A stretch of 39,290 nt of DNA from a virus. The stretch spans positions 1 through 39,290 of the IMG/VR virus record IMGVR_UViG_3300032278_000034; one strand, written 5' to 3'. The notes beneath the pieces were generated by a model. That model was not told where the DNA came from. It did no database searches and saw only the letters and a program-made list of their open reading frames with translations. The first letter of the stretch is position 1. Each line of letters opens with the position of its first letter. The translations under genes and the position numbers were made by a program. Below, one piece after another: positions 1 to 39,290 of the stretch.

Positions 1-198
1 GATATAGTGCTTACAATTTCCAATCAGGATCAGGCAGATGCGATACTCGATGTTATTCGCAAAGCAGATGACGATGGCAATTTCGATTTTTCTTTCAACG
101 TGAAAACCCTCAAGACTCCTCTCGGAGTTAGTGAGCATTCCGAAGAAACCATCGGCGACGACGTGATCCGTTTAACAGGATTTGATTACGACGGATAA
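1..198 (+). CDS. Small acidic hypothetical protein, probably 5'-partial
   Basis: The frame is open from the first base of the window. A GTG at 7 could start a 63-residue product, but the true start may lie outside the window. The protein is small and acidic (runs such as KADDDGNFDF and a C-terminal FDYDG) with no signal peptide or membrane segment. I do not recognise a family. Support for a real gene comes from protein-like composition and from the strong intrinsic terminator that begins about 20 bases after the stop codon, in the same orientation. If the genome is circular, this gene would be divergent from the leftward operon at the right end of the window. Confidence 0.5.
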   Translation, partial: DIVLTISNQDQADAILDVIRKADDDGNFDFSFNVKTLKTPLGVSEHSEETIGDDVIRLTGFDYDG

Positions 199-218
199 CA
201 CAAAGGATCCGGATCTGT

Positions 219-255
219 AGACCGTCGACGCGATAACCGTCGACGGTCTTTTTTT
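219..255 (+). terminator. Strong intrinsic terminator
   Basis: A perfect 12-bp stem (219-230 pairs with 238-249) with a 7-nt loop is followed directly by a run of seven T (249-255). Each arm contains a GTCGAC palindrome. It closes transcription of the small gene ending at 198. Confidence 0.92.
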
Positions 256-282
256 ATGCCTGCCCATCTACCAACCATCGAT

Positions 283-429
283 GCCTGCCTGCCGAACCTG
301 CCTACCTGGTATCCTGCCGGAGCTGGCACGGTGACCAGGATGGATACGAGAACTAGCAAGAACACCGATGGCTATCTGCCTGCCTTCTCAACTCTGCCAT
401 AACTGTCGTCGTTCTGCCTGCCTGCCTGG
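283..429. repeat. CCTG tetranucleotide repeat clusters
   Basis: Short tandem runs of CCTG occur at 283-293 and 414-429, with isolated copies of CTGCC between and around them (for example near 257, 296, 315, 376 and 394). The copies are irregular, so this looks like microsatellite-type low complexity rather than true iterons. Confidence 0.5.
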
Positions 430-557
430 CGATAGACTACCGATCTATTGGCGGATCCTATGCCGTACTATTCGGCGGACTTGCGGAGACCGTGACAGCT
501 TCGGAATTTATCCCGACCACCACCAAACCCCACCACCCCGCCGGCCAGGGGGGTGTA

Positions 558-585
558 CCCGCCCCCTACCCCCGCCCACCGCCCC
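558..585 (-). other. G-quadruplex-forming motif on the minus strand
   Basis: On the plus strand, C-runs lie at 558-560, 562-566, 569-573 and 575-577, with a further run at 582-585. On the minus strand these give four G-tracts of 3 to 5 with loops of 1, 2 and 1 bases, which satisfies the usual G3+ quadruplex rule with very short loops. It lies in the non-coding region between the first terminator and the dockerin-like gene. Folding in vivo is not shown. Confidence 0.6.
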
Positions 586-816
586 TTTATTACCTCCCCT
601 ATTCCGCACTTCGGACCAGGTCCGGCTTTGATCGCCGCGTTGATCCGCAGGTACGTTGTTACGAAGTATGTTTTCCGGCCCCCGCCTTCCTCATTCTTGT
701 GATGGGTTAGACAATTTCAAGAAGAAGATTTGAAAACGGGAGTTGGTGGAGGAAGATGGAGTTAGTTAATTTTGAAAAAAGGGCGAGGGGGAGGATAGAT
801 ATGGAGAGTTCAGCTC

Positions 817-1134
817 ATGCGGAAATTTATTCTTCTTTTGGGTTTAATCTCGTTACCGTTTTTGGTTTTCAGCCAGGACTACGGTGGTTATTCTGAGCCG
901 GAGTATCTTAACGGGGATGTAACGATGGACGGGGTGTTGTGTTTTGACGACCCTGTCTCGATCATCTTCGCTTTGTACAGTAGGGGTGAGCCTCTACCCT
1001 GTTCGGATGTCGCGGACGTGAACAGGAGCGGGGTAGTGGAGTTGGGGGATGCGTTGCTGCTCTTGAATCACATATTCAGGGGTACTGCGATCCAGGATTG
1101 CTGGGTGACTTGCGGGGGGTTGGGTATCGAATGA
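817..1134 (+). CDS. Secreted dockerin-like calcium-repeat protein
   Basis: This is a 105-residue protein. Residues 1-20 form a clear signal peptide (basic MRK, then a hydrophobic core ending VFSQ, with no lipobox cysteine). The rest holds two EF-hand-like dockerin type I repeats: one at about 33-57, starting NGDVTMDG, and one at about 65-90, starting DVNRSG and ending LLLLNHIFRG. The Asp/Asn positions of the calcium loop are kept, best in the second repeat. Dockerins normally bind cohesins or serve as calcium-dependent protein-binding modules in secreted bacterial proteins; no cohesin partner is visible here. A GGAGAG about 10 bases upstream is a plausible ribosome site. The stop overlaps the next gene's ATG (ATGA), so the two are translationally coupled. 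A dockerin-like product is unusual in a phage and looks like host-derived cargo. Confidence 0.75.
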   Translation: MRKFILLLGLISLPFLVFSQDYGGYSEPEYLNGDVTMDGVLCFDDPVSIIFALYSRGEPLPCSDVADVNRSGVVELGDALLLLNHIFRGTAIQDCWVTCGGLGIE

Positions 1135-2039
1135 GCAGCCCAGGAGCGGTCAAGTCGCTTCCATGGGCTGTGAAGGAGTTGAGTCGGAACGTACACCAGA
1201 TCAGCTTTACGAGCGAATCGAGGGACGGCGTAGGCTGGGTGTTATTGCGTTCTGACGCGCACCACGACAACCCATCGAGTGACAACAAGTTGGAGGAGAA
1301 GCACTTGCAGCAGGCTTTAGAGCGCGGTGCTGCGGTGGTGGACAACGGGGATGCTTTTTGCGCTATGCAGGGCAAGTGGGATCCCCGTGCTGACAAGTCG
1401 GCCTTGAAGCCTGAACACCAGGTGGACGATTACCTTGACGCATTGGTTTCGACCTATGCTGATTTTCTCGAGCCCTATGCTTCGCAGTTGGCTGTGTGGG
1501 GAACAGGTAACCACGAGACGAGCGTGTTATCGAGGAGAGAGACTAACCTTACGACCAGGCTCATCGAGCGTTTACGGACGAAGACAGGTGCCAGTATCTA
1601 CGAGGGTTCGTATACAGGCTGGGTGTTCCTGTCATTGGTGAGGGGGAGCAGGAAGGACAAGCGGGCGGGAACGACTCGCACGGTTCGCCTGTGGCGTACC
1701 CACGGCTATGGAGGCGCTGCTCCTGTAACGAAGGGAACGATCCAGACGAACCGTCGAGCTGTGTATGCTCCCGATGCTCAGATCCTGATTTCCGGCCATA
1801 CGCACCAGGAGTGGTATTTCCCTATCCAGCGGATGAGGGTGAGTTCCAAGGGGCGGGTGTACCAGGACACGCAGTGGCACGTTTCCCTGCCGAGCTATAA
1901 GGACTCGTTCAAGGACGGGTACTCATACGGTGAATGGGCTATCGAAAAAGGTATGCCACCGACTCCTATCGGCGCAGCCTGGCTGAAGTTGTACTGGGAG
2001 CGTGACGAATTGAAGTTCGACATCGAGCCGGCAAAGTAG
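1131..2039 (+). CDS. Calcineurin-like metallophosphoesterase, phage type
   Basis: The protein is about 302 residues from the ATG at 1131; a TTG at 1098 is in frame, but the ATG overlaps the upstream stop as ATGA and is preferred. The metallophosphoesterase motifs appear in order: SDAHHD, NGDAF, GNHET, THGYGG and GHTHQ. These supply the usual Asp, His and Asn ligands for a two-metal site. The family hydrolyses phosphomono- or diesters; the substrate (nucleotide, DNA or other) cannot be told from sequence. The arrangement, with an 'HHDN...SD' start and a long insert before GHTH, resembles phosphoesterases I associate with tailed phages. No secretion signal is seen, so it should be cytoplasmic, unlike its coupled dockerin-like neighbour. 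A terminator follows. Confidence 0.87.
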   Translation: MSSPGAVKSLPWAVKELSRNVHQISFTSESRDGVGWVLLRSDAHHDNPSSDNKLEEKHLQQALERGAAVVDNGDAFCAMQGKWDPRADKSALKPEHQVDDYLDALVSTYADFLEPYASQLAVWGTGNHETSVLSRRETNLTTRLIERLRTKTGASIYEGSYTGWVFLSLVRGSRKDKRAGTTRTVRLWRTHGYGGAAPVTKGTIQTNRRAVYAPDAQILISGHTHQEWYFPIQRMRVSSKGRVYQDTQWHVSLPSYKDSFKDGYSYGEWAIEKGMPPTPIGAAWLKLYWERDELKFDIEPAK

Positions 2040-2066
2040 TATTCTTCTGTACCCATTCACTTACCG

Positions 2067-2100
2067 ACCCCCGGTTCATACCTTTCGCCGGGGGTTTCTT
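2067..2100 (+). terminator. Intrinsic terminator after the metallophosphoesterase gene
   Basis: A perfect 8-bp GC-rich stem (2067-2074 pairs with 2088-2095) is followed by TTTCTTT. It lies between convergent genes (stops at 2039 and 2113). Only the plus-strand side has a T-rich tract, so it mainly serves the rightward cassette. Confidence 0.85.
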
Positions 2101-2112
2101 TATGCCCTGACC

Positions 2113-2502
2113 TTATTTCGCTTTTTTCGCAGCCTTCCGTTCCAGGTAATCATCTCTCAGCGCCTCAAAGACTTCGTGTTCTCGAGGTCTTCCTTGTTTG
2201 TGTTTTTCGCAGTCCTCCATCATGTACTCCAGCGCCCTCTCGAAGGATACGCCATTCTTTTTATCCCCGAAGATGGGCGCGTAATCCTGGGCTACCGAGG
2301 TGCGCTGGACACGGTTCTGCCCCAGCCTCCATCTTTTCTTTTCGAGGAACCAGGTGCCATCGGCGTTTGGCTGGAACCGATAGTACATATGTTCATCGTT
2401 ATGGTAGGGCTCGTCTTGGGGCGTTTCGATAATATGCCATTGCGACTTCCCAATGAGTTCACCTTCGCTAATGGTTCCTTTTTCGATCCAGAATGTAGTC
2501 AT
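2113..2502 (-). CDS. Hypothetical protein, basic C-terminus
   Basis: This 129-residue protein has no recognised family. It begins MTTFWIEKGTI, has a central aromatic-rich part (HMYYRFQP, GTWFLEKKRWR) and ends in a lysine/alanine-rich basic tail. No membrane segment or signal peptide is visible. An AAGGAG sits about 10 bases before the ATG. It is the last gene of the leftward accessory cluster running from 5031, which also holds the adenine methyltransferase. It is probably soluble and possibly nucleic-acid associated because of its basic tail; that is inference. Confidence 0.65.
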   Translation of the reverse strand: MTTFWIEKGTISEGELIGKSQWHIIETPQDEPYHNDEHMYYRFQPNADGTWFLEKKRWRLGQNRVQRTSVAQDYAPIFGDKKNGVSFERALEYMMEDCEKHKQGRPREHEVFEALRDDYLERKAAKKAK

Positions 2503-2615
2503 CGCTTACCTGCTCCTTTTTGTTATTACGGTCTGAAAACAACCAGCATAGATAAGAGGCGCGAACGGGGTGTTTGTCTGGATAAAAATAAAAAAAAGAT
2601 CAGGACGGGCAGGCT

Positions 2616-2774
2616 TCAAAGGTGGTTCATGTCCGTGAAGTGAATTGCGGCATCCGTCTGAAGTCCTTGGCTTTCCATAAGAGGTCGGCAAAGTCCTTTC
2701 ATTTTAATGGTAGCAAAACGCCCGTCCTGGTCAGCCGGTATCTCCACACGGGAGATCAGTTCCGCTTGGGTCAC
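2616..2774 (-). CDS. Small hypothetical protein, 52 residues, GTG start
   Basis: This short frame has a GTG start (2774-2772) that overlaps the TGA of the upstream 30-codon gene as GTGA, the usual sign of translational coupling. The product begins MTQAELISRVEIP and ends DMNHL. It is mixed in composition with no low complexity. No family is recognised. A long T-rich tract follows its stop on the same strand (about 2599-2582). The coupling and ordinary composition support a real gene, but length alone cannot prove it. Confidence 0.5.
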   Translation of the reverse strand: MTQAELISRVEIPADQDGRFATIKMKGLCRPLMESQGLQTDAAIHFTDMNHL

Positions 2775-2863
2775 TTGTGCATGGCCTTCTTGTTTCTCTT
2801 CTTGCCGTACTTCCTCGCCGCCGCCTTACCCTTGCTGCTGGGTATCTTTCCGACTTTAGGCAT
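2771..2863 (-). CDS. Tiny Lys/Arg-rich protein, 30 residues
   Basis: The frame runs from an ATG at 2863 to TGA at 2771 and encodes a highly basic peptide: MPKVGKIPSSKGKAAARK, then YGKKRNKKAMHK. An AAAGGA lies about 7 bases before the start. Very similar tiny proteins, with an 'MPxVxGKxxPxxxKGKAAAxKY' pattern, recur in many tailed phages, from my general knowledge of phage genomes. Function is unknown; the charge suggests nucleic-acid or capsid binding. It lies 32 bases downstream of the Dam gene and is coupled to the next gene. Confidence 0.6.
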   Translation of the reverse strand: MPKVGKIPSSKGKAAARKYGKKRNKKAMHK

Positions 2864-2895
2864 AGGTCCGTCCTTTCAGTTCTCAGGGTCCATTG

Positions 2896-3588
2896 TCATT
2901 CTTCACCGCATTGCGTTCTCACGCACTTGCCAAGACCGCCGAAGGTCAGCAGGACATTGCTCCACTTGGCGTTGTAGAAGTACAGGATGCTGGCATAGGG
3001 GTTGGACTTGCAGATGCTGCCGTCAGGCTTACCGAACCGCAACCGCTTGCGTATGAAGCACAGCCCCGTCAGGTAGGGGTTGAATACCGACTCCTGCCAG
3101 TACTTCTGCTCCCATCGGGAGCCCGGCAACAGCGCCACTATCAGCTCGCCGTCTTCAGACTCGTCGCGAATCTTCCGAACGAAGGCTTTGATCTCTTTAC
3201 CGTAGGGCGGGTTGACGAAGGTTCCGTTGACCCAGTCCAGGCTCTCGCCCTGCTTACAGTAGAACTCTTCAGCGCCCGTGGGGTTCGCCTCGTGGGTAGC
3301 GGCATCGAGCGGGATCCTCGGCTGACCCGTAAGCTCGATGGCGAAGTATTCCTTTACCAGCTCTATGATTGCCGGCGGGGTCCACCATTCGGTGTCCTTG
3401 CATTTCTTCTCGACCAGGTTCGCCATCTTCTCCTCCTCCCGTCTCTCAAATTCTTTTCGGACTATTTCAAGATAGGTTCCCCTTGGAACCTGGACCCTGC
3501 TGTTGTGTAGATCGACTATTTCTTTTTCACTCGGTCTGAGGGGATTGGTTTTTACCCAGCTCAGAAACCATTTTCTGTTCTTCGCCAT
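2896..3588 (-). CDS. dam: Phage DNA N6-adenine methyltransferase (Dam family)
   Basis: The 230-residue protein fits the phage Dam family (N6-adenine transfer from S-adenosylmethionine). The family opening DTEWWTPP is at 65-72, LDAAT with its conserved Asp at 94-98, and the catalytic NPPYG at 126-130. The first ~55 residues are an extra charged segment. An alternative ATG at 3426 (Met55) is preceded by a strong GGAGGAGGAG ribosome site, whereas the start at 3588 has none. The N-terminal part could therefore be an extension or part of another product. Its likely role is to modify phage DNA against host restriction or to affect expression. The target sequence cannot be read from the protein. Confidence 0.88.
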   Translation of the reverse strand: MAKNRKWFLSWVKTNPLRPSEKEIVDLHNSRVQVPRGTYLEIVRKEFERREEEKMANLVEKKCKDTEWWTPPAIIELVKEYFAIELTGQPRIPLDAATHEANPTGAEEFYCKQGESLDWVNGTFVNPPYGKEIKAFVRKIRDESEDGELIVALLPGSRWEQKYWQESVFNPYLTGLCFIRKRLRFGKPDGSICKSNPYASILYFYNAKWSNVLLTFGGLGKCVRTQCGEE

Positions 3589-3596
3589 GATAAAAA

Positions 3597-3702
3597 GTTC
3601 GCCCTGCCAGGGATAGGATAGTTGGGTCTAAGTTGATGTTAGGTTCCATGCAAGAGGCCATAAGCTGAAGAGAAAATGGCACTCGGGTGTGGCAGGGCGA
3701 AC
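3597..3702. repeat. Perfect 13-bp inverted repeat spaced by 80 bases
   Basis: GTTCGCCCTGCCA at 3597-3609 has its exact reverse complement at 3690-3702. The pair fills the 124-base gap between the Dam gene start (3588) and the next stop (3713). The 80-base interior has no open frame of note. It could close a long RNA stem in the leader of the Dam gene, or form paired protein-binding sites. Confidence 0.7.
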
Positions 3703-3712
3703 GGGGTTCTAT

Positions 3713-4057
3713 TCATTCATAGCTTTTCGGCAGGTTTTCTATCTCCTCTAGAAATTCCCTGGTGTAGGCGTAGAAGGTCCATTTCTCGCCCATGAGTTGC
3801 TCAACGATCTTCTCCAGCCGGGCTTTGACCTTCTCCTGGAAGTAGGTCGCCTCGTCTTCGTCTATATAGACCAGGCATATACTGCCCGGCCTTGAGCCAA
3901 CGGTTATCCCGGCGCTGACTACGGCACTGTAAATAGGGACGCTGCGGGCCGCAAGCACCCGCAGAATCTCCAGCCACGGGAAAATGACGAACAGGTTGCC
4001 GTCCTGTTTCGTCTCGAACCTGGAGTCGCGCTTTTTCTCGAACATTGAGGGTCTCAT
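3713..4057 (-). CDS. Hypothetical protein
   Basis: This 114-residue protein matches no family I recognise. It starts with a basic stretch (MRPSMFEKKRDSRFETK), followed by beta-like hydrophobic segments (NLFVIFPWLEIL, VPIYSAVVSAGI, ICLVYIDED), then an amphipathic helical C-terminus. The ATG directly abuts the upstream stop codon (TGA then ATG), so it is part of the leftward operon. Confidence 0.6.
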   Translation of the reverse strand: MRPSMFEKKRDSRFETKQDGNLFVIFPWLEILRVLAARSVPIYSAVVSAGITVGSRPGSICLVYIDEDEATYFQEKVKARLEKIVEQLMGEKWTFYAYTREFLEEIENLPKSYE

Positions 4058-4486
4058 TCAGTCTGCGTTTTCGAGCTTCACTTTCAGCTCCGCGTTCTCC
4101 CTCTTGAGTTCATCAAGCTCCTTCTTGAGTCGCCCCTGTTCGTCCTCTGCGCTCTTCAGTATATCCGAATTACCCGCGGCATACTTTTGTTCAATCGTTT
4201 TTTGCTGTCGGGCCAGGTTGCCGGCCATCGTGATGTACTCCCGACAGGTGGCTATGGCCTTGACCAGGTGGTTCGGGGCTTCGCAGAAATACTGCGCTAT
4301 TCCGTTAAACCACTTCTGGGTCTCAGCGGCCATGCCCTTGTGGCTCACGATAGCCCCGGTGCGGTATCGAAGTCCCTGCTTCACCAACCCCGCGTAGATC
4401 CCTTCGAGTTTGTCGAGATCGTCGGAGTCGAAGAGATCAAGTTTCGTTGGTGTCTCCGTTTCCGGTGTCTTCGTGGTCTCCGTCAT
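4058..4486 (-). CDS. Hypothetical protein with C-terminal coiled coil
   Basis: This 142-residue protein has a Thr/Glu-rich start, a central helical part containing LEGIYAGLVKQGLRYRTG, and a C-terminal coiled coil from about residue 100 (SAEDEQGRLKKELDELK and on). No enzyme motif is visible. A GAGGAGAC lies shortly before the ATG, close to the ribosome-site motif of the right-arm genes. Its first 49 bases overlap the end of the HTH gene in another frame. Confidence 0.6.
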   Translation of the reverse strand: MTETTKTPETETPTKLDLFDSDDLDKLEGIYAGLVKQGLRYRTGAIVSHKGMAAETQKWFNGIAQYFCEAPNHLVKAIATCREYITMAGNLARQQKTIEQKYAAGNSDILKSAEDEQGRLKKELDELKRENAELKVKLENAD

Positions 4487-4778
4487 CTACAGTCTCCTCG
4501 TCTTCATCGGGTTCTTCTCCTGCTTCCTGGAGTTTTGAAAGTTCGCTTTTGGCGCGACGGTAAACAGACTCTGCCTCCTCGAGCTTCGCCTTCGCCGACT
4601 GCCAGTTCCTTGTCCTGTTCTCCTTGAGCCAGTCCTGCACGTCAACCAGGTCGAAGCGTAACCTTCGCCTTAACGGTGACGCGCTGATATTCACGCACGG
4701 CAAGCCCTGCACAACGAGCTTCTCGATAACGAGTCGAGAGCATTGCAGATGCCCTGACACCTCCTTAATCGTCAGCAT
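4437..4778 (-). CDS. Helix-turn-helix (excisionase/MerR-like) DNA-binding protein
   Basis: The 113-residue protein begins with a short winged HTH of the HTH_17/excisionase type (LTIKEVSGHLQCS, then RRRLRFDLVDVQDWLKENR at about 37-55). Next comes a charged helical segment (about 57-85) and an acidic tail (EEPDEDEETVDDGDHED). It has a strong AAGGAGGAG ribosome site inside the end of the upstream gene. The fold fits a transcription regulator, an excisionase, or a Nu1-type terminase small subunit. Its position in the leftward cluster next to the divergent terminase promoter allows any of these. An excisionase role would fit the integrase but is unproven. Confidence 0.65.
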   Translation of the reverse strand: MLTIKEVSGHLQCSRLVIEKLVVQGLPCVNISASPLRRRLRFDLVDVQDWLKENRTRNWQSAKAKLEEAESVYRRAKSELSKLQEAGEEPDEDEETVDDGDHEDTGNGDTNET

Positions 4779-5031
4779 CTTTCTCCTCCTTGTCTGGTAA
4801 TAATTCCAGGTACTCTTTCAGGCTGGTCGTTTCTACCCATATCGGAGTGGCCTCACCTGCCCACGAGCCGATGCTGTTGTACTCTAGGTACTCTTGAGCT
4901 TCGTCAGGGGTAGACCCTGCTTCGACTAGTATGTCGATGCACTTGTCAATGGAGTAGACAGCAAGTGTCGGCTGTCCGCATCGGCGACCAACTCCAATGA
5001 AAGCATCATCAAAACCATCAGCTAAAAGCAT
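4765..5031 (-). CDS. Conserved small phage protein
   Basis: This 88-residue acidic protein has the pattern FDDAFIGVGRRCGQ, then AVYSIDKCIDIL, then EAQEYLEYNSIGSWAGE with TPIWVE. I have seen this arrangement (...AVYDxxKCxxIL...EYxEYNxxGxYxGExTP) in many small phage proteins of unknown function. It is the first gene of the leftward cluster. No ribosome site is visible before its ATG, so it may be leaderless or the start may differ. It overlaps the HTH gene by 14 bases. Confidence 0.7.
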   Translation of the reverse strand: MLLADGFDDAFIGVGRRCGQPTLAVYSIDKCIDILVEAGSTPDEAQEYLEYNSIGSWAGEATPIWVETTSLKEYLELLPDKEEKDADD

Positions 5032-5085
5032 ATTGGGGAAGAATTGTACTGAAAAATCATCCCGCTGCCCGTATTTATTTTATAT
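5032..5085. promoter_or_regulatory. Divergent intergenic region between accessory and virion operons
   Basis: These 54 bases separate two divergent genes, so promoters in both directions should lie here or inside the gene starts. The right half is strongly AT-rich (5071-5085) and reaches the ATG at 5086. TTGTAC at 5044 could be a rightward -35, but no well-spaced -10 follows. Neither gene has a Shine-Dalgarno sequence, which would fit leaderless transcripts. Confidence 0.4.
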
Positions 5086-5436
5086 ATGGCGAAGAAAGCG
5101 AAGAAGAAAGCGAAGAAGAAGCCTGAGTCTCCCATAGTCGATAAGCTCAAGTCAGCCGCTGGGAAGAAGCGGAAGCGGAACAAGAAAGACCTCACCAGCC
5201 GGGAAGGGCATATACAGAAGCTCATCGATATCGTTGAGGATCCGACCACCGAGGACCGTAACCAGTTGGATGCTATGCGGCAGTTGGCGAAGATCTCCGG
5301 CCTCTCCGACCGCAAGCTCGACCTCTCGAGCATGACGATTGATGATCGGGTGGACCTGGTCATGGATACAGTTGCACCCGTCCTCGCTCTTCTGGGGTTT
5401 AAGGTAATTGACGACAGGGAAGAAGAGGCAGCATGA
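5086..5436 (+). CDS. Putative terminase small subunit
   Basis: This 116-residue protein has a highly basic N-terminus (MAKKAKKKAKKK, and KKRKRNKK at about 27-34) and a helical middle and end (REGHIQKLIDIVEDP, LDAMRQLAKISGLSDRKLDL). It sits directly upstream of the large terminase and overlaps it by 4 bases (ATGA), the normal place of a TerS. No classic TerS HTH is obvious, so the call rests mainly on position and on DNA-binding charge. No Shine-Dalgarno is seen before the ATG. Confidence 0.5.
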   Translation: MAKKAKKKAKKKPESPIVDKLKSAAGKKRKRNKKDLTSREGHIQKLIDIVEDPTTEDRNQLDAMRQLAKISGLSDRKLDLSSMTIDDRVDLVMDTVAPVLALLGFKVIDDREEEAA

Positions 5437-7076
5437 CGAGAGCGAAAAAGCAGACCGTCTCCGCGACCGCCCTGGCGCAGGTGGACATACTCGAAGCTAT
5501 CCTGACCCCCTGCCAACTCGTCCTCGAAGCGAAGAACCACCCAGGGTACTTCTATGTCCCTGACACCAACCCGAAACGAAACCAGCTCGGGTTCCACAAG
5601 TCCAAGCGTATGCACCGTGTACTGCTCGGGGGCAACCAGAGCGGGAAGTCGAGGGCCGCAGCGCAGGAGATAAGGTGGTGGGGTATGCAGGACCACCCGT
5701 ACCAGAAGACCCCGTCAGCCCCGAAGATCTGGGTTATCTCGGCTTCCTACACCACGCTCGAGGAGGGCATCTGGAAGCACCTGCAGGACATCATTCCAGG
5801 CTGGGAGATTAAGCGCAGGGGTCAGATCATTCCCCACACCGATATCCCGCAGAAGGTGATCCTTCGCAGCGGGGCTGAGATCAGGTTTATCTCCGCTGTG
5901 GGTAGCAACACCGCTCGCCGGAAGACGCAGGCTGCTGCCATTGACCTCCTGGTCATTGACGAGGAAGTCGAGGATGTGGTCTACGAGGAGTTGATGGTTC
6001 GCCGGCTCGCCAAGGGTGCCAACTCAGTTGTCTCCGCTACGGCGGTGGAATCGGTCGAGTGGCTCGTGAACCTGGAGGAGCGGTACGAAGAGGGCGACAA
6101 GAATGTAGACCTGTTCAGGCTCGACACGAGAGAAGCTGCCAGGGCTGGTCATGTGGATAAGGACACCCTGCGGGACATCGAGGCCATGATCACCGACGAG
6201 GAGAAGGCGGTGAGGATCGAGGGGAAGACCCGCAGGCGGCACGGGCTCGTCTACCCGGAGTTCAGTCCCGACTTTATCTGTGACCCGTTCGAGATCCCCG
6301 ACGACTGGGCGCGGTACATGGCTATCGACCCTGGCTGGAACATCTTCGCCGTCTTGTGGATAGCCGTCTCCCCCGACAGGCGTTCCTACATTTACCGGGA
6401 GCTGTACGAACACGCCACGACCGTTCGGACAATTGCCGACAAGATCTACGGGGCCGAGGGCTGGAGCCTCAACGGGGCGTGGAGGGACGATGGGACGGAT
6501 ATCTACGCAGCCAAGTGGCTCATCAACCCAGAGGTGTCAGAGATTATCACCCAGCGGTGGATAGACCCTGCTGAGTTCGGCAGCAACCCAGGCGGCGGTC
6601 TGAAGGTGGGGAACATCCTCGCTGGCGAACACGGGCTAGTCTGCGTTCCCGCGAGGAACGATGTTGAATACGGGATCGAGATGGTTCGTCGGACCCTTGT
6701 CCCTGGTTGGGATGGGATCCCGAGGACGCAGATATTCAGCACCTGCAAGAACTTCCTGAAGGAGAGGGCGAAGTACCGCAGGCGCAACCCCCGCACCTTC
6801 AGCCGGGACACGAACGAGCGGAAAGCCGCCCCCGTGAAGAAGGCCGATCACCTCATGGACTGCTGGCGTTACATCGTAGCCGGCGGTGCGGAGCCGATGG
6901 ACAAGACGGATCCGATGTTAGAGAGGGCGTTGCTGGATGACTCTTGTCCGCATATCATGGAGCAGGGAACAATTTTCGCAGAGAGAACCCAACGCAATTG
7001 GGATAAAATCATGGAGAACCTGAAACAGGAACCCGCCTTGCCCGAGAACGAATTTGGACTTGGAGTAGATTACTAA
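5433..7076 (+). CDS. terL: Terminase large subunit (packaging ATPase/nuclease)
   Basis: This 547-residue protein is the motor that pumps DNA into the prohead and cuts the concatemer. Walker A is GGNQSGKS at about 66-73 and Walker B is DLLVIDEE at 171-178. The RNase H-like nuclease begins with AIDPGWN (Asp about 299), has a central DDGTD at about 352-356 and closes with KKADHLMDCWRY, which supplies a late acidic residue. Length and motif order are normal for TerL. The start overlaps the upstream stop and its own stop overlaps the next start, so it is embedded in the virion operon. The packaging mode (cos or pac) cannot be told here. Confidence 0.95.
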   Translation: MTRAKKQTVSATALAQVDILEAILTPCQLVLEAKNHPGYFYVPDTNPKRNQLGFHKSKRMHRVLLGGNQSGKSRAAAQEIRWWGMQDHPYQKTPSAPKIWVISASYTTLEEGIWKHLQDIIPGWEIKRRGQIIPHTDIPQKVILRSGAEIRFISAVGSNTARRKTQAAAIDLLVIDEEVEDVVYEELMVRRLAKGANSVVSATAVESVEWLVNLEERYEEGDKNVDLFRLDTREAARAGHVDKDTLRDIEAMITDEEKAVRIEGKTRRRHGLVYPEFSPDFICDPFEIPDDWARYMAIDPGWNIFAVLWIAVSPDRRSYIYRELYEHATTVRTIADKIYGAEGWSLNGAWRDDGTDIYAAKWLINPEVSEIITQRWIDPAEFGSNPGGGLKVGNILAGEHGLVCVPARNDVEYGIEMVRRTLVPGWDGIPRTQIFSTCKNFLKERAKYRRRNPRTFSRDTNERKAAPVKKADHLMDCWRYIVAGGAEPMDKTDPMLERALLDDSCPHIMEQGTIFAERTQRNWDKIMENLKQEPALPENEFGLGVDY

Positions 7077-7393
7077 TGGCAGTCAACTACTACGTTGGGT
7101 CAAGCCCGACCATCCAGGTCACCTGCAAGGACAAGGTTGACGGCACGGTGATAGATCTCACCAACTACGATGTCGAGATCGCCTACTCCATCGATGGCGG
7201 GACAGTCACTTCAGACGTTGACATGACCGGCGTGGGGGGTGCGGCTACTGGGGTCGAGAAATATACTTTCCCAATCGCCAAGCTCGATTCTGAAGGCGAC
7301 CTGGAGATCCAGATTATCCTTAAGCATTCTGATGGGACCACGGTACTAAAAAGCGACTTCATAAGACGAAGGGTGATTAAAGCCCTTGCCTAA
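7076..7393 (+). CDS. Small beta-sandwich virion protein (BppU N-domain-like)
   Basis: This 105-residue protein has a beta-strand pattern: GSSPTIQVTCKD, then DLTNYDVEIAYSIDG, TGVEKYTFPIAK and GDLEIQIILKHSDGT. The order (binding of a default value, 'DLTG-type' turn, Gly-rich hairpin, then a 'dGt' hairpin) is like the N-terminal sandwich of baseplate/neck proteins such as BppU. It lies between terminase and portal and overlaps the terminase stop (TAATG). It is probably structural. The family call is by pattern only. Confidence 0.6.
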   Translation: MAVNYYVGSSPTIQVTCKDKVDGTVIDLTNYDVEIAYSIDGGTVTSDVDMTGVGGAATGVEKYTFPIAKLDSEGDLEIQIILKHSDGTTVLKSDFIRRRVIKALA

Positions 7394-7395
7394 TA

Positions 7396-7686
7396 ATGGA
7401 ATCAGAACAACTTCTTGGCGCTCTCCACGAGCTGGACAAAAAAGTAGCGTCAATTGATACGGGCGTACATCACCTGCAAAGTGATGTCAAACTGCTCAAC
7501 AAGGTCATTATCGAGGGGAACGGTGTCGCCTCTGTTCTTACCAGGCTCAGTCACCTCGAAACAAAAGTTGTGGACTTTCAGGAGTCCTACAAGGAAAACA
7601 GAGTCAATAGCAATCATGTGAAGGCCGCTCTCGTAACAGCGGTCTTCAGTTTAGTCGCAACGCTGGTAACAGCATTTCTTAAGTAG
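7396..7686 (+). CDS. XhlA-like coiled-coil protein with C-terminal membrane anchor
   Basis: This 96-residue protein has a heptad-type coiled coil (LLGALHELDKKV at about 6-17, then two further stretches up to residue 65) and one C-terminal hydrophobic helix (AALVTAVFSLVATLV) ending in a lysine. This layout is typical of XhlA-type hemolysin/holin-associated proteins in phages. A role in lysis or in membrane attachment is possible. The stronger holin candidate is elsewhere (28566-28769). It lies 2 bases after the preceding stop. Confidence 0.55.
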   Translation: MESEQLLGALHELDKKVASIDTGVHHLQSDVKLLNKVIIEGNGVASVLTRLSHLETKVVDFQESYKENRVNSNHVKAALVTAVFSLVATLVTAFLK

Positions 7687-7697
7687 GAGGATTAGTT

Positions 7698-7937
7698 ATG
7701 GCAGGATATTTTAAGGACTGGTGGGCTGAGAACCGTGAGCGGTTCAAGGCTGGCGTAGTGGGCAACGAGGCTGTCGAGGAGTTGGCCTGCACCGCTTTCT
7801 GCGCTGGTGGTGGCGAGGTCGAAGACCCTACCCCCCCCGAGCCGGCCCCTGCCCCCGAACCCGAACCGGAGCCCGAGCCTGAGCCGGACGACGACGATGA
7901 CGAGGGTGACGAGGACGAGGACGAGGACGAAGAATGA
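7698..7937 (+). CDS. Acidic, Pro-Glu repeat protein
   Basis: This 79-residue protein starts with an aromatic, charged segment (MAGYFKDWWAENRERFKAG), has a short part containing two cysteines (ACTAFC, about 31-36), then a PEPEPEPEP repeat and an almost pure Asp/Glu tail. A strong TAGGAGG ribosome site precedes the ATG. The overall charge is very negative, which could mimic DNA or provide a disordered spacer; neither is shown. No family is recognised. The stop overlaps the next start (ATGA). Confidence 0.65.
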   Translation: MAGYFKDWWAENRERFKAGVVGNEAVEELACTAFCAGGGEVEDPTPPEPAPAPEPEPEPEPEPDDDDDEGDEDEDEDEE

Positions 7938-8248
7938 TCGAGTCTCTCTCTAACTGTGTCTTGCTGCTGCTGGGTGCGGCGATAAGTTTTATGAGCTTTC
8001 GCTACGCCCACAGATCCAACGAGGCGATCCTCAAGGAACTCCTGGGTCAGCTCAGGGCGCAGAACCGAGTAATTGCCGCTGGAGATCTACAGGTCTACGC
8101 CGGTATGAACCAGGTCGATAACAATGCAGATGAGATCCCCCGCCAGCCCGAACCTGAAACGTCTTTAGAGGAGGCTCAGAGACGGGAGCAGGAGATCGCC
8201 AGAGAGTTCGACCAGATCCAAGGCAACCTTTCACCAAGTCTTGAATAA
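7934..8248 (+). CDS. Small single-pass membrane protein
   Basis: This 104-residue protein has an N-terminal hydrophobic helix (about 6-23, NCVLLLLGAAISFMSFRYAH), then an amphipathic helical region and an acidic, Gln/Glu-rich C-terminus. No cleavage site or lipobox is obvious, so it is probably an N-in anchored protein. Both ends overlap neighbours (ATGA and TAATG). It stands directly before the portal gene. Function is unknown; together with the XhlA-like and acidic proteins it forms a small membrane-linked set inside the head operon. Confidence 0.6.
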   Translation: MIESLSNCVLLLLGAAISFMSFRYAHRSNEAILKELLGQLRAQNRVIAAGDLQVYAGMNQVDNNADEIPRQPEPETSLEEAQRREQEIAREFDQIQGNLSPSLE

Positions 8249-10458
8249 TGCCCATACTCAAAAAAGGTAATGTCACCAGTTATGCCAGCACCGACTTCGG
8301 CGCGGTAGACTTCAAGAAGGACGATACGATCTCTGACTTCGTCCAGGCTCGCTGGGCTTCAAGGGAGCAGCACAGGCAGTCCCTCGAGCGCCAGTGGTAC
8401 TTGAACATTGCCAACTATTTGGGCCAGCAGTATCTGCAGTGGAACCCGGTGACGAAGTCCCTGTTCCTGCCCCGCCAACCTCGGCACAGGGTCAGGGCTA
8501 CGGTCAACAGGCTCATGCCCATGGTCAGGAGGATTATCGCATCGACAGTCCGTCAGCGTCCGCAATGGACGGTGAGTCCTGCCACGGGTGAGTTGAACGA
8601 CCGGATCACAGCGGGTCTCGCGACTGACTATCTGCGGTACTACTGGACCACGCATGGGATGAACGACAAGCTCATCGACCTTCTCACCTGGAGAAGTACG
8701 ACAGGCAATGTGTTCGTCCGTGTGTTCTGGGATGCATTCAAGGGTGACAAGATTGCCGCCGAGCCTGAAGACTTCAGCGGCGAGAAAGCCCGTAGTAAAG
8801 AAGAGAAGAAGAAAGCGAAGAAGGCTGGCGAGGACTATCTCAGAAAGATGGGACTCGCTGGGCCTGAAGACGCTAAGGCTTCAAAGAAGATCGGCGTTGC
8901 CATCGGCGATGTCGATGTGGAGATATGTTCTCCATTTGAGATTGACCCCGACCCGGACGCGACGCGCTGGGAGGATGTCAGCCATCTTATACACACCAAG
9001 GCCAGGAGTATCTCCTATGTGAAAGACCGCTACGGTCTGAAGGATGATGAAGTTCAAGGTGATGACAATGAAACCGTCTCGCGGTTCTTTGAACGCCAAC
9101 TCTCATCCTTGACTGGTCCCTCTAATTTTGGGTCCGTGTCCGCATGGGGAACTGCCGGCCAGCAAGGCTCTGGTGGTACTGTGCTGGTCCATCAGCTTTG
9201 GTGTAGGCCGACTCCCGATTACCCCAGCGGTTACTGGGCGGCGGTTATTGGGGACCGGGTGGTCAGGAAGGGTGAGAACCCCCCTGGCTTCCCGGTCTTC
9301 CCCTATGCCCATATCAGGGAGGTCGCCGTTCCCGGCAGGCTCTGGGGCTCCTGCGTTCTCGAGCAGTGCCTGCCAATCCAGGCGGCTTACAACAGGGCTC
9401 GTTCGCAGATCATAGAACACCTCAACGCCGTCTCCCGTCCGCAGTGGCTCATACCCAAGGGTAGCGGGATATCGAAAACGAGCTTCACCGGAGAGCCGGG
9501 TGAGAAGATCTTCTACACCTACCCGCTCAAGCCGGAGCTGTCGAGGCCGGGAGAGCTTCCCAGCGTCACGCACCAGAATATCAACCAGACCCTCGGCGAC
9601 TTCGAGGATGTCTCGAGCCAGCACGAGGCGTACAAGGGGGCCACGCCAGGCAGGGTGGAGTCGGGTCTTGGTATCGCCCAACTGCAGGAGCAGGACGATG
9701 GCATTCTCGCCCCCGCCTCCATGTCCACCTCGGACGCACTGAGGGACATCGGGACCTGGACGCTACAGATCTCCGCTAAGAAGATCACCGAGGACCGCAT
9801 GATCAAACTCTTCGGTAGCGACCGCACTTTCGATGTGCGCTACTTCAAGGGTGAAGACCTCCTTGGCGGCAGCAGCAGGACAGGGACCAACTACTTCGAT
9901 GTCATGGTCGAGCTGGGGTCATCACTCCCCTCGTCCAAGGGCGCGAGGCAGCAGTTGGGTATCAGCCTTGCCCAGTTCGGCATTCTCAATCCCGGCAAGA
10001 AAGAGGATAGGGAGAAGCTCCTTGAGATCCTCGAGGTGGGCGCTGACCCGACCGATGTATCCCCTGGTCAGATGGACAAGCAGAACGCCCGCAGGGAGAA
10101 CATGGAGATGATCACGCAGCAGGGACAGTACCTGCCTCCATCCTGGCCCTTCGATGATGACGCTCTGCATATCTCGGTACACAGGGAGTTTCAGAAGACT
10201 CCTGAATACTGGCAGATCATCCAGGAAACGGGTGGGGCCGAGAGTCCGATCCACATGATTTTCGAGATGCATATACAGGCTCACGCGGAAAGACTCTCCG
10301 CACAATATAATGTTCCACAAGAAGGCGAAGGTGGTCCAGCAGGCCCAGAGGGGCCGATGGGACCGGCAGGACCGGAGGAGATGGGTGGTCCAGCTCCAGA
10401 GGGTCCGATAGAAGAAGGCGGTGCGCCACTTGAAGGTGAGCCGCCAGTCGGTTATTAA
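8248..10458 (+). CDS. Portal protein with collagen-like tail
   Basis: This 736-residue protein would form the dodecameric ring through which DNA enters and leaves the head. Typical podoviral portal features are present: the helical opening region (ARWASREQHRQSLERQWY, about 33-50), PRHRVRATVNRLMPMVRRII with IASTVRQRPQW, EVCSPFEIDPDPDA-type wing residues at about 226-240, and the long C-terminal helical barrel (QEQDDGILAPASMSTSDALRD). Length matches P22-like portals (about 725). The last ~45 residues are Gly/Pro/Glu repeats of collagen type (GPAGPEGPMGPAGP), an extension that is not part of the core fold. Its place after terminase and before the scaffold is canonical. Confidence 0.92.
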   Translation: MPILKKGNVTSYASTDFGAVDFKKDDTISDFVQARWASREQHRQSLERQWYLNIANYLGQQYLQWNPVTKSLFLPRQPRHRVRATVNRLMPMVRRIIASTVRQRPQWTVSPATGELNDRITAGLATDYLRYYWTTHGMNDKLIDLLTWRSTTGNVFVRVFWDAFKGDKIAAEPEDFSGEKARSKEEKKKAKKAGEDYLRKMGLAGPEDAKASKKIGVAIGDVDVEICSPFEIDPDPDATRWEDVSHLIHTKARSISYVKDRYGLKDDEVQGDDNETVSRFFERQLSSLTGPSNFGSVSAWGTAGQQGSGGTVLVHQLWCRPTPDYPSGYWAAVIGDRVVRKGENPPGFPVFPYAHIREVAVPGRLWGSCVLEQCLPIQAAYNRARSQIIEHLNAVSRPQWLIPKGSGISKTSFTGEPGEKIFYTYPLKPELSRPGELPSVTHQNINQTLGDFEDVSSQHEAYKGATPGRVESGLGIAQLQEQDDGILAPASMSTSDALRDIGTWTLQISAKKITEDRMIKLFGSDRTFDVRYFKGEDLLGGSSRTGTNYFDVMVELGSSLPSSKGARQQLGISLAQFGILNPGKKEDREKLLEILEVGADPTDVSPGQMDKQNARRENMEMITQQGQYLPPSWPFDDDALHISVHREFQKTPEYWQIIQETGGAESPIHMIFEMHIQAHAERLSAQYNVPQEGEGGPAGPEGPMGPAGPEEMGGPAPEGPIEEGGAPLEGEPPVGY

Positions 10459-10473
10459 GGAGGAGGAAGAATA

Positions 10474-11208
10474 ATGGCCGAAGATGAAACCCAGGTAGAA
10501 TCGACAGAAGAAACCCCGGCTGCTCCTGAGCCGGAACCGGAAGTCTCGAGCGAAGCGATTCCCGAGGACACGAAGGTTCCGCTGAACGTGGACGGCCAGG
10601 AACTCATGGTCACGGCGACTGAATTGAAACAGCTCGCTTACCATGGTGCGAAGGCGGTCATGGAGACTTATGCTAATATAGGCGAGGGGTCAGAGACTCC
10701 CGAACCCGAACCGACAACAACGGAGACAAGTAGCGTGGACGACGACGACACCGGAGAAAACACGGGCAGCGCGGTCCAGAAGCAGATGGACGATCTCAAG
10801 TCTGAGATCCAGGCGAACAAGGAAGCCCTGCGTCAGCAGGAGGTGTCCTTCCAGAGCCAGAAGATGTCCTCCGAGGTCGAGTCTTCCATCAAGGCTAATC
10901 CGATTCTTGCGTCTCTTTCAAAAGATGAACTTGAAGAACACAAGGTCCACATTTACAACAGAATGAGCCAGCGCAACGAGTCAGCGGAGCAGGCTGTGAA
11001 CGGTCACGGCGACTTCCTGGGTGGGCTGGTGGACAAGGAAAAGGCGGCTTACCTTCGTAGTAAGCTCGCCGATCAGTCTGAGGCCGGCGAGGGCTCTGGT
11101 GGTGGAGTAACTTCCCCTTCGGAACCCCTGACTGGAGCGGATCTGAAATCAGGCAATGTTAAGAGGGCGGCATTTGAGTATCTCAAGTCGTCTATGAAAA
11201 GTGACTAA
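10474..11208 (+). CDS. Putative scaffolding protein
   Basis: This 244-residue acidic protein stands between portal and major capsid genes. Residues 1-100 are Glu/Pro/Thr-rich and disordered. A coiled coil follows (QKQMDDLKSEIQANKEALRQ, about 107-126), then a helical C-terminus ending FEYLKSSMKSD, basic as expected of a capsid-binding hook. This is the usual build of an internal scaffold that shapes the prohead and then leaves. An AAGGAGGAGG ribosome site precedes the ATG. No protease partner is seen. Confidence 0.8.
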   Translation: MAEDETQVESTEETPAAPEPEPEVSSEAIPEDTKVPLNVDGQELMVTATELKQLAYHGAKAVMETYANIGEGSETPEPEPTTTETSSVDDDDTGENTGSAVQKQMDDLKSEIQANKEALRQQEVSFQSQKMSSEVESSIKANPILASLSKDELEEHKVHIYNRMSQRNESAEQAVNGHGDFLGGLVDKEKAAYLRSKLADQSEAGEGSGGGVTSPSEPLTGADLKSGNVKRAAFEYLKSSMKSD

Positions 11209-11226
11209 GTAGTCTTTTATTTTTTT
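11197..11226 (+). terminator. Weak terminator/attenuator between scaffold and capsid genes
   Basis: The end of the scaffold gene can fold as a short stem (GACT/AGTC with flanking A/T pairs) followed by TTTTATTTTTTT (11214-11226). The stem is short and AT-rich, so partial termination or an RNA-processing site is more likely than a full stop. Confidence 0.4.
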
Positions 11227-11283
11227 GGTTGGCCTCCCAACTCGAATCGGTGGCATGGAGAGGCGGTTTAAAGGAGTCCGACC

Positions 11284-12615
11284 ATGGCTTTTACAGGCAT
11301 GAATCTTACCGATGCTGCGAATGTCCTTAAGACATTCTACATCGGACCCGTAAGGGAGCAGCTCAACCAGGGCAATGTTCTCTTGGCTAACTTGGAGCGC
11401 GATACCAGTCGCACTGCGTTCCGTGGCAAAGAGGCTTACATTCCTCTCCACACCGGACGCAATATAGGTGTCGGAGCCAGGGCTGAAAGTGGAACTCTCC
11501 CCGCTGCTGGGAACCAGGGTTACACCTCGTCCGTGTGGCACATGGCTTACCTTTATGGGCGCGTTGCCCTTACTGGTCCTGCCATTGCCGCTTCGCAAGG
11601 CAGTGAAGGTTCCTTTATTGAGTTGCTCGACAGCGAGATGAAGGGTCTGCTGCAGGATGTCAAGAACGATGTGAACCGCCAGCTCTGGCATGATGGTTCA
11701 GCGTTGCTGACTAACATTTCCACCGGCAGTTCTGGTACGAGTACGACCGTGACGGTCGATTCGACCAAGTTCCTGTCCGCTGGACAGATTGTCGATATCA
11801 AGAAGCGAGCCGACCTTGCTTCTACCACCCTCGGTGACACTCAGACCATCCAGTCTATCACCAGTGATACGGCTTTCGTGATGGGTACGTCTACGACGAC
11901 CGAGGCTGATGAGGGCGTGTATGTTGGTGGAGTTGTCTCTGACGGTACGAGTCGGGAAATGTGGGGTCTTGAGGCTATTGTCTCGGATGCCGATCCCGCC
12001 AACCACGGTACGGAATCTGCCGCTACTCGTCTCGGTCAGATCGACCGTTCGAGCAACTCGTTCTGGAAGGCCAATGTGGTCTCACCTGCTGCGGCGCACG
12101 GCCTGTTGGACGACTCTCTTGTTCAACTGCAAGAGGCTTACGACGAGTCTGATATCGAGGGAGATGCCCAGCCGGGTATCATCCTTACTTCTCACGCTTG
12201 TCGTCGTGAAGTAGCTGGTGCGTTGACCGGCCTTCGTCGTTTCTCCGATCCTGGCAAACTCAAGGGCGGCTGGACTGGCATTGAGTTCAATAACGCCGTC
12301 ATTGTGGCTGACAAGGATGCTTCGACAACGAACGATCCTGCCAATGCCAGTGCTGGTATCTGGGATCTCAGTGATGACGTTTATGTCGCTGGCGACTTCA
12401 ACCGCTTCTACTTCATCGCTCCTGAGTCGATGCACTTCCAGGTGCTTGAGGACTGGCAGTGGATGGACGAAGGCGGTGTCTTGGTTCGCTCCGGTGTCGG
12501 AACGGCTGGTGTGGATGAGTTCGAGGCGACCCTGTTCTCTTACCAGAACCTGGTCTGCACTCGTCCCAACGCCAACACCTTGCTGACGGGCGTCGCGTCC
12601 TCGACCCAGGCGTAA
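11284..12615 (+). CDS. Major capsid protein
   Basis: The 443-residue protein is recognised as an HK97-fold phage major capsid protein of podovirus type. It has the conserved N-arm and E-loop region (YIGPVREQLNQGNVLLANLE, then GKEAYIPLHTGRNIGVGAR at about 54-72), the YLYGRVALTGPAIAAS stretch at about 93-108, the spine helix (LLDSEMKGLLQDVKNDVNRQ) and a C-terminal P-domain (FYFIAPESMHFQVLEDWQW). A threonine-rich insert (about 146-200) may be an extra surface domain. The ribosome site AAAGGAG precedes the ATG. A strong terminator follows, and a weak one precedes, giving room for independent high expression. Confidence 0.93.
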   Translation: MAFTGMNLTDAANVLKTFYIGPVREQLNQGNVLLANLERDTSRTAFRGKEAYIPLHTGRNIGVGARAESGTLPAAGNQGYTSSVWHMAYLYGRVALTGPAIAASQGSEGSFIELLDSEMKGLLQDVKNDVNRQLWHDGSALLTNISTGSSGTSTTVTVDSTKFLSAGQIVDIKKRADLASTTLGDTQTIQSITSDTAFVMGTSTTTEADEGVYVGGVVSDGTSREMWGLEAIVSDADPANHGTESAATRLGQIDRSSNSFWKANVVSPAAAHGLLDDSLVQLQEAYDESDIEGDAQPGIILTSHACRREVAGALTGLRRFSDPGKLKGGWTGIEFNNAVIVADKDASTTNDPANASAGIWDLSDDVYVAGDFNRFYFIAPESMHFQVLEDWQWMDEGGVLVRSGVGTAGVDEFEATLFSYQNLVCTRPNANTLLTGVASSTQA

Positions 12616-12635
12616 TTACTTTGCCTCCTTCTTGA

Positions 12636-12679
12636 GTCGGTCCTTGCACTCCTTCGGGAGTGCGGGACTGACATTTTTT
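12636..12679 (+). terminator. Strong intrinsic terminator after the capsid gene
   Basis: The inner stem GCACTCC/GGAGTGC closes on a TTCG tetraloop. An outer 8-bp arm (12636-12643 with 12665-12672, one G-T pair) extends it. ATTTTTT follows. Read-through must feed the tail genes or they need a further promoter, so it should set a capsid-high, tail-low ratio. Confidence 0.9.
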
Positions 12680-12695
12680 AACTCGTGGAGGTGTT

Positions 12696-13103
12696 ATGCC
12701 TGATAAGAAGAAGAAGAAACGGACAATCGGAAGACTGCGTGGCGAAGCTGAAACGCAAGCGAAAGAGGCAGCGATAAAAGCTGCCCGTGACCGCTGGCAT
12801 CGGACATGGGAGGTTTATTCTGAAGCTGACGACAAGAGCCCTGGAAAGAAGGCGAAGACGGATGCCTTCCTGAAGGCATACAAACAGTATCTTAAACTCC
12901 GTCCGCCCGAGCCCACTCCTGCGGCAAAGCCAAAAGCTACTCCTGTCAAGAAGCTCAAACCATCTGCCGCTAGTCTCGATCTTCCAGTGACAGCCAAGCG
13001 CAGGAAGCGCCCACCTGCCGACAAGGTCAAGGTGAAGCGTGGTGGCTTGCGAGTGACCAGACCTCAAAGTCTGAAAAAGGCTATCTTTCGTAAAAAGAGA
13101 TGA
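12696..13103 (+). CDS. Lysine-rich basic protein
   Basis: This 135-residue protein is strongly basic: MPDKKKKKR at the start, a helical middle (about 20-66 with KEAAIKAARDRW), a Pro/Ala/Lys linker (PTPAAKPKATPVKKLKPS) and a basic end (AIFRKKR). Function is unknown. The charge and place right after the capsid suggest a DNA- or head-associated minor protein. A GTGGAGG site lies before the ATG. Confidence 0.6.
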   Translation: MPDKKKKKRTIGRLRGEAETQAKEAAIKAARDRWHRTWEVYSEADDKSPGKKAKTDAFLKAYKQYLKLRPPEPTPAAKPKATPVKKLKPSAASLDLPVTAKRRKRPPADKVKVKRGGLRVTRPQSLKKAIFRKKR

Positions 13104-13109
13104 GGTGTT

Positions 13110-13682
13110 ATGCCTGTTGCAGCTACAACAATGAAATCGCGGGTGAGGAGGGGATTCCCTGCCAGAGACCTGACAATGCGGAGCGAGTTAGCCACCGAAT
13201 CCGCACCGAAGGCGCTCAGTAGGGGTTTCCTCCGTAACCTTTCCCTGATCGACAGGAGCCTCGAGATGTTCTGGGTTCCCCCCCTGCAGCACTGGGTGCT
13301 GTACAGGGTCGCTCGGAAAGGCCCGTGTCCTTCAGACGATATGCTCATCAAGGTCGCCAATATCATTGGACCCAGCGGCGAGTACCGTGAGCCAGGGGCG
13401 TGGGTCATTGCCCTGCTGCAGAAGATCGACCTCACCCGCAAGTTCAGTTCCGACCCCAAGCGAGCTGGGATGCTGTGGGCTGACCACATGGACAAGATGG
13501 AGGAGAGGCGCATCGAGATAGCGGACAAGAACTTCTCGAACGCCAACGCCGACATGGCGCACGAGCTTCGCAAGTGTTTCATAGGCAAGTGTACCTCTGA
13601 GAACACCAAGTCGATTGTGAGAGAGAAAAAGGGCAGTAAGATCATCTATGGACCCAAGGAGCAGGAAAGGATATTGAATTGA
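13110..13682 (+). CDS. Conserved phage virion-operon protein of unknown function
   Basis: This 190-residue protein has a middle part (FWVPPLQHWVLYRVARKG at about 54-71, then EPGAWVIALLQKIDLTR) that follows a pattern found in small proteins of other podovirus head-tail operons: an aromatic 'W-x-P...W-x-l-y' strand pair followed by 'pgtWii-Lr--D'. The N-terminus is basic and the C-terminus helical. No catalytic motif is visible. Its stop overlaps the TTG start of the adaptor gene. Confidence 0.6.
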   Translation: MPVAATTMKSRVRRGFPARDLTMRSELATESAPKALSRGFLRNLSLIDRSLEMFWVPPLQHWVLYRVARKGPCPSDDMLIKVANIIGPSGEYREPGAWVIALLQKIDLTRKFSSDPKRAGMLWADHMDKMEERRIEIADKNFSNANADMAHELRKCFIGKCTSENTKSIVREKKGSKIIYGPKEQERILN

Positions 13683-14380
13683 GTACCATCACAGGTGCGG
13701 CCTTAACTTCCGACTACACTCCTGCAGACAGGGGTCTCAAACTTGGCGAGATGCTTTCTGTGACCCGCGAGTACCTTGACGACCCCAACGGTCGCAGGCA
13801 CAAACGCAACGTCCTGGTGAGGCATATAAACGCCGCTCAGGCCGACTGCAAGCGGGTGATAGAGCAGGCTGACGACAGCTTCTTCTCTGTGATGGTTGAC
13901 CTGACCGTGGTGAGTGGTGACAACGACTACGAATTTGATCTTCCTGCAGATTTCTCGAAACTTTTGCACATAGAAAAGGTCGTCACATCCGGGACTCCTA
14001 CGCCGGCTGTGCCGATCAACTTTGCTCGCCGACACCCGATAGGCGACGAGCGGTTCCTGCCGGAGGGTCTATCGACTCCCCCGACCTACTATCTCCGAGA
14101 CGACAAGATAGGGATCGTGAAGCCGAGCGACAGCTACACGCTCCGTCTGTATTACTCGAGGGCGCTACCCAGGCTGGACGCTGACGCGGACACTTCGGAC
14201 ATCCCGAGCGACTATCACGACCTGGTCTGCCTGCAGGGGGCGAAGCGTGGCTTCGGTTCTGAGCAGAGGCAGATGCCCCCCGACCTTGAGGGGTTGCGCC
14301 AGGAGCTTACGGCCCAGCTAAGGACTTATGTTGAGGATCGGCAGAGGCAGTATCCGACCTTCGTAGATCTTCTTGAATAG
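13679..14380 (+). CDS. Head-tail adaptor (tail tubular A/gp4-like)
   Basis: This 233-residue protein starts at a TTG (13679) that overlaps the upstream TGA; AGGAAAGG about 10 bases before supports this start. It has an N-terminal helical region (about 20-65) and then beta-rich segments (DNDYEFDLPADFSKLLHIEK, TLRLYYSRALPRL). A conserved C-terminal DIPSDYHDLVCLQGAKRG helix is typical of podoviral adaptors that bind under the portal ring. It is expected to link the portal to the hub encoded next. The exact family cannot be fixed from sequence alone. Confidence 0.72.
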   Translation: MSTITGAALTSDYTPADRGLKLGEMLSVTREYLDDPNGRRHKRNVLVRHINAAQADCKRVIEQADDSFFSVMVDLTVVSGDNDYEFDLPADFSKLLHIEKVVTSGTPTPAVPINFARRHPIGDERFLPEGLSTPPTYYLRDDKIGIVKPSDSYTLRLYYSRALPRLDADADTSDIPSDYHDLVCLQGAKRGFGSEQRQMPPDLEGLRQELTAQLRTYVEDRQRQYPTFVDLLE

Positions 14381-14386
14381 ACAGAT

Positions 14387-16162
14387 ATGCCGACACTGAG
14401 AGCGGGAGCAAGATTCATAGGACAGAACTCGCAGGGAGATGCGAGCGAGCTTCAGCCTGGCGAGGCTGCGGACTGCCTGAACGTGAACCTTGACAAGGGA
14501 ACGATCAAGAAGCGCGACGGGTATTCTCAGGAACTCAACCTGTCAGCCGGCGGGGATATCCAGGGTATCTTCGATTGGGAGCAATCGGACGGAACCCTCA
14601 TGCAACTCATCAAGGCTGGTCAGAAGCTCTACAAGATCACCTACGATGCAGGGACCGGGGTGAAGACTGCCGCAGAGTTGGGAACGAATGCTCTCGTGGC
14701 TGACGGCCTTGCTTCTTTCATAGCCCGCAGGGATCGGGCCTATGTCTGCGATGGCACGAACCTGAAGGTAACGGAAGGGACCAACGTCTACACGGCGCAC
14801 ATCACCCGACCGGGAGCGACCACCACGGCGGTAGCTACGAGTGCGGCTGGCAGCAAGCTGGACGGGGAGTACGAGTACAAGATCACCTTCTACGCTCCGG
14901 CGTGGGGGCAGGAGAGTCTCGCTTCAGAGGCGACCTCGAAAGTAGGGGCGAAGGATACTGGTATCCAACTGACCAATATCCCCGTCAGCTCGGGCGATGC
15001 TCGGGTTACCCAGCGCAGGGTCTACAGGCGCAACATAGCCCAGGGCGAGGTGACCTACCACTATGTGGACACCATCGAAGACAACACCTCGGTAGCTTAC
15101 AACGACAATGTCGGGAACTTCGATACCTCGACTACGGAGATAGCCCCGGTCAGCGCGGACTTCACCGACACGAACTTCGCCTTTATGGTCAACCACCAGG
15201 ATGTGACCTTCCTCGTGAAGAACAACTCCGACAGTCTCTACTTCTCCCGTCCCAACGAGCCGTGGAGCATAGTGAACTTCATACGGGTAGGCGGCGAGGG
15301 TTCAGCGGAGAAGATAACAGGGCTGGCGAGCTACGGCGGGATGCTGATCGTCTTCAAGGAGAAGTCGGTCTGGACCGTTGACGGGCTGACGGAAGCCACC
15401 TTCTTCACCCGCCCGGTGGTCAAGGGGATAGGCTGCGTAGGACATCATTCGATAGTCCAGGTGGACGGGCTTCTTTACTTCTGGGGCAAGGACGGGATCT
15501 ACGGTTTCGACGGTAGCTTGCCCCGGAAGATCTCAGACCCCGTGCAGGATGTGGTCATGGGCAGGAACTACTTGCGGGATCACTTTATCGTCGGGGCCGA
15601 GGACGAGACGAACCAGTCGATCATCTGGAGCTACCCGGCGACAGGCTCCACGGAAAACAACAAGCAGCTCGTGTTCTTCTACGGCAACTCGAAGATGGTT
15701 CAGCGCCCCTCCTGGTCGCCGTGGGACATGGGCAATATCAACTACCTCGCGACGGTAACGACCACCAACCTGACGAAGCTCAGAAGGATATGGGTAGGGA
15801 CCGATGGCGGTATTGTCGGTGAGGTTGCCGCAGGTCAGCTTGCGGACATCTCCGCGAGTCCTGTCTTCAGGTGGAGGACGGGCAAGTGGGACGGGAAGCT
15901 CCCCGAGTTCGACAAGGCGTGGTCGGCGGTGTCCTTCGAGCTGGTGCCTGATACCGACACGCATATCGAGGTTCGCTACTATCGCAACTCCGATACGGGG
16001 CATGAGTTTCTCGACTCGATATCCCCAACGGATGCCACGCACCACCTGCGGCTGAGTGAGAGGGCGAGAGACCTGACGCTGGAGTTGTACCAGGCTGAGA
16101 GCCAGTCGGTGGAGGTGACCTCGTTCACCCTGACTGGGGCTGGGGCAGGGAGGCCGAGCTAA
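14387..16162 (+). CDS. Beta-propeller tail hub/stopper protein
   Basis: This 591-residue protein begins 'GQNSQGDASELQPGEAADC', the usual start of podoviral hub proteins that carry many short repeats. It continues with propeller-like blades (for example LIKAGQKLYKI, RDRAYVCDGTNLKV, YGGMLIVFKEKSVWTVDG, GLLYFWGKDGIYGFDG). A fibronectin-like part at about 140-240 (EYEYKITFYAPAWGQ) interrupts the blades. The order after the adaptor is like P22 gp4 then gp10, or T7 gp11 then gp12. It probably plugs the portal channel and forms the tail hub. The stop overlaps the next ATG (TAATG). Confidence 0.75.
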   Translation: MPTLRAGARFIGQNSQGDASELQPGEAADCLNVNLDKGTIKKRDGYSQELNLSAGGDIQGIFDWEQSDGTLMQLIKAGQKLYKITYDAGTGVKTAAELGTNALVADGLASFIARRDRAYVCDGTNLKVTEGTNVYTAHITRPGATTTAVATSAAGSKLDGEYEYKITFYAPAWGQESLASEATSKVGAKDTGIQLTNIPVSSGDARVTQRRVYRRNIAQGEVTYHYVDTIEDNTSVAYNDNVGNFDTSTTEIAPVSADFTDTNFAFMVNHQDVTFLVKNNSDSLYFSRPNEPWSIVNFIRVGGEGSAEKITGLASYGGMLIVFKEKSVWTVDGLTEATFFTRPVVKGIGCVGHHSIVQVDGLLYFWGKDGIYGFDGSLPRKISDPVQDVVMGRNYLRDHFIVGAEDETNQSIIWSYPATGSTENNKQLVFFYGNSKMVQRPSWSPWDMGNINYLATVTTTNLTKLRRIWVGTDGGIVGEVAAGQLADISASPVFRWRTGKWDGKLPEFDKAWSAVSFELVPDTDTHIEVRYYRNSDTGHEFLDSISPTDATHHLRLSERARDLTLELYQAESQSVEVTSFTLTGAGAGRPS

Positions 16163-16779
16163 TGCCAGCGACCTACGGAAGATCATCAGTCCTGAGAATG
16201 GACCCTGCGATAAACCACGAGATCGACAAGCTCTACCAGATGATCCAGGCCCAGATCGGACCCGACCAACTGGATATGCCGGCGGTACGGCGGGAGATAG
16301 GCAAGCAGGTTACGAAGAGCGAGTCCCGTATACTTCGGGATGTCATCGATGGGGATACGAGCTTCACCAAGATCTCAGTTGGAGATCCCCTTATCGAGCC
16401 GGGCAATACGCTCAACCCGATCTATGCGATTCGGCAGACAACGGTGTCGATGGTTCTCTCGAGCCTGGCTGCGGGAGCGCAGGCCACGGCGACCAGTGCT
16501 GACCTGACAGACTTCGTGAACGCTCCAGCGGAAGACATCGTCTATATATCGGCTGCACCGACCGCCACGGTGACGAACGAGGAGTATGTTTCCTTCCGTC
16601 CTCATGTAGACAAGAACGGCACGGTATCGGTGGTTGCGACGAACAATCACGGGTCAGTTGCATATTCTGGAACTTTTAATGTCGTAGTTATGGGTGTCAT
16701 CTTTGAGAATAGGACACAGTTAGTGACGGCCCAGACAGCGGGGACTACCGCTACGGCGCTCGGTCCTTCAGCTTCATAG
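16162..16779 (+). CDS. Putative minor tail/virion protein
   Basis: This 205-residue protein has a helical N-terminus (about 12-60: NHEIDKLYQMIQAQIG) and a beta-rich, Ala/Thr-rich C-terminal domain from about 85. Residues 130-175 (AAPTATVTNEEYVSFRPHVD...) look like an Ig- or adhesin-like strand set. The layout of a helical attachment end followed by a beta domain fits a small tail appendage or hub-binding protein. No family is recognised. Confidence 0.55.
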   Translation: MPATYGRSSVLRMDPAINHEIDKLYQMIQAQIGPDQLDMPAVRREIGKQVTKSESRILRDVIDGDTSFTKISVGDPLIEPGNTLNPIYAIRQTTVSMVLSSLAAGAQATATSADLTDFVNAPAEDIVYISAAPTATVTNEEYVSFRPHVDKNGTVSVVATNNHGSVAYSGTFNVVVMGVIFENRTQLVTAQTAGTTATALGPSAS

Positions 16780-16788
16780 GAATAAAAT

Positions 16789-17706
16789 ATGCCGCATATA
16801 CCAGGTTCCCCCAAGCAAGGACACGAAGAAGATCGGCAAGGGCCATTCCCTCTTGTCGATGTCGGTGAAGGTATAGACCTCGGCGCACCTCCTGCCCCGC
16901 CTGCGGGAGGCAGAGCGGAGAGATTCCCCGCCTTGCAGCAGGAACTTGGTATCGGGGATCTGCGGGTAGGCGAAGTCCCGCTGGCAGAAGCGGAGTTGAA
17001 TCTCAGGCGTAGGCAGGATGCGGAGAGGAGGCGAGGACAGGGACTCGACGCACTTCAAGGGGCTCTCAACGAGATTGGCACAACAGAGGGTGAGTTTGCT
17101 GCTCGAGAGGTCGCACTCCAGAGGCTCAGGGGCGGTGGGCTTGGAGCTGGTGCTTTGCGGGGTCAGCTTGCAGCGTCTCAGGAATCCGCTCTTCGTGCGA
17201 TGTCGGACCAGTTCGCCCAGCGTGGAGTTGGTGGTGGAGTACCGGCTCTCGGACTGGCGCAGGCTCAGCGGACGGGAGCTATCCAGGCTGCTGGAACAGA
17301 GGCCGCGTTCAGGGAGAACCTGCAGCGGTCAGCCCTTCAGGACATCGAAGGCATGAACCAGGCGATTGGGCAACGCAGGCTTGCCGCGCAGGATCTTCTC
17401 CAGCGTTACCTCGGCGAATGGGAACTGCCGCCGATGGACTTCTCTGGGATGGCTATTGTTCCTGAAGACAGGACACAACTTGTTGGGGGTAGCTTGCCCG
17501 GCCAACCTGGAGCTGGCGATGGTGAAGCGGTTGATTTTGGAGAACCTAATACTTGGGAACAAGGAGGCAATCTCAACATGGGAAGGGTTCCTCCAGACGG
17601 CCACGAGTTTGCAGGTTGTGTTTATTACCCCGGCAACATCAATGATCCACCAAGGTATGTATGTCCGGAGGGTAATTTCCGAGCAGATGAGCGTAGGGGG
17701 GGATAG
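16789..17706 (+). CDS. Helical virion protein, possible ejection-associated
   Basis: In this 305-residue protein, residues 40-215 are an Ala/Gln/Arg-rich helical region (LQQELGIGDL, EAELNLRRRQDAERRR, QGLDALQGALNEIG and on) with coiled-coil character and Gly-rich breaks (RGGGLGAGALRGQL). The C-terminal ~80 residues are Gly/Pro-rich and include a possible small domain with two cysteines (FAGCVYY and YVCPEG). It begins the row of genes that resemble the internal, ejected proteins of podoviruses. Function is inferred from position and helix content. Confidence 0.55.
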   Translation: MPHIPGSPKQGHEEDRQGPFPLVDVGEGIDLGAPPAPPAGGRAERFPALQQELGIGDLRVGEVPLAEAELNLRRRQDAERRRGQGLDALQGALNEIGTTEGEFAAREVALQRLRGGGLGAGALRGQLAASQESALRAMSDQFAQRGVGGGVPALGLAQAQRTGAIQAAGTEAAFRENLQRSALQDIEGMNQAIGQRRLAAQDLLQRYLGEWELPPMDFSGMAIVPEDRTQLVGGSLPGQPGAGDGEAVDFGEPNTWEQGGNLNMGRVPPDGHEFAGCVYYPGNINDPPRYVCPEGNFRADERRGG

Positions 17707-17708
17707 AG

Positions 17709-18530
17709 ATGCCAAGCCAAAGAGGACAACGAAACCTGCAGCCGGCAATGCCCGTGAAAATGAGGGGTCCATACGGGACTCTCATCGGGTCGCCCATAGC
17801 GAATGTTCTCGCAGCGAAGAAGTCGCAGGAAGAAGCGGAAGCAGCCGACGACTTCGGCGGTCTTGGGGCTCTTCTCGGCACTATACTTGGAGGCCCAACA
17901 GGAGCTGCCTTCGGTGGTGCAATAGGCGGGATGGCAAGCTCACCTGGTCGTAGTGGGCAGCTTCCCATCCAGATACCAGGCGCGACAGGCATGGGGGCGG
18001 CACTCCTCGGTCAGGACGAACCCCCCGAAGCACCTGGTTGGCAGCAGGCGGCAGGGATAGCGAGTCAGGCGATAGGTCCGTTGCTCAACTCCCTGGGTCC
18101 GCAGGCAGCACCTCCCGTGGATCCGATGAGCCTTCCGTCAGGAGCGGGTGGCCCACCGTCTATGAGCCAATGGGGTGGCTACCAGCAACCGTCTGCTCTG
18201 CCGGCAAGCGTACCGCAGCCCCTGCCCCAGACGAGGGTTTCACCTTCGTTGTTCCCTGGCGGTTCAAACTTCGTTCCCGCAGGTGGAGGGTACGCACCGC
18301 AGGCACCTGCCCCACCGCGGCAGCCGTCTATGAGCGAATTGCCGGGAGCAACCTACCAGCAACCGTCTGCTCTGCCGATGGCCGCACGGACCCCGTTCCC
18401 GCAAGCCCCGAGTGGGCTCATACCGGGTGCGCTGGCGAACTTCAGCGTGTCCGACTTCCTGAACCCAGGTGTCCAGACACCGGACATAGTCCAACTGATC
18501 CAACAACAGATACTCGCAGGGATGGCATAG
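17709..18530 (+). CDS. Glycine-zipper, proline-rich ejection-type protein
   Basis: This 273-residue protein has a glycine-zipper membrane segment (about 49-76: GLGALLGTILGG then AAFGGAIGGMA), which can insert in a bilayer. The rest is Pro/Gln/Ala-rich and disordered, with two copies of a segment containing PSM-S then YQQPSALP (about 150-165 and 205-223). The C-terminus is helical (DIVQLIQQQILAGMA). Small zipper proteins upstream of two long helical proteins match the order of podoviral ejection proteins (as with T7 gp14, gp15, gp16), so it may form the membrane part of the DNA-translocation channel. That role is inference. Confidence 0.6.
   Translation: MPSQRGQRNLQPAMPVKMRGPYGTLIGSPIANVLAAKKSQEEAEAADDFGGLGALLGTILGGPTGAAFGGAIGGMASSPGRSGQLPIQIPGATGMGAALLGQDEPPEAPGWQQAAGIASQAIGPLLNSLGPQAAPPVDPMSLPSGAGGPPSMSQWGGYQQPSALPASVPQPLPQTRVSPSLFPGGSNFVPAGGGYAPQAPAPPRQPSMSELPGATYQQPSALPMAARTPFPQAPSGLIPGALANFSVSDFLNPGVQTPDIVQLIQQQILAGMA
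18155..18377. repeat. Direct repeat within the zipper protein gene
   Basis: A 25-base identical sequence beginning CTACCAGCAACCG occurs at 18179-18203 and 18353-18377. Each copy is preceded by CCGTCTATGAGC (near 18157 and 18324). It encodes the two YQQPSALP copies and shows an internal duplication of about 170 bases. Confidence 0.8.
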
Positions 18531-20495
18531 ATGCCCAGAGGTGAAAGGCAGACTACAGGTACAGCTCAGGCGCTCCTCGGTGCGAAGCAGATCGCAGCAC
18601 AGGAGAGGGCGAGCAAGAGGGCCACGGTAGCGGACTATGTTAAGACGGGCGTAGGCGCGTTGAAGTCGGTGGGTGATTACCTGCAGCAGAAGCAGTCGCT
18701 TGAGCAGAACCAGGACAAGATCAACTTGGAGAAGAGCCTGTTCTCCGCTCAGTACGGTGGCCCAGCGGAGCAGGAGGCGACAAGAGAGCGGAAGAGGCAG
18801 TTAGAGTTAGCGAACATCGGCTTGGCAGGAGCGCAGACTAAAGTCGCCCAAGGAACCGTCGAGGCTGACATTGCTGCGAAAAAGGCATTGGCCGCAAAGG
18901 CGGGATCGGAAGCCAAGATTAGCGAAGTCACAGCCCGATTCGCTGAACAGTTCGCCGGGGGCAAGTTGGAACTCGCCAAAGTTGAAAAGGACAAAATCCT
19001 TCAGGACATCGAATCGTCCAAGGCTGGGATTACAGATGCAGCGGAGGGAAGAAGGCTCGACGGTCTGAGACTGGAAGTTGAGAAGACCTACAGGGAAGCC
19101 CTGATGGCCGACATGAAGGAGAAGGGTCTTCTCTCTAAGAGGCAGATGAAGATCTTCGAGAAGAGGTACAAGGATGAGACTGATCCCGCCAGGCGCGTAG
19201 CGATGATGACGGAGTTCGAGAAACGAGCGGCTGAGTCGGGAGCCAGGAAGGCCGAACTTGATGTGGAGTTCGCCGAAGGGACTCTGGAGAACCGGATTGC
19301 CGACATAGCCCTGGACCTGAAGGGGAAGAGAAAGGATGTGAAGCGAAAGGGTTTCGAGAACGACACCGCCAAGATCGTAGCGCACTACGCTCGACTTCGG
19401 GAAACTTCTAGTATCGACAATGTGATAGCCCACACAGATCTTCTCGACCAGCAAATGAAGACTCTTATATCGAAGGCGAAAGATGATAAGGAGCGGTTGG
19501 CACTTGAGGGTCGAAGGGTCAAGATCGCAGAGGTTCACGGCAGGGCTGTTCTCGACAAGATGGAGAAGGATGGAACCCTTGCGGAAAAAGACTTTAACCT
19601 CCTCAAGGAAAAGTGGGAGACGACAAAAGATCCCGTCAAGCGTGAGGCGATGCTGTCACCCTTTGACAAGAAGATGCGGGAAGCCCAACTGAAAACGGAG
19701 GAGGCGAGGGAGGAGGGGATAAAGGTGACTACAGCATTGGCAGGGGTTCAGGTAGAAGCCGCCAAGACCGCACTCGAAAAGCAGAAGAAGTGGGCCATCG
19801 CCGGCTTCAGTGAAGAACAGGAAGCGGATGCGAAGGTGCAGATCACCACACTCGAACACACGAAAAACGAGTACCCAAGCCTCGCAAAGATTGCTGGTGC
19901 AGCACAGAAAGAATTGAGGGGCGGTGAATTACAGGGTGAGAATATCCGCTTGATGAGAGATATGACGGCCCTGTTCCGTGACGACAGCTCAATGACTGGA
20001 GAGAAACTGGCTACGCCCGAACAGCTCTCGAAATCGAACCTCAACGGACTCGCCGAGGAGGGTGGCGGGATCGTCGGTGAGGGGCTCCTCGACACATTGA
20101 AGGGAACCACCCTTGTAGCCAAGCTGGGTACTGTGTGGCACAACTTAGCCGAAAAGAATCGTCCATCCTTTGTCAAGTGGCTCAAAGAAGAATGGCCTGA
20201 AGGTCCGAAGAAGATGCGGTCGTTGGCGGCTTTAAGAAAGTCAGCAACGGAACGATTCTTTCATCGTCAGAGTATTTTTAAAGCGGGTAAACGCGCCTTG
20301 GGCCTCGGTGGGCTGACAACGCAGATGGAATACCATGCGGAAAGAAAATTCCTTCTCGGCCTGGCTGATCACATGGACGACCCCGGCTGGATAGAGAGAG
20401 GCGAACCGACCCTGGAGTTCACCCCAGATGTGATGAGGTCGTTGGATATGTCACCGCCATCCGAACGGGTGAGAAACTTGCCACCGGAGAGGTAG
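18531..20495 (+). CDS. Long coiled-coil ejection-type virion protein
   Basis: This 654-residue protein is almost wholly helical and highly charged between about residues 10 and 480, with no enzyme motif. It carries two diverged copies of one module: residues about 188-262 (EALMADMKEKGLLSKRQMK...) and about 337-411 (AVLDKMEKDGTLAEKDFNLLK...), each with a 'DPxxRxAMxxxFxK' centre. The C-terminal ~150 residues are less charged. Length, helical build and place between the zipper protein and the giant fit the second internal protein of podoviral ejectosomes. No family is named with certainty. Confidence 0.65.
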   Translation: MPRGERQTTGTAQALLGAKQIAAQERASKRATVADYVKTGVGALKSVGDYLQQKQSLEQNQDKINLEKSLFSAQYGGPAEQEATRERKRQLELANIGLAGAQTKVAQGTVEADIAAKKALAAKAGSEAKISEVTARFAEQFAGGKLELAKVEKDKILQDIESSKAGITDAAEGRRLDGLRLEVEKTYREALMADMKEKGLLSKRQMKIFEKRYKDETDPARRVAMMTEFEKRAAESGARKAELDVEFAEGTLENRIADIALDLKGKRKDVKRKGFENDTAKIVAHYARLRETSSIDNVIAHTDLLDQQMKTLISKAKDDKERLALEGRRVKIAEVHGRAVLDKMEKDGTLAEKDFNLLKEKWETTKDPVKREAMLSPFDKKMREAQLKTEEAREEGIKVTTALAGVQVEAAKTALEKQKKWAIAGFSEEQEADAKVQITTLEHTKNEYPSLAKIAGAAQKELRGGELQGENIRLMRDMTALFRDDSSMTGEKLATPEQLSKSNLNGLAEEGGGIVGEGLLDTLKGTTLVAKLGTVWHNLAEKNRPSFVKWLKEEWPEGPKKMRSLAALRKSATERFFHRQSIFKAGKRALGLGGLTTQMEYHAERKFLLGLADHMDDPGWIERGEPTLEFTPDVMRSLDMSPPSERVRNLPPER

Positions 20496-20499
20496 CTCT

Positions 20500-23400
20500 A
20501 TGCCATTCGGGATGCCAACAGGCGGTGCGCTTTCAGGCATAAGGGGTCTGCAGCGTGGTGGGATAGGCGCAGAAGAGGAGCCCGGCTTTCTCCTCAGTCT
20601 CGCCCTGGCTCTCGACGCGCCCCGCAACTGGGCGTGGGGTGGCACAAGCAAGAAGCGAGCTACGGGCTGGGATCTCCTGCGGAAGATGGGCATCCGTGAC
20701 AAGCCGGGCAAGTTCGACCCTGTGGATGTCCTCGCCTTCGGGCTTGAGGTTGCGGGCGATCCGCTGACCTATCTTGGTGGGTTGGGTGGGCTGACGAAGG
20801 CCGGCAAGCTCGCGTCTAGTCTCGGCAAATCGGTAGGATCCAGGGCGGCTTCCACGGCGGCTATAAAGACTGCTCTGGAGGGTGCTGAGAAGTTCAACAT
20901 CAGGCAACTTCTGAAGGCTACGAAAGAGGTGGAGAAGGGTGGTGATCTTAAGAAGATAATGGGGGGGCTTGTAGACGCAGAGGGGAAGGCGGTCAAGCTC
21001 ACGGCAGGCGAGGCCACACGCTTCGAGAGGGGCGTGACGGCGGTCAAGCGAGCCCATGAGGCCCAGGCCAGGACAAAGACTCTAAAGACGCAACTGAACG
21101 AACTGGGAGCGTCTGAGATACTCGCTAAGAGCTGGAAGGCAGCGGCTCAGATGGATCTTCCGCAACGGAAGCTGTTGTCGCTGACGATCCCGTTCACCGA
21201 CATAGAAAAGGTGCTGATTAAGGGTGCGCCTGTCGTCGGTGCGATCCAGGCTACGGGGCAGGTTCTGGGCAAGTTCCCCCCCATCGCGGCAACGGGTCGT
21301 CTTATCTCGAACGCCTTCCAGCGTAGCGATGTTCTGCAGCCGTATATGCACGAGTACAAGCTCCAGGCGAGACAGATCCTGCGGGAGGGGGTCGAGAAGG
21401 AGACGGCCCTGGGTAAGGAGGCCGACGAGCTTTTCGGGTTAGAGCAGGCTCACCAGATCCAGGCGACAGAGAGGTACGCCCAGAAGGAGTACGGCAAGTC
21501 CGCTTCGGAGCTGACGGCAGAAGAGATACAGAAGAGATTCGATGACACGCTTCAGCGGTCCTATGTCACCGAAGCGGACTATACGAAGGAACAGTTCTTT
21601 GACGACATCCTGACGGGCAGGGAAGCCTATGGGATGGACCCCGTTATCCTCAAGAGGAAGAAAGAGCTTGAAGCGAATATAGTCGTTGAGGTTGAGAAGA
21701 TACGGGGCGCGTCGAGGAAGAAGTGGGCCGACGAACTCTACCGGCGGCTGGTGGGTCAACGGACGCGCAACAAGGAGAGGTCAGCAATACTCAAGGAGAG
21801 GGGGAGGTCGCTGTCTACACTGAAGACCCCTGCGATTGTCCAAATAGAGAAGCGTCTCTCGCAACTCCAGGGCAGATTCAGTGAGCGGCTCGATAACCTT
21901 GCGGTATCTGCCAAGAAGGACATTGAGACAGAGGTCGATAAACTTCTGGGGCTTCGGAAGGAACTTGACGATGCGGAGTTCGGGCTTGCAAAACAGAAGG
22001 TGGATCGAGACACCTTCCAGTCCGCACTTGACGAGGCGGTCCCTGGTTACAGATCCGTACTCAACGAGAAGGGAACTGCGTTCAGTCGGTTTGAGAAGAT
22101 CGCCGACGATGCCAAGTCGCTTGAGGATATCGCTGAGTCAAGAGGTCTGAGCGTCAAGGACTTGAGGGGGGAAGCCCAGGAGAACTTCAGGCAACTGAAG
22201 AAATCCAAGAGCAATGTCGAGAGATTGAAGGGCAATCTGAGTAAGGCCGAGGGCGATATAGAAGCTCAGATCGGGAGAATAGAAAAGAAGATGGGCGAGG
22301 ACGGCGCGTGGTCCGTCCCAACCGATGTGACGGCGACCATCACCTTCGCCGGCTACGACACCTTCGGCTCTGGTTTTACCCCTGGCTTCTTAAGACCCCA
22401 GGTTCTTATCGAGAATGACCCTGCAGTCATCAAGCACCTCAAGAAGAAGTATGGAAAAGACATCAAGGCCCGAGACATTGTGAACGAGCGTAAGGCTCTA
22501 ATCGAGGACATCAAGAAAGCGAAGAAGAACGACCCCAACCACATCTTCCACGCTTCACCTGAATGTCAGGCTTGTTCTCCAGCCGGCTTAAAAGCGCACA
22601 AAACCGGCCTGCGACCGCAGGACTACGAGACGGCAGAGGCAATCATCGACATCATAAAAGGCTCAGAGCCGCCCGTTGTGACGATTGAGAACCACTGGAA
22701 CTATACGACCAGGACGGTGACGAAGGGGAAGCATAAGGGGTATCAGCCGACCACGGAGATCAAGAGGGCTCTGGAGGAGGCTGGCTATGAAGTCGATATT
22801 AAGAAGATCCAGGCAGCGGACTATGGGTCTCCGAGTACACGCGAACGCCTGATCCTTCGGGCGGTAAAGCAAGAGGATCTTATAGTCGGTGGCGTAAAGA
22901 AGTCCTTTGACGAAGTATACCCGCTTCCTCAACCGACCGGCCAGGGTGACTGGTGGTCGGCTATCGCCCCGTTTATGCACGAGGCGAAGGATACTAAATT
23001 CGCTTTGGCTGCAACCAAGGTGGGTAGTAAAAGATTAGAGACTGACATCAAGGATCTGATTGCGGCTGGCAAGCTCTCTGAGCCGACCATGGAGGCTCCC
23101 GTCATCTATATGGGGCGGGATGCCATAGAGAGGTTTCCGAAGGGACACCCAAGAGCTGGAGAGGTAAAGCGGAACAGGGGCGGTATCAGGAATGCCGGGA
23201 CACCTGACAATCCCCAGGCTTCGCCGGCTCTTCTCAGGGGTAAAGCATCCGCAAGGGTCATCTTCCCTGACGGCCAGGGCGGTTATTACGCAAAAAGCCT
23301 CTCCCCCAGGCAGCTATCCGCTCTCATGGGATTTGGCGATGAGATGCCGATGGCTCTGCCCAAAGGCATAAGCTCAAAGGATGCAGCAGACATCTTGGGT

Positions 23401-25896
23401 AACGGGATGGCGGCAGCGACCACCAGAAATACTATCCAGCACCTTATCGAGCAGAGGATGGCTGCGGGGATTGTTCCCAAAATCGGAAAGAAGAGCAAGT
23501 TCCAGACTGCCGCCACCGAAGGGCAGCGGGAAAGTCTCAAGGCTCGATTCAGGCTCCGTGAGGCAGAGCTTAAGAAGAACCTCGAGGTCAAGAGGCTGGA
23601 GGGCGAGGTCGATAGGCTCCGTAACGAGTTGAGTCCAGACGACAAGATGCTCAGGCAGACAGCGGACGAGAACGCCCTCGCCGCCATCCCCGAGTTCAAG
23701 GAAATCAACGCCAATCCGCTCAAGGGAATTGACGAAACTCTTCCGAAGAAGGTGAAGGGTCGCCTCGCACAAAAACTCCAGAAGGCTGTCCATGATAATG
23801 ACGGGATGATCCAGCGGCTGGACGAGAACCTGGCTGACAACGATGCGTATGTGTCCCTGCTCCGTCCTGAATCTCAAGCCCTTGTGAAGCACCTCGACCA
23901 GGAGGTTGGAGAGCTTCTTGCGCGTCGCGTGGCTGTGGGTGCGACCAAGGAAGGGACCGTCATGGCTGCTCGCCTGCAGTCGATCACGAAGAACTACGCA
24001 GAGCGTGTGCTGACCTCTGATGCCCGGAAGTATATTGCCGCTCGAAGGGCTACCGATGGCAAGGGTGGCACGATGCTTGACCAGTATCACCGCCACATGG
24101 GCAGGTACTCGAAGAGTGCTATGTCGGCGAAGACAGGCGGGGATATACCGAGGCTCGACAGGTGGAGGGAGGAGTTTACCAGTCAGGTGAACAAGTTCTT
24201 CGAGAAGCTCCCAGGCGACCGCCCAGCTCAGTGGTTCAACAAGGACTTCTCGGTCACCTATCCCGGCAAGTACATCGGAGACGAGCGCAGCGTACTCAAC
24301 GCCACCTTCGTCACATCCCTGGTGAACGGCAAGGGCATCGTAAAGAAGATCCTCGAAAAGAACGCCCACGACTATGTGACCCTTGGCGACTTCTACATGG
24401 AGCATGGCATCCACCGTGTCACGGTCAAGGGCAAGGAGATCGTGCTGGGCGACAGCAAGGCCGCGAGAAAGGCCATGAAGGATGCGGGGCTGCTCGACAA
24501 GGGTATCCGCAACTCGCTTGCCGACGAGATACGGGGCGTGACCGTCAAGCTCGTGGACTCCGACGACCTGTCCCAGCTCGGCGAGATCTACGACAAGATG
24601 GTCCTGGGTCCGTTGCGCTGGTCCCTGACCCGTCCGTGGCTCCCGTTCCACCTTCGCAACTTCTCGACCAACATCTTCCTCAACTGGCTCGGCGGTGTCT
24701 CGAACCCGAAGTATTACAAGATGGCTGCAAGAGCTGTCTTTGAAAAAGACCCCAGTGAGTTAAAGAGGCTCACGGATATCGGTGTCCTCACGGGTGGCTG
24801 GTCCAGGGAGGCTGCGCGGGAACTCACCGAGCCGGGGCGAATCGACCTGTGGGCGAGGATGGAGAAGTGGTTCAAGAACAAATACCCCAAGGGCTCGAAG
24901 GCATGGAAGCAGTACACCAGCTTCGCCGAGGACATGGGCAGGGCGGCTCACTACTACGGGAAGAAGGCTGACGGCCTGACCGACTTCGAGGCTCTCGAGT
25001 CCGTCAACAAGTACCTGCTCGACTATTCGGACCTGACCAAGTTCGAGCGCCGTTACGGCAAGCGGATGTTCATGTTCTACAACTGGACCCGCAAGATGAT
25101 CCCCATGCTGACGAAGGAGTTCATCAGCAACCCCAGCAAGATGGCGGCTCTCACCAGGGGATCGGTGCAGCCCAGCCTGCTCAGGCCGGAGGGTCTCCCT
25201 TCGTACATCAAGCAGTCCTTCGCCCTGCCATTGCCGTGGAAGGACAAGCAGGGACGAGAGCAGTTCATCACCACCTTCGGCTCTCCCATCGAGGAGTTCC
25301 GCAAGTTCGACGTTTCGCAGCGTGAGGGTGGGCTGGCCGGCATAGGCTCCGAGCTGGCGAGGACTATCATCGGGCAGATGACACCGCCGCTCAAGCAGGC
25401 TGCTGAGATCGCGGCTGGCAAGGACTTCTTCTACCGCAAGCCTATCCAGGAATCGGACAGGGTGAAGCAGATGTTCGGGCTTGAGAAGCTCCTGCCCGGC
25501 CTGCGTACCGATGTTCTCAAGAGCGGGAAGACGAGGCTTAGAGCGGACCCGGATATGCTCTACGCCCTGCGTCAGTCGCCGTTCTCCAGGGTCATCTCCA
25601 CCCTGCAGAAGCTCGGCGACCCTGACCGTGACATTTCCGACAAGCTCTTCGCCACCCTGAGCGGCATCAACGTCGCGAGGTTCTACAAGGAGACGCAGGC
25701 TCCACGAAGCCTGGTCGATATGCTCAAGCGGAAGCTGAAGCTCGAGATCCCCGAAGGGATGGTCCGCAAGTTCGAGACGATCTACCCGACCGAGGCCGGC
25801 AAGAAGAACGCCGAGGTCATGCGGATGATGGATATTCTCCGTTCTGCGGAGAAGCGTCAGAGGTCGGTGTATCAGACTTCTGGTGGTAAGCTCTAG
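20500..25896 (+). CDS. Giant polyvalent ejection-type protein with embedded C5 cytosine DNA methyltransferase
   Basis: This is a 1798-residue protein, the largest here. Residues 30-100 are like the starts of other giant phage internal proteins (LSLALDAPRNWAWGG, AGDPLTYLGGLGG). Coiled coils fill about 420-610. A complete C5 methyltransferase domain follows: motif I FAGYDTFGSGF at 617-627, motif IV SPECQACS with catalytic Cys689, motif VI ENHWNY at 730-735, motif VIII DYGSPSTRERL at 774-784, a target-recognition stretch, and motifs IX/X with MGFGDEMP and GNGM at about 967-970. More coiled coil comes next. The C-terminal part has RPWLPFHLRNFSTN at 1378-1391 and YLLDYSDLTKFERRYGKRM near 1505-1523, which is typical of large polyvalent proteins of phages. 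PEC replaces PPC in motif IV, a known variant. It is probably carried in the virion and ejected with DNA. Confidence 0.85.
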   Translation: MPFGMPTGGALSGIRGLQRGGIGAEEEPGFLLSLALALDAPRNWAWGGTSKKRATGWDLLRKMGIRDKPGKFDPVDVLAFGLEVAGDPLTYLGGLGGLTKAGKLASSLGKSVGSRAASTAAIKTALEGAEKFNIRQLLKATKEVEKGGDLKKIMGGLVDAEGKAVKLTAGEATRFERGVTAVKRAHEAQARTKTLKTQLNELGASEILAKSWKAAAQMDLPQRKLLSLTIPFTDIEKVLIKGAPVVGAIQATGQVLGKFPPIAATGRLISNAFQRSDVLQPYMHEYKLQARQILREGVEKETALGKEADELFGLEQAHQIQATERYAQKEYGKSASELTAEEIQKRFDDTLQRSYVTEADYTKEQFFDDILTGREAYGMDPVILKRKKELEANIVVEVEKIRGASRKKWADELYRRLVGQRTRNKERSAILKERGRSLSTLKTPAIVQIEKRLSQLQGRFSERLDNLAVSAKKDIETEVDKLLGLRKELDDAEFGLAKQKVDRDTFQSALDEAVPGYRSVLNEKGTAFSRFEKIADDAKSLEDIAESRGLSVKDLRGEAQENFRQLKKSKSNVERLKGNLSKAEGDIEAQIGRIEKKMGEDGAWSVPTDVTATITFAGYDTFGSGFTPGFLRPQVLIENDPAVIKHLKKKYGKDIKARDIVNERKALIEDIKKAKKNDPNHIFHASPECQACSPAGLKAHKTGLRPQDYETAEAIIDIIKGSEPPVVTIENHWNYTTRTVTKGKHKGYQPTTEIKRALEEAGYEVDIKKIQAADYGSPSTRERLILRAVKQEDLIVGGVKKSFDEVYPLPQPTGQGDWWSAIAPFMHEAKDTKFALAATKVGSKRLETDIKDLIAAGKLSEPTMEAPVIYMGRDAIERFPKGHPRAGEVKRNRGGIRNAGTPDNPQASPALLRGKASARVIFPDGQGGYYAKSLSPRQLSALMGFGDEMPMALPKGISSKDAADILGNGMAAATTRNTIQHLIEQRMAAGIVPKIGKKSKFQTAATEGQRESLKARFRLREAELKKNLEVKRLEGEVDRLRNELSPDDKMLRQTADENALAAIPEFKEINANPLKGIDETLPKKVKGRLAQKLQKAVHDNDGMIQRLDENLADNDAYVSLLRPESQALVKHLDQEVGELLARRVAVGATKEGTVMAARLQSITKNYAERVLTSDARKYIAARRATDGKGGTMLDQYHRHMGRYSKSAMSAKTGGDIPRLDRWREEFTSQVNKFFEKLPGDRPAQWFNKDFSVTYPGKYIGDERSVLNATFVTSLVNGKGIVKKILEKNAHDYVTLGDFYMEHGIHRVTVKGKEIVLGDSKAARKAMKDAGLLDKGIRNSLADEIRGVTVKLVDSDDLSQLGEIYDKMVLGPLRWSLTRPWLPFHLRNFSTNIFLNWLGGVSNPKYYKMAARAVFEKDPSELKRLTDIGVLTGGWSREAARELTEPGRIDLWARMEKWFKNKYPKGSKAWKQYTSFAEDMGRAAHYYGKKADGLTDFEALESVNKYLLDYSDLTKFERRYGKRMFMFYNWTRKMIPMLTKEFISNPSKMAALTRGSVQPSLLRPEGLPSYIKQSFALPLPWKDKQGREQFITTFGSPIEEFRKFDVSQREGGLAGIGSELARTIIGQMTPPLKQAAEIAAGKDFFYRKPIQESDRVKQMFGLEKLLPGLRTDVLKSGKTRLRADPDMLYALRQSPFSRVISTLQKLGDPDRDISDKLFATLSGINVARFYKETQAPRSLVDMLKRKLKLEIPEGMVRKFETIYPTEAGKKNAEVMRMMDILRSAEKRQRSVYQTSGGKL

Positions 25897-26038
25897 CTGC
25901 GGCAGGGGTGGCTATGACCAGGGTCAGGCCGTGACCGCAGTCTTCACAGGCGAACCGCCTCTCCTTGGGCGCTGGTTTCTCCTGCTCCTTGAGCAGCCCG
26001 TTGCACTTGCGGCAGAAGAGCCGTGGCTCAGGTGGCAT
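25817..26038 (-). CDS. Small zinc-ribbon protein
   Basis: The product is about 73 residues from the ATG at 26038; an in-frame TTG at 26047 is less likely. CRKC at about 9-12 and CEDC at about 31-34 form a CxxC/CxxC zinc ribbon. The C-terminal half is polar and probably disordered. It overlaps the upstream gene by 11 bases and its 3' end runs 80 bases into the 3' end of the giant gene on the other strand. Its role is unknown; zinc ribbons of this size often bind nucleic acid or proteins. Confidence 0.65.
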   Translation of the reverse strand: MPPEPRLFCRKCNGLLKEQEKPAPKERRFACEDCGHGLTLVIATPAAARAYHQKSDTPTSDASPQNGEYPSSA

Positions 26039-26492
26039 CGAAGACAATCTCGAATACGCCCTCGGCGCTGAAGGCTACGGTTATGTCGCTGCCGTCAGTG
26101 GAGACGGGGCTGTTGAACTTGCACCAGGCTATGAGGGTGGAGGTGCTGGCTACTCCCGTGTCCTTGTAGATGAGAACACCCTCGGCGGTATGCCCGCTGG
26201 GTACGCTTGAGAAGGTCAGGTCGTTGGTAGCATCGAACTTCACCTTCTTGGCGCTCTGGAGGGCAGGGTCAGCGAGGGTCAGGGTGGGGTCCGTGAGCGA
26301 GCCGATCTCATAGCTTGAGGTGTCGTTGAGATAGTCGTGTCCATCGGGATCGATAGCGGCATCGTAGCCACCGCCGTCAGCGTCCGGGTCGCCCGTGAGC
26401 TGGGCCTTGATGGTGGAGCCGCCGGAGGCTTTCCACAGGACCACGCCCATGCCCAGGTCGATGAGCCCTTGGGAGAATACCTTCGCCGCCAT
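26028..26492 (-). CDS. Conserved phage tail/appendage protein
   Basis: The product is 154 residues from the ATG at 26492, chosen because AGGAGGAG lies 6 bases upstream; the in-frame TTG at 26510 lacks this. It follows a very common phage pattern: a short start (AAKVFSQGLIDLGMG) and beta-rich middle, DLTFSSVPSGHTAEGVLIYKD at about 103-123, then STLIAWCKFNSPVST and DITVAFSAEGVFEI. I know this type next to tail fibre and decoration genes, with unknown exact role. It lies in the leftward appendage operon. Confidence 0.75.
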   Translation of the reverse strand: MAAKVFSQGLIDLGMGVVLWKASGGSTIKAQLTGDPDADGGGYDAAIDPDGHDYLNDTSSYEIGSLTDPTLTLADPALQSAKKVKFDATNDLTFSSVPSGHTAEGVLIYKDTGVASTSTLIAWCKFNSPVSTDGSDITVAFSAEGVFEIVFDAT

Positions 26493-26493
26493 A

Positions 26494-26718
26494 TCAATCT
26501 CCTCCTGCAAAGTAGACGGGGGTGGAATCGGTCTGCGTCAGCTTCGCATCGGTGGACTCGGTCTGCACGAAGCTGGCAGTCGCCGGGTCCGTCTGCACGA
26601 AGAGCGCGTCGATGGTGTTTCGCTGCGTAGCCGTAGAGCGGAAGCGGCGAAGAGGCGCTCCACCGAAGTTGTAGATCGCCTGTACTCGTATCTTTTCAAA
26701 AGCCGTGGTTACGGGCAT
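26494..26718 (-). CDS. Small hypothetical virion-associated protein
   Basis: From the ATG at 26718, 4 bases after the upstream stop, the product is 74 residues (MPVTTAFEKIRVQAIYNFGG...). The frame is open further upstream, but that part is low-complexity Arg/Pro-rich and antisense-like. The C-terminal half has three repeats of the type F/L-x-QT-D/E-S/P (DALFVQTDPATASFVQTESTD...), as in short fibre- or needle-linked proteins. Stop and next ATG are 1 base apart. Confidence 0.6.
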   Translation of the reverse strand: MPVTTAFEKIRVQAIYNFGGAPLRRFRSTATQRNTIDALFVQTDPATASFVQTESTDAKLTQTDSTPVYFAGGD

Positions 26719-26722
26719 AGGT

Positions 26723-27475
26723 CTATACGATGATGAATGTGTCTGAGCTGGACGCTGACGAGGTGAAGGCCGGCGAAACCGTGAAGGTCTTCGTTGAGCC
26801 CGTGTACGCAGCGATGGCTCTGCCGCTATATTCAAGGTCGCCACTCGTGAAGAGGATCATGCGATCTGTATAGAACTCGTCAACGGTCGAGAGAGAGCCG
26901 GTCCCGACAATCGAGGTCGTGGTGCAGCCGCTGGTAACCGAGCCCTCCAGTATGGATGCCGAGCCCTTCTTGAGTGAGCTGACCGCATCGGTTCCTCCAG
27001 CGATCTGCATAATGTTGGCGGCAATAGGGCTTGCCCCCAGCACATCCGTGTCCACCAGGATGGCATCTATCTTGTCGTCAAGCGTGGTCCCGGTGTCCAC
27101 CAGGATGGCATCCACGATGCCGTCGATGGTGTTGATCTTCCCGTCCAGCGTGGTGCCGGTGTCCGTCAGGATCGCAGCCACATTCGCATCAGCATTGGTT
27201 ATGTTGGTCCAGGTGGAGGGTGAAATCGTCACGCCGCTGCTACTGCTCTTCCCACAGAGAGTCACGACATCTGCGGTGTTCTCAGCAGCCGTTATGGCGA
27301 CCTTGTACATACCTGGCGCGTTGGTCGCATCGATCTCCGCTGGAGATGCAGCGATGGTTCCAATCACTCCGTCTTCGATTATCCTTAGTGCGTGGTTGCC
27401 TACATCGCCAGTCTTCGGGCCGTCCGCGTCCGTGGCGAAGTAGTGCATTGTCAGAGCTTGTGCGCGGATTGGCAT
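26723..27475 (-). CDS. Tail fibre/appendage protein with BppU-like N-domain
   Basis: The product is 250 residues from the ATG at 27475, which overlaps the upstream TAA (TAATG); the longer open frame before it is not needed. Residues 1-90 form a beta-sandwich like those of baseplate/fibre attachment proteins (MPIRAQALTMHYFATDADG, GMYKVAITAAENTADVVTL). Residues about 95-150 hold repeated ILTDTGTTLDGKI / ILVDTGTTLDDKI units, likely a trimeric coiled stalk. The C-terminal part is again beta-rich (SIVGTGSLSTVDEFYTDRMI). This attachment-stalk-head order is that of a fibre or its adaptor. Confidence 0.7.
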   Translation of the reverse strand: MPIRAQALTMHYFATDADGPKTGDVGNHALRIIEDGVIGTIAASPAEIDATNAPGMYKVAITAAENTADVVTLCGKSSSSGVTISPSTWTNITNADANVAAILTDTGTTLDGKINTIDGIVDAILVDTGTTLDDKIDAILVDTDVLGASPIAANIMQIAGGTDAVSSLKKGSASILEGSVTSGCTTTSIVGTGSLSTVDEFYTDRMILFTSGDLEYSGRAIAAYTGSTKTFTVSPAFTSSASSSDTFIIV

Positions 27476-28569
27476 TATCCGATTACCCCCATGCTTGGTC
27501 CTGGTATTGATGAACCGCCACCGCCTGAGCCGTGGATTGACGACAACATCGGATTGATGAGGATGCGGCGGGTTTGGTCGCCGGTCCATGTATCCACACC
27601 ATTCCATGCTGAAGCATAGAATATATCTCCGCCGGGATAAGAACGCAGTCCATCGGCGTGTTTCACATTTATATATGAGCCTGCGATGGCGTTGCCTGTA
27701 TTCTCGAACCCGATATGGTAAACCACCCCTGATTCTAGGAGGGCGATGGAATCGAAATAATACTCACGGCTGCTCAGGGCGGTAGCCCCAGAGTCTCCTT
27801 GGTCGGCATCGATGGTGGAGCTTACGATTTCTGCTCCGGCCTCGTTCCAGATGCCAACCTTGTAGGTTTCGCCAGTCCCGCCCACAGGCAAGCCGTTATA
27901 CCTGAAGCCCTCGACATGAAGCTCAAGGTTTTCGGCTGCTGGAATCGCCATTCTCATTGCCCATCGCTTGCCGCTGGAGTTCATCGATGAGCTGTCGGTG
28001 ACTGCTCCGGCGCTAAACATCCCGCCGATGTCGTAATCTTGGTTCGTGGTGACGGTGATGCTAGGCCAGTAGGTATTTTGGGGGGTCCAGGTTCCCCCAC
28101 TCGCTGCCATTGCCAGCGGTAGCATAGTTGAGTAGACGCTTTTTGTTGCGAAGCGAAACAGGCCGTAATTAGACCCATCTATCGTGCCGGAGTCGTATTC
28201 CAGAACAGCCGCCAGCACGTCACCCCCGTTTACCGCCAGCGGCGTGTCAAAATCATGCGCCTGACGGCTGTCGGTTGTTACCTGGAACCCATCGGTTTCC
28301 GCCGAGCCTGAGCCTGCTACCACTCCATCGGGCTCCTCTGCACCGCTGGTTGTAACGCCTTGAATGTTCATCTTGAAATATGGCGAGGTGCCATAAAATG
28401 ACTGAGCATAGCAAGCCATTCCGGTCAAATTGCAATCATCGGGAACCGTGAAGATGACCGCCTGCTTGTCGTCCGAACTGTTGATATATCCGCCATATAC
28501 GCCCCAGCCATACTGGCTCCCAGGGTGAGTCTTCAGTTCGATACCCTGTAGTGCTGCTGTGTCGCTCAC
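27475..28569 (-). CDS. Large beta-rich tail fibre/receptor-binding candidate
   Basis: This 364-residue protein is almost entirely beta-strand in pattern, rich in Gly/Ser/Thr/Tyr/Trp, with two domains that look like related jelly-roll sandwiches (about 20-180 and 185-340; compare GGYINSSDDKQAVIFTVPDD with SSGKRWAMRMAIPAAENLEL). The C-terminus is a glycine hinge (HGSGGGGSSIPGPS). Such architecture is usual for carbohydrate-binding fibre heads. It overlaps the holin candidate (28566-28569) and the next gene (TAATG). The receptor is unknown. Confidence 0.65.
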   Translation of the reverse strand: MSDTAALQGIELKTHPGSQYGWGVYGGYINSSDDKQAVIFTVPDDCNLTGMACYAQSFYGTSPYFKMNIQGVTTSGAEEPDGVVAGSGSAETDGFQVTTDSRQAHDFDTPLAVNGGDVLAAVLEYDSGTIDGSNYGLFRFATKSVYSTMLPLAMAASGGTWTPQNTYWPSITVTTNQDYDIGGMFSAGAVTDSSSMNSSGKRWAMRMAIPAAENLELHVEGFRYNGLPVGGTGETYKVGIWNEAGAEIVSSTIDADQGDSGATALSSREYYFDSIALLESGVVYHIGFENTGNAIAGSYINVKHADGLRSYPGGDIFYASAWNGVDTWTGDQTRRILINPMLSSIHGSGGGGSSIPGPSMGVIG

Positions 28570-28769
28570 TTACGCGCCTTCTTGCCGAAGCTCGCCAGCC
28601 CGTCCTCGAGGGCGATAGAGCCCACGCCGAGTCCGACCAGCCAGGTCAGGGTCTCGATGTACTTGTCAACCTCGACATGGTCGGTGATGACGAGGACGGT
28701 CATCGCGACCAGGGCGATCCACACTATCGTATTTTTTCTTCCACCGAAGAAGCTGAATAGGTCGTTCAT
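28566..28769 (-). CDS. Holin candidate, two membrane helices
   Basis: This 67-residue protein has hydrophobic helices at about 14-30 (TIVWIALVAMTVLVITD) and 39-54 (ETLTWLVGLGVGSIAL), with a short linker and a basic end (FGKKARK). This is the class II holin layout. It would open the inner membrane for the endolysin. It overlaps both neighbours by 4 bases and is followed by fibre genes in the same direction. The endolysin is not adjacent (38030-38455). Confidence 0.75.
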   Translation of the reverse strand: MNDLFSFFGGRKNTIVWIALVAMTVLVITDHVEVDKYIETLTWLVGLGVGSIALEDGLASFGKKARK

Positions 28770-28990
28770 TTTTTGTTCCTTTTGATCTTCAGGATTACTG
28801 AGCCGGCAGCAAGCGCCGCAGCGATCCCTCCGAAGACTATGCCAGTACCAGGCGAGGTGGTTATGAAGGCTTCAGCGGCAACTCGCCCGGCTTCAACGGC
28901 AGGGATCACGCCATCGGTCTCTTCGACCAGCCAGCCCAACCCGCCGCAGCCTGAGAGAAGCGCCACGAGAAATAGAAAAGAGAGTTTCAT
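28766..28990 (-). CDS. Small lipoprotein with C-terminal membrane helix
   Basis: The product is 74 residues from the ATG at 28990. The signal peptide MKLSFLFLVALLSGC ends in a lipobox (LLSGC), so Cys15 should be lipidated. A second hydrophobic helix near the end (GIVFGGIAAALAAGSVILK) and a basic tail follow. Placed directly before the holin candidate, it may be a spanin-type or other lysis protein, but its two-ended membrane design is not classical for an o-spanin. A longer frame upstream to 29023 is less likely. Confidence 0.65.
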   Translation of the reverse strand: MKLSFLFLVALLSGCGGLGWLVEETDGVIPAVEAGRVAAEAFITTSPGTGIVFGGIAAALAAGSVILKIKRNKK

Positions 28991-28991
28991 A

Positions 28992-29405
28992 CTACTCAAT
29001 CCTCGTGTCGTTGGTGAAGCCACCCATCGTGAAAGTTACTTGGTCCTCATCTGCCGACATGGCGCTCGTAAATATTGCGTCAGTGTTTTCAGTTATCTGA
29101 ATGGGTGCAGCAAAATTTATCACCGTAGGACCAGAGGCATCTTCTTGCCCTACCCAAGCCTCCAGCAGAAGTGTCCCGCCACCGCCTGCGTATAGCCTTG
29201 CTTTCACAGCGCCGCCTGCAACATTGCCAACATTATCGCTAGTAGCAATGAGGAAGGTTATGAAGTGGCTTCTGTCCGCCTCTGCAGCCTTTGTGCAGGT
29301 AACCTCGTCATCGTCTCCCGACGATGTATCAACCACCGTCCAGGTCGTGACATTGGCTGGGATCGACTGCTTCCCATCGCCTCTGAAATTATCTAAGTTC
29401 GCCAT
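28992..29405 (-). CDS. Putative decoration/tail structural protein
   Basis: This 137-residue protein has a strong AAGGAG ribosome site before the ATG. It is a compact beta-sandwich pattern (TTWTVVDTSSGDDDEVTC, SHFITFLIATSDN, GGAVKARLYAGGGGTLLLEA, DQVTFTMGGFTND). Small Gly/Ser/Thr-rich proteins of this sort often decorate capsids or tails. It begins the leftward appendage/lysis operon and is separated from the recombination genes by a terminator. No family is recognised. Confidence 0.6.
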   Translation of the reverse strand: MANLDNFRGDGKQSIPANVTTWTVVDTSSGDDDEVTCTKAAEADRSHFITFLIATSDNVGNVAGGAVKARLYAGGGGTLLLEAWVGQEDASGPTVINFAAPIQITENTDAIFTSAMSADEDQVTFTMGGFTNDTRIE

Positions 29406-29453
29406 GATTTATCTCCTTATATGGTATGCAGAAATCTTAACGGCAAGGGAGAT

Positions 29454-29485
29454 AAAAAAAAAGGACCGATCATTGCGACCGGCCC
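29454..29485 (-). terminator. Intrinsic terminator of the recombination block
   Basis: Read leftwards, a 9-bp stem (29477-29485 with 29463-29471, two G-U pairs) with a 5-nt loop is followed by nine T (complement of 29454-29462). It stops leftward transcripts of the ERF/nuclease genes before the appendage operon. Confidence 0.85.
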
Positions 29486-29498
29486 TCCCACACGCACG

Positions 29499-29513
29499 TT
29501 AGGAGACGAAACG
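29499..29513 (+). other. Orphan copy of the right-arm ribosome-site motif
   Basis: TTAGGAGACGAAACG on the plus strand is identical to the sequence before the ATG at 38847 (minus strand), but here AGTG replaces ATG. GTG at 29515 could start an 80-codon frame antisense to the end of the ERF gene, of low-complexity composition. It is more likely a relic of a start region. Confidence 0.5.
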
Positions 29514-29524
29514 AGTGTTCTCTA

Positions 29525-30334
29525 TCAGAAAGGCACCTCTTCGTCATCGTCAGCGGTGTCCGTCTCCGCATCCCGTGGGTCAGGATACTGCTCCTCCTCC
29601 TCGACTTCAACCTCCTCTTCCTCGCCTTCAGGTTCGAGCAGGTACTGCTGCCAGTCAGGCTGCGGTTCACGGAACCGCCAGGTCTTCGTATCGCCGTCCC
29701 ACCAGCCGTGACGCGCTTTGCACTCATCCTTCAGCTCGAAAGGTGTCTTGTACATAAACGGCTTGTCATCGAACTTCGAGGGATCGTCATCGTACTGCGG
29801 CTTCTTAGACGGCGCAGGAGCCTCTTTCTTGACCGTTCGCTTCGTCATGCGAGGCTCAGGGTCGGCCTCCTCCTGGGGCGCTCTACGAGGAGCAGGAGCC
29901 TTCTTAGCGGTGGTCTTCCCGTTCCCCATGGCGTGTTCGTCCTCCGCGTCACCAGTCGGGATGAGCAGCAGGGCCAGCAGCCCAGCCTTCTTCGCCAGGC
30001 TCAGGGCAATGAGCGGACCCTTGTCCGACTTGTCCATGCTCCTGCCGCTGAATATCCCGGTCACCTTGTCTTCGGGATCGTCCACGTTGACGAGTTGGAT
30101 AGCGAGGTCCAGGTCAACACGCTGTCCGTCGAATTTGGTATCGACTACGCTGATTACAGGGCAGATCCCTGCGGCGGCTAGAGCGTCACCGACCTCCTTG
30201 CTGACTCGGTCGTGAGTTACAAAATCGAACTTGCCGAAAGAATTAAAGCCTTCCTTTTTCAGGAAGGGAACCTGCTCCCGAGCCTTCAAGATCCTCTTGT
30301 AGATATTGGTAGGTTTCTTGGCTGTACCTGCCAT
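29525..30334 (-). CDS. erf: ERF-family single-strand annealing protein with SSB-like tail
   Basis: This 269-residue protein carries the ERF domain at about 9-125 (NIYKRILKAREQVPFLKKEG, FDFVTHDRVSKEVGDALAAAGI, SDKGPLIALSLAKKAGLLALLL), which anneals complementary strands in phage recombination. After a Lys/Pro/Ala linker, a short module at about 185-225 (FELKDECKARHGWWDGDTKTW) resembles DUF5710-like 'aLGARWD--rk-WyV' nucleic-acid modules. The last residues are acidic and end DDDEEVPF, very like the DDDIPF tip of SSB. A GGAGGATTAGTC site precedes the ATG. It is paired with the nuclease encoded upstream, 2 bases away. Confidence 0.85.
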   Translation of the reverse strand: MAGTAKKPTNIYKRILKAREQVPFLKKEGFNSFGKFDFVTHDRVSKEVGDALAAAGICPVISVVDTKFDGQRVDLDLAIQLVNVDDPEDKVTGIFSGRSMDKSDKGPLIALSLAKKAGLLALLLIPTGDAEDEHAMGNGKTTAKKAPAPRRAPQEEADPEPRMTKRTVKKEAPAPSKKPQYDDDPSKFDDKPFMYKTPFELKDECKARHGWWDGDTKTWRFREPQPDWQQYLLEPEGEEEEVEVEEEEQYPDPRDAETDTADDDEEVPF

Positions 30335-30336
30335 GA

Positions 30337-31449
30337 CTAATCCTCCTTCGTAATAATAAATGTCGGGTCACCCTGCGTGACCGCGTCTCCTAACAGTTCA
30401 AACAATCGTTTCTCCTGTGCCTTCTTCGTCGTACCCTCCTTTGCCGCTTCACGATCAATGATGATCTTCAGCAGCTTGCGTAGTGGAATATTCGCCACTG
30501 ACAGGAAGTCATCGAACTTGCACAGCTCACCCAGGCGGTCCATTGCCGCTGGGACATCTGCCAATCTCTTCGAGCCCTGTCGGGGCTTAAGTATATAACC
30601 GGGGATCTCCCCACCTTCCTTCATTATCTGCCTTGCCAGGTCCTCGACAGCCTTCACCTGCTTCTTGACGATCTTCGCCATGTCCAGGGCCTTCGCTATC
30701 TTTGCCGGCTCAACAGGCAGACCGGACTCGTACTCCACGGGCAACTGCTCAGTGACCTCGGCAGCAGCAGGGCAGACGGATATCGCGGGGCAGAACTGAC
30801 AGGCAGCAGGAGAGGGGTTCAGGCTGGCACCCAACTCCTGGGCCTTCCTTACTGAGCCGGTGATCATCTGCATGAGCCTGACATAGTCCTGGACATCCCA
30901 ACTCGCAGCATACTCGGTGCCGCCGAAGCCGACGCGGGGCTGGTAGATGAAGTAGTCCACCACCTTCACATCAGGGTGAGTCTGAAAAATCATGCAGGCA
31001 TACGCTGCCGCTTGCATCAGGGTGGTGGTCTGACTCAGGCTCCCACGCCCGAACTTCCAGTCGATGCCAATGGCGTGGTCAGCGGTCTGGTTGATCGCCA
31101 CCACATCCGCTGTGCCTGTTATCGCCTCGCCCAGGTTGGCCTCGAGGACCATGAAGCGTTCAGTCCAGACTCGATAGCCGTTGAGCTTTTCCCGAGCATA
31201 CTTCATGCATCGGTTGAGCGTTTCCATCTGCTCTTCGGTCAGCTCCTGCGCGAGGTCGCTTGCGTAGTTCACCTGGTCAGGCGTGGGCAGCTTCAGGCCA
31301 GCCTCCATGAAGTTATGCATCGTGGTGCCTTCAGCAGCGTCTGAGCTTTCCTCAGTGGGTGGCGCCTTCTTGCTTTGAACATAGGAACCAGGGCAAAGCC
31401 TGATCCTACCTAGCGAGGAAGGCCCAAAGGGATCGTGCATCCTTTTCAT
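30337..31449 (-). CDS. DUF2800-like PD-(D/E)XK (RecB/Cas4-type) nuclease
   Basis: This 370-residue protein has the N-terminal SSLGRIRLCPGS and AEGTTMHNFMEAG stretches of the DUF2800/RecB-like phage nucleases, a TADVVAI (metal Asp) near 115, IGIDWKFGRG at about 127-136 (the D-x-K part), then QAAAYACMI. Cysteines at 19 and in CQFCPAISVCP (about 217-227) fit an iron-sulfur cluster like that of Cas4/AddB-type enzymes. It should resect DNA ends to feed the ERF annealase. Its start has the motif TTAGGAGACGAG, and it is the first gene of its operon, directly after the divergent promoters. Confidence 0.82.
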   Translation of the reverse strand: MKRMHDPFGPSSLGRIRLCPGSYVQSKKAPPTEESSDAAEGTTMHNFMEAGLKLPTPDQVNYASDLAQELTEEQMETLNRCMKYAREKLNGYRVWTERFMVLEANLGEAITGTADVVAINQTADHAIGIDWKFGRGSLSQTTTLMQAAAYACMIFQTHPDVKVVDYFIYQPRVGFGGTEYAASWDVQDYVRLMQMITGSVRKAQELGASLNPSPAACQFCPAISVCPAAAEVTEQLPVEYESGLPVEPAKIAKALDMAKIVKKQVKAVEDLARQIMKEGGEIPGYILKPRQGSKRLADVPAAMDRLGELCKFDDFLSVANIPLRKLLKIIIDREAAKEGTTKKAQEKRLFELLGDAVTQGDPTFIITKED

Positions 31450-31486
31450 CTCGTCTCCTAATAGGGGGTTGAAAATCAGTCTCAGG

Positions 31487-31516
31487 ATCTTATCGTAGAA
31501 GGTTCGGACTTGACAA
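31487..31516 (-). promoter_or_regulatory. Leftward sigma70-like promoter for the recombination block
   Basis: Read leftwards: -35 TTGTCA (31511-31516), 18-base spacer, -10 TAAGAT (31487-31492). The same TAAGAT occurs in the promoter near 39261. The -35 overlaps that of the divergent rightward promoter. Confidence 0.6.
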
Positions 31517-31538
31517 ACAAATAACTACTATTTATCCT
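31510..31538 (+). promoter_or_regulatory. Rightward sigma70-like promoter for the replication block
   Basis: A consensus -35 TTGACA (31510-31515), a 17-base spacer and -10 TATCCT (31533-31538, four of six) lie about 20 bases before the ATG at 31559. Being overlapped with the leftward -35, binding at one may exclude the other. Confidence 0.65.
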
Positions 31539-31558
31539 CCCTGCAGAAAGGAAATTGA

Positions 31559-32293
31559 ATGAGCAGTTCCCCATATATGAAGTTCTGGGTTGGCGATTAT
31601 CTCAGTAGCGCCAGGGTCATGTCCCTGACCCCGCTCGGCGAGCTTGCCTACTTCAGGTTGATACTCTGGTGCTGGCAGTCGGAGGGTGGCTTACCCAACA
31701 ATGACACCAGTTTGGCTTCTTTATGTCGCCTTTCGGGCAAACAATGGGCAACAATTAGGAGCCAGATCTTGCCCCTCTTCGATGACCGGGATGGCTGTTT
31801 GTTCCACCTGAAGGTCGAGAAGCAACGCAAGGCGGCAGAAGCAGTTAGTCGCTCTCGGGCCGAAGCTGGCAGGCTTGGAGGACTTAGCAATTGCAAAGCA
31901 AAAGGACAAGCAAAAGGGGTAGCAAACAGAGATGCACCATCTCTAGAGCCATCTCTAGAGCTAGAGCCAGAAGAGAAAGATGATGTATACACAGGGATCG
32001 TAGCGATCTGGAACGAGCAGATCGTACCTGTCACAGGCACACCAAAGGTGCGTGGTTTGAACCCGGTTAGGAAGCAGAAATTGAGAAGGAGATTAGCTGA
32101 AGACAAGACCTTTATGAGTGAAGTGTTGAGTGAGGCTGGACGGGCCGGCGACTTCGTGCGGGAGGGTTCCTGGTTTACCTTCGATTGGATTCTCAACCCC
32201 ACCAACCTCGCCAAGTTTTTAGAAGGTAACTACCGTGACCGTGATGAAGCGAATACCCAGGCGCGGTATCTGCGTTTAACTAAGGAGGAATGA
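31559..32293 (+). CDS. DUF1376-like replication initiation protein
   Basis: This 244-residue protein begins YMKFWVGDYLSSARVMSLTP, then GELAYFRLILWCWQSEGGLP and LASLCRLSGKQWATIRSQIL, the typical DUF1376 opening found at the N-terminus of phage replication proteins of O/DnaT type. It is an HTH-like domain of about 95 residues, followed by a basic linker and a conserved C-terminal end (VREGSWFTFDWILNPTNLAKFLEGNY) as found in phage replisome organisers. It probably binds the origin. An AAAGGA site precedes the ATG, and a promoter is placed closely upstream. Confidence 0.82.
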   Translation: MSSSPYMKFWVGDYLSSARVMSLTPLGELAYFRLILWCWQSEGGLPNNDTSLASLCRLSGKQWATIRSQILPLFDDRDGCLFHLKVEKQRKAAEAVSRSRAEAGRLGGLSNCKAKGQAKGVANRDAPSLEPSLELEPEEKDDVYTGIVAIWNEQIVPVTGTPKVRGLNPVRKQKLRRRLAEDKTFMSEVLSEAGRAGDFVREGSWFTFDWILNPTNLAKFLEGNYRDRDEANTQARYLRLTKEE

Positions 32294-32296
32294 TCG

Positions 32297-32980
32297 ATGA
32301 TGGAGACGGAACAGGTAGAGGTGATGAAAAATCTAAACGAGCTGTGGCCGGGCGAGGTCAGCGACCTGCGGCTGCGGCTCTACTGCAAAGTTCTCTTTAA
32401 CATTCCAGGCGGGTTCGTGATCGACGCGCTTGAGGAGTTGGCGGCAGAGGAGAAGATGAGACCCACCCCGAGGAAGGTCTACGCCATCGCCAAGCGGAAA
32501 CTCGACAAGCTCACCTCGATGAGGGCGGTTTCCGAGGGCGACTGTCGGTGGTGCGATGGTTACGAGTTCCAGACGGTGGAGATCTGGATTATCCACACCA
32601 GCCTGCTTGAGCCTGGCATGGACATCGGCGAGGGCGACATGATCCCGAGCGGCGTACCAGGCATCAACATGATCAAGATCAGCAAGGTAGATGAATACCC
32701 GGACGCTGACCGCAGGGAAGAGCGGGTGTGGTGTCCTCACTGTTGCGCGACGAGCCACAACTTCTTCTTCTCAGGCTGGGACGCACAGTCTGCCTTGCGT
32801 AGTTATGACGGCTACTTCAAGCCGAAGAATGAATACGCAGAGCAGATCATCCATCGGATGAACTTCATCACGCCACCGCCTGTGCAGCCGAAGTTGAATT
32901 TTTCAGAATTTCTGGCTACCCTGCCAGAGGCAGAGCGAGTGCGGCTTGCGGAGATCATGCCGAAGCTCGCGGTTAACTAG
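32297..32980 (+). CDS. Zinc-binding replication accessory protein (helicase-loader position)
   Basis: In this 227-residue protein, residues 1-70 are helical with 'LNELWPGEVSDLRLRLYCKVL ... ALEELAAEEKMRPTP' spacing, a pattern seen in small phage proteins next to initiators. A pair of CxxC motifs, CRWC (about 83-86) and CPHC (about 146-149), likely bind one zinc. The C-terminus is helical (FLATLPEAERVRLAEIM). Coming directly after the DUF1376-like gene, it takes the place of a DnaC/P-type loader, but no ATPase motif is present, so an adaptor role is also possible. The start is an ATGATG with GAGGAATG before it. Confidence 0.6.
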   Translation: MMETEQVEVMKNLNELWPGEVSDLRLRLYCKVLFNIPGGFVIDALEELAAEEKMRPTPRKVYAIAKRKLDKLTSMRAVSEGDCRWCDGYEFQTVEIWIIHTSLLEPGMDIGEGDMIPSGVPGINMIKISKVDEYPDADRREERVWCPHCCATSHNFFFSGWDAQSALRSYDGYFKPKNEYAEQIIHRMNFITPPPVQPKLNFSEFLATLPEAERVRLAEIMPKLAVN

Positions 32981-32998
32981 TCCTCATTTCTTTTCGGA

Positions 32999-33032
32999 GC
33001 GGGTGTCGGCCTATACCGGCACCTGCTTTTTT
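32999..33032 (+). terminator. Intrinsic terminator just upstream of the RusA gene
   Basis: An 11-bp stem (32999-33009 with 33016-33026, two G-U pairs) with a 6-nt loop is followed by six T (33027-33032). The RusA ATG is only 5 bases on, so the structure could also act as an attenuator. Confidence 0.85.
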
Positions 33033-33036
33033 ACTT

Positions 33037-33396
33037 ATGAAAACAATATGGTCTATCGAGCGCATCCCAATGACGCTCAACAAATACATTCGGTCTCATT
33101 GGGCTGTCCGCAAGAAAGAGGTGACGACCTGGAGGCTGCTGCTCAGGTCGCAGCACCAGGCTCCTGTGCTGGTGGAGGGCAAGGTCAAGCTCGTGATCAA
33201 GGTCTTCCGCTCTCGCCGGCAGGATCCCGACAACGCGGTAGGGTCCATGAAGCCGCTGATAGATGCGATCAACAGGGAGGGGTGGCTGGTGGACGACGAC
33301 CTGGCCCACCTCGAGCTTCATGTAAGAGAGTTCAAATCGAAGAGAGTTGATGAACACACGGAGATAGAATGGGAACTTCTGAAGGAGAACGATTAA
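33037..33396 (+). CDS. rusA: RusA-family Holliday junction resolvase
   Basis: This 119-residue protein has the family features in order: a 'P-T-N-x-Y-x-R-x-HW' opening (PMTLNKYIRSHW, 11-22), DPDN at 63-66, the lysine in SMKPLIDAI (about 70-78), and the late DDD at 86-88. These acidic residues and lysine make the metal site that cuts Holliday junctions. Length is normal. No Shine-Dalgarno is visible, because the T-tract of a terminator ends only 5 bases before the ATG; a later ATG at 33070 is in frame but would lose the opening residues. It ends in the AAGGAGA that serves the next gene. Confidence 0.87.
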   Translation: MKTIWSIERIPMTLNKYIRSHWAVRKKEVTTWRLLLRSQHQAPVLVEGKVKLVIKVFRSRRQDPDNAVGSMKPLIDAINREGWLVDDDLAHLELHVREFKSKRVDEHTEIEWELLKEND

Positions 33397-33905
33397 ATGA
33401 GTTGGCATTATTCGCAGGAGTTGGAGGGGGCATTCTTGCCTCCGAGTATTTGCTCGGACATAGGGTTGTCTGCGCCGTCGAAAACGAGAGCTTCTGCCAG
33501 GAAGTCCTCCTGCAAAGACAGCGCGACGGACTCCTCCCCTGCTTCCCCATCTGGGACGATGCAAAAACCTTCGACGGAAAACCTTGGCGAGGGTACATCG
33601 ACATCGTCAGCTCCGGTTTCCCATGTACTCCGTGGTCGTGTGCAGGTCTTCAGAGAGGGGCAGACGATGAGCGAGATCTTTGGGACGACACAATGCGAAT
33701 CGTTCGCGAGGTTCGACCCAGAATCGTCCACCTTGAGAACGTACCCGGACTTGTTTCCGGTGGACATCTCGTCCCTATCCTCGAAGACCTTGCCGAAGCA
33801 CGGTATGATGCGAGCTGGTGTGTGTTACCTGCTGCCTCGCCCCTGGTGGGCGGCAACCATATACGCAAGCGGTGGTGGTGCCGAGCGACCTTGGCTGGAG
33901 AGTGA
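33369..33905 (+). CDS. C5 cytosine methyltransferase, catalytic part (motifs I-VIII)
   Basis: This 178-residue protein has motif I FAGVGGG (15-21), a motif II-like VVCAVENE, motif IV GFPCTPWS with catalytic Cys86, motif VI ENV (123-125) and a motif VIII-like HIRKRWWC near the end. No target-recognition part or motif IX/X is present; it stops at 33905. The missing part lies in the +1 frame (33397-34689), and 509 bases are shared. The start overlaps the RusA end, with no strong ribosome site of its own at 33369; a TTG at 33402 is another possible start after the AAGGAGA. It may act as a two-subunit enzyme (as known for M.AquI), or be joined by frameshifting. Confidence 0.83.
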   Translation: MGTSEGERLNELALFAGVGGGILASEYLLGHRVVCAVENESFCQEVLLQRQRDGLLPCFPIWDDAKTFDGKPWRGYIDIVSSGFPCTPWSCAGLQRGADDERDLWDDTMRIVREVRPRIVHLENVPGLVSGGHLVPILEDLAEARYDASWCVLPAASPLVGGNHIRKRWWCRATLAGE

Positions 33906-34689
33906 CGCAGAGGACAACCCCTGGCCGACACCGCGGGCTTGCGAAGGCAGCAACCCGCCAATGGGTAAAGAAAAGAAGCACCACGGATTGACCAAGGTCG
34001 TCAAGGACAACCCGTTCCCCACGCCGACGATGATGGACGGTCGCCGCAAGGGCAAAGCCTGCAGCTACGAGGAGTGGTTGAAGAGGTTCGAGGAACTGAA
34101 GAAGCGAGGGGTCAACCTGCACTACAATCTGAACGTCGCGGTGGACAGATTCCCCACGCCGACCGCTGGCGATAGCAAGGCGAGTGGAGCGGCAGGCTAT
34201 TCGACTGCAAGTGGAAGACATTCAGGCACGACCCTGACGGACAAGGTCGTCCGGTCTGCGAACTCCGAGACACCGAGGGAGGAAGAGTCCTGGCCGACAC
34301 CCGCCGCTACGGACGGGAAGGGGTCAGGGAAAACGGGTGAACCCCGGGACCGCTTGGACTATGCGGTCGAGCGCGGTGAAACCAAGACGAAGGTCTACGA
34401 CAAGCCCCCGCCAGGTGGAGGGCAACTCAGCGCCGACTGGACCGACTGGCTTGTCGGCTTTCCTATCCTCTGGTCCTCCCCCGACCCGCTCCCTGTATCG
34501 GCAGTTCAGGAGTGGCTTGCCATCACCCTGCTCCACGACTGGTGGGCAGAGGAACCGCCGATCCCGAGGACCATAGAAAGAGGCGGCGACAAACATCGTT
34601 GCCGCCGCCTCAAGGGGATAGGTAACGCACAGGTTCCGCTATGTGCTGCGGTAGCCTATACGATACTGGAGATTCAGCAGGAAGCCTGA
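33397..34689 (+). CDS. C5 cytosine methyltransferase, target-recognition/motif X part, overprinted N-terminus
   Basis: This 430-residue protein has its ATG immediately after the RusA stop, 8 bases after a strong AAGGAGA, the best ribosome site here. It begins MSWHYSQELEGAF and continues Ser/Thr/Pro-rich for about 100 residues, where it is read in a different frame from the methyltransferase part. From about 98 it shows a well-known phage pattern: SFARFDPESSTLRTY, LPKHGMMRAG, several WPTP/FPTP units, then a QLSADWTDWLVGFPILW, and GNAQVPLCAAVAY (about 409-421), the motif X end. I know this MSWxxSQ...WPTP...GNAQVP type as phage 'cytosine methyltransferase' entries. It supplies the TRD and motifs IX/X missing from the partner. 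Confidence 0.8.
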   Translation: MSWHYSQELEGAFLPPSICSDIGLSAPSKTRASARKSSCKDSATDSSPASPSGTMQKPSTENLGEGTSTSSAPVSHVLRGRVQVFREGQTMSEIFGTTQCESFARFDPESSTLRTYPDLFPVDISSLSSKTLPKHGMMRAGVCYLLPRPWWAATIYASGGGAERPWLESDAEDNPWPTPRACEGSNPPMGKEKKHHGLTKVVKDNPFPTPTMMDGRRKGKACSYEEWLKRFEELKKRGVNLHYNLNVAVDRFPTPTAGDSKASGAAGYSTASGRHSGTTLTDKVVRSANSETPREEESWPTPAATDGKGSGKTGEPRDRLDYAVERGETKTKVYDKPPPGGGQLSADWTDWLVGFPILWSSPDPLPVSAVQEWLAITLLHDWWAEEPPIPRTIERGGDKHRCRRLKGIGNAQVPLCAAVAYTILEIQQEA

Positions 34690-35030
34690 TCTTCTTCCCG
34701 ATCCAAAATCTGCCAGCAGGTCTGCGCACCGACAACCCCGCCCTGTGGCTGAAATGATCCACCAAGCAACCGCCAGGCAGCGAAGCAGACAAGGTCTTTT
34801 CTGCCAGCCTTACTGACATCGCCCAGGTCGCACTTGTCAATCTTCAGATAATCAAACTTGCCTTCTTCATTGCCCCCGCAGGAAAAGCCAGCCGGTTCGA
34901 TGCCGTTTTTCATGTCCCGCTTCAGCTTCGCCTTCACCTTCAGGGCGATCTTCTTTGTGGGGCAGAATATTCGCATGATACCGTCCCACCCGTTGTCATG
35001 CTGCCCTACTGACACTGTCCAAATAATCAT
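34674..35030 (-). CDS. Hypothetical protein
   Basis: The 118-residue protein is not a recognised family. It has a basic middle (KKIALKVKAKLKRDMKNG at about 26-43) and a beta-like C-terminal part, with cysteines at 23, 51, 67, 82, 105 and 118. The start has the shared TTAGGAGACGGACG motif. Its 3' end overlaps the methyltransferase gene by 16 bases in the convergent sense. It lies downstream of the integrase in the leftward operon, but the 95-base gap may carry its own promoter. Confidence 0.6.
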   Translation of the reverse strand: MIIWTVSVGQHDNGWDGIMRIFCPTKKIALKVKAKLKRDMKNGIEPAGFSCGGNEEGKFDYLKIDKCDLGDVSKAGRKDLVCFAAWRLLGGSFQPQGGVVGAQTCWQILDREEDQASC

Positions 35031-35125
35031 CGTCCGTCTCCTAAAAAAGTGTTGTGAACTCTATAAGCGTAATGCCCTCGTAGACAAAAAAGTAAACCTA
35101 CAAAATCGAGAAAATAAAAAATAGT
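35031..35125. promoter_or_regulatory. AT-rich gap after the integrase gene
   Basis: This gap is AT-rich. Read leftwards, TTGTCT and TATAGA stand 16 bases apart and could be a weak promoter for the gene at 34674-35030. The ribosome-site motif lies at 35033-35044. No long hairpin was seen. Confidence 0.35.
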
Positions 35126-36157
35126 TCAGCAGGAAGCCTCCGGCGCGTAGCCGAAGCCGTCGAAGGTTTCCTCAAGCGCGTCGCGCTGATCCTCCACCTC
35201 GATGATGGAGTACCGCTCGAAGACCGAGTCCGACTGGTGACCGCTGATCGACTTCGATGTCTGCCTGTCTACTCCCTGCCTCCGCAGGTTGGTGACAGCC
35301 GATACTCGCAGGTCGTGCATCCGCAACCCAGGCACATTCTCAGCCTTCGTGGCGGTTGACCAGGAGCGCCTGCCATCGTCCTTCGACAGTTGCTTCCCGT
35401 CACGATGGAAGACCCACGGAGAGACGACCTTCAGCTCCGATCTCTGTTGCAGGATGATCTCCAGCAGGGGTCCGACCAGGGGCAGGGTCAGGGCTCTACC
35501 GTTCTTGGTGGTGGACCAGGTGACCATCTTCTCCTCAAGGTTGACCATGTCCCAAGTGAGTTGGCGAAGCTCACCCTGCCGCCTGCCGCTGAAGTAAGAG
35601 AACAGGACCAGGTTCTTCTGCCAGCCGTCAAGGTGGGAGCAGATCTTCTTGACCGTCTCCAGCGAGGCGTACTTGCCGGTGTCGGCATTCTCCACCTTCA
35701 GCATCGGAACATGGGGCAGTCTCGAGATTTTTCCCCGCTTCTTAGCGTGACGCAGGGCTCCCCTGATATCGCCGAGAACCTGGTTGACCGTGGCCGGCGA
35801 GAGCCCCTTGTCTAGCAACTCGTCCTGGAAGGTTTCGAGAAGCTCTACGGACAGGTCGTTTACCTTGCACTCCCCGAGCCGTGGGATGCTGTAGTTCTTC
35901 AGCCGTCCTGCTACCGCCTGGGTGCTGGCTTTCCGCTCCCGCTCGTAGTAGTCGTGGAAGGCTGACAGGATGGTCCTGAGCTTATAGTTCTTCTCGCCAG
36001 GCACGAACTTCTTCTTCGCGACCTCCAGCTCGGCCTCCTTCAGCAGGACTTCAGCCTTCGCCTCGCTCCTGGTCTTCGCTGACTCTCTGATCCGCTTGCC
36101 TGCCTCATCGAGGTATTCGATATGGTAGGTGCTGCCGCGCTTAAATACTCTGCTCAT
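35126..36157 (-). CDS. int: Tyrosine recombinase (phage integrase)
   Basis: This 343-residue protein has an N-terminal three-strand arm-binding domain (about 1-50, with VFKRGSTYHIEYLDEAGKRI), a core-binding SAM-like domain (about 58-148) and a catalytic domain. The catalytic residues are Arg193 in GRRQGE, Lys218 in TTKNGR, HDLR at 281-284, His307 in SGHQSD and nucleophile Tyr316 (RYSII). All are present, so the enzyme should be active and the phage temperate. The variant ribosome motif TTTGGAGACAAAACA precedes the ATG. It is near the downstream end of the right-arm operon; a perfect hairpin lies in the gap before it. Confidence 0.93.
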   Translation of the reverse strand: MSRVFKRGSTYHIEYLDEAGKRIRESAKTRSEAKAEVLLKEAELEVAKKKFVPGEKNYKLRTILSAFHDYYERERKASTQAVAGRLKNYSIPRLGECKVNDLSVELLETFQDELLDKGLSPATVNQVLGDIRGALRHAKKRGKISRLPHVPMLKVENADTGKYASLETVKKICSHLDGWQKNLVLFSYFSGRRQGELRQLTWDMVNLEEKMVTWSTTKNGRALTLPLVGPLLEIILQQRSELKVVSPWVFHRDGKQLSKDDGRRSWSTATKAENVPGLRMHDLRVSAVTNLRRQGVDRQTSKSISGHQSDSVFERYSIIEVEDQRDALEETFDGFGYAPEASC

Positions 36158-36193
36158 TGTTTTGTCTCCAAATTAGGGGTAATAAGTATCGAC

Positions 36194-36233
36194 GGCTTGC
36201 GAGATCGTCGCACACAGGCGAACCTCGCAAGCC
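36194..36233. repeat. Perfect 10-bp inverted repeat upstream of the integrase gene
   Basis: GGCTTGCGAG (36194-36203) and CTCGCAAGCC (36224-36233) are separated by 20 bases. It may be an RNA hairpin in the integrase leader or an att/regulatory site. No poly-T follows in the direction of transcription, so it is not a classic terminator. Confidence 0.7.
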
Positions 36234-36238
36234 TATTT

Positions 36239-36295
36239 TCAGTTCCAGCCGGTGAATCGGGCCTTCAGGTACTCCCGCAGCAGGAGCAGCCACAT
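36239..36295 (-). CDS. Possible 18-residue membrane-type peptide
   Basis: A short frame with ATG at 36295 encodes MWLLLLREYLKARFTGWN. The hydrophobic start and basic/aromatic end are protein-like, and it fills a gap between two operon genes. The ribosome site is weak. It is recorded as a candidate only. Confidence 0.22.
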   Translation of the reverse strand: MWLLLLREYLKARFTGWN

Positions 36296-36306
36296 CTTGA
36301 TCGTTC

Positions 36307-36669
36307 TCAAGCGAACCCCCTGTCCCTGTTCAGCAGGTCGTCCTCAAGCCTGCGCTCCCTGTCGGGGCGGCGCTCCTCGTGGCGCTCCAGCATGGAGTCG
36401 TGGGCCTTCTGCTCCCCATCGATAGCGTCCAGGTCCACCTCGTATTCCTCGTCTTCGACATCAGCGCCTGCCTCGATCAACTTCAGAGCAGCCTCGAAGG
36501 TCTTGCACCGCCGGACTTGGTTCCAGCAGCCATCCCACTTGAGCAGCACCCAGCCGCCAAGCCCAGTACCCTCGCGGATCCTGTAGCGTTGGCCGTCCGG
36601 GTCGGTGACCTCCCAGGAATCGCCGGGGTCGAAGTAGTCCTCCGTAACATTCTTGATCGTCAGTTTCAT
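36307..36669 (-). CDS. Hypothetical acidic/charged protein
   Basis: The product is 120 residues from the ATG at 36669; AGGAGACGAA lies just before, and the ATG overlaps the upstream stop (ATGA). A longer upstream frame is arginine-rich and unlikely. It starts with a beta-type half (LTIKNVTEDYFDPGDSWEV, GQRYRIREGTGLGGWVLL) and ends in a long charged helix (AHDSMLERHEERRPDRERRL). No family is recognised. Confidence 0.65.
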   Translation of the reverse strand: MKLTIKNVTEDYFDPGDSWEVTDPDGQRYRIREGTGLGGWVLLKWDGCWNQVRRCKTFEAALKLIEAGADVEDEEYEVDLDAIDGEQKAHDSMLERHEERRPDRERRLEDDLLNRDRGFA

Positions 36670-37121
36670 TCTTTCGTCTCCTTCTGCATATACAGGTAGC
36701 GGTCGATGTATGCGACCATTGTGTCCGCAGCGGTGGACTTGTCCTCGAACCCGCCCTGATACTGGACCTCGTTCCACTCGTTCTCGACCACCGCCCAGAG
36801 GTCGCCGCCGTCGAAGTACCAGTCGCCCCCGCCGCCACAAGCGCCCAACTCACGATAGGCGTTGGGAGCCTGGGCGATCATGGTATCGGTTATTTGGACG
36901 ACCCTGCACTGAAACTTGTCAGCGACAGCTTGGCGCTCAGGGGGCATTCTTACTTCCTCGTCCAGCAGGTGGGAGTCCTCGTCGAACTCTCCCTTGTCGT
37001 TGCGATAGTCGCCCTCAATTATCTCTGCATAAAGGTCGAGCGTGGCTTCGGTGCCGATCTTCTTTATGTAGAGCTTCGCCAACTTGGCGCAGTTTTCGTC
37101 CGTGTACTTTGCAGCCATCAT
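36666..37121 (-). CDS. Hypothetical protein
   Basis: This 151-residue protein starts at an ATGATG preceded by AAGGAGACGGA. The first 50 residues are helical (DENCAKLAKLYIKKIGTEATL); the middle carries a Gly-rich aromatic segment (GACGGGGDWYFDGGDLWAVVE). It is acidic overall. No family is recognised. It belongs to the coupled leftward operon of small early-type proteins. Confidence 0.65.
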   Translation of the reverse strand: MMAAKYTDENCAKLAKLYIKKIGTEATLDLYAEIIEGDYRNDKGEFDEDSHLLDEEVRMPPERQAVADKFQCRVVQITDTMIAQAPNAYRELGACGGGGDWYFDGGDLWAVVENEWNEVQYQGGFEDKSTAADTMVAYIDRYLYMQKETKE

Positions 37122-37131
37122 TCCGTCTCCT

Positions 37132-37719
37132 TTACTTCACCTCGTATGTAATAAATGATTCGTAGACCTCGTCCTCAATGCAAGAACGAGCTTTAGCTTC
37201 GCTGTCGAATGGCCCCCACTCGCCGGTCCCGAAGAACATGACCTCGAAGGGCTCGAAGTCTTCGTGTTCCTCCATCCTCTTCTCGTCTCCAGGGTAGAGC
37301 TTCGGCTCCCTGTTGAACTTGATGAGGGTGCAGCCGTTCTCATCCTCGACAAAGGTGCATTTGAAGTCTTCGGAGATCTTCTTCAGGGTTTCGGCCTTGC
37401 TGGCCTTCGCTCCCTGTTCCAACTGCAGCGAGGTCAGGGGGTGGCGGGTGGTCCGATGGCTGCTCACCAGGTAGCGGACGATCCACTCAAAGTCCTCGTC
37501 GTTCTTGTGAGCCTCAAGGAATTTCTGCAACCCCTTGAGAGCCTCTTCTGCCTCCTCCCTGGTTGCGTACCATTCGACGCTGCTCCACATAGCATTCTCT
37601 TCCCCGCTGGTTAGCGAGGTCCAGCAGCGGAACGGGTTCATCAGGTCCACCCTGAACCCGTAGATCTCCGATGGGCAGTCCAACTCAACTACGCGCAATT
37701 TGATCTTAGTTTCGGTCAT
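37132..37719 (-). CDS. Hypothetical protein
   Basis: The product is 195 residues from the ATG at 37719, chosen by the AAGGAGACGAACG just before it; the open frame upstream is not needed. Mixed alpha/beta with an N-terminal part rich in Trp and acidic residues (MWSSVEWYATREEAEEALKGL) and a beta-type end (FEPFEVMFFGTGEWGPFDSE). The 'ATREEAEEAL' helix is common in small phage proteins. Function is unknown. Confidence 0.65.
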   Translation of the reverse strand: MTETKIKLRVVELDCPSEIYGFRVDLMNPFRCWTSLTSGEENAMWSSVEWYATREEAEEALKGLQKFLEAHKNDEDFEWIVRYLVSSHRTTRHPLTSLQLEQGAKASKAETLKKISEDFKCTFVEDENGCTLIKFNREPKLYPGDEKRMEEHEDFEPFEVMFFGTGEWGPFDSEAKARSCIEDEVYESFITYEVK

Positions 37720-37730
37720 CGTTCGTCTCC

Positions 37731-38033
37731 TTACATTGCCGCCCAAAAAACAAAAATATGCTCACCTTCAGGAGTCGAGAAGCCCAGGGCTGGCCCCCAC
37801 TTCTCGCAGTCGTCACGCTCCCAGAGTTCGTCAAGAAACTTGTAGCGTTCTTCTTTGCTGAACTCGACCCAACCCTCGGGACACTCAACTTCCTTGAAGC
37901 CCTCGGTGGTCGAGATCGTGCCGTTGTAAATGTCGTGGCCCTCGTTGTAAACGGCACTTTCTACCGCCTTGTCATACGCCTCTTTTATAGAGTCGCCGTC
38001 ACACGATACGGCGCTGTTAGTGGCTCCCATCAT
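37731..38033 (-). CDS. Hypothetical small phage protein
   Basis: This 100-residue acidic protein has an ATGATG start with TTAGGAGACGA. It has a helical start (SIKEAYDKAVESAVYNEGHD), a YNGTISTTEGFKEV turn at about 36-49 that recalls small proteins in other phages, and an aromatic C-terminus. The stop of the endolysin gene overlaps its start by 4 bases. Function is unknown. Confidence 0.65.
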   Translation of the reverse strand: MMGATNSAVSCDGDSIKEAYDKAVESAVYNEGHDIYNGTISTTEGFKEVECPEGWVEFSKEERYKFLDELWERDDCEKWGPALGFSTPEGEHIFVFWAAM

Positions 38034-38455
38034 TCGTCTCCTAAAACGGATCGCACCTTGTTCCAGTATCTGACAGTAGCCTGCTTGCGATCACCAGCAG
38101 GTCCACCGTTATGGATCCGAGCTACGCGCTCGACATCTGACAATGTTCCAACGCCAGCCTGGAGCCTACGCAAGGAAGATCTTGCGTACCGCTCCATGTA
38201 CCGGCATACAACCTGCTCCGACAATTCCTTGTCACGCAGGCATTCTGAATAGTTGCGACCAGGGACAGCTCCATCGGTCCAGTAGATCTTCCAGATCTGG
38301 TAGGGTCCGATTGCCCTGCCCCTGTCGCCTGTGGCCCCCCTGCCCTCGTCAGGGGAGCCTCCGGTTTCGACCTGCCGTATTGCGTCGAGGGTTTGCTGCC
38401 AGGTGTAGGTGGCAGGCAGGCAGGTGATGGTGGTGAGTAGTAGTAGGGTCTTCAT
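38030..38455 (-). CDS. Secreted lysozyme/transglycosylase-like endolysin
   Basis: This 141-residue protein opens with a signal peptide (MKTLLLLTTITCLPATYT, about 1-19). The mature part has the SLT/lysozyme-like order: helix with catalytic Glu30 in IRQVETGG, GRAIGPYQIW (46-55), a VVCRYMERYA helix, then ARIHNGGPAG (112-121). Cys72 and Cys84 could form a disulfide in the periplasm. It should cut peptidoglycan glycan strands after export by the Sec route, without needing a holin for passage. The ATG overlaps the upstream stop (TAATG). It is about 9 kb from the holin candidate, in the early-type operon. Confidence 0.82.
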   Translation of the reverse strand: MKTLLLLTTITCLPATYTWQQTLDAIRQVETGGSPDEGRGATGDRGRAIGPYQIWKIYWTDGAVPGRNYSECLRDKELSEQVVCRYMERYARSSLRRLQAGVGTLSDVERVARIHNGGPAGDRKQATVRYWNKVRSVLGDE

Positions 38456-38847
38456 TACGGCGCACTCGCAGAAGAGATGGAGTGCAGGGCGTTGACTGTC
38501 TTGGTAAAGGCAGTTGCAGCTCCACCGCTTGCGTAATAGTGCTGCCCAGGTTCGATGAACCTTCCCAGCACGAGATTAAGAACGCGCTCGGCAGGAGTTC
38601 CCATCGTGCTGTAGAGATGGGCGGTCACCCGGTAGAGCGCATCGCCGAGGTCGTCAACTTCGATCCTCAAGTCCACCTGGATCTGTATTTCTCCACCCTC
38701 ATTCATATCGATGAGAGAAGAGATCAGGTCAGGGCTATTTACCCTGAAACTGCAACCATCATTCAGGTCATGTCGGCGGTATCCGTGATTCTCGATCAGT
38801 TCGAGAACCTCGTTCCGCTTCGCATCAATCAGAGAATTAGTCTTCAT
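38455..38847 (-). CDS. Hypothetical protein
   Basis: The product is 130 residues from the ATG at 38847, which follows TTAGGAGACGAAACG; the in-frame start at 38880 lies before this site and is rejected. It has an N-terminal helix (DAKRNEVLELIENHGYRRHD), then a beta-type segment (EIQIQVDLRIEVDDLGDALYRVTAHLY) and a short Ser/Ala-rich end. No family is recognised. It is translationally coupled to the endolysin. Confidence 0.65.
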   Translation of the reverse strand: MKTNSLIDAKRNEVLELIENHGYRRHDLNDGCSFRVNSPDLISSLIDMNEGGEIQIQVDLRIEVDDLGDALYRVTAHLYSTMGTPAERVLNLVLGRFIEPGQHYYASGGAATAFTKTVNALHSISSASAP

Positions 38848-38866
38848 CGTTTCGTCTCCTAAAAAG

Positions 38867-39214
38867 TTAACTAAGCTCAATTACATCGCCGTACTTGGTG
38901 ATGAACTCCCAGCAGGAAACCATCCCCGAGACGATCTCGCCGCCCCCTGAATGAGAAAACATCTTCTGAAACTCGGCCTTCACCTCTTCCCGCCAGGCGA
39001 GGAACCCTTCCCTGTTCAGATCCTTCGCTGCCCTTCCTGACGCTGGGCAGGTCCGCTTGCAACCCGCTCTCTCTTTCGCCTCTCTCGAATAGGCGGTGTA
39101 GTAGGGGTGGCAGTCCATGTAGCGGAGAGCAATAGGCTCCCCTTGTACGATGAGCAGCCAGGCTTTCCCTGCTCCCCTGTATCCGATCTTGGATCGAAGG
39201 TCATCAGTCTTCAT
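38867..39214 (-). CDS. Hypothetical protein, first gene of the leftward operon
   Basis: This 115-residue protein begins TTAGGAGACGAGAG-ATG and has five cysteines (DCHPYY, GCKRTC, SCWEF among them), including CKRTCP at about 52-57. The basic part (REAKERAGCKRTCPASGRAAK) suggests nucleic-acid or zinc binding, but the Cys spacing is not a standard finger. It lies about 45 bases from the promoter at the right end. Confidence 0.6.
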   Translation of the reverse strand: MKTDDLRSKIGYRGAGKAWLLIVQGEPIALRYMDCHPYYTAYSREAKERAGCKRTCPASGRAAKDLNREGFLAWREEVKAEFQKMFSHSGGGEIVSGMVSCWEFITKYGDVIELS

Positions 39215-39260
39215 CTCTCGTCTCCTAACAAAAGTAAAAGGGTAAACATCAACTCCTGAT

Positions 39261-39288
39261 ATCTTAGTCGCTACAGACAGGCAGTCAA
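39261..39288 (-). promoter_or_regulatory. Leftward sigma70-like promoter of the right-arm operon
   Basis: Read leftwards: -35 TTGACT (39283-39288), 16-base spacer, -10 TAAGAT (39261-39266). The same -10 is used at 31487. It should drive the run of genes from 39214 down to the integrase. Confidence 0.55.
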
Positions 39289-39290
39289 TA

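Follow-up and report, generated by a model that had tools for sequence, protein, structure and literature searches.

A C5 cytosine methyltransferase domain embedded in a giant ejection-type protein of a phage with a P22-type portal

Analysis of an IMG/VR virus record revealed that a C5 cytosine DNA methyltransferase domain is embedded in a giant protein of 1798 residues from an environmental phage. The whole record, 39,290 bases, was analysed and is referred to here as the window. The protein is encoded by a single uninterrupted frame at 20500-25896 on the plus strand, and it was classed as ejection-type, polyvalent-like and methylase-bearing on the basis of its frame, its family, its gene order and the match of its C-terminal model. 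The domain itself covers residues 616-979 (22345..23436, plus strand). The original prediction that a C5 cytosine methyltransferase lies within this protein was confirmed by PF00145, phrog_116 and phrog_363 and by a predicted model resembling M.HhaI. As for its role, we regard it as an evenly balanced proposition that the giant protein is packaged in the virion and ejected, and that its methylase modifies the incoming phage DNA.

Motifs and predicted fold of the methyltransferase domain

An HMMER check of the kind suggested with the original prediction aligned PF00145 to residues 616-979 over positions 7-319 of the 324 in the profile, with an E of 9.7e-16 and a score of 58.5 bits where the cut-off is 22; a six-frame search returned the same stretch. 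Two PHROGs, both named DNA methyltransferase, also matched the giant protein (phrog_116, 4e-17; phrog_363, 5.5e-15). Judged by profile scores, these similarities are far above chance. PF00145 was the sole Pfam family detected at E 0.001 in the 1798 residues, and the protein contains one recognised enzymatic domain together with a conserved C-terminal domain that carries no assigned activity. Among the matches listed (40 of 283 phage records), the domain shared 25-30% identity with phage C5 methylases. Its GC3, 0.64, lies inside the span of five further genes of this phage (0.61-0.78).

Residues 597-1010 were aligned with 34 phage methylases from viral contigs, which were drawn from 76 phmmer matches, and the strings of the domain were given the motif numbers I-X of the C5 methylase family. 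All of these strings lie on the plus strand. Alignment with M.HhaI and relatives placed motif I at FAGYDTFGSGF (616-626; 22345..22377), where Asp620-Thr621 stands for Gly-Gly, and motif II starts at Glu638. The alignment further placed motif IV at SPECQACS (686-693; 22555..22578), which contains the catalytic Cys689; motif VI at ENHWNY (730-735; 22687..22704), with Glu730 and Asn731; motif VIII at DYGSPSTRERL (774-784, also placed at 779-784; 22819..22851), with Arg781 and Arg783; and the stretch from motif IX, LSPRQLSALMGF (934-945), to motif X, GNGMAA (967-972), at 23299..23415. The coordinates originally predicted for motifs IV, VI and VIII were exact, whereas motif I was off by one residue and motifs IX and X, given as about 950-970, were located only loosely. 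Between motifs VIII and IX lie 149 residues (785-933; 22852..23298), in agreement with the predicted insert of target-recognition size before motif IX. C5 methylases have their target-recognition domain in this interval, and the stretch is expected to be that domain; part of it has low model confidence.

A column was called near-invariant when at least 33 of the 34 phage methylases agreed, and the domain keeps 15 of the 20 such columns and departs at five. The kept residues include Cys689, Ser693, Glu730, Asn731, Asp774, Arg781, Arg783, Gly967 and Asn968; the catalytic set, consisting of Cys in motif IV, Glu-Asn in VI, Arg-x-Arg in VIII and Gly-Asn in X, is present throughout. The departures are Asp620 and Thr621 in motif I, His732 in motif VI, Gly946 in motif IX (Pro in the relatives) and Met970 in motif X (Val in the relatives). 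At the motif I pair, 33 of the 34 relatives have Gly and one has a gap, and the window domain retains the FAG; the Val of ENV, which is replaced by His732, is present in all 34. The distance from motif I Phe616 to motif II Glu638 is 22 residues, the same as that from Phe18 to Glu40 in M.HhaI. The enzyme had been predicted to be complete, and the nearly full-length profile match and the retained catalytic residues speak for this part of the prediction, whereas the lost Gly-Gly pair and the exchange of the ENV Val speak against it. Alignment and model together indicate a divergent enzyme that is probably working, and doubt about its activity arises chiefly from the altered SAM loop.

The AlphaFold2 model of residues 597-1010 showed a mean pLDDT of 67 and a pTM of 0.71. 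Ten-residue blocks scored 74-95 from motif IV to just beyond motif VIII and about 64 near motif I, and some within the putative target-recognition region scored below 40. Foldseek matched the model to M.HhaI with an E of 3e-14, and VIA-align superposed the two with a Z-score of 24.2 and 3.6 Å over 303 aligned residues of the 327-residue chain. The structure prediction proposed as a check on the domain thus gave an M.HhaI-like fold; because the alignment behind the model consisted of C5 methylases, this fold match is not independent of the sequence match.

A phmmer search of the PDB with the domain at E 0.01 returned a single match, 8yf3 (3e-4), which is CmoX, a DNA cytosine C5-carboxymethyltransferase of phage S-B43, with a fold similar to that of the window domain (Z-score 21.4). 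As described in the available text of PMC12783734, CmoX has Arg350 at the position of M.HhaI Asn304, and this Arg contacts the carboxy group of carboxy-SAM. The corresponding residue in the window domain is Asn968. A carboxymethyltransferase reading, which the 8yf3 match had raised, was dropped for this reason, and use of ordinary SAM and plain methylation would be expected of the domain.

The giant protein family and its genomic setting

The window encodes a P22-like portal protein at 8248..10458 on the plus strand (PF16510, 2.5e-16; phrog_156, 1.5e-36), 10 kb upstream of the giant gene, and a major capsid protein at 11284..12615 on the same strand (phrog_14242, 3.1e-59). An integrase is encoded at 35126-36157 on the minus strand (PF00589, 1e-19; phrog_1, 5.3e-54), and the phage, which has a P22-type portal, is therefore probably temperate. 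By its size of 1798 residues and its place after the portal, the giant protein is a large protein among the late virion genes. The GC3 of its gene was 0.64-0.75 and then rose to 0.84 across the C-terminal 468 codons, which suggests a mosaic gene. Two short viral contigs of 11.8 and 11.4 kb (L172 and L173) encode major capsid proteins 93% and 91% identical to that of the window, and each contig stops soon after the capsid gene, before any giant gene.

The phage also encodes a second C5 methylase, which is split between two frames on the plus strand. Motifs I-VIII lie in a 178-aa ORF at 33369-33905 (PF00145, 7.4e-26), and motifs IX and X were recognised by eye at the C-terminus of a 430-aa ORF at 33397-34689 (phrog_1008, DNA methyltransferase, 6.8e-18), which is read in a different frame and overlaps nearly all of the shorter ORF. 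The split into subunits resembles that of M.AquI, as given in the available text of PMC3404938. Alternate-frame ORFs of this kind also occur within the methylase genes of two other phages, Vibrio phage 1.003.O and podovirus ctgrD200; there, by eye, the alternate frame holds motif IX but not motif X.

To judge from tblastn of the C-terminal part against 50,697 phage records at E 1, the giant protein has two relatives there, those of Cellulosimicrobium phage DS1 (1e-6) and podovirus ctEqG8 (7e-4). Matches of the DS1 protein extended the family to Microbacterium phage Shocker and to Arthrobacter phages, Jasmine and Adat among them. By blastp, the window protein directly matched DS1, ctEqG8, Jasmine and Adat, and gave no direct match to Shocker. 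The relatives are 1743-1803 residues long, with ctEqG8 at 1106, and the Adat protein is 96% identical to that of Jasmine. Alignment of five sequences (window, DS1, Shocker, Jasmine and ctEqG8) revealed an N-terminal family motif, LAFGLEVAGDPLTYLGGL (residues 78-95; 20731..20784, plus strand), in which F80, V84, D87, P88, T90 and Y91 are invariant and DPxTY is common to all five. A conserved C-terminal family domain was located at residues 1372-1670 (24613..25509, plus strand) from alignments, related loci and core helices with a pLDDT of 82-95. The giant proteins of Jasmine, Adat, DS1 and Shocker share this domain and the DPxTY motif with the window protein, and in all four phages an endolysin or peptidoglycan endopeptidase gene comes next after the giant gene. 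The Jasmine relative is gene 29; in the available text of PMC5513430, electron microscopy identifies Jasmine as a podovirus, and its genes 11-29 are suggested to encode virion structure and assembly.

With a profile built from the C-terminal domain, 116 relatives were detected in viral contigs. The 80 among the matches listed include near-identical copies (e.g., L027-L029 and L067/L068), and in seven of these 80 the giant ORF runs off a contig end (L009, L011, L024, L039, L048, L059 and L066). The PHROG of the Jasmine protein, phrog_36598, was matched by 21 of the 29 relatives scanned among these 80, while the window protein did not match it; by sequence, the window protein is therefore a distant member of the giant-protein family. 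A search of the phage collection at E 1 returned nothing for its N-terminal part (residues 1-606). No close relative was found in viral_contigs, which was scanned for exact peptides of the whole protein, of the methylase domain and of the C-terminal part, or in genome_contigs, which was scanned for those of the whole protein; such scans may omit records very near the window. On either side of the methylase domain, where coiled-coil flanks had been predicted, residues 301-600 and 1021-1080 contain many charged residues and little Pro or Gly.

Portal genes were sought, with a relaxed limit of E 0.01, in the records of listed relatives that were at least 38 kb long (40 of 80). A phrog_156 portal was present in all 40 records, in 39 at 2.8e-9 or better and weakly in one (G002, 0.002), and it lay on the same strand as the giant gene in every case; several of these records are near copies, so they do not amount to 40 independent cases. 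The giant gene was directly downstream of the portal in 31 records, with a median distance of 9,676 bases (range 3,933-19,130), and the corresponding distance in the window is 10,042 bases. In the remaining nine, the order of portal followed by giant gene fits only if the record is circular or permuted. Ejection-protein genes of P22-type phages occupy the part of the genome downstream of the portal. Judged from this gene order, the family is that of the giant proteins of P22-portal phages. The ejection-type nature that had been predicted for the carrier was supported by this position and by its relationship to Jasmine gene 29. The portal match was in two pieces in G024 and G059; in the latter, which is the record of L066 (G059:C1:15361-17138), one piece contained one TAG and two TAA codons, and this interruption may reflect gene decay, errors in the sequence or a reassigned code.

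The methylase was seen only in the window protein. PF00145 was found inside none of the giant proteins of the 80 listed viral relatives (seven with a partial giant gene), in a search that was positive in 10 of 14 control genomes, and in none of the four from DS1, Shocker, Jasmine and ctEqG8; the giant proteins of DS1, Shocker and Jasmine matched no Pfam family at E 0.001. The record of L066 has a PF00145 match elsewhere, outside the part of the giant gene that is present. A whole-Pfam scan at E 0.001 of 60 of the 80 relatives, from which 20 near-identical, truncated or short ones were excluded, gave a single match, a transglycosylase SLT domain in L012. This domain occupies residues 1072-1156 of a 1171-aa giant frame (L012:2227-5739), near its C-terminus. 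Of the 31 records among the 80 that were searched for SLT, 10 had a match, which lay in the giant frame in L012 and in separate frames of 137-231 aa in the other nine. The PHROGs, searched with 29 of the 80 relatives and the window protein, added one weak tail-fibre match in one of the 29. As far as Pfam and the PHROGs indicate, the family is mostly without recognisable cargo. A scan with the methylase domain yielded 129 relatives, with 80 loci among the matches listed; phmmer matched 76 of these 80, and all 76 matches lay in ORFs of 289-799 aa, two of which were cut by a contig end. Within the sequences examined, fusion of the methylase to the giant protein thus appears only in the window, and the methylase looks like accessory cargo. 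The methylase here and the transglycosylase in L012 suggest that this ejection-protein family may take up unrelated enzyme cargo.

Proposed role and alternative explanations

We infer that the giant protein would be a late product that enters the head close to the portal and leaves it with the genome, the full C5 methyltransferase domain lying in the central cargo region of an ejection-type protein. Upon entry, the ejected methylase would mark target-sequence cytosines on the incoming phage DNA ahead of phage gene expression, and this early marking would blunt host restriction. A broader reading, to which we give somewhat less than even weight, is that a C5 methylase delivered from the virion by a polyvalent-like ejection protein marks the entering genome before any expression and constitutes a cytosine counterpart of DarB that arose independently within the ejection apparatus of short-tailed phages. 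Selection for function cannot be inferred from the fusion, which is a single example. Additionally, C5 methylases are slow enzymes, so that the protein could shield naked incoming DNA only if it arrived in many copies or if restriction were slow. The second C5 methylase encoded by the phage also counts against the proposal. If the proposal is true, the enzymes that phages carry into cells as protein extend to cytosine-C5 methylases, and a packaged methylase that modifies DNA on entry before transcription becomes open to a direct test.

The methylase might instead act in the producing cell, where a giant protein made late would methylate freshly replicated phage DNA no later than packaging, so that progeny would already be protected; the occurrence of the protein in virions would then be incidental. 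Virion genes are expressed late, and progeny methylation is made plausible by the second C5 methylase of this virus, which lies near a replication-type gene. However, a free-standing methylase would suffice for that task, such as those represented by the 76 listed relatives of the domain, and fusion to an ejection-type protein suggests delivery; we consider action in the producing cell rather unlikely. Alternatively, the domain may have lost all or nearly all catalysis and may now contribute DNA binding or structure to the ejection protein. Asp620-Thr621, His732, Gly946 and Met970 replace near-invariant residues, and the model falls below a pLDDT of 50 in places between motifs VIII and IX, both of which are in line with such a loss. 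Decay would nevertheless be expected to remove some of the residues of catalytic chemistry, which are retained; DNMT3 enzymes tolerate Ala-Thr at the same two motif I glycine places, and the spacing between the motif I Phe and the motif II Glu is that of M.HhaI. Loss of catalysis therefore seems to us improbable, though it deserves some weight.

The fusion itself could in principle be a metagenome assembly artefact in which a free methylase gene was joined into the giant gene. The source is an IMG/VR record, exact-peptide scans gave no second copy, and no relative with the insert was seen. Such a chimera would need two in-frame joins within one 5.4-kb open frame, and GC and GC3 shift just gently over the borders of the domain; on the grounds of the two joins and of GC3 continuity, it was set aside as very improbable. 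The reading that we prefer remains that of a packaged and ejected protein whose methylase would act on the incoming DNA.

Comparison with polyvalent proteins, DarB and free-standing methylases

To place the C-terminal part among known proteins, we consider its predicted structure. The model of residues 1011-1798 is mostly helical, with a mean pLDDT of 60.6. Foldseek comparison with BFVD, a collection of predicted viral structures, gave 26 matches at E<=0.001, the best at 3.1e-9. Nine of the 26 bear the name 'large polyvalent protein associated domain-containing', three others those of ART-PolyVal-like, zeta toxin and helicase/UvrB, and 11 are unnamed; a further match belongs to Arthrobacter phage GurgleFerb, whose giant protein is related by sequence. 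Weaker matches included one named LPD38 (E 0.005) and one named LT_GEWL (E 0.012). In the available text of PMC5512222, LPD38 is reported solely from phage-type polyvalent proteins. The polyvalent matches are geometrically weak, with TM-scores of about 0.2-0.35 and large rmsd values. No Pfam family matched residues 1011-1798 even at E 10, and hence no LPD domain was found by sequence; an LPD domain is frequent but not obligatory in phage-type polyvalent proteins. A fold search of the PDB with the same model returned nothing at E<=0.001, and no solved ejection protein was matched. For the C-terminal end, the predicted resemblance to polyvalent proteins has evidence on both sides: the nine named matches of the model favour it, whereas the low TM-scores and the lack of a Pfam LPD domain do not. 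The model weakly suggests that the giant protein may work like a polyvalent protein, and we do not file it as a proven member.

P1 DarB had been named as a precedent. According to the available text of PMC5512222, the P1 head contains DarB, an adenine methylase fused to a helicase, which shields P1 DNA in cis against type I restriction. In the same source (Iyer et al. 2017), the methylase-helicase polyvalent proteins are mostly EcoKI/TaqI-like N6-adenine enzymes, nearly always combined with an SF2 helicase and LPD36. The word 'cytosine' occurs once in that available text, within the reference list, and the available text of a jumbo-phage review deals with cytosine methylases separately from polyvalent proteins (PMC7824862). 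In the open-licence literature, we found no packaged cytosine-methylase counterpart of DarB. The analogy is thus a fair precedent, although the enzymes differ.

Like DarB, the window protein carries a DNA methylase within a large phage protein. Unlike DarB, its enzyme is a C5-cytosine methylase, with PF00145 alone and neither an N6-adenine methylase nor an SF2 helicase at E 0.001. With M.HhaI and other free-standing PF00145 enzymes, the domain shares the predicted fold, the motif order and the catalytic residues. In contrast to these free enzymes, it sits inside a giant virion-type protein and has an altered SAM loop.

Follow-up and report, generated by a model that had tools for sequence, protein, structure and literature searches.

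Two open reading frames on one strand of a phage record share 509 nt and are read in different frames across them; what does such a locus make, and do both readings matter? The record is the virus record IMGVR_UViG_3300032278_000034, taken over its full length (39290 bases; hereafter the window). It carries phage genes, among them terminase, portal, head protein, integrase and a RusA-like gene, and its structural region also holds a very long ORF (20500-25896, 1798 aa). With a probability of roughly 0.85, the locus encodes one C5 cytosine DNA methyltransferase whose two chains, alpha and beta, would be translated separately from one mRNA out of overprinted genes. A sequence-only reading of the window had proposed a C5 methyltransferase split over two genes that overlap by 509 bp in different frames, and both ORFs lie where it placed them. 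The features are as follows:

33037..33396, + strand: RusA-like resolvase gene, upstream (PHROG_1682, 2e-11)
33360..33363, + strand: GGAG, possible alpha ribosome site, 5 nt before ATG 33369 (sequence)
33369..33905, + strand: alpha ORF, frame 0, 178 aa; catalytic half of a C5 cytosine methyltransferase, motifs I-VIII
33382..33388, + strand: AAGGAGA, beta ribosome site (sequence)
33397..34689, + strand: beta ORF, +1 frame, 430 aa, made up of an overprinted N-terminal part, the variable (xPTP) region and motifs IX and X
33397..33905, + strand: stretch read in both frames, 509 nt with the alpha stop included; both frames constrained
33411..33431, + strand: alpha motif I, FAGVGGG (sequence, alignment)
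33615..33638, + strand: alpha motif IV, GFPCTPWS, catalytic Cys included (P85 and C86 do not vary among 26 alphas)
33694..33834, + strand: beta overprinted core (CESFARFDPESSTLRTYPDLF...KTLPKHGMMRAG), from alignments; present in most betas, four strands predicted
33735..33743, + strand: alpha motif VI, ENV (LENV in the sequence; E123 and N124 invariant in 26 alphas)
33849..33878, + strand: alpha motif VIII, GGNHIRKRWW, the last motif before the stop (alignment)
33922..34420, + strand: variable region of beta, in which xPTP recurs; aligns to the corresponding xPTP region in L288 and L281, single-chain C5 methyltransferases
34423..34491, + strand: beta motif IX (LSADWTDWLVGFPILW), motif IX HMM, 34.4 bits
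34588..34671, + strand: beta motif X (RRLKGIGNAQVPLCAAVAYTIL), motif X HMM, 35.2 bits

The beta start lies 28 nt past that of alpha, and the two ORFs overlap in part, the first 168 codons of beta lying over alpha in the +1 frame. The beta ATG directly adjoins the TAA of the RusA-like gene, which is probably co-transcribed with the methyltransferase pair. The AAGGAGA that the sequence-only reading had singled out as the better ribosome site is present before 33397, but alpha too has a plausible site in GGAG. From these two nearby sites ribosomes would start at ATG 33369 and at ATG 33397. Alpha would then bring the cofactor-binding and catalytic motifs I-VIII, and beta the recognition region and motifs IX and X, like the smaller subunit of M.AquI, as the two assemble into one enzyme. 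This enzyme would methylate phage DNA and protect it from host restriction, and the overlap would hold the two genes together and couple their expression.

The identity of alpha is clear from its matches to Pfam PF00145 (DNA_methylase; 7e-26) and PHROG_363 (1e-43), and phmmer matches it to M.HhaI and M.HaeIII. The PF00145 hallmarks motif I (SAM-binding), motif IV (catalytic PC), motif VI (ENV) and motif VIII are all found on alpha, in agreement with the earlier description of a catalytic frame that carries these four motifs and stops at 33905. Motifs IX and X, which the family also requires, are both found on beta by HMMs (built in this analysis) and hhalign.

Beta matches PHROG_1008 (about 7e-18, residues 249-384), as do all 57 betas of alignment A7, the window's included. 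This ‘DNA methyltransferase’ entry is a sequence cluster and is silent on overlap or subunit role. PHROG_363 motif X gives a weak match (E 0.07, residues 377-424). No Pfam or NCBIfam family was found for beta, a Pfam search with beta C-termini returned nothing, and profile and single-sequence searches of the PDB gave no real sequence match; matches to designer PPR-protein chains were rejected, being due to a short helix repeated in those chains. In hhalign the beta profile aligns with Babsiella gp54 (L288; E 1.6e-14) and prophiGD91-2 gp27 (L281; E 4.7e-14) across the xPTP region and motifs IX and X. Since these single-chain enzymes have motifs I-VIII in the same chain and beta aligns with their C-terminal half, beta represents the C-terminal half of the enzyme. 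These alignments and the motif X HMM agree with the earlier assignment of the recognition region and motif X to the +1 frame; the variable xPTP region is the probable target recognition region.

The N-terminal part of beta is less uniform. Residues 100-146, the core, are found in most members, and the first ~95 residues, absent from actinophage betas, look like an optional overprinted extension in the alignments. AlphaFold2 models of beta alone are poor, with pLDDT 53 in the window and 59 in L184, and this low confidence kept them out of fold searches. Four strands recur in both models, at about residues 103-145 within the overprinted part, with modest confidence. A poor model of beta alone would fit a chain that needs a partner, although it is not positive evidence for one.

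Split C5 enzymes are known, so two chains can form an active enzyme: M.AquI and M.EcoHK31I are both two-polypeptide C5 methyltransferases (PMC3404938). M.AquI carries motifs I-VIII on one chain and the distal variable region with IX-X on the other; M.EcoHK31I carries I-VIII and X on one chain and IX on a separate smaller polypeptide (PMC3404938). The sequence-only reading had cited M.AquI as a precedent, aptly, as its motif partition is that of the window (PMC3404938). The likeness to M.AquI (CYCGRG) is one of published motif layout, not of sequence, and differs in that the window's beta starts within alpha and runs over most of it. M.EcoHK31I (YGGCCR), also compared by motif layout, resembles the window in having motif IX on a separate chain from I-VIII. 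Its small chain is encoded within the gene of the large chain, in another frame. Unlike M.EcoHK31I, the window has motif X on beta as well, its alpha ends after VIII, and its beta is larger than its alpha. Similar in layout are two annotated ‘DNA methyltransferase’ pairs, gp6/gp5 of Mycobacterium phage Firecracker and 067a/067b of Arthrobacter phage ArV1, in which alpha stops after VIII and a +1 beta carries IX and X; however, their overlaps are 209 and 266 nt and their betas are without the long N-terminal extension. The single-chain Babsiella gp54 and prophiGD91-2 gp27 align with alpha in their N-terminal half and with beta in their C-terminal half, but have all motifs in one frame. These single-frame enzymes keep +1 remnants of the beta N-terminal part (e.g., Babsiella gp55), which suggests that split and fused forms interconvert.

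How widespread is this arrangement? Alpha profiles, single proteins and a beta profile served to collect loci from viral contigs and bacterial genomes, and annotated phages and plasmids supplied others. Motifs were then assigned to frames in 277 classified loci by HMMs for alpha (I-VIII), IX and X. Motif IX lies in the +1 frame relative to alpha in 266 of them, and no intact alpha contains it. It falls in frame 0 three times: in L038 (indel), L221 (deletion fusion) and L239 (separated beta ORF). Motif X lies in the alpha frame in 217 of the 277, where alpha runs the full length of the gene with beta nested inside, and this majority has the motif partition of M.EcoHK31I. The window belongs to a second type, of 47 loci, with both IX and X on the +1 ORF and an alpha that usually stops soon after VIII; the arrangement recurs in independent contigs (L023, L024, L184, L198-L200 and others). 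The remaining loci are incomplete or broken. In L239 and L250 beta is broken into pieces, and in L221 (1997-3010) a deletion has fused the alpha start with mid-beta in a single frame, leaving a broken copy. Homologues in E. coli are rare and prophage-like, and no EcoHK31I-like system was found among them.

The start of beta is conserved as well. It begins MSW in 201 of 266 loci, and in 176 of 224 relatives (e.g., L002, L007, L207) the alpha ATG stands 4 nt before the beta ATG (ATGAATGAG). At this distance one ribosome site can serve both frames, and the spacing may represent a dual-start arrangement. The window is unlike these relatives, its two starts being further apart and each having its own ribosome site.

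Could the two frames instead be joined in translation? The sequence-only reading had allowed for either two subunits or a frameshift product, and of these the two subunits are favoured. A programmed +1 ribosomal frameshift near the alpha end would fuse alpha to downstream beta in a single canonical chain, and the window type does have the motifs in canonical order, I-VIII in frame 0 and then, in the +1 frame, the variable region, IX and X, such that one shift would restore a normal enzyme; single-frame versions are moreover known in actinophages (L281, L288). Against this, the 47 loci of the window type have no slippery site or stop context in common near the alpha end, and their alpha stop falls anywhere from 33 to over 500 nt past VIII. 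Fusion would drop motif X in the 217 loci that have it in alpha, and it has no need of beta's own conserved start and N-terminal coding constraint. Frameshifting is thus an unlikely account of the locus.

That N-terminal constraint has itself to be established, as the +1 reading of the 509 nt could be a by-product of alpha codons, with only alpha, and perhaps the non-overlapping 3' part of beta, of any importance. The conserved residues of alpha do by themselves yield some +1 similarity (shuffle means are above zero), and actinophage betas start late, without the first ~95 residues. The stop codons argue otherwise. Across ~150 fixed codons within motifs I-VIII, set by alpha coordinates, the +1 frame is stop-free in 160 of 163 relatives, nearly all of them fetched by alpha alone. 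Chance would leave 0.06 stop-free loci if they are recoded by base composition and 11 if codons are permuted within each gene, and composition predicts about 7.6 +1 stops per locus. In the +2 frame of the same 163 loci 1319 stops are observed against 1008-1064 expected. The three exceptions (L009, L011, L016) have betas that start later. These loci are related, and the counts are not independent events, although many phyla are covered. In HhaI-like single-chain controls +1 stops are about as frequent as expected (14 vs 13.0 in L285, 11 vs 10.6 in L287); a third, L283, has 3 vs 12.5 expected, so stop counts of single genes are noisy.

Codon choice in alpha points the same way. Among 87 non-redundant alphas the Gly under the beta W-G-M-M is GGG in 83 of 86, against a share of 17% among the set's Gly codons, the Asn under the beta ATG is AAT in 81 of 83 (49% in the set), and the Glu that follows this Asn is GAG in 79 of 82. 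These counts indicate that alpha codon choice is fixed by the beta start codon and by W-G-M-M. When the window beta was compared with those of 16 relatives, similarity exceeded the mean of synonymous-codon shuffles in every pair (z 0.7 to 5.3, the smallest values, 0.7-1.1, being those with L014, L017, L021 and L023), and the +2 frame was mostly not above the shuffle mean in these pairs. In random pairs the +2 frame, too, is above shuffles (mean z 2.3, against 4.3 for +1), so shared ancestry accounts for part of the +1 signal. The same DNA of phage MG592390 matches both frames, alpha at 53% (2e-40) and beta at 38% over residues 1-146 (4e-6), in line with the earlier remark that each frame resembles phage proteins across the shared stretch. 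Protein-level selection, the mark of an overprinted pair, is thus found in each frame of that stretch, and the by-product account is very unlikely. The earlier suggestion of long overprinting holds, the +1 frame being open and conserved beyond the demands of the alpha protein; stop-free frames, codon bias and shuffle tests alike contradict the prospect, raised with it, of homologues without second-frame conservation.

That the window gene is decaying or mis-assembled is highly improbable: its alpha is shorter than in most relatives and a decayed version does exist (L221), but the architecture is repeated in many independent contigs, the alpha motifs are intact and beta is open for 430 codons. 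A sequencing indel between 33620 and 33905 that restores one frame, which the sequence-only reading had named as a danger, is likewise excluded by that recurrence and by several further alpha-frame stops past 33905, with which one indel would be insufficient.

The two-chain enzyme with overprinted genes therefore stands as the preferred reading, and a further question is how motif X came to lie in different chains. A tree of 113 alphas requires 20 changes in its location between alpha and beta, of which well-supported branches force at least 7; the window falls in a supported group of 21 rows, 13 of which carry X on beta. For the majority type, nearly the same DNA supplies IX and X in two frames (median motif-end offset 50 nt). 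In the window type IX and X follow one another in sequence, 81-444 nt apart (180 in the window), a spacing that exceeds that of canonical enzymes, which is a point against the two-chain reading, and for which tandem duplication of a 3' segment was considered. Frame-changing indels, 3' duplication or recombination are possible routes by which X changed frame. A broader history can be offered tentatively, as one that is somewhat more doubtful than not: an old, phage-wide overprinted enzyme, spread over hundreds of phages and prophages, in which the N-terminal overprint of beta arose de novo as a functional domain over a catalytic domain and X switched frames at least 7 times.

On present sequence evidence the same arrangement is found in hundreds of other phages and prophages, a large and conserved natural case of overprinting. 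A literature description of this overlap in phages was not found among openly licensed papers. Few long same-strand overlaps have conserved proteins in both frames, and here both are probably parts of one enzyme. So large and diverse a family allows tests of how overlapping genes originate, of what holds a split enzyme together and of how a catalytic motif changes chain. There are practical consequences as well: an alpha ORF cloned by itself would give such a phage methyltransferase without motif IX, and one frame is often missing from records, sometimes the catalytic one. Both frames are annotated in the records of Paenibacillus phage Bloom, Firecracker and ArV1; those of Vibrio phage 1.236.O and Rctr197k have beta alone, as a hypothetical protein. 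Phages Rhynn, Rctr197k, S-H1 and Hades were rejected as controls, a nested +1 beta being present. Such a beta, with motif IX, is seen in L278 (Rhynn), L282 (Hades), L279 and L280, mycobacteriophage, cyanophage and other ‘DNA methylase’ genes that are each annotated as a single gene, in one frame only.

Third-frame ORFs resembling HNH endonucleases also occur inside some methyltransferase genes of the family, lying between IX and X in L040 (1505-2908) and L065 (1514-2740), and after VIII in L183 (2019-2600). They resemble ‘ShiLan’, a hidden HNH element in a phage methylase (PMC11855218). Beta stays open through the HNH-like ORF in L040 and L065, and long IX-X gaps are also seen in L208, L268 and L276.
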